Part shown: positions 1-36,969 of the stretch, piece after piece
How positions within the stretch are numbered: the first letter of the stretch is position 1
Layout of the letters: every line of letters starts with the position of its first letter
Source of the DNA: a virus
DNA: 36,969 nucleotides
IMG/VR virus record: IMGVR_UViG_3300020465_000046
Coordinates: 1 to 36,969 of that record
Direction: 5' to 3' (one strand)
The notes under the pieces: model-generated
Databases searched by the model: none
Told to the model about the DNA's origin: nothing
The model's input: the letters and a program-made list of their open reading frames with translations, nothing else
Translations under genes and position numbers: made by a program

Positions 1-261
1 TAAATATAATTAGCTTTATTTCATTATCTTATTGAATTTACTAATTCTGTTGATAACCCATTTTTACAAATTTATACAAATTATATTGCTTAATCTTTTT
101 ATTTTATTTCTAAAAACTTTTATAAATCTTTTTTGATTTGCTTTATTTTGGCAAAAACCCTTATTTTATTTGCCTTATTTTAATTTATTTGCCCTAACTT
201 TATGGCTTTTTTGCCTTTATTCGTCTATTATCCTTGATTTTGCTCATTAATTTATTTTTAA
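1..261 (+). other. Non-coding T-rich leader ahead of the first + strand gene
   Basis: No convincing gene is seen. The stretch is T-rich, has one promoter-like pair of boxes at 50-78, and carries three copies of TTTGCC at 169-174, 188-193 and 210-215, with related TTTGC near 136. Its place at the head of the + strand gene series suggests a transcription start region or part of a replication origin. No DnaA-box-like sequence was recognised, so the origin idea is only a guess. Confidence 0.5.
50..78 (+). promoter_or_regulatory. Sigma70-like promoter for the leftmost + strand genes
   Basis: TTGATA at 50-55, a 17-bp spacer and TATACA at 73-78 match the -35/-10 pattern of host sigma70 promoters. 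The -10 is followed by AATTAT, similar to the sequence after the -10 at 6081-6086. It sits about 250 bases upstream of the first likely start codon, leaving a long leader. In DNA this AT-rich chance matches occur, but there is no phage RNA polymerase in the window, so host-type promoters are expected. Confidence 0.45.
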
Positions 262-324
262 TTGTGGCAAACTATTTTTGTATATTGCCTTAATTTAACT
301 TCTATTTTGTGTATACTGGTTTTT

Positions 325-519
325 ATGGAAATTACAAAAAATAATTATTACAAATATTTTAAAAATCGTAAAGCTTGGAGAAATTTTAAGAAATTAAAAA
401 AAGCTAATCCGATTATTTTTAGTAAATATTATAAACCTGTTAAAAGTTCAATTTACAATCATTTAGGAATTTCAATTCATGGTGGTAAATCGAATAGATA
501 CAGTCATTATAATATCTAG
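325..519 (+). CDS. Small basic protein, unknown
   Basis: A 64-residue Lys/Asn/Tyr-rich protein starting at ATG 325. The frame stays open upstream to a TTG at 262, which would add a hydrophobic stretch of about 20 residues resembling a membrane anchor. Neither start has a Shine-Dalgarno sequence, and the upstream part is T-rich unlike neighbouring coding DNA, so the ATG was preferred. No family recognised. It is the first gene after the leader, followed at once by two tandem hairpins. Confidence 0.45.
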   Translation: MEITKNNYYKYFKNRKAWRNFKKLKKANPIIFSKYYKPVKSSIYNHLGISIHGGKSNRYSHYNI

Positions 520-566
520 TTTTTAATTAAGCTAGATTTATCAACCATAGATTTTAATTAATCTAT
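514..566 (+). promoter_or_regulatory. Tandem pair of look-alike hairpins
   Basis: Two inverted repeats follow each other. ATCTAG at 514-519 pairs with CTAGAT at 532-537, and ATAGATT at 547-553 pairs with AATCTAT at 560-566. Both carry TTTTAATTAA at or around the apex, so they look like two versions of one element. The first overlaps the stop codon of the preceding gene, and the second ends just before the ribosome binding site of the next gene. There is no U-tract, so they are not ordinary terminators; RNA processing, stability or protein binding are possible. Confidence 0.5.
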
Positions 567-585
567 ACAACTTGGAGTAGAAACT

Positions 586-783
586 ATGGCGTTATGGAAA
601 ACACCAAAAAAAACTATATTAATTAATCAAATAGATGTTAAATATAGAGAAATTGAAAACTTTGAATATCAATTTCAAGTATTAAGTAAAATTTTAGGAG
701 CATTTGAAATTAAAGACTTGGAAAAAATTTTGAAAGCTTGTAAAAAAGTACAAAAAATAGACCAAAAAGAAAACAACCAATAA
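586..783 (+). CDS. Small charged protein, unknown
   Basis: A 65-residue protein with a Lys-rich N-terminus and a helical, charged second half containing FEIKDLEKILKACKKVQKI, likely amphipathic or coiled-coil. TTGGAG about 10 bases upstream of ATG 586 supports the start. Not recognised; it could be a small host-interaction protein typical of early phage genes, which is an inference from position only. Confidence 0.6.
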   Translation: MALWKTPKKTILINQIDVKYREIENFEYQFQVLSKILGAFEIKDLEKILKACKKVQKIDQKENNQ

Positions 784-801
784 AATAGGAGAAAAAAAAC
801 T

Positions 802-903
802 ATGATATATTTTATCATAATACAACTTATAATTGTAGGTTATTTCGCTTATCTAGGAATATCTGCAACTAATGAAATAATAGATAAATATAATAATAAA
901 TAA
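802..903 (+). CDS. Membrane microprotein, 33 residues
   Basis: ATG 802 follows AGGAG at 787-791 and opens a 33-residue frame ending at TAA 901-903. Residues 2-22 are hydrophobic (IYFIIIQLIIVGYFAYLGI), so a single membrane helix with a short polar C-terminus is expected. It fills exactly the gap between two other small genes, each with an AGGAG-type ribosome binding site. Function unknown. Confidence 0.6.
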   Translation: MIYFIIIQLIIVGYFAYLGISATNEIIDKYNNK

Positions 904-925
904 TAATAAAATAGGAGAATAAAAA

Positions 926-1231
926 ATGACTACAGTTACAAATATGGTAAGTAATAAAGGAAATAAAATAGCAAATCAATTTATAATATACACCGATAAT
1001 GGAAGTATATTTCAAAGTTATAATAGTACCATTGTTAAAATAGATAGTGGTAAAACATATCTAGATATTAATAAATGGGATTACTCAAAAACTACTGGCA
1101 AATATAGAAATATATTTTTAAATGAGAATAAAAAACAAACTGAACAAAAAATAAAATCTGGAGAATATATATTGACTGATTTAAATATAGCTGGAACTGG
1201 AGCAGATTTTAACGAAGATAAAATACTTTAA
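926..1231 (+). CDS. Small phage protein, DUF8033-like
   Basis: A 101-residue protein preceded by AGGAG. The central part, with NQFIIYTDNGSIFQSYNS, then DSGKTYLDINKWDYSKTTGK and KKIKSGEY-like residues, resembles a small phage family I remember as DUF8033; the name is from memory and unverified. These proteins are common single-domain proteins in diverse phages and have no established role. No signal peptide or membrane segment. It is the last gene before a pair of overlapping inverted repeats. Confidence 0.6.
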   Translation: MTTVTNMVSNKGNKIANQFIIYTDNGSIFQSYNSTIVKIDSGKTYLDINKWDYSKTTGKYRNIFLNENKKQTEQKIKSGEYILTDLNIAGTGADFNEDKIL

Positions 1232-1232
1232 T

Positions 1233-1274
1233 ACAACTTTAAGTTGTGGTGGAACTAACTTAATTCTGCCACAA
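1233..1274 (+). promoter_or_regulatory. Two overlapping, mutually exclusive hairpins
   Basis: ACAACTT 1233-1239 and AAGTTGT 1241-1247 form a palindrome, able to fold as a 5-bp stem with a 5-base loop. TTGTGG 1244-1249 pairs with CCACAA 1269-1274, with an inner GAA/TTC pairing. The two structures share TTGT at 1244-1247, so only one can form at a time. No U-tract follows. It lies in the gap before the zincin gene at 1319 and could be an attenuator-like switch, an RNA processing site or a protein-binding palindrome. Confidence 0.4.
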
Positions 1275-1318
1275 TCTAAACAAAAAATAAACAAATAAAT
1301 ATGCAAGGATAATACACT

Positions 1319-1957
1319 ATGAAAAAATTAATATTATATCATAAAAGAAATATAGGAACTGGAGAGAAATATATAAATGAATTAGTGTATAGACATTTAA
1401 TAAACTTTACATTGGAGCAATTGATTTCTAAAAATTTAAAAAATAAATTAAGATTAAGAGTTTATTTTAGAAAAAAATCTCACTTTGATAAACAAACAGT
1501 TGGTTATTTGTTAACATCTGCAACTTCAAAAACAGTACCAATAAGAAATGCAAAAATGTATATAAGAATTGATATGAGTTTTTTAAATATAATTGAAACT
1601 ATTGCTCATGAATTAGTACACTTAAAACAATATGCAACTGGACAATTAAATAAAAGAATATGGAAGACTGACAATCAAGTACACTATCGTTGGGAGAAAA
1701 AAGAAATGGGAGTACAAGAAGCTATTGAATATAAAAATAGACCATGGGAGATTGAAGCATTTGCAAAACAATTTCCTTTAGTTGATAAGTGGACTAATTA
1801 TATAAAGACACCTAACTACTGGACTAAAGAAAACAAACTGGGTTTAATATGGGATGTAGTATTAGAGCAAGTTAGAAGAGAGTTAAAAGTACTAGAAGAA
1901 AAACAAACAAGCAAAGCTGGAAACCAAGAAAAAAGAAAACAATTAATAGGAGAATAA
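1319..1957 (+). CDS. SprT-like zincin metalloprotease
   Basis: A 212-residue protein with HELVH at residues 97-101, the HExxH zinc and catalytic signature, in the context ETIAHELVHLKQ. A downstream PWEIEA at 142-147 supplies a Glu suited to be the third zinc ligand. This arrangement is that of SprT-like/gluzincin domains found in many marine phages. The first 90 residues form a mixed alpha/beta lead-in; the C-terminal tail is Lys/Glu-rich and probably helical. Substrate unknown; takeover of host proteins or processing of DNA-protein crosslinks would be guesses. AAGGAT upstream supports ATG 1319. Confidence 0.75.
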   Translation: MKKLILYHKRNIGTGEKYINELVYRHLINFTLEQLISKNLKNKLRLRVYFRKKSHFDKQTVGYLLTSATSKTVPIRNAKMYIRIDMSFLNIIETIAHELVHLKQYATGQLNKRIWKTDNQVHYRWEKKEMGVQEAIEYKNRPWEIEAFAKQFPLVDKWTNYIKTPNYWTKENKLGLIWDVVLEQVRRELKVLEEKQTSKAGNQEKRKQLIGE

Positions 1958-1960
1958 ACT

Positions 1961-2326
1961 ATGAACTACAATAAACAAATAGCAATTAACAGTATGAAGT
2001 CTGATAAACTTTTAAATAAAAGTCATGTTAAAATGTATAAAAAACAATTAGAACAAATTAATAATACATTAGATTTTTTAAATTTTGAAATAGAATTACA
2101 TGAGAATTATGGTGATGAGTACACTTATAATGATACAGAAAAAAATCTTATGTTAAAAAATTATTCTTCTAGAAATCATTTTGAAACTTTAAAAAATAAA
2201 ATTCAAAATGAATTAAAGAAGAGTATAGAAATATCTAATAGAGAACTCTCATACTATTATGATAGTAAAACAAAAAAGTTGAGAGATAAATATATAAATG
2301 GAGACACTTATGGAACGACTAACTAA
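1961..2326 (+). CDS. Helical charged protein, unknown
   Basis: A 121-residue Lys/Asn/Glu-rich protein begins 3 bases after the metalloprotease stop, with TAGGAG just upstream. Residues 25-60 and 70-115 look like long helices with coiled-coil character. No family recognised. Its position points to co-transcription with the metalloprotease. Confidence 0.65.
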   Translation: MNYNKQIAINSMKSDKLLNKSHVKMYKKQLEQINNTLDFLNFEIELHENYGDEYTYNDTEKNLMLKNYSSRNHFETLKNKIQNELKKSIEISNRELSYYYDSKTKKLRDKYINGDTYGTTN

Positions 2327-2492
2327 AGAAGAGAGAAGAGCAATTATAAAATTCAATAGAGAGAATAGAAATATAGTTGCAGAAATAATAAATGATACAC
2401 CATTTACTCATACAACTGGAGGTGGTAGAACTGTAGAAAAACTTCCTACAATGGATGAGCAAGAAGGTACATTTAATCATGATGATAGATAA
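2310..2492 (+). CDS. Small charged protein, unknown
   Basis: Sixty residues beginning MERLTKEERRAIIKF. Start at ATG 2310 is preferred because GGAG at 2300-2303 lies 6 bases upstream; an in-frame ATG at 2298 would add four residues. It overlaps the preceding gene by 17 bases in another frame. N-terminal half is a basic amphipathic helix, the rest polar with a THTTGGGRT loop. No family recognised. Confidence 0.6.
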   Translation: MERLTKEERRAIIKFNRENRNIVAEIINDTPFTHTTGGGRTVEKLPTMDEQEGTFNHDDR

Positions 2493-2514
2493 AAAATAAA
2501 TAGGAGAATAAAAA

Positions 2515-2736
2515 ATGTTAGATAAATATTATGGTAAACAAGTTGAATTTGAGTGGCTTAAAATAAATTATGATGACAATGGTAAACCTTATAGACCATT
2601 AAGAATTGGTATTTTTTATGGGTTAAGTAAAGATAAAAACCATTTTAGAATAAGACCTTTATCTGGATATCATGGTTATAATACTAAGGTTGTTAAAATT
2701 CCAATTGAATTAATAAATATATTAGGAGAATATTAA
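2515..2736 (+). CDS. Small beta-rich protein, unknown
   Basis: A 73-residue protein with TAGGAG upstream. Alternating hydrophobic residues (VEFEWLKINY, LRIGIFYGLS, HFRIRPL, VVKIPIELI) suggest a small beta-barrel such as an SH3- or OB-like fold. It stops one base before the next gene, pointing to translation coupling with the GP88-like protein. Not recognised. Confidence 0.6.
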   Translation: MLDKYYGKQVEFEWLKINYDDNGKPYRPLRIGIFYGLSKDKNHFRIRPLSGYHGYNTKVVKIPIELINILGEY

Positions 2737-2737
2737 A

Positions 2738-3466
2738 ATGAAAAAACTATTAAGCTGGAAGAGACCAAATAAACTTTGCTTTAGAGAAGGCAACCCTAAG
2801 ACTGATAAGAATAAAAAGATTAAAGGGCTGGAGAACTATAGAATATTAAGATTAAATCTTGCTCCTGCTGATTTATCTGGATATAATGTTTGTCCAATGG
2901 CAAGTGTAGGTTGTAAATCTGCTTGTCTTCATACTGCTGGAAATCCAGTATATCAAAAGCAAAAAGATATTGGGAGAATAAATAGAACCAGATTTTATAT
3001 ACAAGCAAGAGTTGAATTCTTGAAACAACTTATGAGAGAAATAAAAAACCATGAGTTGTATTGTAATAAAAATAAATTAATACCAGTAGTTAGATTAAAT
3101 ACAACCAGCGATATATCATGGGAGATACATAATATATTTGAATTGTTTCCTAACATACAATTCTATGACTACACTAAGATATATAAGAGAGCAATTAAAT
3201 TTGTTAATGGTGAGTACCCTAAGAACTATCACCTAACATATAGTTTAAATGAAGACAATAAAGACTTAGCATTTAACATATTAAAAATGGGTGGAAATAT
3301 TTCTGCTGTATATAGAAATAATTTAGAAGACTTAAATAAATTTGGCTACAATGTAGTCAATGGAGACAACCACGACTTGAGATTTTTAGATAAAAGAAAT
3401 TCAATCGTAGGTTTAAAAGCAAAGGGCAAAGCTAAAACAGATTATTCTGGATTTGTTTTAGATTAA
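2738..3466 (+). CDS. GP88-like / DUF7227-type cysteine protein
   Basis: A 242-residue protein with a conserved-looking block at 38-70: LRLNLAPADLSGYNVC, then CPMASVGCKSACLHTAGN, containing Cys52, Cys59 and Cys63, followed by Arg-rich GRINRTRFYIQARVEF. This block resembles the phage 'gene product 88' family, whose Cys cluster suggests metal or Fe-S binding; no activity is established to my knowledge. The middle (VVRLNTTSDISWE, FYDYTKIYKRA) and end (VNGDNHDLRFLD) also match my memory of that family. AGGAG upstream supports ATG 2738. Confidence 0.7.
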   Translation: MKKLLSWKRPNKLCFREGNPKTDKNKKIKGLENYRILRLNLAPADLSGYNVCPMASVGCKSACLHTAGNPVYQKQKDIGRINRTRFYIQARVEFLKQLMREIKNHELYCNKNKLIPVVRLNTTSDISWEIHNIFELFPNIQFYDYTKIYKRAIKFVNGEYPKNYHLTYSLNEDNKDLAFNILKMGGNISAVYRNNLEDLNKFGYNVVNGDNHDLRFLDKRNSIVGLKAKGKAKTDYSGFVLD

Positions 3467-3492
3467 TTAATACAGATACAACTGGAGGATGT

Positions 3493-3711
3493 ATGACAAA
3501 ACCAAATCAATTTAAGGAAACAGAAAAACTATACAACTATTACAACTCACACGAGCATAGAGTTGAGAGAATAAAAGATGTAATGGATGAGTTAAAAAAT
3601 ATAAAAGATGTTAATCAATTCTTTAAATCTTTTTATTGGTATAGTAAGGAGTTAAGAAAAGAATTAGTGGCAAAAAAATATAAGAATACAATGTGGTATT
3701 GCCACGATTAA
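3493..3711 (+). CDS. Small charged protein, unknown
   Basis: Seventy-two residues, Lys/Glu/Tyr-rich, with a long helix (RVERIKDVMDELKNIKD) and an aromatic C-terminal half ending WYCHD. GGAGG upstream of ATG 3493. It is the last gene before the promoter-like region at 3713-3760. No family recognised. Confidence 0.6.
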   Translation: MTKPNQFKETEKLYNYYNSHEHRVERIKDVMDELKNIKDVNQFFKSFYWYSKELRKELVAKKYKNTMWYCHD

Positions 3712-3712
3712 G

Positions 3713-3760
3713 ACACAATTTTGTGTGGACATTGACACAATCTTATGGTAGAACAAATAT
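3713..3760 (+). promoter_or_regulatory. Promoter-like element (copy 1) with adjacent palindrome
   Basis: ACACAA-TT-TTGTGT at 3713-3726 is an operator-like inverted repeat. It abuts TGGACA at 3726-3731, a 17-bp spacer starting TTGACACAAT, then TAGAAC at 3749-3754 followed by AAATAT. The same element, nearly base for base, recurs at 6058-6091 with better boxes. An alternative -35 is TTGACA at 3732-3737. Downstream, AAAGGAGG introduces the gene at 3792. I read it as a host-type promoter for the second set of early genes. Confidence 0.5.
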
Positions 3761-3791
3761 AAAAAATAAATAAAATAAAGGAGGAAAAAAA

Positions 3792-3980
3792 ATGAGTGAA
3801 GAGTTTGGACAAGTATCTAATATATATAGATTAAGAAAAATATTAGAGAGAGCAGTTGAAAAAAAATTTAAAGATGATGTAACAATAACTGATAGTGGTA
3901 CATCTTTAAATGGTGAACAAGCAGATTTTGTTTTCAATTTAAATGGAGACAGATTTGAAATTAATATAAATAAAATATAA
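3792..3980 (+). CDS. Small protein, unknown
   Basis: A 62-residue protein with AAAGGAGG upstream of ATG 3792. N-terminal helix (YRLRKILERAVEKKF) followed by three predicted strands (DDVTITDSG, QADFVFNLNG, RFEINI), an alpha/beta layout. First gene after a promoter-like element. The antisense reading frame over the same bases has no ribosome binding site and was set aside. Confidence 0.65.
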   Translation: MSEEFGQVSNIYRLRKILERAVEKKFKDDVTITDSGTSLNGEQADFVFNLNGDRFEININKI

Positions 3981-3993
3981 GGAAGGAGAGAAC

Positions 3994-4269
3994 ATGACAA
4001 CACTTAATAAATATCTTAAGCATATGGAGATAGATAGTACTAGAAGATTACCAAGTGATATCTATAGACTAGCAGAAGAGACTTACTATTCTGAAAGTAG
4101 AGACAAAGAAATAAAAAAAGGAGACATGGATTTATTTCATTTGATTAGAGCATTAATAAAAAACTCTAATGAAAAATATCTATCAAGAGAACTAGATAAA
4201 ACAGAAAAACAAAATAGAAAACTAAAAAGAAAAGTTGAAAGATTAACTAACATAATCAAGGAGGATTAA
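3994..4269 (+). CDS. Coiled-coil protein, unknown
   Basis: A 91-residue protein; GGAAGGAGAG lies just before ATG 3994. The C-terminal 35 residues (SRELDKTEKQNRKLKRKVERL) form a strongly charged helix with leucine spacing typical of a coiled coil. It shares a single base with the next gene's start (TAATG). No family recognised. Confidence 0.65.
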   Translation: MTTLNKYLKHMEIDSTRRLPSDIYRLAEETYYSESRDKEIKKGDMDLFHLIRALIKNSNEKYLSRELDKTEKQNRKLKRKVERLTNIIKED

Positions 4270-4493
4270 TGAGTGATAAAAAAATGTTTAAGTTTGTTGG
4301 TAGTGAAATAAATTTAGGTGCAGAAACTATCAATGAAGAGATAGAGAGTAGAGGATATAAGAAAGCAGTTAAAAGTTTTCAAAATAAATATCCTAAAATT
4401 AAAGAGGTTATGGTTGAATGGATTAAGAATGGAATTAATCTATCTAAACTACAAAAACTTCCAATGGGTAGGAAGAAAAAACTGGAGGGTTAA
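4269..4493 (+). CDS. Small basic protein, unknown
   Basis: A 74-residue protein starting in a TAATG overlap, with AAGGAGG upstream. The C-terminus GRKKKLEG is basic and the middle (GYKKAVKSFQNKYPKIKEVMVEWI) is helical; DNA or RNA binding is possible but not shown. It ends in another TAATG overlap, so it is translationally coupled on both sides. Confidence 0.65.
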   Translation: MSDKKMFKFVGSEINLGAETINEEIESRGYKKAVKSFQNKYPKIKEVMVEWIKNGINLSKLQKLPMGRKKKLEG

Positions 4494-4843
4494 TGAAAGC
4501 AGATGACATAACAAAAGCAGTTGAGTATAAGCAAGGACATTTTAATATGGTACAATACTTATTAAAAGAAAAACCTAACTGGAGTATAACTGTTCATGAC
4601 AAGGAGACTGGAGAGACACCAGTTGAATATTCAAAAGACTATGAACAAATAAGAAAAGCAATTAAAGATTATGAGACTGAGATTGTAGTTTACCAAGAAC
4701 ATAAAAGACAGATAGGTTGGGCTTGGTTTATACCTTACAATGAAACAGATGAGGATATAGTTGCAGACTATTCAAATACTTTAAGCATGAACAAGTGGGC
4801 TGAACAATTTGAAGAGTTACATAAACAGTTGGAGGATAAATGA
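4493..4843 (+). CDS. Small acidic protein, unknown
   Basis: A 116-residue protein coupled to its neighbour by TAATG, with GGAGGG upstream. It begins MKADDITKAVEYKQGHFNMV, has a central Glu/Tyr-rich helix and a Trp-containing segment (IGWAWFIPYNETDED). It looks like a two-helix protein with a small sheet. No family recognised. It ends in an ATGA overlap with a membrane microprotein. Confidence 0.65.
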   Translation: MKADDITKAVEYKQGHFNMVQYLLKEKPNWSITVHDKETGETPVEYSKDYEQIRKAIKDYETEIVVYQEHKRQIGWAWFIPYNETDEDIVADYSNTLSMNKWAEQFEELHKQLEDK

Positions 4844-4932
4844 TAGAACTATTTTTAAATATGCCTTTAGATTTAAAGATAATAATACTAGCACCATTGA
4901 TAATGTTAGTATGGACTGAGTTAAGAAAATGA
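4840..4932 (+). CDS. Membrane microprotein, 30 residues
   Basis: ATG 4840 overlaps the preceding TGA (ATGA) and has GGAGG at 4831-4835. The 30 residues contain LKIIILAPLIMLVWTEL, a single membrane helix with a short charged tail. It ends in another ATGA overlap with the next gene at 4929. Tight coupling at both ends strongly supports a real gene despite its size. Function unknown. Confidence 0.7.
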   Translation: MIELFLNMPLDLKIIILAPLIMLVWTELRK

Positions 4933-5171
4933 ATAAGCAACAATATAAATTAAAACTAAATAAAGTTTTCGAGAGACAGTTAGAAATTAGAAAAATTATT
5001 TGGAAATTAATTTCAAAAATAAGTGATATGGAAAAACTACATACATCTAACTATGAGACTATTGAATACTTATTAGATGTTGCAGTTAACAATACAAAAA
5101 TTTCTAATAGTGTAGAGATTAATGGAACACTACCAGTTAGGAACAAAGTAGAAACAAAAGGAGGACAATGA
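4929..5171 (+). CDS. Helical protein, unknown
   Basis: An 80-residue protein starting in an ATGA overlap with the membrane microprotein before it. N-terminal two thirds are a Lys/Arg/Ile-rich helix (KLNKVFERQLEIRKIIWKLI) and likely coiled-coil. It ends with an ATGA overlap into the next gene. Not recognised. Confidence 0.6.
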   Translation: MNKQQYKLKLNKVFERQLEIRKIIWKLISKISDMEKLHTSNYETIEYLLDVAVNNTKISNSVEINGTLPVRNKVETKGGQ

Positions 5172-5335
5172 GTGAACAATTAGTGAACAGAAAAGAAGTT
5201 GAACATTGGTTAGGTAATAGTTATGAAGATTGGATTCATGATTTAATTTATAGATTAATAAATAAAAAAGTTTCAGTAGTAGAGTTGAGAGTTGAAATGA
5301 AACAAATGTACAAAGATTATAAGGAGGATAAATAA
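5168..5335 (+). CDS. Small protein, unknown
   Basis: Fifty-five residues from ATG 5168, which overlaps the upstream TGA, to TAA 5333-5335, which overlaps the next ATG (TAATG). AAGGAGG at 5159-5165 is the ribosome binding site. Sequence includes NRKEVEHWLGNSYEDWIHDL and a Val/Glu-rich helix. Perfect fit between neighbours supports it. No family recognised. Confidence 0.7.
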   Translation: MSEQLVNRKEVEHWLGNSYEDWIHDLIYRLINKKVSVVELRVEMKQMYKDYKEDK

Positions 5336-5529
5336 TGAGTGAACAAAGCACAATACATATAGTACTAAGAAAAGATAACAAGTGGGGTAGAACTTTATAC
5401 TACACTACTAAGAAAGAGGATGTGTGGTTGCCATTGATACACAATCAGCAATCATTAACTCAACATGATGTAGATTATTTAAAACAAACTGGAAGATTTA
5501 CATTTGAATTAATGAGAGAGGAGATATAA
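5335..5529 (+). CDS. Small beta-rich protein, unknown
   Basis: A 64-residue protein in a chain of TAATG overlaps, with AAGGAGG upstream. Strand-like segments (TIHIVLRKDN, RTLYYTTKKEDVWLPL) and a C-terminal helix are predicted by eye. No family recognised. Confidence 0.65.
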   Translation: MSEQSTIHIVLRKDNKWGRTLYYTTKKEDVWLPLIHNQQSLTQHDVDYLKQTGRFTFELMREEI

Positions 5530-5711
5530 TGATAGTAAAAGACTTAATAAAAAGATTAAAGAAAATGCCACAAACAAAAGAGGTATATTTTTTTAATCAC
5601 CATAACGAGAGATTATATAGTTTGGATGAGGGAGTTTGGAATATACCAAATGAAAAAGATAAATCTCAAACTTATGTTAATTGGGTAGAGATAGCTGGAA
5701 AGATAATGTAA
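5529..5711 (+). CDS. Small protein, unknown
   Basis: Sixty residues, coupled by TAATG to both neighbours, GAGGAG upstream of ATG 5529. It begins with a basic helix (VKDLIKRLKKMPQTKEVYFF) followed by short strands; the pattern 'LIKxLKKMPxxxEV' is common in small phage proteins of unknown function. No further call possible. Confidence 0.6.
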   Translation: MIVKDLIKRLKKMPQTKEVYFFNHHNERLYSLDEGVWNIPNEKDKSQTYVNWVEIAGKIM

Positions 5712-5878
5712 TGTACTTTATTATTTGGAAACAAAAAAATAAATATAGAATGTATAGTAATCAAATCTTTTCTAAAGAAGAAGACGCATTAGAATTTGCA
5801 AAGAAAAGTTTTAAAAGAAAAGATGAATGGAAGGTTGTTGATTATAATAGTGAGAACTATGATAAGTATTGGTATTAG
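5711..5878 (+). CDS. Small protein, unknown
   Basis: Fifty-five residues from ATG 5711, which overlaps the preceding TAA; GGA precedes it. A longer frame from TTG 5681 exists but lacks support. Sequence MYFIIWKQKNKYRMYSNQIF, then a helix with EEDALEFAKKSF and a strand EWKVVDY, suggests a small alpha/beta domain. It is the last gene of this cluster before the 214-base regulatory gap. Confidence 0.6.
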   Translation: MYFIIWKQKNKYRMYSNQIFSKEEDALEFAKKSFKRKDEWKVVDYNSENYDKYWY

Positions 5879-5880
5879 TT

Positions 5881-5941
5881 TATATATATAATTAGAAATA
5901 GTAATGTTGTTGTTATTAATAAACCTAATTATTTATATATA
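5881..5941 (+). promoter_or_regulatory. Long AT hairpin after the first gene cluster
   Basis: The 5' arm ATATATAATTAG ends at 5895 and pairs with CTAATTATTTATAT starting at 5925; inner segments also pair around a GTTGTTGTT apex. It follows the last gene of the first cluster. The stem is almost only A-T pairs and no U-tract follows, so I cannot call it a terminator; it may end or stabilise the upstream message. Confidence 0.4.
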
Positions 5942-6003
5942 CTATAATAAAAAGATTTATAATAGAACATTAATACAACATAGTATTAGTGTGTCGTTAT
6001 GTC

Positions 6004-6034
6004 GCATATGTTAATACAAATTAATTTCATATGC
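6004..6034 (+). promoter_or_regulatory. Nested perfect inverted repeat upstream of promoter copy 2
   Basis: GCATATG at 6004-6010 pairs perfectly with CATATGC at 6028-6034, and inside it TTAAT 6011-6015 pairs with ATTAA 6020-6024 around an ACAA loop. GCATATG also contains the self-palindrome CATATG. Eight bases further on lies TTGACA at 6042. It may be a hairpin ending upstream transcription or a binding site for a regulator acting on the promoter at 6058-6086. Confidence 0.45.
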
Positions 6035-6057
6035 CTTATTGTTGACAAACTTTCGTG

Positions 6058-6091
6058 TTGACTTTGACACAATGTTTTAGTATACAAATAT
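6058..6091 (+). promoter_or_regulatory. Sigma70-like promoter (copy 2), apparently leaderless
   Basis: TTGACT 6058-6063, a 17-bp spacer starting TTGACACAAT, and TATACA 6081-6086 followed by AATAT. The block matches 3726-3760 with a few substitutions and a one-base gap. The ATG of the next gene is at 6093, six bases after the -10, where +1 would be expected, and no Shine-Dalgarno sequence precedes it. So the first transcript from here is probably leaderless. TTGACA at 6042 and 6064 are further -35-like boxes. Confidence 0.55.
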
Positions 6092-6092
6092 T

Positions 6093-6293
6093 ATGACTTT
6101 AAATAATAGAATAAGAAATGAAATATATAGACAGGCACAAAATAATACTTTGTATGCTTGGACAACAAGACTAATTCAAAGACATAGACTTCTTGATTTA
6201 ACAAGAATACCTTTGAATCAAATGGATGCTAATCACAGAAGTTTAATAAGTGATTTAGCATGGGAAGAAATAAGAAGACAACAACAAAGATAG
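6093..6293 (+). CDS. Small basic protein, probably from a leaderless mRNA
   Basis: A 66-residue Arg/Gln-rich protein: MTLNNRIRNEIYRQAQNN then LYAWTTRLIQRHRLLDLTR. Mostly helical and basic, so nucleic-acid binding is possible. ATG 6093 lacks a ribosome binding site and lies where transcription from the promoter at 6058-6086 should begin. No family recognised. It would be the first product made from this promoter. Confidence 0.6.
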   Translation: MTLNNRIRNEIYRQAQNNTLYAWTTRLIQRHRLLDLTRIPLNQMDANHRSLISDLAWEEIRRQQQR

Positions 6294-6302
6294 GAGAAAC
6301 AA

Positions 6303-6791
6303 ATGCATAAGTATAATAAGAGTACTACTAAATATAAAGATGTATCTAATGATGATAATATATTTAAAAAGTTAGATAAACTTTATGATGAAACAAATGA
6401 TGTACAAACTATTAGAGATTGTGAAAGTTTATTTCCAACTCTTGCTCATTTAAGTATGCCCTCTATGTGTTGTGGTTGGGTAAGTGAAGAACACTTTAAT
6501 AATCTATTAGAGAAATATAAAATAGATTTAACACCTTATGTTAAAGATGATGAACGAATTACTACCTCTATTAAATCTGAGATAGCAGATGAAATGTTTA
6601 AGTTAGTAGAGACTGGTAAGTATAAGAAAAGAAACTTAATCAAAGTGTTGCGAGAGAAGTTTAAAGATGTTAATGCTGGAGTGATACATAGATTAATTAA
6701 AAAGAATATGGACTTGAGAATACTGGAGATAGATAGAACATATAAAACAAAACCTTATGTGATTAAAGGTAAGTACTATATAGGAGGATGA
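6303..6791 (+). CDS. Protein with possible C-terminal winged helix, unknown
   Basis: A 162-residue protein with AGGAG before ATG 6303. A central segment has PTLAHLSMPSMCCGW, with paired cysteines. Residues 95-140 (KSEIADEMFKLVETGKYKKR, NLIKVLREKFKD, VIHRLIKK) look like a helix-turn-helix series. No family recognised. It ends at a TGA directly followed by the next start codon. Confidence 0.6.
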   Translation: MHKYNKSTTKYKDVSNDDNIFKKLDKLYDETNDVQTIRDCESLFPTLAHLSMPSMCCGWVSEEHFNNLLEKYKIDLTPYVKDDERITTSIKSEIADEMFKLVETGKYKKRNLIKVLREKFKDVNAGVIHRLIKKNMDLRILEIDRTYKTKPYVIKGKYYIGG

Positions 6792-7025
6792 ATGAAAACA
6801 ATAACACAAATTAAAAAACATTTTAGTGAAGAGGAATTAAAACTACTCATTGAAATAGTTAAAGGTAAGCAAGACTTTGAAGTTATGGGTGAACAGATAA
6901 AAGATTTTTATTCTGATGAATATAATGAGAGTGACTTAACAAATAAAGATGATGACTATGACTGGTTGAGAGAAGACTTGCTTGAAAAGTTAGAGTTTGA
7001 TTTAGAAACAGGAGGAGTAATATAA
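6792..7025 (+). CDS. Small acidic protein, unknown
   Basis: A 77-residue, strongly acidic protein (many Asp/Glu in the last 35 residues, including NKDDDYDWLREDLLEKLEF). GGAGG precedes ATG 6792. Its acidity resembles DNA-mimic proteins such as anti-restriction proteins, but that is only a compositional resemblance. It ends in a TAATG overlap with the small helix-turn-helix gene. Confidence 0.6.
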   Translation: MKTITQIKKHFSEEELKLLIEIVKGKQDFEVMGEQIKDFYSDEYNESDLTNKDDDYDWLREDLLEKLEFDLETGGVI

Positions 7026-7168
7026 TGCCGATAAGAAAAACAGTAGGACAGTTGCTAGTAGAAAATCATTGGAGTGTACAAAGACTAGCAGTAGCAATTA
7101 ATATAACTAAGGAGGATATAAAAAAATGGGCAAGGTTAAACAAGCGATACAAGAAGTACAAGAGATAG
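7025..7168 (+). CDS. Small helix-turn-helix protein, 47 residues
   Basis: ATG 7025 overlaps the upstream TAA and opens 47 residues ending at TAG 7166-7168. Residues 17-35 (SVQRLAVAINITKEDIKKWA) fit a helix-turn-helix in which the second helix follows an NIT turn, and the tail RLNKRYKKYKR is very basic. This suggests a minimal DNA-binding regulator. It overlaps the next gene by 43 bases, unusually long here, and its ribosome binding site (AGGAG) is close. Target unknown. Confidence 0.5.
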   Translation: MPIRKTVGQLLVENHWSVQRLAVAINITKEDIKKWARLNKRYKKYKR

Positions 7169-7377
7169 TATACTGGTATGTACAAGGTAATAGAGATATT
7201 AGTTTACCAGATGTACAAACTTTACTATTTAAAAAACATTTAATGAAAGATAATGCTAACCCATATCTTGTTGATGAGAGAGTTGTTAAGGATGCATACA
7301 ACAAAGCAGTATGGGAGAGAGATAATGAAGAGGAGTATGAGTTAAGAACTCATTATCAAAGAGAGGAGGTGCTATGA
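7126..7377 (+). CDS. Small charged protein, unknown
   Basis: An 83-residue protein. AAGGAGG at 7111-7117 supports ATG 7126. It is helical and charged (KQAIQEVQEIVYWYVQGNRD, VVKDAYNKAVWERDNEEEY). It starts inside the end of the helix-turn-helix gene in a different frame and ends in an ATGA overlap with the next gene. No family recognised. Confidence 0.65.
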   Translation: MGKVKQAIQEVQEIVYWYVQGNRDISLPDVQTLLFKKHLMKDNANPYLVDERVVKDAYNKAVWERDNEEEYELRTHYQREEVL

Positions 7378-7556
7378 TAAATAAAATATTAACAGAGCAT
7401 GAATTATTAAAGAGATTAGATAATGAATTTGATGATGTTGATTTTGAAATAAGAGATTGTGCAACAAAAGGTGTTGTTGCTACAGTTTATTTTCATGAGA
7501 AAAAAATTGATTCAAGATGTTATAGTCAATTAAGTGGAGGTAAAAATGATGAGTAA
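7374..7556 (+). CDS. Small acidic protein, unknown
   Basis: Sixty residues, starting in an ATGA overlap with GAGGAGG upstream. Pattern of helix (EHELLKRLDNEFDDVD) and strands (FEIRDCA, GVVATVYFHEKKIDSR). No family recognised. The end overlaps the following membrane microprotein. Confidence 0.6.
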   Translation: MINKILTEHELLKRLDNEFDDVDFEIRDCATKGVVATVYFHEKKIDSRCYSQLSGGKNDE

Positions 7557-7638
7557 GTTTAAAGTATGGAGTTTATATTACAGACAAGAAATCATTTGGT
7601 TTGTAGTAGGATTTATATTAGGAGTGATAGTAGGATGA
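7546..7638 (+). CDS. Membrane microprotein, 30 residues
   Basis: GGAGG at 7536-7540 precedes ATG 7546 (a second ATG follows at 7549). The 30 residues include YYRQEIIWFVVGFILGVIVG, a basic/aromatic lead-in and a membrane helix ending at the C-terminus. Similar short 'EIxWFxxGFxxG' proteins are familiar from marine phages. It ends in an ATGA overlap with the next gene. Function unknown. Confidence 0.65.
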   Translation: MMSKFKVWSLYYRQEIIWFVVGFILGVIVG

Positions 7639-7883
7639 AAACATATAGAGTATGGGCTTATGAAACAGTAGGATATTATGTTGACATAAGAGCAATTAAT
7701 AAACATGAAGCATATACTAAAGCTATGGATGTTAATGTATTAGATTGGGAACAAGAGCAAGATAAAAACAGAACTGATTTAAACATAAAGAAAAAAGATA
7801 TAGAAGAAATAAAAAGTAATGTAGTTAAATTAAAAACTTGGACTGAAGGTTATAATGAGTGGAAGAAAAGTAAGAGTAAATAA
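7635..7883 (+). CDS. Small protein, unknown
   Basis: Eighty-two residues from ATG 7635 in an ATGA overlap with the microprotein; the frame is open further upstream to 7566 but that part lies inside the microprotein gene. N-terminus KTYRVWAYETVGYYVDIRA with a following EAYTKAMD helix looks like the small 'xYEVxxYETVxxxxxIxAxxxxEA' alpha/beta proteins seen in many phages and bacteria. C-terminal half is Lys-rich and helical. Confidence 0.6.
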   Translation: MKTYRVWAYETVGYYVDIRAINKHEAYTKAMDVNVLDWEQEQDKNRTDLNIKKKDIEEIKSNVVKLKTWTEGYNEWKKSKSK

Positions 7884-8160
7884 AGCAATCTTTGGAAAGA
7901 AATTATTTAATTCAAGGATTGAGTTAGAATTATATAGGAGGTATGAAGTAATGAAGTTAGATAAGAACTTGGTTGATGATGTACATCAAGCAGTAGGTAG
8001 AGCAGAGGGTTATATACCATGTGATACTGCAGAGGAAGAGATAGGAGCATGGCAATACTTAATTGATACTGGTGTTGCTTGGAAATTACAAGGTTGGTTT
8101 GGAAGACAAGCACAATTTTTAATTGATAATAAAATATGTAGGGAAAAGGTTGTGAACTAA
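7855..8160 (+). CDS. Small phage protein, DUF7417-like
   Basis: One hundred and one residues from ATG 7855, or 69 from ATG 7951, which has AGGAGG at 7936-7941. The later start fits the ribosome binding site best, but would leave a 67-base gap in a gap-free operon. The C-terminal part (DDVHQAVGRAEGYIPC, AWQYLIDTGVAWKLQGWFGR) resembles a phage family I recall as DUF7417, without known function; the N-terminal 32 residues are basic. Confidence 0.6.
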   Translation: MSGRKVRVNKAIFGKKLFNSRIELELYRRYEVMKLDKNLVDDVHQAVGRAEGYIPCDTAEEEIGAWQYLIDTGVAWKLQGWFGRQAQFLIDNKICREKVVN

Positions 8161-8168
8161 AGTAAAAC

Positions 8169-8336
8169 ATGGTATATATAAATATGATTTGGAAAAAAAT
8201 AATAGTAAGATTGCGTATGTGGTACGCAGATATAAGAGGACATCATGGAAAAAAATGGGATTATGAACCTAGTGAATGGTATATGGGAAGACATAATAAA
8301 ATTAATAAAGAAAAAAAAGGAGAAAATAATGAGTAA
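8169..8336 (+). CDS. Small basic protein, unknown
   Basis: Fifty-five residues from ATG 8169 to TAA 8334-8336, overlapping the next gene by 8 bases (ATGAGTAA). Begins with a basic/hydrophobic segment (MIWKKIIVRLRMWYADIRGH) then HHGKKWDYEPSEWYMGRHNK. The aromatic, basic make-up suggests membrane-surface or nucleic-acid contact. No good ribosome binding site is seen. Confidence 0.55.
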   Translation: MVYINMIWKKIIVRLRMWYADIRGHHGKKWDYEPSEWYMGRHNKINKEKKGENNE

Positions 8337-8556
8337 TAAACCAATAAAAAAATATGTAGTTATGACTAAATTTAAATCTCAAGATAGATTTATGTTAGAA
8401 AAACAATTTGTAAACAGACATAGTGCTGACCATTATGCAAAGCTAATGACTGAAGCTAAAGACTATGATGATATAGAATACTTTTTGTTTGAGCAGTCTC
8501 ATGACTATCAAGATAATAGTCCAATGGAAGACTTAAAGGATGTTGTTAATGGATGA
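8329..8556 (+). CDS. Small protein, unknown
   Basis: Seventy-five residues from ATG 8329, chosen because AAGGAG lies about 8 bases upstream; the frame is open further up to 8245 but that would bury it in the previous gene. Strand-helix pattern: KKYVVMTKFKSQDRFMLEKQF then ADHYAKLMTEA. Resembles small alpha/beta domains built around a 'YxVMxxF' strand. No family recognised. Confidence 0.6.
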   Translation: MSNKPIKKYVVMTKFKSQDRFMLEKQFVNRHSADHYAKLMTEAKDYDDIEYFLFEQSHDYQDNSPMEDLKDVVNG

Positions 8557-8746
8557 TGATTATCTTTTAACATTTAGTAAAGATTTAAGAGAAGCTATTA
8601 AAAAGAAAGTAAAAAAATCTGATAGAGGTTATCATGATTTAGAAGAAACCATTTACAGATTAGAACAAGAAATAAAATTTTTAAAAGCTGAAGTAAAATA
8701 TGAAAGAGAACTAAGATTGAAAGGAGCAAAGTACCACAATGGGTAG
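8549..8746 (+). CDS. Coiled-coil protein, unknown
   Basis: Sixty-five residues from ATG 8549, overlapping the upstream stop (ATGGATGA) with AAGGA nearby. Residues 30-60 (DLEETIYRLEQEIKFLKAEV) have heptad spacing of hydrophobic residues, so a dimeric coiled coil is likely. The end overlaps the LexA-like gene by 8 bases. Function unknown. Confidence 0.6.
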   Translation: MDDDYLLTFSKDLREAIKKKVKKSDRGYHDLEETIYRLEQEIKFLKAEVKYERELRLKGAKYHNG

Positions 8747-8987
8747 TAACTATAAGTGGTTAGACAAAAATATGTTAACACCAAGACAATTAAAACTTTT
8801 TAATTATTTAAAAGAATATAAAAAAGAAAATAATTATATGCCTACATTTAAAGATATGATGAAACACATGAATATAAAATCATCACATGGTATTCACCAG
8901 ATGTTAGGTTATATAGAATGGAAAGGTTATATTAAAAAACATCCAGCAATGGCAAGAGCAATAGAAATATTAAAGGAGGTAGCTTGA
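8739..8987 (+). CDS. Orphan LexA-type winged-helix DNA-binding protein
   Basis: An 82-residue protein. Residues 12-79 follow the LexA N-terminal domain pattern: LTPRQLKLFNYLKEY, ENNYMPTFKDMMKHMNI, SSHGIHQMLGYIEWKGYI, KKHPAMARAIEI. The last block corresponds to the wing and the 'xxRAIEL' end typical of LexA. The autocleavage peptidase domain is missing, so it cannot self-cleave like LexA; it is probably a simple repressor or an anti-SOS competitor. AAGGAG precedes ATG 8739. Candidate targets are the palindromes near promoters in this window. Confidence 0.75.
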   Translation: MGSNYKWLDKNMLTPRQLKLFNYLKEYKKENNYMPTFKDMMKHMNIKSSHGIHQMLGYIEWKGYIKKHPAMARAIEILKEVA

Positions 8988-9208
8988 TGACAAAGAAAAA
9001 GAAAAAAGAAATAGTAAGACATGAAGATTGTGGACATGAAGAAGATAAATTAAATTCTGTTTATATGTTTCATCATACTAAACATGACTTACATTTATTT
9101 ATTAATGCACACTACTTAGATGAAGCAATGGCTAAGTTTGATTTGTGTAATTTTAAAGATAGAAAAGACTGGAAGATTTTCTTAGAGTGTGGACATCAAC
9201 CAGCATAA
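8987..9208 (+). CDS. Small His/Lys-rich protein, unknown
   Basis: Seventy-three residues from ATG 8987, sharing a base with the upstream TGA; AAGGAGG upstream. Begins with a poly-lysine run (MTKKKKKEIVRHEDCGHEED) and contains many His and Cys (HEDCGHE, MFHHTKHDLHLF, LECGHQ), so metal binding is possible. No family recognised. Confidence 0.6.
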   Translation: MTKKKKKEIVRHEDCGHEEDKLNSVYMFHHTKHDLHLFINAHYLDEAMAKFDLCNFKDRKDWKIFLECGHQPA

Positions 9209-9246
9209 TAACAATACAACTTATAGGTGAAAGGAACAAACAAAAT

Positions 9247-9378
9247 ATGTCTAAACCATTGATATCATTGACTAATAAATATTTTATTTCAATGTTCACT
9301 TGGCAAATGTTTATCTGTATAATAGAGATACTGTCTTCTAATAAGACAGCAATTCACAATACAAAAAACATTTTATAG
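9247..9378 (+). CDS. Membrane microprotein, 43 residues
   Basis: ATG 9247 has AAGGAA about 10 bases upstream. Residues 10-30 (KYFISMFTWQMFICIIEILS) are hydrophobic, indicating one membrane helix. The frame can be extended to GTG 9187 but that overlaps the preceding gene. Function unknown. Confidence 0.45.
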   Translation: MSKPLISLTNKYFISMFTWQMFICIIEILSSNKTAIHNTKNIL

Positions 9379-9387
9379 GACATATCA

Positions 9388-9651
9388 ATGAGTAATAAAT
9401 TCTTTTTAAAAAAATCTTGGGTCAATGTAGATGTATGCGTTGAAGATTATTACAACTCAGGCACAACACTTGAACAAGTAAAAGAGAATTTAAAATGGAG
9501 TCCTTATTCTAACATAGTAAGTAGAGATGTTAAACTTACTAGACATACTGTTGAGGAGATAAATGAAGAAACATACAAAGAGAAGGTCAAAAAATCCAAT
9601 GGCTTATCTTCTAAGGAAAAGGCAGTATCAGTTAAAGATTGTAAAGAATAA
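9388..9651 (+). CDS. Small protein, unknown
   Basis: Eighty-seven residues; TAGGA precedes ATG 9388. N-terminal half holds KKSWVNVDVCVEDYYNSGTT and a helix; the C-terminal half is Lys/Glu-rich (ETYKEKVKKSNGLSSKEKA) and probably disordered. No family recognised. Confidence 0.6.
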   Translation: MSNKFFLKKSWVNVDVCVEDYYNSGTTLEQVKENLKWSPYSNIVSRDVKLTRHTVEEINEETYKEKVKKSNGLSSKEKAVSVKDCKE

Positions 9652-9706
9652 GAAAAGAAAACTCATGGAAAAATTGTTTGATAAAATGAAATATGATACT
9701 CAATAA
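9599..9706 (+). CDS. Possible basic microprotein, 35 residues
   Basis: ATG 9599 to TAA 9704-9706 encodes MAYLLRKRQYQLKIVKNKKR followed by a short helix. It bridges the genes at 9388 and 9693, overlapping both in another frame. AGAAGG is upstream but rather far (about 12 bases). The overlaps make this a low-confidence call. Confidence 0.3.
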   Translation: MAYLLRKRQYQLKIVKNKKRKLMEKLFDKMKYDTQ

Positions 9707-10076
9707 AGAAATCCCAGCAGGAATAAACTATAGTCAAGGTGAAGGTTCAGCTATAACACCATGTGTTTTATTATATAGGTGTGTTATAGTTAGAGCAATC
9801 ATGGATGGACTTGATGTTGACATTCATGCGTGGGGTAATGCTAGAGAAAACATTATCAAAGATGCAATCGCATGGTTTTCTTTAGAGGATGACCAATACA
9901 AATTAGTTTGTGACTATGCAAACTTAGACCCATCATTTATAATTAAAAAGTTTAACCAATTGAAAGATGCTAACGCAAAGAAATTGTTTAGAAATAAAAA
10001 TCTAAATAAATTCTTGACGCATTATATTTGTAGCTTTCATGAAGACCCAGCAACAAGGAATAGTTTCAATGGCTAA
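9693..10076 (+). CDS. Conserved marine-phage-type protein, unknown function
   Basis: A 127-residue protein: GINYSQGEGSAITPCVLLYR, CVIVRAIMDGLDVDI, IIKDAIAWFSLEDDQYKLVC, DYANLDPSFIIKKF. I remember proteins with this arrangement from marine podoviruses, always small and near replication genes, with no assigned role. The DYANLDP segment suggests a helix-turn-helix-like end. It overlaps the following nuclease-like gene by 8 bases. Confidence 0.65.
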   Translation: MILNKEIPAGINYSQGEGSAITPCVLLYRCVIVRAIMDGLDVDIHAWGNARENIIKDAIAWFSLEDDQYKLVCDYANLDPSFIIKKFNQLKDANAKKLFRNKNLNKFLTHYICSFHEDPATRNSFNG

Positions 10077-10449
10077 GAATACAAAGTTTGATTTAGATTT
10101 AGAGTATGGACAGATAAGAGAAAAGAGAATAGAGAACTTACTTAAAGGTGGTAAGATAGAAATTAAAACAGAGAGAAGCTGGTGGAGAAAGACTGGCAAC
10201 ATAGCAATAGAGTATGAGTATAGAGACAAACCAAGTGGTATATTTAAAACAGAATCTAAATGGTGGTTTCATGTTTTAGAAATAGAAAACAATGAACATT
10301 GTATGTTAGTCTTTAGAGTATCAAGATTAAAAAAGATAGTTAATAAATATAAGAAGACACATACAAAAAACATAGGAGATTATAGAGCAAGTAAATGTGT
10401 TGTTATACCTATTAAAGAATTGTTTACTGAAGGGTGTTATAAAATATAA
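10069..10449 (+). CDS. Resolvase/PD-(D/E)XK nuclease-like protein
   Basis: A 126-residue protein from ATG 10069 (AAGGAA about 10 bases upstream; an in-frame ATG at 10039 would add 10 residues). FDLDLEYGQIREKRIENLL is a typical N-terminal helix with an acidic residue; KIEIKTERSWWRKTGNIAIE gives an E-x-K pair followed by a strand, as in small PD-(D/E)XK nucleases and Holliday-junction resolvases. Family size (120-140 residues) fits. A role in genome processing or host DNA degradation is inferred from this and its place ahead of the replication genes. Confidence 0.6.
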   Translation: MAKNTKFDLDLEYGQIREKRIENLLKGGKIEIKTERSWWRKTGNIAIEYEYRDKPSGIFKTESKWWFHVLEIENNEHCMLVFRVSRLKKIVNKYKKTHTKNIGDYRASKCVVIPIKELFTEGCYKI

Positions 10450-10451
10450 TT

Positions 10452-10904
10452 ATGGACAAGAGCAAAGATATACAAGACGCAATAAAATTATATAAAGACC
10501 AAGAGATATGGAAACTTATGACTAACAAAGAGTTAGCTGACTATTTAATTCCATGTATAGCTTTAAATCAATATCATATATTTAGATATGAAACTACTGG
10601 TGTTGCTTATGCTATAACTAACTGGGCATTTCTAAGTGATGAAGCACAAGAAAGATTTAAAAAGACTGGAGTATTAAAAAGATTTGATTGGGATAGTGGT
10701 AAGAATGTATGGCATATAGATACTATTAACAATCATAAAGGTTGGATAAATAAAATTTATGCATGGACAGCAAAACATTTTCCAACTTTCTTAGATGGAG
10801 AAGAGTATGTTAATTGGATAAGATTAACTAAATCAGGTAATGCAATTAAAAGAATAAATAGAATTAAAGTAAAAGATGGGGTGAAAAAATTTTTAAATGA
10901 GTGA
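10452..10904 (+). CDS. HlyC-like (RTX toxin-activating type) lysine acyltransferase
   Basis: A 150-residue protein whose body follows HlyC/ApxC toxin acyltransferases: LIPCIALNQYHIFRY, then VAYAITNWAFLSDEAQERF, WDSGKNVWHIDTINNHKGW, KHFPTF and a final strand-rich RINRIKVK. HlyC enzymes use acyl-ACP to modify internal lysines of RTX toxins. Asp90 in HID aligns with the catalytic Asp of HlyC, but the expected N-terminal His (in a SPLH-like motif) is not seen; the N-terminus is shorter. No RTX toxin is in the window, so the target is unknown. Related proteins occur in marine phages. Confidence 0.7.
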   Translation: MDKSKDIQDAIKLYKDQEIWKLMTNKELADYLIPCIALNQYHIFRYETTGVAYAITNWAFLSDEAQERFKKTGVLKRFDWDSGKNVWHIDTINNHKGWINKIYAWTAKHFPTFLDGEEYVNWIRLTKSGNAIKRINRIKVKDGVKKFLNE

Positions 10905-11229
10905 GAAAGATTTAATAAGAGAATATAAGAATACTATTGCATCATTAACACAAGAAAAAAATGATGCAGTAAAACTGGCTTCGGAAAAAGATTCTAAGAT
11001 AAAACAATTACTTATTCAAATTGAGAACTGTAATGGTGATACTCAAATTATGGGTAAAAAAATTGCTGAACTAGAATCTAAACTAAAGAAGAAACATAAA
11101 ATCAAAAGAGTAATAGATGAAAAGATAACAGAAATCCTTGAAAACACTAGCGATTCTGAGGAAAAAAAAGATGATACAAGTGTTGACAAGGAGGGGTCTG
11201 ATATGTTAAAAGATGTCTATGAAAAATGA
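10897..11229 (+). CDS. Coiled-coil protein with acidic tail, unknown
   Basis: A 110-residue protein overlapping the acyltransferase end by 8 bases (ATGAGTGA). Residues 5-75 form a nearly unbroken charged helix (EYKNTIASLTQEKNDAVKLA, KIAELESKLKKKHKIKRV) with coiled-coil spacing; the last 30 residues are acidic (SDSEEKKDDTSVDKEGSD). It may be a partner of a neighbouring protein; no function can be assigned. Confidence 0.6.
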   Translation: MSEKDLIREYKNTIASLTQEKNDAVKLASEKDSKIKQLLIQIENCNGDTQIMGKKIAELESKLKKKHKIKRVIDEKITEILENTSDSEEKKDDTSVDKEGSDMLKDVYEK

Positions 11230-11256
11230 TAAACTTAAAAACAACAAAGGACAATA

Positions 11257-11343
11257 ATGTCTTGGTTAATATATAAAACAAAAGTGGTAGGCACATATAC
11301 TTTTATTTACGCACAAAAGTTATGGGGTTTACTACCATTTTAA
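11257..11343 (+). CDS. Possible microprotein, 28 residues
   Basis: ATG 11257, with AAAGGAC upstream, encodes 28 residues (MSWLIYKTKVVGTYTFIYAQ then KLWGLLPF) ending at TAA 11341-11343. It is aromatic and hydrophobic without a clear membrane helix. It fills the otherwise empty 138-base gap before the SSB gene. Moderate support only. Confidence 0.45.
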   Translation: MSWLIYKTKVVGTYTFIYAQKLWGLLPF

Positions 11344-11367
11344 CAATAACAATAAAGGAAAAAACAT

Positions 11368-11826
11368 ATGGCGATAATTGAAGGCACAGCATACTGGGCT
11401 TCTCTGACACGACCAAACGAAAAGTTTGAACCTATGTGGAGAATTGATTTAGCAGTTGATTCTAAAGACGCAGAGGATTTTAAAGGTCAAGGAATATCAG
11501 TAGCCGAAACAACTGTTGATGAAAAAACAATATCTAATATAATTAGATTTAAAAGAAAAGTAAGTAAAGCTAATGGCGATAAGAATACTCAACCACAATT
11601 AGTGGATGCAGATAAGAAACCATTAGAAAAAATAGTCGGTAATGGAAGTAGAGTTAAGGTAATGTATAAACCTTATGAGTGGAACTTCAAAGGTAAGAAG
11701 GGAATAGGGTTAGACCTACAAGCTGTCCAAGTACTAGACTTAATAGAGTACACACCAAGAGAAGACTTTGATGTTGAATCTGGAAATACTTCTAATGGAA
11801 GTGTTGACAACATTAAAGAATTTTAG
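11368..11826 (+). CDS. Single-stranded DNA-binding protein, T7 gp2.5-like
   Basis: A 152-residue protein starting EGTAYWASLTRPNEKFEPMW, the opening of an OB fold seen in phage gp2.5/DUF2815-type SSBs, followed by IIRFKRKVSK, NGSRVKVMYKPYEWNFKGKK and GIGLDLQAVQVLDL strands. The C-terminal tail is acidic and ends in Phe (GNTSNGSVDNIKEF), as in T7 gp2.5, where the tail docks on polymerase and primase-helicase. Both partners are encoded next. AAAGGA precedes ATG 11368. The last codons contain the -35 of a promoter. Confidence 0.85.
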   Translation: MAIIEGTAYWASLTRPNEKFEPMWRIDLAVDSKDAEDFKGQGISVAETTVDEKTISNIIRFKRKVSKANGDKNTQPQLVDADKKPLEKIVGNGSRVKVMYKPYEWNFKGKKGIGLDLQAVQVLDLIEYTPREDFDVESGNTSNGSVDNIKEF

Positions 11827-11832
11827 TATAGT
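11804..11832 (+). promoter_or_regulatory. Sigma70 promoter at the 3' end of the SSB gene
   Basis: TTGACA 11804-11809, a spacer of exactly 17 bp, and TATAGT 11827-11832: 11 of 12 consensus bases. The -35 lies in the last SSB codons and the -10 begins immediately after the stop codon. Transcription would start near 11838, giving a short structured RNA that meets a terminator at 11874-11911. It is thus either the promoter of a small RNA or the attenuated promoter of the replication genes. Confidence 0.65.
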
Positions 11833-11836
11833 TACG

Positions 11837-11911
11837 CAGTCATAAAAGTTATGGCTGTCATTTTTCTACTCCTAGGACTGTCGGCTTGTAGTTGGTCGGC
11901 AGTCCTTTTTT
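11837..11911 (+). ncRNA. Candidate small RNA or attenuator leader, about 75 nt
   Basis: Bounded by a near-consensus promoter on the left and an intrinsic terminator on the right. The 5' part folds as CAGTCAT 11837-11843 with ATGGCTG 11851-11857 (7 bp with one G-U, AAAAGTT loop), then a single-stranded pyrimidine-rich linker (TTTTTCTACTCCT), then the terminator hairpin. No open reading frame is present. The linker could base-pair with purine-rich ribosome binding sites such as AGGAG; that is speculation. It may instead be the leader of the helicase-polymerase message. Confidence 0.5.
11874..11911 (+). terminator. Intrinsic (Rho-independent) terminator
   Basis: AGGACTGTCGGC 11874-11885 pairs with GTCGGCAGTCCT 11895-11906 over 12 positions (two G-U pairs) around a 9-base loop, followed directly by a run of T (six from 11906 to 11911). 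The GC-rich stem stands out against the AT-rich surroundings. It terminates the early operon ending in SSB and any transcript from the promoter at 11804-11832. It is the only canonical terminator I recognised. Confidence 0.85.
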
Positions 11912-11914
11912 ATT

Positions 11915-12007
11915 ATGAAAGAGTTTAAGTATTTATTAATATTATTTATTGTTATGATTACTGTTTCTATTTTAATAGGATGGTACCATGATAATTTAAA
12001 TTTTTAA
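11915..12007 (+). CDS. Membrane microprotein, 30 residues
   Basis: ATG 11915 to TAA 12005-12007 encodes MKEFKYLLILFIVMITVSIL followed by IGWYHDNLNF: one membrane helix with a short polar end. It starts four bases after the terminator's T-run and has no ribosome binding site, so expression is uncertain. Similar 30-residue membrane proteins recur elsewhere in this genome. Confidence 0.4.
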   Translation: MKEFKYLLILFIVMITVSILIGWYHDNLNF

Positions 12008-12017
12008 AAAGGAATTT

Positions 12018-13664
12018 ATGAGGGTGCAAATGAATGAAGAAAATAAAAATGGATTTGTAAAGTATCATTTACCATGTCCATTATGTAATAGTAGTGATGC
12101 AGTATCAGTTAATGCTGACAATTCTGCTTACTGTTTCTCATGTCAAGAATATATGAGAGACTATGATACAGACCAACAACCAACTGTTGTAAGTAAACAA
12201 CAAGAATTAAAACCAATAACAAATCAATCAGACTTTGCAGAAATTGTTGATAGAAATATCAAGATAGATACTTGTAAAAAGTATAGTGTATCTGTTAAGA
12301 TTGATAGCATGGGTAATATAACTAATCATTATTATCCTTATCATGATAAGCAAGGTTCAAAGATAGGAACTAAAACTAGGTTTACTAAATTAAAAGAGTT
12401 TAGTATTCAAGGTAATACAAAACATTCTGGTTTATTTGGTGAACATTTATTTAATAAAAATAAATATATAATTATAACTGAAGGAGAATTAGATTGTCTA
12501 TCAGCTTATCAAATGTTTAAGACAGATAAGTATGAGACACCAGTTGTTAGTATTAAGAATGGAATTACTTCTGCAGTTAAAGATATAAAGAATAGTTTAG
12601 ATTGGTTAGAAAATAATTTTGATAATGTTGTAATTAATTTTGATAATGATGAACAAGGAATTGATGGAGCATTAAAGGTAGCTGAACTTTTTAGCCCAGG
12701 GAAATGTAAGATTATGCATTTACCAAAAGAATTTAAAGATGCTTCAGATTGTTTAACTAAAAATAAAATACAATCATATGTAAAATCTTTTTGGGATGCA
12801 AAAGTATTTGCACCAGATGGAATTATAAATGCTAATATTTTATTTGATGAGATTGCTAAACCAACAATACAATCTTTTGTTCAATATCCTTTTGAAGGAA
12901 TTAATAAAATAACATATGGTATAAGACCATCCGAGTTAGTTACATTTACTGCTGGTAGTGGGTTAGGTAAAACACAAGTGATGAGAGAGATAGTACATCA
13001 CATGATTAAATCTACTAAAGATAATATTGGTTTGTTAATGTTAGAAGAAACACCAGTAATAACTTCAAAAGGTTTAATGAGTATTGAAGCAAATCAAAGA
13101 TTACATTTACCAGATGTTCATGTAGCTAAAGAAGAATTAAAAACTTATTTTGATAAGACAGTTGGTACTGGTAGAGTATTTATGTTTGACCATTTTGGTT
13201 CTAACTCAATTGATAATATAGTTTCAAGAGTTAGATTTTTAGCTAAAGGTTTAGACTGTAAGTATATTGTTATAGACCATGTAAGTATTATTGTATCAGA
13301 CCAAAGTCATGGTGATGAGAGAAGAGCATTAGATGAAATCATGACTAGATTAAGAACTCTTGTTCAAGAGACTGGTGTTGCTATGATGGTTGTGTCTCAT
13401 TTGAGAAGACCAGATGGCAAAGGACATGAAGAGGGAGCAGCAACATCACTATCACAATTAAGAGGGTCAGCTAGTATAGGACAACTTAGTGATATGGTAA
13501 TTGGACTAGAGAGAGACGCACAAAATGATAACCCAGATATTAGAAACACAACGAGGGTTAGGGTATTAAAGAATAGATTTTCAGGAATGACTGGACCTTG
13601 TTGTAATCTTCAGTATAATGTTGATACTGGTAGATTAGTTGAGGTACAATCAGATGACTTTTAA
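12018..13664 (+). CDS. Primase-helicase, T7 gp4-like
   Basis: A 548-residue bifunctional replication protein, near T7 gp4A in length. Zinc-binding Cys20, 23, 39, 42 (CPLCN, CFSC); Toprim primase core with catalytic Glu156 in IIITEGELDCL and metal-binding NFDNDEQG near 207-214; DnaB-type helicase with Walker A AGSGLGKT 312-319, Walker B YIVID 416-420 and a VVSHLRRP motif near 458-465. It unwinds the fork and lays primers for the polymerase encoded next. AAGGA precedes ATG 12018; ATG 12030 is an alternative start. Confidence 0.92.
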   Translation: MRVQMNEENKNGFVKYHLPCPLCNSSDAVSVNADNSAYCFSCQEYMRDYDTDQQPTVVSKQQELKPITNQSDFAEIVDRNIKIDTCKKYSVSVKIDSMGNITNHYYPYHDKQGSKIGTKTRFTKLKEFSIQGNTKHSGLFGEHLFNKNKYIIITEGELDCLSAYQMFKTDKYETPVVSIKNGITSAVKDIKNSLDWLENNFDNVVINFDNDEQGIDGALKVAELFSPGKCKIMHLPKEFKDASDCLTKNKIQSYVKSFWDAKVFAPDGIINANILFDEIAKPTIQSFVQYPFEGINKITYGIRPSELVTFTAGSGLGKTQVMREIVHHMIKSTKDNIGLLMLEETPVITSKGLMSIEANQRLHLPDVHVAKEELKTYFDKTVGTGRVFMFDHFGSNSIDNIVSRVRFLAKGLDCKYIVIDHVSIIVSDQSHGDERRALDEIMTRLRTLVQETGVAMMVVSHLRRPDGKGHEEGAATSLSQLRGSASIGQLSDMVIGLERDAQNDNPDIRNTTRVRVLKNRFSGMTGPCCNLQYNVDTGRLVEVQSDDF

Positions 13665-15342
13665 TAAAGTAGTATTCGATATTGAAACAACTTTAACTGC
13701 AGATAAAATCTGGTGTATAGTTTGTAAAGATGGAGATACCTTTTATCAATTCAAAGAAAATAATTTACATAGGTTTGAAGAGTTTATAAAACAAACTAAA
13801 GAAGTTATAGGTCATAACATAATTGGATTTGATATACCAGTACTGAATAGATTTTTTGGCTACGACTTATTTAAAAATTGTAAGATAACAGACACACTTG
13901 TTCTATCTAGATTATTAAATCCTATGATAGATGGTGGACACTCATTAAAAAATTGGGGAATTAAACTTGGACATAGTAAGATTGAGTTTGAACAATTTGA
14001 TTTCTTTAGTGAAGATATGTTAAAGTATTGTAGAAATGATGTAGACTTAACACAAAGACTATATAATTTTTTAATTAAAAGAATAAAAGATTTTGGTTAT
14101 TCAGTTGAGTTGGAACATGAAGTTGCTAAGATAATTCAAAGACAACATGAAAGAGGATTTAAGATTGATGTTGTTAATGCTTATGGATTACAAGCTAAGT
14201 TTCAAGAAGACATGAATGAATTACAAAATAAAGTTAGGGCAACATTTCCTCCATTAAAAATTGAAGAAGTGTTTATACCTAAATCAAATAACAAAGCAAG
14301 AGGATATGTAAAGGGAGTTCCTTTTACTAAAGTTAAGTATAAAGAATTTAACTTAGGTTCAAGGCAACAGATAGGTGAACGACTAATGAAGCTTGGTTGG
14401 AAACCTAAAAAGAAAACTGATAAGGGTCATGTAATTGTAGATGAAAAAGTTTTATCAGAGATAACAGATATACCTGAAGCTAAGTTAATAAACGAATACC
14501 TTATGCTTCAAAAAAGAATTGCCCAAGTCTCCTCATGGGTAGAAGCAATCAAGGAAGATGGTAGAGTACATGGCAAAGTAATTACCAATGGTACAATTAC
14601 AGGGAGGATGAGTCATCAAGCACCCAACATGGCACAAGTTCCTGCTGTGTACTCACCATATGGAAAAGAATGTAGAGGATTATGGGTAGTTGATAAAGGA
14701 AATAAATTAGTAGGTGTGGATGCATCTGGACTTGAGTTAAGAATGTTAGCACACTACATGAACGATAAGGAATACACAAATGAAATCATTAATGGAGATA
14801 TACACACAGCAAATCAAGTGGCTGCTGGTCTTCGGTCAAGGGATGAAAGCAAAACTTTTATCTATGCCTTCATCTATGGAGCAGGGTCAAAAAAAATTGG
14901 AAGCATCATTGGAGGTTCGGAAGCAGATGGCAACCGAGTTAAAGAAAAGTTTCTTAGAGCAACACCAAGTCTTAGAAGCTTACGAGAAAAGGTGGATGCA
15001 GTTGCTAAGTCTAACAGAAGATGGCTTAAAGGACTTGATGGAAGAAAAATCATCATCAGACACCCACACGCAGCCCTAAATAGTTTACTTCAAGGAGCAG
15101 GAGCAATAGTTATGAAAGTTTCCTTGATTCTTTTAGAAGAATATGCTAAAAATAAACGAATCAAAGCTTATCCTGTAGTAAATGTACATGATGAATTTCA
15201 ATATGAAGTTGAAGAAGGAAGAGCAGAAGAGTTTGGTAGACTAGCAGTTCAAGCTATAAAGGATGCTGGTACAAAATTAAAATTAAGATGTGAATTAAAT
15301 GGAGAATATAAAATTGGAAACAACTGGGCAGAAACGCATTGA
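13654..15342 (+). CDS. Family A DNA polymerase with 3'-5' exonuclease domain
   Basis: A 562-residue polymerase. Start at ATG 13654 (GAGG 9 bases upstream, 11-base overlap with the helicase gene) is preferred to the TTG at 13639. Exonuclease motifs: FDIETT (Asp9, Glu11), GHNIIGFD near 54-61, YCRND at 125-129. Polymerase motifs: A VDASGLELRMLAHYM (Asp356), B with Lys400 and Tyr404 in SKTFIYAFIYGAG, C VHDE at 511-514. It is about 140 residues shorter than T7 polymerase, and the region between the exonuclease and motif A has little room for a thioredoxin-binding loop. Confidence 0.93.
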   Translation: MTFNKVVFDIETTLTADKIWCIVCKDGDTFYQFKENNLHRFEEFIKQTKEVIGHNIIGFDIPVLNRFFGYDLFKNCKITDTLVLSRLLNPMIDGGHSLKNWGIKLGHSKIEFEQFDFFSEDMLKYCRNDVDLTQRLYNFLIKRIKDFGYSVELEHEVAKIIQRQHERGFKIDVVNAYGLQAKFQEDMNELQNKVRATFPPLKIEEVFIPKSNNKARGYVKGVPFTKVKYKEFNLGSRQQIGERLMKLGWKPKKKTDKGHVIVDEKVLSEITDIPEAKLINEYLMLQKRIAQVSSWVEAIKEDGRVHGKVITNGTITGRMSHQAPNMAQVPAVYSPYGKECRGLWVVDKGNKLVGVDASGLELRMLAHYMNDKEYTNEIINGDIHTANQVAAGLRSRDESKTFIYAFIYGAGSKKIGSIIGGSEADGNRVKEKFLRATPSLRSLREKVDAVAKSNRRWLKGLDGRKIIIRHPHAALNSLLQGAGAIVMKVSLILLEEYAKNKRIKAYPVVNVHDEFQYEVEEGRAEEFGRLAVQAIKDAGTKLKLRCELNGEYKIGNNWAETH

Positions 15343-16228
15343 TACAGTAGCAACTGATATTAAAAAATTAATTGCTGATATAGCTAATGGAAATCCTGCA
15401 CCTATAACAGAAGAGAACATGAATAGTTTTCTTAATAATATTAAGGAAGCTATGATTGCATGGAACACTCCACCTAAAAAAGAAAAGTATAATGGTGTAT
15501 TAAGAATGAGTATCTTAGGTAAACCAGCTAGACAATTATGGTATGATAAGTATTCACCTAAAGAAACAAAAGAATATGATGCAAGTAATAATTTAAAATT
15601 TTTATATGGACATATTATAGAACACTTACTATTATACTTAACAGAATTATCTGGACATAAAGTAGAAGATAGACAAATGAAAGTTAAAGTAGATGATGTT
15701 AAAGGACATATAGATGCTAAAGTAGATGGAGAAATATGTGATGTTAAGTCTGCTTCACCTTTTAGTTTTAAAAAATTTAAGAATGGTGAGTTAATAAATG
15801 ATGACCCTTTTGGGTATCATGCCCAGCTATCAGGATATGAAACAGCTAATGGAACTAACAAGGGAGGTTTTCTTGTTGCTGATAAATCAAGTGGTGATAT
15901 ATGTTTTTACAAACCAGAAGACTTAGCTAAACCTGATACAAGAAGTTTAATAAAAGATTTAAATACTAAACTTGCTAGTGATACACCTCCTGAAAGATGC
16001 TATGAATTAAAGACAGAGAAGAATGGAAACAAAGCTATACCAGTTGGTTGTCAATTTTGTATACATAAGTTTGAATGTTATGCAGATGCAAACAAAGGTA
16101 AAGGTTTAAGAGTATTTAAATATTCAAATAAGAATGTGTTCTTAGCTGATGTAATTAAAGAACCTATGGTAGAAGATATAACAAAAGAATTTACAGATGG
16201 AATTAAAACACAAACACCTTCTAGTTAG
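15299..16228 (+). CDS. RecB/Cas4-like PD-(D/E)XK exonuclease
   Basis: A 309-residue nuclease. The core has GHIIEH (Gly104, Glu108), GHIDAKVDG (Asp139), CDVKSA (Asp148, Lys150) and QLSGY (Gln176, Tyr180, the QxxxY of RecB-family nucleases). A C-terminal CQFCIHKFEC gives CxxCx5C, like the Fe-S-binding end of Cas4/AddB nucleases, though no N-terminal fourth Cys is seen. In T7 this position holds the gp6 exonuclease, so a role in degrading host DNA, recombination or primer removal is likely. It overlaps the polymerase gene by 44 bases; TTG 15314, with GGAG at 15301-15304, is an alternative start. Confidence 0.8.
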   Translation: MENIKLETTGQKRIDTVATDIKKLIADIANGNPAPITEENMNSFLNNIKEAMIAWNTPPKKEKYNGVLRMSILGKPARQLWYDKYSPKETKEYDASNNLKFLYGHIIEHLLLYLTELSGHKVEDRQMKVKVDDVKGHIDAKVDGEICDVKSASPFSFKKFKNGELINDDPFGYHAQLSGYETANGTNKGGFLVADKSSGDICFYKPEDLAKPDTRSLIKDLNTKLASDTPPERCYELKTEKNGNKAIPVGCQFCIHKFECYADANKGKGLRVFKYSNKNVFLADVIKEPMVEDITKEFTDGIKTQTPSS

Positions 16229-16580
16229 AGCAGAAGTATTAGAACCACCTAAAGATTTAAAGGTCATGAAAAAGTGGACTAAGAGTTTAATAAAAGATAT
16301 TGATATGAAAATATTAGCTGGTCCATATGCAAAGTATTGTGAAGTTAAAGGTAATAGAGGTTTAACTTGCGTCACTATAATAGAAACATCCCATATAACT
16401 TTACACTCATGGGATGAAATGAGTCCTGCGTTAGTACAGCTTGATGTTTATAGTTGTAAACAATTAGATGAGAAAATTGTTTTTGATTATGTATATAAGT
16501 TTCAACCAGTAAGAATGTCTTATAGATATTTTGATAGAGAAAAGAATTTTAAATTATTAAAGTTAGATAAGGATGAGTAA
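16197..16580 (+). CDS. speD: SpeD-like pyruvoyl decarboxylase (AdoMet decarboxylase family)
   Basis: A 127-residue protein of the bacterial class 1B SpeD size. ETSHITLHSW supplies the processing Ser65 (precursor of the pyruvoyl group) and His70; Cys87 in DVYSCKQL aligns with the conserved Cys of SpeD, two residues further along than in Thermotoga maritima SpeD. Residue 64 before Ser65 is Thr, where SpeD normally has Glu at the cleavage site. SpeD makes decarboxylated AdoMet for spermidine synthesis, but some SpeD homologues, including phage ones, are reported as arginine or ornithine decarboxylases, so the substrate is open. No aminopropyltransferase gene is nearby. Confidence 0.8.
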   Translation: MELKHKHLLVRAEVLEPPKDLKVMKKWTKSLIKDIDMKILAGPYAKYCEVKGNRGLTCVTIIETSHITLHSWDEMSPALVQLDVYSCKQLDEKIVFDYVYKFQPVRMSYRYFDREKNFKLLKLDKDE

Positions 16581-16746
16581 TATGAATAATGATTATCAAA
16601 CATTATTAGAAATGTGGAGAGATGAAAAAAATAAAAGACAAGCAATGGAAAATGAATTAGCTATTGTAAAAGACAAACTTTTAACTAAAAATAAAGAATG
16701 TGAAACTTTAAATAAAGTAATAAGTAATATACGAAATGAACAGTAA
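16573..16746 (+). CDS. Coiled-coil microprotein, 57 residues
   Basis: ATG 16573 overlaps the speD-like stop (ATGAGTAA) with AAGG upstream; another in-frame ATG is at 16582. The 57 residues form one charged helix (YQTLLEMWRDEKNKRQAMEN, LAIVKDKLLTKNKECETLNK) with coiled-coil spacing. It ends inside the start of the next gene. Function unknown. Confidence 0.6.
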   Translation: MSNMNNDYQTLLEMWRDEKNKRQAMENELAIVKDKLLTKNKECETLNKVISNIRNEQ

Positions 16747-17041
16747 ACAAATGAAACCTATTAGAAGAAAAGCTAGACATATATTAGTAGCTTGGTTACA
16801 ATCTTTGTTATCAAAAGAAGAAGCTAGTAAAATTAATTATAAAAATGTATTTAGTTTTATTCCTAATCAAACTCATTACTATCAAGGTGATACATTTAGA
16901 TTACAACCTTGGTCGTACAAATGGATAGTTAAAAAATTAAAACGCAATCCAGAGTTGACAATAGATGATTTAAATGCTATGTTACAACCAACCGAAAAAC
17001 AATTAAGAAGACAACAAATGCAAGAACTAGGACCACTATAA
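16736..17041 (+). CDS. Conserved phage-type basic protein, unknown
   Basis: A 101-residue basic protein: MKPIRRKARHILVAWLQSLL, then NVFSFIPNQTHYYQGDTFRL, WSYKWIVKKLKRNPELTIDD and a Gln/Arg-rich tail. Similar proteins sit beside polymerase or DUF3310 genes in marine podoviruses as I remember them. The WIVKKLKRNP...TIDDL arrangement looks like a helix-turn-helix. It ends in a TAATG overlap with the DUF3310 gene. Confidence 0.6.
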   Translation: MNSKQMKPIRRKARHILVAWLQSLLSKEEASKINYKNVFSFIPNQTHYYQGDTFRLQPWSYKWIVKKLKRNPELTIDDLNAMLQPTEKQLRRQQMQELGPL

Positions 17042-17280
17042 TGACACATAAAGATATGTTTAAAGGAACTACCTATGATTCATTAGGTAAGCAGGTAGAT
17101 GGAAATCATTATTCAAAGATGAAGATTCAACCTGCAGAATTTATAAATGAAAATGGTTTGTTGTTTGCAGAAGGTAATGCTATTAAATATATCTGTAGAC
17201 ATAAAGCAAAAGGCAAACAAAAAGATATTGAAAAAGCTATTCACTATCTTGAAATGATACTTGAAAGGGATTACTCATGA
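17041..17280 (+). CDS. DUF3310 protein (T7 gp1.7-like domain)
   Basis: A 79-residue protein with QVDGNHYSKMKIQPAEFI, ENGLLFAEGNAIKYICRHKAKG and IEKAIHYLEM, the full DUF3310 signature. In T7 this domain is part of gp1.7, a nucleotide kinase acting on dGMP and dTMP. The family name is secure from the motifs; kinase activity of such short stand-alone versions is unproven. It sits at the end of the nucleotide/DNA block, which fits nucleotide metabolism. It overlaps the next gene by 4 bases. Confidence 0.85.
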   Translation: MTHKDMFKGTTYDSLGKQVDGNHYSKMKIQPAEFINENGLLFAEGNAIKYICRHKAKGKQKDIEKAIHYLEMILERDYS

Positions 17281-17657
17281 GTTTATCAGAAGCACAAATA
17301 AGACAATTAGAAAAAAGAGCAAGAGGTTTTCGCAGACTTATTGCTGCATTAAATGATTTAAATATGTATGGGATACATGAACAAATAGATAGAATATTAT
17401 TTGTTAAGATAGAAGATTTAAAAGAACATTTAAAAAAGAAAATAAAAAGAAACAATGAAAAGCTAAATGAAATCTATACTGAAACTGTAGATGCTTTAGT
17501 TGATGATGATTATCAAAGTGGAGAGATAGGTTATAAACCTTCTCCTATACATAAAGAAGAACCAGTTGGTGAATCTTTTACTAGCAAAGATTATAGTAAG
17601 AGAACATATACTTCTCTTAAAGAACATGGTACTGATATAAGTTTTGAGAATGAGTAA
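17277..17657 (+). CDS. Helical protein, unknown
   Basis: A 126-residue protein in an ATGA overlap with the DUF3310 gene. Residues 1-70 form basic helices (EAQIRQLEKRARGFRRLIAA, VKIEDLKEHLKKKIKRNNEK); the rest is polar and likely disordered (GYKPSPIHKEEPVGESFTS). Many phages have such an adaptor-like protein beside nucleotide genes; no function known to me. Confidence 0.6.
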   Translation: MSLSEAQIRQLEKRARGFRRLIAALNDLNMYGIHEQIDRILFVKIEDLKEHLKKKIKRNNEKLNEIYTETVDALVDDDYQSGEIGYKPSPIHKEEPVGESFTSKDYSKRTYTSLKEHGTDISFENE

Positions 17658-17973
17658 TGTATTAGGGTTAGATGGTAAACCTAAAAAACCTACACCAGAT
17701 AAATGTCATATGCGTTTATGTTTAGTTGGTACAGATGATATTGATATAAAAAATGTACAGACATTTGGTATAGCTGATGATGGTTTCTTTATGGTAAAGT
17801 CTTTTGATAATGAAAGACTACCAGTATTCATGACTAATCCTGCACGAGTACAAAGTGTTGAGATATATAAAGAAGGTCAGAAACCTTTAACTAAATTAAG
17901 GGAAGGAAAATCTGATGATGATTTTCTTTTAGACCTACTAAAGAAAAAGCATGAAACAGAATCGAAAACTTAA
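17650..17973 (+). CDS. Small protein, unknown
   Basis: One hundred and seven residues from ATG 17650, overlapping the previous stop (ATGAGTAA); TTG 17644 would add two residues. Begins SNVLGLDGKPKKPTPDKCHM, then strand-rich RLCLVGTDDIDIKNVQTFGI and DGFFMVKSFDNERLPVFMTN, ending in an acidic then basic helix. A small beta domain with a Pro-rich lead-in; not recognised. Confidence 0.6.
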   Translation: MSNVLGLDGKPKKPTPDKCHMRLCLVGTDDIDIKNVQTFGIADDGFFMVKSFDNERLPVFMTNPARVQSVEIYKEGQKPLTKLREGKSDDDFLLDLLKKKHETESKT

Positions 17974-18208
17974 ATCTAAACCTAGAGTTAAAAGAAAAGA
18001 AGCTGAATTGATGGGCTTCAAATTGATTATAAATAATCAAGGACAATTCATTACAGAAATAAAATCTTACCCAATAGATAAGATACCATTACATTTTAAA
18101 AAAGAAAATGCTGGTGTTATTAATGCGTTGTTAAGGGAATGTAAAAGTAATTTTACTATACTAACTGAAGAGTTAGAAAAAATTGCAAGGGATGTCTTTC
18201 ACAGTTAA
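17951..18208 (+). CDS. Small basic protein, last gene of the + arm
   Basis: Eighty-five residues, very basic N-terminus (KQNRKLKSKPRVKRKEAELM) followed by strand (FKLIINNQGQFITEI) and a helix-rich end. Overlaps the previous gene by 23 bases. Its stop codon TAA 18206-18208 shares bases with the stop of the convergent gene on the other strand. Two small hairpins (18141-18156 and 18161-18176) lie inside its 3' end. Nucleic-acid binding is suggested by charge only. Confidence 0.55.
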   Translation: MKQNRKLKSKPRVKRKEAELMGFKLIINNQGQFITEIKSYPIDKIPLHFKKENAGVINALLRECKSNFTILTEELEKIARDVFHS

Positions 18209-18447
18209 ACTTCTAATTTAGTTTCTTGTTTTTCTACTTCTTCATCTGACTCAGGAGTACAAAAAAATTTAATAAATATTTTATATTCATTAACTTCATC
18301 TGGTCCAATAGCTTCTGTTTTTTCAAAAGACTCTTTATAACCAGCAGTCATACACTCATAAAATGTATCATAAGTATTTAACTTATGAGGTTCAAGACAG
18401 GAGTTTGCTAATCCTGAACACATAATCATAAACAAAGCTATCTTCAT
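18205..18447 (-). CDS. Small exported, cysteine-containing protein, unknown
   Basis: An 80-residue protein with MKIALFMIMCSGLANSCLEP at the N-terminus, which looks like a signal peptide (short basic start, hydrophobic core, LANSC near the cleavage or lipidation site, though not a perfect lipobox). The mature part has Cys at positions 17, 32 and 63 (TFYECMTAG, KFFCTPE) and an acidic tail, fitting a periplasmic protein with disulfides. Last gene of the - arm; it starts on the stop codon of the gene before it. A spanin-like role is conceivable but unproven. Confidence 0.55.
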   Translation of the reverse strand: MKIALFMIMCSGLANSCLEPHKLNTYDTFYECMTAGYKESFEKTEAIGPDEVNEYKIFIKFFCTPESDEEVEKQETKLEV

Positions 18448-18662
18448 CAGTCTAATATTAAAGAAGTAATTTTCTTTTCCCCCATGTATATCTCTATGTT
18501 TGCTTTAGATTTAATACATTTGTAGACTACTCTATCTGCAGTACCTTTGTCCTTCATAGCATATCTTTTTGCCTTCAAACATTTTGATAACGATTCTTGA
18601 ATTCTGTGTTCCTTAATTTCATGGTCCATTATAAGAAGCAGGGCAAATACAATCTCTGTCAT
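18447..18662 (-). CDS. Small membrane-anchored or exported cysteine protein, unknown
   Basis: A 71-residue protein: MTEIVFALLLIM then DHEIKEHRIQESLSKCLKAK, VVYKCIKSKANIEIYMGEKK. A short hydrophobic N-terminus and two Cys suggest a periplasmic or membrane-anchored protein. I recall similar 'IKEHRIQESxxxCLKAKR' proteins in marine phages, function unknown. AGGAG precedes its start; ATG overlaps the upstream microprotein's TGA. It shares one base with the next gene, so the pair is coupled. Confidence 0.6.
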   Translation of the reverse strand: MTEIVFALLLIMDHEIKEHRIQESLSKCLKAKRYAMKDKGTADRVVYKCIKSKANIEIYMGEKKITSLILD

Positions 18663-18781
18663 TTTTTCTCCTTTTTGTTTTTACATTTACATCTAGGTGC
18701 AAATAGTTTATCTATCTGTTCTGATATCCAATCTAATCCTCCAAAGCATTTTAAAAAAAATCTATCTATAAAATTATTCAT
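18659..18781 (-). CDS. Microprotein with C-terminal Cys, 40 residues
   Basis: From ATG at 18781 to TGA at 18661-18659, encoding MNNFIDRFFLKCFGGLDWIS then EQIDKLFAPRCKCKNKKEKK. Its start lies in the last codons of the 128-residue gene and its TGA overlaps the next ATG (ATGA). The first half is an amphipathic aromatic helix, and the RCKCK tail is basic with two Cys. It is consistent with a membrane-surface peptide of the cassette. Confidence 0.55.
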   Translation of the reverse strand: MNNFIDRFFLKCFGGLDWISEQIDKLFAPRCKCKNKKEKK

Positions 18782-19160
18782 GTCCATTACCATTTCTAAT
18801 TAATTTTTCTACATCTGCTTGTAGTTTTGAAACTTGTTCTTTTAAAAAATCTATATTAATTTTATTGTTTCTCATATTCTTTAATTCTTCATCCATAGAC
18901 TCAATTAAACCTGCCATATGTTCCACAAGCATGAAAAGTTCTGCTTCCCCACTTGACTGACCTAATTCTCCACGAGGGTATTTGATTCTAAACTCTGTAT
19001 TTTGACTTAAATCTTTTTCAAATAATTCTAGTTTAGTACTATGTTTATTGAGAGTTTCAACTACACCAAAGTATGCCCATACACCTACAGCAACAGCACC
19101 AATGATGCTGATTAAATTCTTCATTGGCATACTTACTGAAGTCTTATCTGATATTTTCAT
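18774..19160 (-). CDS. Membrane-anchored coiled-coil protein, spanin/holin-like layout
   Basis: A 128-residue protein. Residues 15-36 (LISIIGAVAVGVWAYFGVVE) form a membrane helix; the remainder is a soluble, coiled-coil-rich domain (LNKHSTKLELFEKDLSQNTE, FRIKYPRGELGQSS, FLKEQVSKLQADVEKLI). The FRIKYPRGELG segment recurs in proteins I remember from marine phages. The anchor-plus-coiled-coil layout resembles an inner-membrane spanin or a phage membrane protein of unknown role. It starts in an ATGA overlap with the 26-residue microprotein. Confidence 0.6.
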   Translation of the reverse strand: MKISDKTSVSMPMKNLISIIGAVAVGVWAYFGVVETLNKHSTKLELFEKDLSQNTEFRIKYPRGELGQSSGEAELFMLVEHMAGLIESMDEELKNMRNNKINIDFLKEQVSKLQADVEKLIRNGNGHE

Positions 19161-19237
19161 GGGTTAACTATCGGACCTGTACAATAAGTTAAAATACATA
19201 TTGCAATTATTATCCAACCTGTAAAATAGTAATTCAT
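19157..19237 (-). CDS. Membrane microprotein, 26 residues
   Basis: ATG at 19237, with TGAGGT upstream, to TGA at 19159-19157 which overlaps the next ATG. The peptide MNYYFTGWIIIAICILTYCT then GPIVNP is almost wholly a single membrane helix. Holin-like or pinholin-like small membrane peptides are typical of lysis clusters; this remains an inference from size and position. Confidence 0.5.
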   Translation of the reverse strand: MNYYFTGWIIIAICILTYCTGPIVNP

Positions 19238-19253
19238 AATTGTACCTCATAAA

Positions 19254-19505
19254 TTAATTATAACTGTATCCTGTATTTGATTTTTTTAATTTTTTAAATA
19301 AGTCTTCATGTTGTTCTATGATTTCTTTATCCATATTCATCATGTCATCCATCTGGTCTTCTAACTTTTCTACTTGTCTTTCAAGTTTTTGTACCTTATC
19401 ATCATGTACTGCTTGAATAGTTGATAGTTCAAATGTTCTAGATAGACTCCATCCTCCCAATGCAATTAATAATCCTACAAGCATTGTTAAAATTTTTTCC
19501 ATCAT
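19254..19505 (-). CDS. Membrane-anchored coiled-coil protein, unknown
   Basis: Eighty-three residues: a membrane helix at 3-20 (EKILTMLVGLLIALGGWSLS) followed by a coiled coil (HDDKVQKLERQVEKLEDQMD and on to IIEQHEDLFKKLKK). Same layout as the 128-residue protein, so the two could interact. It starts inside the 15-residue ORF's TGA (ATGATGG). Family names are unknown to me beyond 'marine phage membrane protein'. Confidence 0.6.
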   Translation of the reverse strand: MMEKILTMLVGLLIALGGWSLSRTFELSTIQAVHDDKVQKLERQVEKLEDQMDDMMNMDKEIIEQHEDLFKKLKKSNTGYSYN

Positions 19506-19549
19506 AATAGAATACCTAATAGTAATCCAATTACTGCTAATGTTATCAT
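19502..19549 (-). CDS. Possible hydrophobic micropeptide, 15 residues
   Basis: ATG at 19549, one base after the stop of the 143-residue gene, encodes MITLAVIGLLLGILL and ends in a TGA overlapping the next ATG. The sequence is entirely hydrophobic, like a minimal membrane helix. Too short for statistical support: it might only serve to keep ribosomes moving from one gene to the next. Confidence 0.3.
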   Translation of the reverse strand: MITLAVIGLLLGILL

Positions 19550-19550
19550 A

Positions 19551-19982
19551 TTATTTCTTTACTAATGAACCACCAAAGTATAAACCTATAATGGCTGATA
19601 CTAAGTTAGTGTCTAATGGTGTTATTACTAAACTGTTAGATGATAATGTTATCCATTTCATTACTTCTTTTTCAGGTAAGAAAAAGAAAGCAGGTTTAAA
19701 TTCTAAATAACCTACAATCACACTTGTATCTGGTGATAGTACAGGCATTAGTTTTGGTAATAATACTATTGCAAAGACAGCGATTAATGCTATAATTCTT
19801 CTAGTCCATTGGAATCCTACATTGTCATACTCTCTAGCTTCTTTAAAACCTTGTTGTTGAACCTCTGCTCTTTGTATAAGCATCTTTTGTTCAGCTTGTT
19901 TAGCTTTAATACTTTGAGACCATATACTCATTACTCCACCGAGTACAGTAGAACCAAGCATTGTTATCATTTCAAATGGCAT
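19551..19982 (-). CDS. Multi-pass membrane protein, holin-like
   Basis: A 143-residue protein with hydrophobic helices at about 5-21, 62-82 and 126-140, and a charged helical stretch between (KAKQAEQKMLIQRAEVQQQG). TRRIIALIAVFAIVLLPKLM fits a membrane-crossing helix. Similar proteins in marine phages are sometimes labelled holins, on size and topology only. AAGGAG precedes its start at 19982; a strong hairpin at 19999-20021 lies just upstream. It heads the chain of small membrane genes after hsp20. Confidence 0.6.
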   Translation of the reverse strand: MPFEMITMLGSTVLGGVMSIWSQSIKAKQAEQKMLIQRAEVQQQGFKEAREYDNVGFQWTRRIIALIAVFAIVLLPKLMPVLSPDTSVIVGYLEFKPAFFFLPEKEVMKWITLSSNSLVITPLDTNLVSAIIGLYFGGSLVKK

Positions 19983-19998
19983 TTATTCTCCTTTGTAA

Positions 19999-20021
19999 CT
20001 AGGGAGCTATTAACTCCCTAG
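19999..20021 (-). promoter_or_regulatory. Perfect 8-bp hairpin between hsp20 and the membrane gene cassette
   Basis: CTAGGGAG 19999-20006 and CTCCCTAG 20014-20021 pair perfectly around a 7-base loop. On the - strand it follows the hsp20 stop codon and precedes the ribosome binding site of the 143-residue gene. No T-run follows on either strand, so it is not a standard terminator. It may reduce read-through, mark an RNA processing site or protect the hsp20 message 3' end. Confidence 0.5.
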
Positions 20022-20031
20022 CTCCTTAGTG

Positions 20032-20451
20032 TTATTTAATCTTAATTGTCTTAGCTTTTTTTTCTTCAGGTAAGTCTTGATATAATTTTATATTAAGAAT
20101 ACCATCTTTAAAATCAGCCGAGTCTACTTTAACATATTCTGATAAAGTAAATTTTCTAACCACACTTCTTGATGCGATACCTTGATGTATCAAACTATCT
20201 TTATCTTTATCTTCTTTCTTAGCTTTGATAGTAAGCACACCATCTTGTAACTCACATTCTATATCAGACTTAGTGAAACCAGCTAATGCCATTTCTATCT
20301 GATGCTTTCCTTCACCTACTTTTCTTATGTTGTATGGTGGAAAGTTAGAAGTGTTTATTCTTGAGACCTCATTTAATGAATCAAACATTCTATCAAAACC
20401 GATAGAGAAGTTTTTAAATGGGTCAAAGTTTATTAAATCGTATTGTGTCAT
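20032..20451 (-). CDS. Small heat shock protein, Hsp20/IbpA-like
   Basis: A 139-residue protein with the whole alpha-crystallin domain: FPPYNIRKVGEGKHQIEMAL then AGFTKSDIECELQDGVLTIK, HQGIASRSVVRKFTLSEYVK, and ADFKDGILNIKLYQDLPEEK (the GILNI strand). The N-terminal arm contains IGFDRMFDSL, as in IbpA. Such ATP-independent chaperones hold unfolding proteins; T4-like marine phages carry them, perhaps for capsid assembly. AAAGGA lies 5 bases before ATG and sits in a predicted hairpin. It has its own consensus promoter. Confidence 0.92.
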   Translation of the reverse strand: MTQYDLINFDPFKNFSIGFDRMFDSLNEVSRINTSNFPPYNIRKVGEGKHQIEMALAGFTKSDIECELQDGVLTIKAKKEDKDKDSLIHQGIASRSVVRKFTLSEYVKVDSADFKDGILNIKLYQDLPEEKKAKTIKIK

Positions 20452-20454
20452 ATT

Positions 20455-20503
20455 AATCCTTTCGTTAAGCGATTTAAGTTTAGTAATCCCTAATGGGCAT
20501 TAC
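20455..20503 (-). promoter_or_regulatory. hsp20 5' leader: two hairpins, possible ROSE-like RNA thermometer
   Basis: The leader (about 55 nt from the predicted start) holds a first hairpin at 20503-20483 (GTAAT, bulged G, CCC, loop ATTA, GGGATTAC). A second at 20474-20455 pairs AAUCGCUU with AAAGGAUU around AACG, with a C-A and a G-G mismatch. The Shine-Dalgarno AAAGGA (20462-20457) lies wholly in this stem. The strand opposite contains UCGCU, matching the U(U/C)GCU consensus of alphaproteobacterial ROSE elements, including a G facing G. Regulation by temperature is inferred, not shown. Confidence 0.45.
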
Positions 20504-20505
20504 TC

Positions 20506-20525
20506 TTCCTATATTATAGTAGGAA
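20506..20525 (-). promoter_or_regulatory. Operator-like palindrome over the hsp20 -10 box
   Basis: TTCCTA 20506-20511 and TAGGAA 20520-20525 are perfect inverted 6-bp arms separated by 8 bp, and the -10 box lies within the spacer. This is the typical size and spacing of a dimeric repressor site. The helix-turn-helix genes at 7025 and 8739 are candidate partners, with no direct evidence. Confidence 0.45.
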
Positions 20526-20541
20526 TTCTAGTCCTTGTCAA
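20513..20541 (-). promoter_or_regulatory. Consensus sigma70 promoter of hsp20
   Basis: Read on the - strand: TTGACA (20541-20536), exactly 17 bp, TATAAT (20518-20513), 12 of 12 consensus bases. The -35 is inside the last codons of the 1652-residue virion gene. Transcription would begin near 20506, about 55 bases before the hsp20 start. It can also serve the membrane/lysis cassette downstream. This is the strongest promoter seen in the window. Confidence 0.8.
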
Positions 20542-23500
20542 CAAAGAATAAGTCTTTAAATTTCTTATTTCTAGCTAATAATTTCATCTTACCAAGTTTA
20601 TTTTTATAATATCTTTTATATTCTTTTTCCATACCTACTTCATCTCCTGCAAATAATGCTTCTTTAAATTTTGGAAATACATTTTTATCTTTAAAATTTT
20701 TTACATTAAATTGAAAATCAAGTAACATTTGTTTTCTTCTATAATCTAAATCTTTATATTTTTTTCCATATAAATTAATTAGTATTTGATTTTTTGCTTT
20801 TAAATCTTTTCTTAATATATCTTCAACAGCTTCTCTATTTAAATTGTTTATATCATACCCATATACTAATCCAGTTTTTAATTCGTTTTGTGTAAGTTTA
20901 TGTCCAAACCCAATAGTATCAGTACCACCTTCTACTGATTTATGTTTAAAATTTTTATCTTTATTCATTAAAGGAGCATTTTCTACTTCTTTTATATATG
21001 TAATAAATTTTTCATCTTCCCAAGCTTCAGGTTTCTTGTCAGGTACAATAACTTTTTCTTCTTCCATCATAGTAGTTACTTGGTCATCAACTGATTTTGT
21101 TTCTAATGGTTTAACTCCTTCTAACTCAGATAAACCTAATACTTTATCACCACTTTCATAACCTAATCTAACAACTTCTCCACCTTTAAAAAAAGTTTTT
21201 CTTTTAGTAGGAAGTTTAGTTATCATAACACCAGATGTACCTATACCATATTTACTAGGAATCTTTTCTATCTTAAATAATTTTCCTAAAATTTCTTGTA
21301 CATATTCTTCTAATTCTTTTTGACTAAAACCTTTTTGAAAAGTTTTATTACTACCTGCACCAAACAACCATCCATCTAAATGAGGTATTGCATTTTTAGA
21401 TTTACTAGCTTGAGTAGCAACATCTTTACCTCTAGTAGTTATAATTGCTACACCTTTATTATTAATTAATTCTCCTATTTGAGCAACAACATTAGCTCTT
21501 TCAAATGGGTCTTCAATTACATTTAATACATTAAGATTTACTACAGCATCTTTAGAATTTTTTCCTTCATTCATTAATACATCATCTGCAGTTTGATAAG
21601 TAGGTAACTTACCACCAGATTTAATAATTTTTTCTTCTGGAACAAATGGTTCATGACTTGTAACTTTTTTATTTATAAATTGTTTTGTACCAACTCCTGT
21701 ACCTGAACCAAAATCATGTACACTATTTAATTTTTTATCTGATAAAATTTTATTTACTTTTTTATAAGTACCAACTGTTGTGTTAATAGCTGTGTTTCCT
21801 CTTTTAATTGCAAACTTAGTAGCTAACTTAGTAGCACCACCTACTAAATAATTTTGTCTATCTATTACACCACCTTCAGCAAACATAATTTGACTACCAA
21901 GTGTACTATCAAATACTGGTGGTTTTGGTCCTGCAAATAATTTTGATATCCAATTTCTCCAATTAGGTAAAGGTAAAAATCTTTGACTTAAAATTCTTAC
22001 TGCTCTATCAGTATTTCCATCCCATGCTGCTTTACCAGCTTCAACAGGAGCAGAAGCTATTTGTGCTGCAGGTGGAAATAAATACCATGGTTCTCTTGAA
22101 CCTGGTCCAATTAATCTATTAGCAATTAACTCTGGTAAGAAACCAAACATACCTGATAGTCTTGCACCTTCAGCCCACCATCTATTATTGTTAGCATCAT
22201 AATCAGTTACTACTTCACCATACTTTGCTAACTCTCTTAATGATTGAACACCACTATATATAGGTAATACAGCTAAAGTTTTAACTAAAGTTTTAGCACT
22301 ACCATTTTCCATTCTCATTAAAATTTTATTTGTCTGTGCTGATTTAGCCATAGCCCATGATAAAAACTGACCCATTAATCTTACCCATTGATTATTACTT
22401 TGTGTAAATAATAATCTATTAGATACTTGAGGTATTAATGCATCTCTATTTGCTGTTATAATTCCTGCTTCATTAATAGCACCTTTGTTTCCAGCAATTT
22501 TAATTGCAGTATTTAAATTTTTAGCTGAACCTATTGATAAAGCTTTGTTAGTAGATATACCATAATTATTATTTAAAAAATATTTAATTCTTTTTGCTCT
22601 ACCAGTATTATCTAATCCTGTTTTAGTTAACTTATTTAAAGTTTTAGATAAATAATATGCATCAGCAACACCAGTATTATATGCAAATCTTCTAGCATAA
22701 CCAGTTAACCATGATAATCCTAATGCTTGAAATGCAAGATTGTTAACTTTTTGTGAAGGAGACATACCAACCCAAGCATTATTTACTAACACATCTCTAC
22801 CTTCAAATCCAGCAGACTTCATTAATGCTTGTCTAATACCATCATCTATATCTTGATTTAAAGATTTAGCTAATCCTTTTTCATTCTTAGCTCTAAGTGC
22901 TGTATCTTTAAAACCTCTAATGATTGCTCTCCAACTAGAAGAGTTTTGAAAAGGTTGAATTAAATCACCTAATGATGTAATAGTAACTCTACCTAACATA
23001 TTTAAATTACCTAATGTTCCTAAAAGAGCTGCACTTGATTTTGATGCACCAGTCATAGCTGTACCATATCTATCAAAATATGCATCAATACTATTTGCTA
23101 CTAATTTCATTTCTTGATTCATAGCATTTAAATATTTTTCTCTTGGTAATCCTGAGTTTATATATTTATTTCTTATTTGTAAAAATAAAGGTTGTAATAA
23201 TTCTCCATTAGTTCCAAACTGTCTAGCAAATGCAATTGATTTAACTGAATCATTTGTTAAACTATTTAATATATTACGAGTATCATTTACTAAGTAACCT
23301 TTGTTTTCTAATATTTGTTCAACTTTTTTATAAGGTCCTTGTAATGCTCTTTTATGTGTAATATGGTCTGTAACTGGAGTGTAAATAAATTTGTTTCCTT
23401 CTTTAGAAACACCTGATTTAGAATCTGAAAACATTTGTTTTAATACTGCAGAATTAAATACACTATCACCAGAAGTTCTATGTCCATGTAAATAATTTTC

Positions 23501-25486
23501 TGCTGCAACTTGAGACCTTAATTTACCTTTATTAACTCCTGAAGCAACAGTACCTTTCATTCCTAAACTTTCATAAATTTCTTTAACTGTTTTTATAAAA
23601 GCTTTCTCATCTTTTTTTACAACATCCCAATTTAAAACTCTAGGAAAATAATTATCTAATTCTTTAGCTGGAAAAAATCCTGCTGATTCAGATAAATTTT
23701 TAAATTCATCTATATAACTTCTAACATTTTTTGATAATGTTATTACTCTTTCAGATGTATCTTTTGTTATTTGTCTACCTCTAAGAATAGAGTTAGCTTC
23801 TGCTAATTCTGCACCAGAATAATTTTTAGTAATATCATAAGCTTTTCTATTAAAGTATCTTTGCATTTGTTCTGCAACAGCTATAACAGATTTTTCTTGT
23901 ACTGGAGAATCAACTTCTCTAAATAACATCTTACTAATTTTTTCAGTAGCACCACCATAAGAATTTAATTTAGATGCACTTGTTGCTGACATAAAATCTC
24001 TAACTCTTTGCATAGTTAGTTGTGTCATTTCTCTATCTATTAGTCCAAGTATTTTTCCTTTTTCTAAATTAGTTCCAAACTTAGCACTTCTTTGAATCAT
24101 CTTTTGCATTTGACCAGCCATTGCACCAGCAGCAGCCCAATACATTAAATCAGTTTCTTCATCACCAAATAAAATACCACCAACTGTACCAGCACCAGCA
24201 CCTACAAGTGGTCTAACTGTAGCAGATAATAAACCTCTTACTGCCCAATCAATTTTTGTTTCATCTTTTCTTAATGCTTCTAATATTTTTGTTTGTCTTT
24301 TAGCAACTAACTCTGACCATTGTTTTAATTTATCTTGTTGTTTACCTATTAAATCTTTTTTAACAAGTTCACTTGCTTTTTTAGCTTCAATAATTTTATT
24401 TCTAATATTAATAATTTGTTTACCAAGAGGAACCTGCTTTAACATTCCAGGAACTTTATCACCTTTTGGCTGTTTTCTTCCTTTTAGTTTTCTTATTTTA
24501 ATTAATAAATCTCTTTGTTCTAATAATTTTTTTTCTAATGTTTTAAATTTTTTAGTTTCATTTGCTATAGGTCTAACAAAGTTAGTAGTCCACTTAACCA
24601 TATCATTGCTAAGTGCTTTAACTTCTTTAGTATTAGCAGCAGCTTTAATTTTTTTTAATTGTGGTTGAGTAAGATTATTTTGTTTAGCTAATTTTTTTTC
24701 TATAAAATCTTCTACTAATTTTAATTCTGATTTAATTAATTTAGGTGCATACTTACTTAAAACTTTTCCACCAATAGGAATTACTGCACCAATTGCACCA
24801 GCAGTTCCTGAAGATATAGCAACACTATTCCAATCTACTTCACCAGTCTTAGCTATATTATCTATAACTACATCACCACCTATTAATAAAGCATTTAATG
24901 TAGCTGAACTAATAGGATTAGTCATAGCTTTTAAACTAATAGGATTTATATAACCAACTAAATAGTAAGGGTCTAAAAGCATTGAAGCAACTGAACCAGC
25001 AGTTATTAATCCACCATCATCTTCTCTACCTCTAAATTTATAATGTTCTTTATCTAAAGCTTCTAATCTTTTTCTTTCATTTTCTAATATATAATCTTTA
25101 AAAGTTTTATCTTTATCTAATATGTCTTGAAAATATGCTTTACCAATTCTAAACATATTACCAACAACCATAGTTTCTTTATCCCAACCATATTCAAATC
25201 TTTCCCAATTACTTATTTGTGAATCAGGCACAACAGGACCTTCACTACTTAAAGTAGTGTCAGTTTGTTTAGCAATGGATGGGTAATCGGTTTTAACACC
25301 TTCTAAATTAGAAAGGTCAAATTGTTTTGGTACTGTTTGAGTTTGAAGAGGTTTAACAAATTCTAAATTAGAAAGAGTTAAAGATTCAGATGGAGTTTCT
25401 TCTGTTACAGAAACTTGTTTTTCTTCTGTAATAACAGGAGTTACTCCTTCTAAATTTGAAAGATTTAATTGATTTAATTCTGCCAT
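20528..25486 (-). CDS. Giant internal virion protein with methyltransferase-like and GH24 lysozyme domains
   Basis: A 1652-residue virion protein, comparable to T7 gp16 in role. Residues 9-15, 38-44 and 58-64 carry LSN-L-E-G/F-V repeats; a fourth, LSELEGV, is at 1452-1458. Alternating Ala/Gly-rich hydrophobic helices (about 155-245) and long coiled regions follow, as in DNA-ejection proteins. Residues about 1242-1440 form a Rossmann-like methyltransferase: DFGSGTGVG at 1258, EPFVPE, VVNLNVLNVIEDPFERANVV. Residues about 1490-1652 are a T4-type lysozyme with EVEN, GGTDTIGFGHKL and a helical bundle. It likely pierces peptidoglycan during DNA entry; the methyl transfer role is open. Confidence 0.8.
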   Translation of the reverse strand: MAELNQLNLSNLEGVTPVITEEKQVSVTEETPSESLTLSNLEFVKPLQTQTVPKQFDLSNLEGVKTDYPSIAKQTDTTLSSEGPVVPDSQISNWERFEYGWDKETMVVGNMFRIGKAYFQDILDKDKTFKDYILENERKRLEALDKEHYKFRGREDDGGLITAGSVASMLLDPYYLVGYINPISLKAMTNPISSATLNALLIGGDVVIDNIAKTGEVDWNSVAISSGTAGAIGAVIPIGGKVLSKYAPKLIKSELKLVEDFIEKKLAKQNNLTQPQLKKIKAAANTKEVKALSNDMVKWTTNFVRPIANETKKFKTLEKKLLEQRDLLIKIRKLKGRKQPKGDKVPGMLKQVPLGKQIINIRNKIIEAKKASELVKKDLIGKQQDKLKQWSELVAKRQTKILEALRKDETKIDWAVRGLLSATVRPLVGAGAGTVGGILFGDEETDLMYWAAAGAMAGQMQKMIQRSAKFGTNLEKGKILGLIDREMTQLTMQRVRDFMSATSASKLNSYGGATEKISKMLFREVDSPVQEKSVIAVAEQMQRYFNRKAYDITKNYSGAELAEANSILRGRQITKDTSERVITLSKNVRSYIDEFKNLSESAGFFPAKELDNYFPRVLNWDVVKKDEKAFIKTVKEIYESLGMKGTVASGVNKGKLRSQVAAENYLHGHRTSGDSVFNSAVLKQMFSDSKSGVSKEGNKFIYTPVTDHITHKRALQGPYKKVEQILENKGYLVNDTRNILNSLTNDSVKSIAFARQFGTNGELLQPLFLQIRNKYINSGLPREKYLNAMNQEMKLVANSIDAYFDRYGTAMTGASKSSAALLGTLGNLNMLGRVTITSLGDLIQPFQNSSSWRAIIRGFKDTALRAKNEKGLAKSLNQDIDDGIRQALMKSAGFEGRDVLVNNAWVGMSPSQKVNNLAFQALGLSWLTGYARRFAYNTGVADAYYLSKTLNKLTKTGLDNTGRAKRIKYFLNNNYGISTNKALSIGSAKNLNTAIKIAGNKGAINEAGIITANRDALIPQVSNRLLFTQSNNQWVRLMGQFLSWAMAKSAQTNKILMRMENGSAKTLVKTLAVLPIYSGVQSLRELAKYGEVVTDYDANNNRWWAEGARLSGMFGFLPELIANRLIGPGSREPWYLFPPAAQIASAPVEAGKAAWDGNTDRAVRILSQRFLPLPNWRNWISKLFAGPKPPVFDSTLGSQIMFAEGGVIDRQNYLVGGATKLATKFAIKRGNTAINTTVGTYKKVNKILSDKKLNSVHDFGSGTGVGTKQFINKKVTSHEPFVPEEKIIKSGGKLPTYQTADDVLMNEGKNSKDAVVNLNVLNVIEDPFERANVVAQIGELINNKGVAIITTRGKDVATQASKSKNAIPHLDGWLFGAGSNKTFQKGFSQKELEEYVQEILGKLFKIEKIPSKYGIGTSGVMITKLPTKRKTFFKGGEVVRLGYESGDKVLGLSELEGVKPLETKSVDDQVTTMMEEEKVIVPDKKPEAWEDEKFITYIKEVENAPLMNKDKNFKHKSVEGGTDTIGFGHKLTQNELKTGLVYGYDINNLNREAVEDILRKDLKAKNQILINLYGKKYKDLDYRRKQMLLDFQFNVKNFKDKNVFPKFKEALFAGDEVGMEKEYKRYYKNKLGKMKLLARNKKFKDLFFVDKD

Positions 25487-25492
25487 TATTCA

Positions 25493-27364
25493 TTAAGGTG
25501 TAGATTTAAATTTAACCTTTTTAGATTTGTATACAGATTTGTTATTAAGAGGAAAAGCAATTTCATATTTTTCTTTTATTTCTGCACCTGTCATATCATT
25601 TGGAAGTATAGCTTGTACTTCTTCAATACTTTCAAATACTGGTTTGTTATTATATCCTACTTCTTTAGGAGTTATTTTAATTGTTTCACCTTTCTCATCT
25701 TTTCTTAACATTGAACTCATTTGTTCAGCTATAGCAGCATCACCTGCTGTAACATCTTCTTTAACTGAGTAATCTATTTTGTTTGCATCTAATATTTCTT
25801 TATTTTTTTCTGTTAAAGGAACTTCTTTTTTTTCTCCATCAATATTAACTACAACAGTTCTTATTTTATTATCTGCAATATCTTTTTGAATTTCTTGTTC
25901 ATTTGCTACTATATCAGGTGCAATTGTTTTATCTACATTTCCTGTTTTAACTTCTCCTTCTGTTGTAGATTTATTTTCATCATAGAATTTTTTTATATTA
26001 TTATCATTTGCATATAAGTAATTTTTAAAATCATTAACAACTTTTGCATCACCATCTATTAAAGCTGTATAAATTTTAACAACTTTACCTTGACCATCTA
26101 AAAAATCATTATCAATTTTTCTTGCTTCTGTATCAATAAATTTAGACATAGCAACACTAATACTTTTCATTTTTGATTTATCATCTACTTGATACTTAGC
26201 ATCTCCTAATTGTAATCCACCATCTATATCAACAACTGATAAAGGAACAATTGTAGTTAAGATATATGCATTTTTACCATTACTACTAATTTTATCTTTG
26301 TTAGTTGTTGCTCTTCCATTGTTTATAGCTTTTGATGTAGCTGTCCAAATTGCATCTTGACTAAAATATTTTTTAATATCAGTTGGTTCTTTAGAAATAT
26401 TATTATAAGCATATGTTGCATTATCTTTTGAATCTCTAACTCCATTAAACATAGCTTCAATTGCAAGTAAATTAACTTGTGCATTTGGTTGCATACCTTC
26501 AATCTTACTATCTGTTTTATTAAATTTAAAACTTAATTCATTACCAGCTCCACTAATATTCATTGTATTTATAAATTTTAATGTATCATTATCATTATTT
26601 AATTTAAATACAGCTTCATCTTGCATTTTTTCCCATCTAGAATTATATTCTTTATCTGGTGTATTAACTTTTACTTTTTTTGATAATAATATTTTTTCAT
26701 CTGTAATATCTGTACTATCTTTAGTATCTGTATTATCTGTAGATTCTATTTCTTGTATTGCTGTTTCAACTTTTTTATCTGAATCAGTTTTATCTTCTAC
26801 TGTAATTAATTTACTATCTGTAGTTTCTTTTTTCTTCCATGGAGTTTTAGATAAAATAGTATTAATTAAAAAACTATCACCTTTAGCTTCACTTAATTGA
26901 TTTGCATAATCTTTTAATATAAATTTCTTTTCTTTATCTAATTCATTTTCATAATTAGTTAAATAGTTTTCATCAAACTCATATGTTCTATTAGTACTAC
27001 CAAACTCAGCTCTTAATACTTTCTTTCTTTCATCAGATAAAGCATTAAATTTATCAACACCTAATTTAATCATTAAATATCTATCAGCATATTCATCTTG
27101 GTCAAAAGTTATACCAGTATCTTTATTAGCTTTATTAAAAGCTGCAGCTTCAGCATTTAATGAATTAATCTCATCAGCTTTTTCTTTTTCTTGATAAAAC
27201 TTTTTAAGTTCATAATCATATTTTGCATCTTTTCTTCTAATAAGAGAATCTCTTTCTGCTTTTAATTCATCAGCACGAATAGCTAAATCTTCTTTAGTTA
27301 TTTCTCTATCTCTATCAATAGCACCAACTGCTAAATTAGCAACATCCATCCAATTAAATCCCAT
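25493..27364 (-). CDS. Internal-virion-like structural protein
   Basis: A 623-residue protein with an N-terminal charged coiled coil (TKEDLAIRADELKAERDSLI, KKFYQEKEKADEINSLNAEA), then a polar, Asp/Thr-rich linker (EIESTDNTDTKDSTD) and a globular mixed region. It lies immediately upstream of the giant lysozyme protein and downstream of head-proximal genes, where T7-like phages encode internal core proteins. No catalytic motif seen. The ATG overlaps the preceding gene's stop. Confidence 0.55.
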   Translation of the reverse strand: MGFNWMDVANLAVGAIDRDREITKEDLAIRADELKAERDSLIRRKDAKYDYELKKFYQEKEKADEINSLNAEAAAFNKANKDTGITFDQDEYADRYLMIKLGVDKFNALSDERKKVLRAEFGSTNRTYEFDENYLTNYENELDKEKKFILKDYANQLSEAKGDSFLINTILSKTPWKKKETTDSKLITVEDKTDSDKKVETAIQEIESTDNTDTKDSTDITDEKILLSKKVKVNTPDKEYNSRWEKMQDEAVFKLNNDNDTLKFINTMNISGAGNELSFKFNKTDSKIEGMQPNAQVNLLAIEAMFNGVRDSKDNATYAYNNISKEPTDIKKYFSQDAIWTATSKAINNGRATTNKDKISSNGKNAYILTTIVPLSVVDIDGGLQLGDAKYQVDDKSKMKSISVAMSKFIDTEARKIDNDFLDGQGKVVKIYTALIDGDAKVVNDFKNYLYANDNNIKKFYDENKSTTEGEVKTGNVDKTIAPDIVANEQEIQKDIADNKIRTVVVNIDGEKKEVPLTEKNKEILDANKIDYSVKEDVTAGDAAIAEQMSSMLRKDEKGETIKITPKEVGYNNKPVFESIEEVQAILPNDMTGAEIKEKYEIAFPLNNKSVYKSKKVKFKSTP

Positions 27365-27939
27365 TACATATCTCCTTTCAGTTGCTCTACTTTACTTGGT
27401 AGTTCACTTTCAACTCTTGATAATAAACTTTCACCTAAACTTTCAGCTTTTGGTTCTGCCATTTTATCTGTTTTAATTTCTTCATCTTCATTTTCATCTG
27501 CATCAAAATCTACAGGTTCAACATCATCACCATGAATTTCAGCATCAGGGTCAGTTTCTTCACCAGTATATAAAGTATAATCTTTTATATCAGCATAATC
27601 AGCAATAGATATTAATAAATATAATGTAGGTTCAATTAATAACATCATTAAATCAGGAGTCCATTTACCTTCACTATATCCTTTATATAAAACAACTTGT
27701 GCTATTTCATCTAAAGCAGTTCCTTCATCAATTAAATCAATTAATTTTCTTAAATTATCTATCTCGGTTAATTCCATATAGACAGCTTCCATAGCATTAC
27801 CTTGGTCTATAAATTGTGGAGGTCTTTCCCATGCTTTAGGCATATCTGTAGGAGTAGTTAAAGATTCTCCAGGTGTAGGAGCAGAAAAAGGATTAACACC
27901 TACTTTATCAAATTGTGTTTGTTTTATTTTTTCAGCCAT
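27364..27939 (-). CDS. Acidic structural-type protein, unknown
   Basis: A 191-residue strongly acidic protein: NPFSAPTPGESLTTPTDMPK, AWERPPQFIDQGNAMEAVYM, then helices, a segment PDLMMLLIEPTLYLLISIAD and an acidic stretch DDVEPVDFDADENEDEEIKT. The PGESLT...PxAWERPPQF pattern is familiar from marine phage structural gene clusters, with no known function. Starts in a TAATG overlap with the basic 42-residue gene and ends in an overlap with the internal virion gene. Confidence 0.6.
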   Translation of the reverse strand: MAEKIKQTQFDKVGVNPFSAPTPGESLTTPTDMPKAWERPPQFIDQGNAMEAVYMELTEIDNLRKLIDLIDEGTALDEIAQVVLYKGYSEGKWTPDLMMLLIEPTLYLLISIADYADIKDYTLYTGEETDPDAEIHGDDVEPVDFDADENEDEEIKTDKMAEPKAESLGESLLSRVESELPSKVEQLKGDM

Positions 27940-28067
27940 TATACTTTTTTCTTTTTAGGAAAACCTGCTTTCATATTAGCATAAGCTTTCTTTGTTATTG
28001 TTGTTTTACTTTTTGGTCTTGAGATACCAGCTTTTTTACGAGCATTAATATTTTTATAAAGAGACAT
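27939..28067 (-). CDS. Small basic protein, 42 residues
   Basis: From ATG at 28067 to TAA ending at 27939, encoding MSLYKNINARKKAGISRPKS, KTTITKKAYANMKAGFPKKK, KV. It starts and ends in TAATG overlaps. 'MSLYKNIxAxxK' proteins are frequent in marine phage structural clusters as I remember them. High Lys/Arg content suggests binding to DNA or to acidic proteins such as its neighbour. Function unknown. Confidence 0.7.
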   Translation of the reverse strand: MSLYKNINARKKAGISRPKSKTTITKKAYANMKAGFPKKKKV

Positions 28068-28225
28068 TATTTTTTCTTTTCTTTCTTCATTGGGGTAGCT
28101 ATCATAATTGTAACACAGCCACCATGTTTATAAGTTTTTCTTTTTGAATGTTCAACAAATTTTTTAGCAACATCTGGTTTTTCTGCAAATAAAAATTTTC
28201 TTTGTTTGTTTGATTTAAATGGCAT
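28067..28225 (-). CDS. Small basic protein, 52 residues
   Basis: From ATG at 28225 to TAA ending at 28067, encoding MPFKSNKQRKFLFAEKPDVA, KKFVEHSKRKTYKHGGCVTI and an end MIATPMKKEKKK. 'MPF(K/R)SxKQRxF' is a familiar opening for small phage proteins next to structural genes. It overlaps the next gene's start (TAATG). No activity known. Confidence 0.7.
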   Translation of the reverse strand: MPFKSNKQRKFLFAEKPDVAKKFVEHSKRKTYKHGGCVTIMIATPMKKEKKK

Positions 28226-28232
28226 TAGTATC

Positions 28233-29501
28233 CTATATATTCATATGTCTGTAGTAATTATTAATTTGGTCTATTTGTTGTGCAGAAAAACTTCCATGTA
28301 ATAAACTTCCTTGTGAAGCACCTTTTAAATCAGTACCACTCCACTTAGCATCTTGACCTTGAGTTGAACCAGTATGCATAGCACCCATCATAGCATAATT
28401 AATTGGTGGAGCTTCAATATTTAAATCTTGGTTTAATAAAGATTTTTTTATTGTATCATAAGCTTTACTTTTTACTGACTTTGTAATCCAATCTTTTGTT
28501 TTCTTTTTTAATGTTGATTGTCCATTAACTTTAAATGTTTCACCTTGACTATTAAAAATATATTTATTATGTTGAGGTGAATATGTAAAGTCTTTACTAT
28601 TAGCAAAATTAAAATCTATTAATCCATCTGCATTATTAGACATAGTTAAATTTTTATTCATAGCATTTCCTATGTGTTCAGCTTGATAAAAACCATCATT
28701 ATTAATTTTGTACAAATCTTTATAATTTTTATATGCTAATTTAGCATTGTCTGAATAATTTACTAAATTTTTACTTTCCCATGCAGCATTAATATTATCA
28801 GCTACAATTCTATCTACACCACTTAATGTATTTCCTATTGATTGTCCTCTAAGCATAGTACCATCAATTGTTCCTGATTTAAGCATACCTGCTGCTTGTT
28901 CATTTGATACTGTACTCCAAATTTGTCCTTCGCCATGTACATTACCTCTCATACCAAATACATCTACACTACCATCTACTTTTGTTTTACCAAATTTCAT
29001 TTTACTTTTCCAATTATTAATTGTAGTTTTAGATTGGTTAAATAAATTTTTAGCACCTTTAGAAATTCTAGAAAAAATATTATTCTGACCTTTAAAGTTT
29101 CCAGCAAATTTTTGAAAACCATTAGATATACTTTTTGTAATAGTACTCATTGTATTACTAATAGCACCAGTTGTAGCTTGATAACCTGTTCTAATAGCAT
29201 TACCAACTTGACCTATACTTCTAAGAAATAAATTTTGAGAACCCATAAGTCCTGTTGGTCCATGAATTCCACTCATAGCAGCTCTACCTATCATATTACT
29301 TAATCCTCCTAAAGCATATGGCATAGCTACAGACATAGCAATCATACCTAGTGGTCCAAGTTTTTTATTTATTTTAGCAACACCTCTCATAACAGATTTA
29401 CCTACTTTTGCAATACCTCTAGCAATACCTTTAGTAATTTTACTAACAGGTCTTGTTATTCTTTTTGCTACTTTTTTTGCTGCTTTAAAAACACTTCCCA
29501 T
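28233..29501 (-). CDS. Putative internal virion / DNA-ejection protein
   Basis: A 422-residue protein with a very basic N-terminus (KAAKKVAKRITRPVSKITKG, IARGIAKVGKSVMRGVAKIN), then an apolar segment near 50-70 (LGPLGMIAMSVAMPYALGGL), then polar helices and a Gly/Ser/Asn-rich end (HTGSTQGQDAKWSGTDLKGA). This resembles minor internal proteins that contact DNA and membrane during ejection. No catalytic motif recognised. GGAG lies just before its start. Confidence 0.55.
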   Translation of the reverse strand: MGSVFKAAKKVAKRITRPVSKITKGIARGIAKVGKSVMRGVAKINKKLGPLGMIAMSVAMPYALGGLSNMIGRAAMSGIHGPTGLMGSQNLFLRSIGQVGNAIRTGYQATTGAISNTMSTITKSISNGFQKFAGNFKGQNNIFSRISKGAKNLFNQSKTTINNWKSKMKFGKTKVDGSVDVFGMRGNVHGEGQIWSTVSNEQAAGMLKSGTIDGTMLRGQSIGNTLSGVDRIVADNINAAWESKNLVNYSDNAKLAYKNYKDLYKINNDGFYQAEHIGNAMNKNLTMSNNADGLIDFNFANSKDFTYSPQHNKYIFNSQGETFKVNGQSTLKKKTKDWITKSVKSKAYDTIKKSLLNQDLNIEAPPINYAMMGAMHTGSTQGQDAKWSGTDLKGASQGSLLHGSFSAQQIDQINNYYRHMNI

Positions 29502-29515
29502 TTTATTTTATCTCC

Positions 29516-31615
29516 TTAACTTCTTGTTAAAATTGTTTTAAATAAATCTAAACCAAATCCACCTAATTTTTGTAGAGTACTTGCTCTAGCTGCATCACTA
29601 ACTTGTTCATTCCCTAATGCAGCAATAGATAAATTAGTTTGTCTTTCTTGTGCATTTTGTGCTGCTTCATATTCCCACTTAGCAGAATCTCTCATCTCTT
29701 GCCATAAAAAAGATAAACCTTGGTTACTCATATTAAATGAATTCATTGCATTAGCTTGGTTAACTGCATTTTGTCCTGCAGTATTTGCTTGATTTAATTG
29801 TCTTCTCCATGTAACATTTGATTGTTCAATTAGATTTGAATTTTGTGTATTAAAATTATCTCTATTATAATTTAATTGTGAATTAAATTTTTCTATTTCA
29901 GCATTTAAACTTTCTTGTAATCTTTCAGCTTCTAATGAATTACCTTGATTTAAAGCTTCTATTCTATTTGTTTCAGTAATATTGTACTGGTTCATTGCAT
30001 CATTTCTTGCAGCATTTTGTTGACTAATAGTAGTAGATAAACTATTCATAAATTGATTAGTTTGATTCTGACTTGTTGCATTAAATTGAGCAGAAGCATT
30101 ATCTGCAGCTTGATTAGTTAACATTGCTTGTTGTCTATTCTGTGCATTTAATACTTCAGTTTGTTGTGAATTAGTTAAGTTTGCCATATCCATTTGTAAA
30201 AATGCTTGAGCATTAACAACAGCTTTTTGTTGAGCATTAGTTAAATTTTGCATATCCATTGTAGCTGTTTGTACAGCATTTTGCATAGTAGCTTGTTGTT
30301 CATTATTTAAATTTTGTAATTCAAATGTTCTAAATAAATTAGAATTAGATATTGCAGTTTGTTGTTGATTGTTTAAATTTAAAACATCCATTCCTGCAGT
30401 AGTTTGAGCATTTGCTAAAGCTGTTTGTTGATTAGCACTTAAATTAGCTAAAGCCATTTGTTGAGTTAATTGACCTTGAGTTAAACCAGCTTGTTGTATG
30501 TTAGCTAAGTTTGCTAATCTTATTTCTTGTTGTTGTTTAGCACCAGCTAAAATACTTTGTTGTTCACTCATTGCATTAAGTTTAGTTAACTCTTGAGCAA
30601 ATTGACCAGTAGCCATTTGTGCTTTCATATCATTTTCAGCATTAACTAACTGAGTTTGAAAATTTTGTTGAGCAGTTAATACTTCTGCTTGTTGTTCATT
30701 TGTTAAATTCTGTGCTGCTCTTTGTTGTAATGCTGTTGCATTTGATTGAGCAATAGGTAATGCAGATGTAATAATTGCATTTACTAAAGCATCTCTACCA
30801 ATTGTAGATTTACTTAAACCTCTTTGTGCTAAATTTTTTTCAACACTATCAACTGCACCTCTTGCCCATGTAGGGATTTGTCCAGTATCAATACCAGATA
30901 ATAAAGAAGTTATTTGAGTAGATACTAAAGCATCTGTAGGTAATGCAGCAACTTGTGCTTGTACTGCAGTAGGTTGTGATACTATTGCTTTAGTAACAGT
31001 AGCTGGATTATTTGCAATAGCTGATTGAATATTTCCAGGTAATGATGCTGTTTGTCCAGCAACAGTTGCAGCAGTTCCACTTAATACTGCAGCTAAAGCT
31101 CCACTTGATAATTGTCCTTGTTGTGCTGCAGCTACAGCCGAAGTTGTAGGATTAGCACTAGCACCAGTAGCAGTACCAGATAAAGTTCCAGTAACTGTTC
31201 CTATTTGCGATTGTGTACCTACTGTACCTGTTTGAGCAGTTCCTGTTTGAGCAGTACCACTTGTTGGTGTCATAGTAGATGTAGTAAAACTTGTAGGTCC
31301 TGCACCTGCTGTTGAAGTTAAAGCTGTCGGTGTTGCAATTTGTGAACCTGTAATTGTTTTAGTTCCAACAGCAGTAGGTGCTGTTTGTTGTGAACCTGCT
31401 AATAATTCATTAGCTTGTACTGTTTGTTGTGTATAAGATTGTTTTGCAGCATCAGCAAGTTCAGGAGATTTAATTTGTTCAGTTACATATTTATCTGCAA
31501 ACTGATTTCTTTTTCCTAATCCACCTTGTTGTGGTTGTGAACCTTCAGGAATTCTTGTAAATTTCCTAGCTTCATCACCTGTTGCTCTTCTGATTCTTTT
31601 AATTTTTTTTATCAT
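29516..31615 (-). CDS. Structural protein with nine 22-residue repeats
   Basis: A 699-residue protein. Residues 1-70 are basic; 75-245 are Thr/Ala/Gly/Gln-rich low complexity; 303-500 hold nine repeats of exactly 22 residues, each beginning with Asn, typically NL(T/N)N-QQ-AV-NAQ-MDM, at 303, 325, 347, 369, 391, 413, 435, 457 and 479; the rest stays Asn/Gln-rich and helical, ending GGFGLDLFKTILTRS. Twenty-two residues are two hendecads, the period of nearly straight coiled coils. Such a rod fits an internal core or spike protein; function is inferred. Confidence 0.65.
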   Translation of the reverse strand: MIKKIKRIRRATGDEARKFTRIPEGSQPQQGGLGKRNQFADKYVTEQIKSPELADAAKQSYTQQTVQANELLAGSQQTAPTAVGTKTITGSQIATPTALTSTAGAGPTSFTTSTMTPTSGTAQTGTAQTGTVGTQSQIGTVTGTLSGTATGASANPTTSAVAAAQQGQLSSGALAAVLSGTAATVAGQTASLPGNIQSAIANNPATVTKAIVSQPTAVQAQVAALPTDALVSTQITSLLSGIDTGQIPTWARGAVDSVEKNLAQRGLSKSTIGRDALVNAIITSALPIAQSNATALQQRAAQNLTNEQQAEVLTAQQNFQTQLVNAENDMKAQMATGQFAQELTKLNAMSEQQSILAGAKQQQEIRLANLANIQQAGLTQGQLTQQMALANLSANQQTALANAQTTAGMDVLNLNNQQQTAISNSNLFRTFELQNLNNEQQATMQNAVQTATMDMQNLTNAQQKAVVNAQAFLQMDMANLTNSQQTEVLNAQNRQQAMLTNQAADNASAQFNATSQNQTNQFMNSLSTTISQQNAARNDAMNQYNITETNRIEALNQGNSLEAERLQESLNAEIEKFNSQLNYNRDNFNTQNSNLIEQSNVTWRRQLNQANTAGQNAVNQANAMNSFNMSNQGLSFLWQEMRDSAKWEYEAAQNAQERQTNLSIAALGNEQVSDAARASTLQKLGGFGLDLFKTILTRS
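30116..30709 (-). repeat. Nine 22-codon repeats inside the long structural protein
   Basis: Degenerate 66-base coding repeats corresponding to residues 303-500. The Asn at each repeat start keeps a strict 22-codon register over nine units, while DNA sequence between units has diverged considerably. The strict spacing with sequence drift implies selection on protein periodicity rather than recent duplication. Confidence 0.75.
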
Positions 31616-31618
31616 ATT

Positions 31619-31792
31619 CTATTTAAAGTAATTATATACTCCACCTACTATACTTGAAATTATTATTAATACCCATATGGCACCTTTACCTTTATTAATA
31701 TCAGCTCTTAAACATTTAGTTTCAGATTTTAGTTCTTTAACTTCTCTAACTAAAAAATCTATTTTAACTTCTGTTGCTGATTTCTTTGCCAT
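31619..31792 (-). CDS. Small protein with C-terminal membrane helix, 57 residues
   Basis: From ATG at 31792 to TAG at 31621-31619. The N-terminal part is a charged coiled coil (KSATEVKIDFLVREVKELKS) and residues 38-52 (GAIWVLIIISSIVGG) are a membrane helix near the C-terminus, followed by VYNYFK. Its start overlaps the upstream stop (TAATG). Layout resembles tail-anchored phage proteins, possibly holin- or spanin-related; unproven. Confidence 0.65.
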   Translation of the reverse strand: MAKKSATEVKIDFLVREVKELKSETKCLRADINKGKGAIWVLIIISSIVGGVYNYFK

Positions 31793-31935
31793 TATCTTCC
31801 TTGTCCTCTATATTTTTTAAAACTTCTTCTTTTATTTTTATTCATTGTGCTTGTATTTGGTCTACGACCTTGTGAACTTCCTTTCTTGATTGGAACATGA
31901 GCAACCTTATTCCATAATCCTTTTGCCTTTGCCAT
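31792..31935 (-). CDS. Small very basic protein, 47 residues
   Basis: From ATG at 31935 to TAA ending at 31792, encoding MAKAKGLWNKVAHVPIKKGS, SQGRRPNTSTMNKNKRRSFK, KYRGQGR. The 'IKKGSSQGRRPxTSTMNKxK' core is familiar from many marine phages. Coupled by TAATG to the next gene. Likely nucleic-acid or capsid-interior contact, function unknown. Confidence 0.7.
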   Translation of the reverse strand: MAKAKGLWNKVAHVPIKKGSSQGRRPNTSTMNKNKRRSFKKYRGQGR

Positions 31936-31938
31936 TCA

Positions 31939-32985
31939 TTATCTAGCTGTTGCTGGATTATCTCCAACTAGAGGTTCTGCTGCAAATGCAATATAAGCCA
32001 TTTTTTGACCAGTACCATTACAATCTCCATTATCTTCTCTAATTTTAAAACCATTAGATAAAATATCAATATCATTATATGTTGTAGCAGTATCTTCTGC
32101 TGCATTAGAATTTGCTACTATAGTATAATCTACAACATTATAACCACCTGATGTACTTCTTCTATTATCATATATATTCCAATCTGAAGATGTAATAGTA
32201 TTTTTTATTATTACAAATGCAGGTTTAAATCCTGTGTAACAAAATGGACCATCTAAATTACCATTACCAGTAAAACTTGAAAATTTACTAAAGCCAACTG
32301 TATCTGCAAAACAGTAAGCAATCATTGTATCTCCACTTCCATTAACATCTGTATCTGCTCCTATAGAAAAAACAGAATTTGTTGGAGAAGTAGAATTAAA
32401 ATAAGAACTAGCTCCAGAAGAAGATGAAGCATTATTTAAATCTAAATGCATATAAGCACCATTACCTAAAGATTTATGATAAACTACCCAGTTTCTACTA
32501 GCAGCAGTACAATTTTTTATAAAAATTAAACCTGGTGTTGCTCCTAATCCATGTCCTATAGTAGCATTTGCTGCAGTTCCTGTCCATTTACAAATACTAA
32601 TCCCTGCACTTGTATTTACAGAAGTAGCTGTTGTATTTATAGAACCATCTGTATTAGCTGAACCTACACCATTTGCTTTCCAGTTCCATGCTACCATAGT
32701 TCCACTATGTGCAAGACCATTTCCACCTATTGTCCAACCACCAGTACCAAATGCTGTTAAACCATTAACATTAGTATCTTCGGCATCATTACTATTTGAA
32801 ATTAAATATTTAGTTGCACCTCTTGTTTGGTCATATAATTCTGATGCAGAAGAACCATCTCTTTTTTTAAACCAAACAAAATCAGGATTAAAAGGTATAT
32901 CTGAAACTGTTATATTTGAACCTGTTCCAGTATAAAGTTTAGTATCAAAATAATTTGTAGATTTTTTTATAGTTGTATAAGCCAT
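31939..32985 (-). CDS. Fibre/adhesin-like protein with repeated beta domains (DUF7483-like)
   Basis: A 348-residue protein from ATG at 32985 (AAAGGA upstream; start overlaps previous TAA; a TTG further up was rejected). N-terminal block IPFNPDFVWFKKRDGSSASE, YDQTRGATKYLISNSNDAED, then GHGLGATPGLIFIKN and GFKPAFVIIKNT, i.e. repeated 'G-x-P-x-F/L-V/I-I-K' strands. This looks like the beta-rich marine phage domain I recall as DUF7483. Probably a virion surface protein binding a host receptor or capsid surface; AEPLVGDNPATAR ends it. Confidence 0.65.
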   Translation of the reverse strand: MAYTTIKKSTNYFDTKLYTGTGSNITVSDIPFNPDFVWFKKRDGSSASELYDQTRGATKYLISNSNDAEDTNVNGLTAFGTGGWTIGGNGLAHSGTMVAWNWKANGVGSANTDGSINTTATSVNTSAGISICKWTGTAANATIGHGLGATPGLIFIKNCTAASRNWVVYHKSLGNGAYMHLDLNNASSSSGASSYFNSTSPTNSVFSIGADTDVNGSGDTMIAYCFADTVGFSKFSSFTGNGNLDGPFCYTGFKPAFVIIKNTITSSDWNIYDNRRSTSGGYNVVDYTIVANSNAAEDTATTYNDIDILSNGFKIREDNGDCNGTGQKMAYIAFAAEPLVGDNPATAR

Positions 32986-34340
32986 TATTCGTTTAATCCT
33001 TTCGTGCAAAGAGCTGTAAAATTATTTGGAACATCATATTCAAACTTGCCAATTCCTGATGCATTAGTTCCCTCAGAAGAAATAACAGTTGTTGAAAAAT
33101 ATCCATTACCAAAATTAAATTCTGCTTTGTTTCCATCATATCCTGACATACAAGGTATAAACCAATCTCCTGCATCACCCATACCTGTCCAAGCTGCATT
33201 AGTAGTTGTTCCTGCTGCTATCTCAGAAATTGTTGCTGAGTTTTGCCAAGTACCATTTTTAGAAAACCAAAGTGTTCTTGTATCTGCATCAAAAGCTACA
33301 CCAATAATATCGTTAGTTGTATAACTATCTCCATAAGAAGCACCACCACTATGATATTTATTTCCATTAGAAGCATAGTAAGACCAAGCAGTAGAATCAT
33401 GTCCTGGATAATCATCTCCTTGTCTAGTATCTGCTAATGACATTCCTATCATAGCATCACTACCACCTGAATTATTAGCATATTTCATTTCCCAGTAGAA
33501 CTTACCTTTATTCATTGCAAAAGTTGCAAAGTTATTTTTATTATTTGTATTCCATTCAAGTTTAGTATTACAAATTGAAAATGTTGAACCTTGTTCATAA
33601 TTATCTAAAGGGTTCATAGTACAAAAAACATTACTTGGATTATCAACCATATTTGTTATAGTTCCAGTTGCAGTATAATTATTTCCTTCACCTGATTGGT
33701 CTGTAACAGAACCATTATTTTTTAAAAGAAAATAACCTTGAGAACCATAAGTTACACTTGGGTCAGTTTTTATTTTCCAAACTCCATTAGAATCTGATTC
33801 ACCAAATGTTGATGCTTCATATCTATAACCATAAGTTAGATGACAATGTGACATATAACCATCAAATTGTAAATCTGTATTCCCACTATTGTTTCCTGAT
33901 GTTCCTAAATAATTGTATACAGAGCTTGACCATAATGTTCCAAAACCAGAACTAACTTCATTTATAGAAGAAAAACCACCTAATTCAGTTCTTACATCTT
34001 TACCATTTACATAACATTTCATTCTATCAGATTCTGTACTATTATCTGAATCATAAATAAAAACTATATGATACCAAGCATTAGTATCTCTGAATAACAT
34101 ATTAGTTTCAAATGAGCTATCATCTGAACCACCACTATCTTTACATTCCCAACCTAATCTATCAGTACTTCTAAAATAAAGTTTAAATCTTGAATTAATA
34201 TTATTATCGCTTCTTTGATTTCCCATAATACCTAGTTCACCAAGGGAGCTTCTTTTAACCCAACCACTCCAAGTCCATTTTTGAGAGTAGCCACTTCCTG
34301 ATGTTGCGTCTAAAGTTCTTGTTAAATGTGATGATGCCAT
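32985..34340 (-). CDS. LamG + SPRY domain fibre/adhesin protein
   Basis: A 451-residue protein. Residues about 10-210 form a concanavalin/LamG-like sandwich (WTWSGWVKRSSLGELGIMGN, WYHIVFIYDSDNSTESDRMK, CYVNGKDV, FDGYMSHCHLTYGYRYE). Residues about 260-430 form a SPRY-like domain, with GKFYWEMKYANN, AMIGMSLAD, GVAFDADTRTLWFSKNGTWQ. Both folds bind carbohydrate or protein ligands, so receptor binding or a capsid decoration is likely. Starts one base into the previous stop region and overlaps the next gene by one base. Confidence 0.75.
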   Translation of the reverse strand: MASSHLTRTLDATSGSGYSQKWTWSGWVKRSSLGELGIMGNQRSDNNINSRFKLYFRSTDRLGWECKDSGGSDDSSFETNMLFRDTNAWYHIVFIYDSDNSTESDRMKCYVNGKDVRTELGGFSSINEVSSGFGTLWSSSVYNYLGTSGNNSGNTDLQFDGYMSHCHLTYGYRYEASTFGESDSNGVWKIKTDPSVTYGSQGYFLLKNNGSVTDQSGEGNNYTATGTITNMVDNPSNVFCTMNPLDNYEQGSTFSICNTKLEWNTNNKNNFATFAMNKGKFYWEMKYANNSGGSDAMIGMSLADTRQGDDYPGHDSTAWSYYASNGNKYHSGGASYGDSYTTNDIIGVAFDADTRTLWFSKNGTWQNSATISEIAAGTTTNAAWTGMGDAGDWFIPCMSGYDGNKAEFNFGNGYFSTTVISSEGTNASGIGKFEYDVPNNFTALCTKGLNE

Positions 34341-35455
34341 TAATTAAATCCTCCTGAACCTGTTGCACCTACTGATATTGTTATACTAAAAGTTCTATTA
34401 GCAATTTGTGATTCTACATCAGTTGCTCTTAAATCAAAACTATAAGTTGTTTCACTTGTAGGTGTAGGAGCTGTTCCACTTATTGTATAAGTAGCAGTTG
34501 TTCCTGGTGTACCACTTAAAGCTAAATTCATTGTAGATGCAGGTGTATCAGTATTTCCTGTTAATGTTAAAGGTGAAGTAACTTCAGTTATTGTTACATT
34601 ACTATCTGAAGTTGCTACAACATTTAAACCTGATATTGTAGAACCTGCTGAAAAACTTCCAAGTGAACCTGCACTTGTAGTCCATGATGGAGCAGAAGAT
34701 ACACTTAATATTGCTGAAGATGTTCTTACAGCATTACCATCATTGTTTTCTACTCTTAAAAAATAACTTCCATTACTTAAATTAAATGTAGCATTAATAG
34801 AAGTAGCACTTGTAAATGAAACTGCAGTAGCTCTTGTAATAGCTCCTGTTGAACTTATTGCTTCTACTATTGGAACACTAACAAAATTTGTTCCTACTAT
34901 TGTAATAGTAGAACTAACACTAGGTGCTATTGTAAAACTTGAAGATGTAATAGTAGGTTTTGTTTCTCCTACTGTTACACTTCCACCTAAATTAACAGCA
35001 CTACCATTTATTGTAATACTATTATTAGAAAGCATATCATTAGTAACTTGAGTTTCACCAACTGTTCCTGCAGTAACTGCACCTAATACTCTATTATTAG
35101 TAGTAGTATCTTGTATCTTTGCATAAGTTACAGCATCATCTGTTAACTTAGCTGTTGTAACTGTATCATCTGCTGGTGTTGATATTAAACCAATACCCAT
35201 TTGATAAATAAAATCACAAGTGTTTGAATCACTTAATGCTGAATCAAATGTTACAGTAGCATTATTAACTGTAAAATTTCCATATTGAATTACACCATCA
35301 ATTGAGATAACTAATGAGTTAGCATTAATTGGTGTAAAAGCTGTACTGTTTTGAGTTAAGTTATAAGGACCAGCACCTGTTGCAGTACTTGGAGTTATAA
35401 CATCTAACTTTTCTACATTACTAAATCTATCTAAATTTTGTCCTATGTAAGCCAT
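34340..35455 (-). CDS. Tail-fibre-like protein with Ig-like beta domains
   Basis: A 371-residue protein. N-terminal block MAYIGQNLDRFSNVEKLDVI, LVISIDGVIQYGNFTVNNAT then DTVTTAKLTDDAVTYAKI resembles common phage fibre attachment segments. From about 165 on, Ser/Thr-rich strands (STITIVGTNFVSVPIVEAIS, TSINATFNLSNGSYFLRVEN, TYSFDLRATDVESQIANRTF) look like IPT/cadherin-like immunoglobulin folds. Likely part of the fibre or a decoration; it begins directly after the preceding stop codon. Confidence 0.7.
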   Translation of the reverse strand: MAYIGQNLDRFSNVEKLDVITPSTATGAGPYNLTQNSTAFTPINANSLVISIDGVIQYGNFTVNNATVTFDSALSDSNTCDFIYQMGIGLISTPADDTVTTAKLTDDAVTYAKIQDTTTNNRVLGAVTAGTVGETQVTNDMLSNNSITINGSAVNLGGSVTVGETKPTITSSSFTIAPSVSSTITIVGTNFVSVPIVEAISSTGAITRATAVSFTSATSINATFNLSNGSYFLRVENNDGNAVRTSSAILSVSSAPSWTTSAGSLGSFSAGSTISGLNVVATSDSNVTITEVTSPLTLTGNTDTPASTMNLALSGTPGTTATYTISGTAPTPTSETTYSFDLRATDVESQIANRTFSITISVGATGSGGFN

Positions 35456-35821
35456 CTATTCTGACTCCTCCCAATTTGTAGTTTCCTCATTCCATTCATA
35501 AGTTTTTCCATCATTAGGATAATCTACAGGAGCATTATATCTACCAGTTGATTCATCTAATATCCAAGAATCATATAATTTTGGTTCTATAAATATATTT
35601 AAACTTTCGTCATAAGTAAAATTTACTCCACCATAGTTTCTAGTTGTTTCAACTCCATTAGATATAAATGGTGCTGAACCCATTTGTTTATAATTAAATT
35701 GTTGTCCATGTAATTCTTTTAAAAAAACAATACCTGCTTCTTCTGTTGTTGCTATATTGTTATCAACAACTTCTATATTTTTTACAATATTGTTTTCATC
35801 TATTTTACAAAAAAATGCCAT
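35456..35821 (-). CDS. Small virion-associated protein of marine phages
   Basis: A 121-residue protein: MAFFCKIDENNIVKNIEVVD, NYGGVNFTYDESLNIFIEPK, YDSWILDESTGRYNAPVDYP, NDGKTYEWNEETTNWEE. This arrangement is widespread in T4-like cyanophages and other marine phages beside fibre genes. No function is established to my knowledge; the position suggests a fibre accessory or assembly protein. Starts in TAATG overlap with the Gly-rich gene. Confidence 0.7.
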   Translation of the reverse strand: MAFFCKIDENNIVKNIEVVDNNIATTEEAGIVFLKELHGQQFNYKQMGSAPFISNGVETTRNYGGVNFTYDESLNIFIEPKLYDSWILDESTGRYNAPVDYPNDGKTYEWNEETTNWEESE

Positions 35822-36969
35822 TATGCTGTATAACTCCCTGAACTGTTAAATATTAAAACTTTATCTGAACCAACTGTTGAAACTGTTGGTGAACCACTTG
35901 TTGTGCCAGAATAATCTGCTGTTGGTACTCTTAAAATAACTACACCAGAACCACCTCTACCATAAGTAGTAGGTTGAGAAGAACCTGCAGTTCCTCCACC
36001 ACCACTTCCAGTATTATCTGTTCCAGATGTAGGATGATAATATCCACTATAATTAACTCCAGAATGAGGGTCAGAAGAATCATCAGTTCCTCCATGTCCT
36101 CCTCCTCCTGTTCCTCCTGCACTAGGACCACCAGTACTATAAGCACCTGCTCCTCCACCACCTGCTCTTGTAACTGCTGAACCTGTTATAGAAGAAGATA
36201 AACCTGCTCCTCCACTTGTTGCACTTGTGTCTCCTCCTGTGCCACCATTTGCCGAAGCACCACCACCTGCTCCTCCTTGTGGAATAGAATTTGAAGCAGT
36301 ATCTCCACCATCAAATCCTTGTCCTGCTGTTCCATCTGAACCATTGTTTGCAGCATTAGTTTGATGTCCTGCACCTCCACCAGAACCATAAGTTCCTGCA
36401 TCTGCACTAGCTTGATATTCTCCACCACCACCTCCTCCATGAGAAGTAATTGTAGTTTGACCACTAGCTGCAATAGATGAAGTTCCTCCTGTGCCACCAT
36501 TTGCACCACTTGAAACTGCACCACCAGCACCTACTGTAACTGTAACTACTGTTCCTGGAGTTATAGACCAAGGTGTTTCAGTTGAAGAATTTCTACCAGA
36601 AGTTTCTGAAGCATAAGAATTTCTATATCCTCCTGCTCCTCCTCCTCCAGACCTGTGACCTCCACCACCTGCACCACCTCCTGCAATAACTAAATATTGT
36701 AAAGAGTATGTTTGTGGTGTTTCATTAGTTACATCATCATCAACAGTTGGAATCCAACCTTGTGTAGTATCTATATAAGTTAAAGTAATAGCTTGTCCAT
36801 CTGTATTATATTCAGGATTAGGACTTGTATTACTTTGAAATTTTAATGAATTTTGATTTATTGTTAATTTATTTGTTGCAAATTTTCTAGCATAATCAAC
36901 AACTTTAATTGTATCTCCTACACTTGCACTAGCAGGAAGTGTCATTGTTATTGCTCCTCCTGTTGTATT
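35821..36969 (-). CDS. Gly-rich fibre/adhesin protein, 5' end outside the window
   Basis: The frame is open through the right edge: codons before the Met at 36945 read NTTGGAIT, so the visible part is NTTGGAITMTLPASASVGDT and onward, a common internal fibre motif. Thus the true N-terminus lies beyond the window. About residues 85-340 of the visible part are dominated by GGG/GGAGG runs (LQYLVIAGGGAGGGG, GGTGGTSS, GGGGGEY), as in polyglycine-sandwich phage tip adhesins. The C-terminus (SGVVILRVPT, VLIFNSSGSYTA) is beta-like. Likely host recognition. Confidence 0.75.
   Translation of the reverse strand, partial: NTTGGAITMTLPASASVGDTIKVVDYARKFATNKLTINQNSLKFQSNTSPNPEYNTDGQAITLTYIDTTQGWIPTVDDDVTNETPQTYSLQYLVIAGGGAGGGGHRSGGGGAGGYRNSYASETSGRNSSTETPWSITPGTVVTVTVGAGGAVSSGANGGTGGTSSIAASGQTTITSHGGGGGGEYQASADAGTYGSGGGAGHQTNAANNGSDGTAGQGFDGGDTASNSIPQGGAGGGASANGGTGGDTSATSGGAGLSSSITGSAVTRAGGGGAGAYSTGGPSAGGTGGGGHGGTDDSSDPHSGVNYSGYYHPTSGTDNTGSGGGGTAGSSQPTTYGRGGSGVVILRVPTADYSGTTSGSPTVSTVGSDKVLIFNSSGSYTA

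Follow-up and report, generated by a model that had tools for sequence, protein, structure and literature searches.

Few phage messages are known to be leaderless. The cI mRNA of phage lambda made from the maintenance promoter is leaderless, and it is a phage mRNA beginning at AUG, as we predict for ORF66, a 66-residue gene in the DNA described here. Sister pelagiphages have a small LexA-like regulator in this configuration. ORF66 itself is no recognisable repressor, and its transcription start is predicted from the sequence. Among the alphaproteobacteria, 171 leaderless start sites are given for Sinorhizobium meliloti in the excerpted text of PMC3616915. These transcripts start on the A of the AUG, as predicted here; they belong to chromosomal genes with starts mapped by RNA sequencing, whereas the start of ORF66 is a prediction (PMC3616915, excerpt). 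The acuR operon (acuR-acuI-dddL) of Rhodobacter sphaeroides is also described as leaderless, and lambda cI is named there as well (PMC3017554, excerpt). This too is an alphaproteobacterial system with the promoter-proximal gene at the 5' AUG of the transcript, but it is a host operon with a mapped start and a TetR-family regulator, whereas ORF66 is a phage gene with a predicted start (PMC3017554, excerpt). We found no published leaderless pelagiphage genes; in the pelagiphage papers which contain the word "leaderless" it occurs only in the title of a cited gene-prediction work.

The second group of related systems consists of the Pho-box promoters of the E. coli Pho regulon and of cyanophages, in which 11-bp direct repeats end 10 nt before the -10, as they do here; the site under study scores poorly on a matrix made from E. 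coli Pho genes. Cyanophage genes have been placed under host PhoBR control (PMC10976474, excerpt), and in infections with the pelagiphage HTVC027P the host expresses phoB and pst more strongly (PMC12753301, excerpt). The word "promoter" is absent from the excerpt of the latter source.

The DNA analyzed is a virus record of 36,969 bases, taken at its full length and referred to below as the window. In the early region and the primase it most closely resembles Pelagibacter phages HTVC103P and HTVC104P, and by sequence the window phage is an HTVC103P-type pelagiphage, a SAR11 phage type that has been named (PMC10504331, excerpt). We consider it likely that ORF66 is the leaderless first gene of an operon led by Shine-Dalgarno (SD) sites, and that it is expressed from a regulated promoter of the host polymerase. 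The features of the locus are:

6031–6070, + strand: four heptamers, ATGCCTT (6031–6037), TTGACAA (6042–6048), TCGTGTT (6053–6059, degenerate) and TTGACAC (6064–6070).
6058–6063, + strand: TTGACT, the -35 hexamer of the original prediction, read from the sequence.
6081–6086, + strand: -10 hexamer TATACA, after a 17-nt spacer from TTGACT.
6093, + strand: predicted transcription start, the A of the ATG, 7 nt past the last base of the -10 and with T at -1.
6093–6293, + strand: ORF66, a small basic helical protein of 66 aa; its homologue, gp19 of HTVC104P, is 95% identical.
6292–6302, + strand: AGGAG, the SD of the following gene, with its spacer; this stretch overlaps the stop codon of ORF66.
6303–6791, + strand: SD-led downstream gene of 162 aa, which directly follows the promoter region in loci L128 and L129.

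The original prediction held that TATACA ends at 6086, that the ATG at 6093 stands at the expected +1, and that this ATG has no SD; all of this was confirmed in the sequence. The -10 ends six bases before the start codon, AATATT (6087–6092) lying between the two, and the usual +1 lies 7 nt beyond the end of a -10 hexamer. No SD-like match of at least 3 nt was found 3–13 nt before the ATG. An in-frame TAG (6078–6080) precedes it, which excludes an upstream ATG, GTG or TTG start for ORF66. The 214-nt gap upstream of 6093 is non-coding and contains a conserved hairpin. About 75 bp at 5868–5945, past the upstream gene, are near-invariant in the window, HTVC103P, HTVC104P and several contigs; this stretch is more conserved than its flanks, folds into a long A/U-rich hairpin and gave no match in Rfam.

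The claim that almost every other gene in the cluster has an AGGAG-type site proved too strong, while the lack of an SD at ORF66 stood. In the early gene cluster (262–11229) an anti-SD match of at least 4 nt precedes 30 of the 38 candidate starts, and in the whole window it precedes 50 of the 69 starts listed, both sets of starts being of our own choosing. Unlike 6093, most SD-less starts elsewhere in the window overlap or abut the previous gene. T occupies position -1 in all 18 listed leaderless-type starts versus 7 of 23 SD-led window starts, which is what one would expect were the A of the ATG the purine at which transcription initiates.

Taken alone, the hexamers are unremarkable and at chance level, so that comparative evidence is needed. 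A promoter scanner returned 28 promoter-like sites in 4000–9000 versus 32.0 expected; the final A of its -10 kept the TTGACT/TATACA pair off this list. For ATG ORFs of at least 60 aa within 1–18208 of the window, hexamers matching at 4/6 and 4/6 or better lie 5–7 nt before the ATG in 7 of 108 cases (base rate, 4.2% of positions), and those matching at 5/6 and 4/6 in 1 of 108 (base rate, 0.63%).

ORF66 looks coding. Its codon score is 0.428, the highest of 1000 shuffles reaching 0.391, and comparison with gp19 gives a pN of 0.022 and a pS of 0.120. Beyond gp19 no relatives were found in 50,697 phage records or in viral contigs; family searches gave no match in PHROGs or NCBIfam, and the best Pfam hit (E 0.086) fell below the cut-off. 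Neither a recognisable helix-turn-helix (HTH) nor a LexA-like or cI-like repressor family was found in PHROGs, NCBIfam, Pfam or among PDB folds. A single-sequence structure model shows three helices, with modest confidence (mean pLDDT 72.8), and matches no PDB fold. Over its first 60 nt (6093–6152) the mRNA has a predicted minimum free energy of 0 kcal/mol, the shuffles averaging -1.44, and in this folding model the 5' end of the message looks unstructured. In HTVC104P the deposited start of gp20 (L002:3757-3801) overlaps the ORF66 homologue; the HTVC103P homologue and the SD suggest that the true start of gp20 is 14 codons later.

The alignment of the gap upstream of 6093 takes in HTVC104P, HTVC103P and loci L005, L006, L007, L128, L129 and L131. 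The hexamer at the -10 position is TAGAAA in HTVC104P, TATGAA in HTVC103P, TATGAT in L128 and L129, and TATAGA in L131; L005 and L006 have poor versions at the position matching 6081–6086, and in L007 a one-base deletion displaces the register. Of the -35/-10 promoter proposed originally, the -10 register is therefore kept in most relatives and the -35 is not: TTGACT (6058–6063) reads TAGACT in HTVC104P and HTVC103P, and being unconserved it was dropped as the -35 that matters and is probably not a conserved determinant.

HTVC104P shares genome type and promoter region with the window, and it has the ORF66 gene, as gp19, at the matching position. HTVC103P also has this genome type and promoter region, but ORF66 is missing; in this phage and in L005–L007 the promoter runs into an SD-led gene of another family. 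L128 and L129, likewise without ORF66, have an SD-led relative of 6303–6791 behind the promoter, and in L131 a different short ORF comes first. Since the ORF66-less relatives examined pass from the promoter to an SD-led gene, ORF66 sits between the predicted start and the next leader.

The heptamers at 6031–6070 are spaced by 11 bp and the array ends 10 nt upstream of the -10, a distance which follows from how the motif was aligned. Sites of this promoter type share TTGnCAC-like heptamers every 11 bp. Over 18 non-redundant sites from a total of 28 (L307 being additionally left out as its upstream sequence is missing), the heptamer match at offset -11, which lies outside the 27-mer used for finding the sites, is 4.28 of 6 versus 2.00 in shuffles, 0 of 5000 of which reach it; at offset -22 it is 3.28. 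As judged from these alignments, conservation probably resides in the heptamers with their 11-bp spacing, more than in TTGACT, and the array at 6031–6070 is a probable regulator-binding site. A palindrome, TTGTGT-N8-ACACAA, was also considered as the operator and rejected: by eye it is perfect in HTVC104P, it is not general, and direct repeats fit more sites.

Using a Pho-box matrix derived from E. coli Pho-gene upstream regions, which were chosen by a consensus sequence, we found that the sites of L293, L308, L323 and L147 outscore all 73,904 positions of the window. The window site itself (6053–6070) scores -1.3 and ranks 1439 of 73,904. In its sequence the site family has the architecture of a PhoB/OmpR-type promoter; the sites of some relatives are Pho-box-like, and the window site does not score as a Pho box. 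The best window match to this matrix is at 1255–1272 (CTAACTTAATTCTGCCAC), 46 nt before the gene at 1319 and with no clear -10.

A matrix built from eight relatives, with the window excluded, gives two strong matches in the window, at 6060 (27.8) and 3728 (19.3), the best score in six simulated windows being 12.4. The second match has an ordinary leader with AAAGGAGG, and constitutes a leadered counterpart inside the same window:

3699–3754, + strand: second promoter, with four 11-bp-spaced heptamers and -10 TAGAAC (3749–3754), leading the SD-led gene 3792–3980.

HTVC103P and HTVC104P have an array similar to window 3699–3754 near 2449–2503.

In several pelagiphage contigs the motif stands immediately before a LexA-like gene of 70–74 aa. 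Genes of this kind with the -10 ending 5–6 nt before the ATG are:

L133:1459-1715, LexA-like gene.
L140:1469-1722, LexA-like gene.
L142:1468-1716, LexA-like gene.
L293:764-1009, LexA-like gene.
L323:766-1004, LexA-like gene.

These five are probable leaderless regulators, to judge by the position of the motif, and LexA-like starts at 5–6 nt usually have an in-frame stop just upstream of the ATG. At a threshold of at least 15 bits the motif occurs in 26 distinct contexts in 121 loci (530,645 bases), many of which were fetched as LexA relatives. When a gene of at least 40 aa is required, the -10 lies 5–6 nt before an ATG that has no real SD in 15 of the 26 (13 LexA-like, 2 ORF66); the matrix was trained on 15 such sites, so that matrices and counts share sites. 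Single contexts have the ATG at 9 nt and at 2 nt (L131). Another six have an interval of 24–37 nt with an AAGGAG-type SD. The remaining three lie 91–93 nt from a LexA-like gene, but have an ORF of 27–28 aa starting 5–6 nt after the -10; two of these are ambiguous, as AAGGAG begins inside the -10. None of the 26 contexts has the ATG at 10–23 nt.

A less circular test used a matrix trained on four sites all judged SD-led (L003, L128, L131 and window 3728), although in L131, treated as SD-led, an ATG also follows the -10 at 2 nt. It was applied to 34 non-redundant LexA-like upstream regions drawn from 77 in 80 loci, with L307, L314 and L322 excluded as too short. Seven of the 34 exceed the 99% null, and in these the -10 lies 5, 5, 5, 5, 6, 6 and 9 nt from the ATG; the LexA-like upstream regions are related, and so are not independent events. 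A matrix from five LexA-like sites places 6060 first in the window (14.1 versus 13.5 for the runner-up), while with eleven such sites the window site comes fifth at 7.6, inside the null. Given these weak scores, the link between the window site and the LexA-like ones is not direct but runs by way of the leadered sites.

Right behind the same promoter type, L147:801-884, L290 and L300 have a conserved hydrophobic ORF of 27–28 aa (MNEKFLL.../MNKEFLL...); related peptides of 27–28 aa occur in L277, L280, L283, L284 and L287 without the promoter in the stretch shown. In L139, L140 and L144, sequence resembling a hairpin plus T-run (GCTTTTTTAAGC type) stands just before the promoter of the LexA-like gene, and may serve to terminate transcription of the genes ahead of it. 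A strict motif scan returned 16 viral stretches, mostly unlike the window phage, two of them being the contigs of L128 and L129. It also returned 84 bacterial or archaeal stretches, no title of which names Pelagibacter or SAR11, so there is no sign of the strict motif being a host motif. The first 20 kb (of 57.6) of HTVC027P have no motif match above 7.2, and the first 12 kb of HTVC115P have a single one, scoring 15.1, which no clear gene follows.

In the leaderless reading which we favour, 6031–6092 would be a promoter for the RNA polymerase of the host, under the control of a DNA-binding regulator specific for the 11-bp-spaced repeats. We infer use of the host enzyme because the annotation of HTVC103P and HTVC104P lists no RNA polymerase gene within their first 50 kb. 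Transcription would start at or within 1–2 nt of 6093, the mRNA would begin with the AUG of ORF66 and have no leader, ribosomes would read this 5'-terminal AUG directly, and the message would run on into genes with ordinary SD sites. As a prediction, the leaderless mRNA put forward originally is supported by the conservation of the block in relatives and the recurrence of the motif-ATG spacing elsewhere. The -10 of HTVC104P, which holds the only other copy of ORF66, is weak (TAGAAA).

The gap before 6093 has no terminator-like site that we could find and carries a promoter-like site, TTAATA-16-TATACT, at 5916–5943, so longer transcripts may exist too. ORF66 might then be translated from such a transcript without an SD, by a standby or S1 route helped by A/U-rich RNA, the transcript arising by read-through from genes before 5878 or from a promoter in the gap. 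The 19 of 69 listed window starts which have no SD match of at least 4 nt agree with this, but most of the others overlap or abut the previous gene whereas ORF66 follows 214 nt of non-coding DNA, and the distance of 5–9 nt between motif and ATG in all seven LexA-like matches is left unexplained; we regard this explanation as unlikely. In a further alternative the promoter is TTGACA (6064–6069) with AATATT (6087–6092), a pair which at 10/12 outscores the one originally proposed and whose TTGACA is conserved in HTVC104P. RNA would then start near 6099, inside ORF66, and serve only the downstream SD-led genes. This is highly improbable, in that the relatives have no -10 at that register, most of them having TAnnnT-like hexamers at 6081–6086, and ORF66 is under coding constraint with no other plausible start. 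Least probable of all is chance, that is, that ORF66 is no gene or that the contact between promoter and ATG is coincidental in A/T-rich DNA. The chance level of the hexamers alone would fit, as would the lack of a family match above a curated cut-off and of a structural match for the single-sequence model; the coding signal, the copy in HTVC104P and the reappearance of this spacing before genes of other families argue against it.

Phages of the most abundant marine bacteria show this arrangement repeatedly, and its recurrence across several gene families within one phage group is the more interesting part. HTVC104P has been cultured on HTCC7211, which makes the leaderless prediction testable. 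Should a host regulator bind the repeats, these promoters would couple phage gene expression to the nutrient state of the host. A broader and doubtful proposal, which we offer tentatively from the sequence comparisons, is that a group of SAR11 phages fuses one type of regulated promoter (11-bp-spaced, Pho-box-like repeats plus a -10) onto start codons, so that a single host response regulator, possibly PhoB, switches on leaderless mRNAs. It is equally speculative that this would cover a set of small genes, namely the LexA-like regulators, ORF66 and the 27–28-aa membrane peptide. Were it true, phage gene output would depend on host phosphate state and on the supply of 70S ribosomes and initiator tRNA, and the promoter would act as a cassette which takes new genes at its transcription start.
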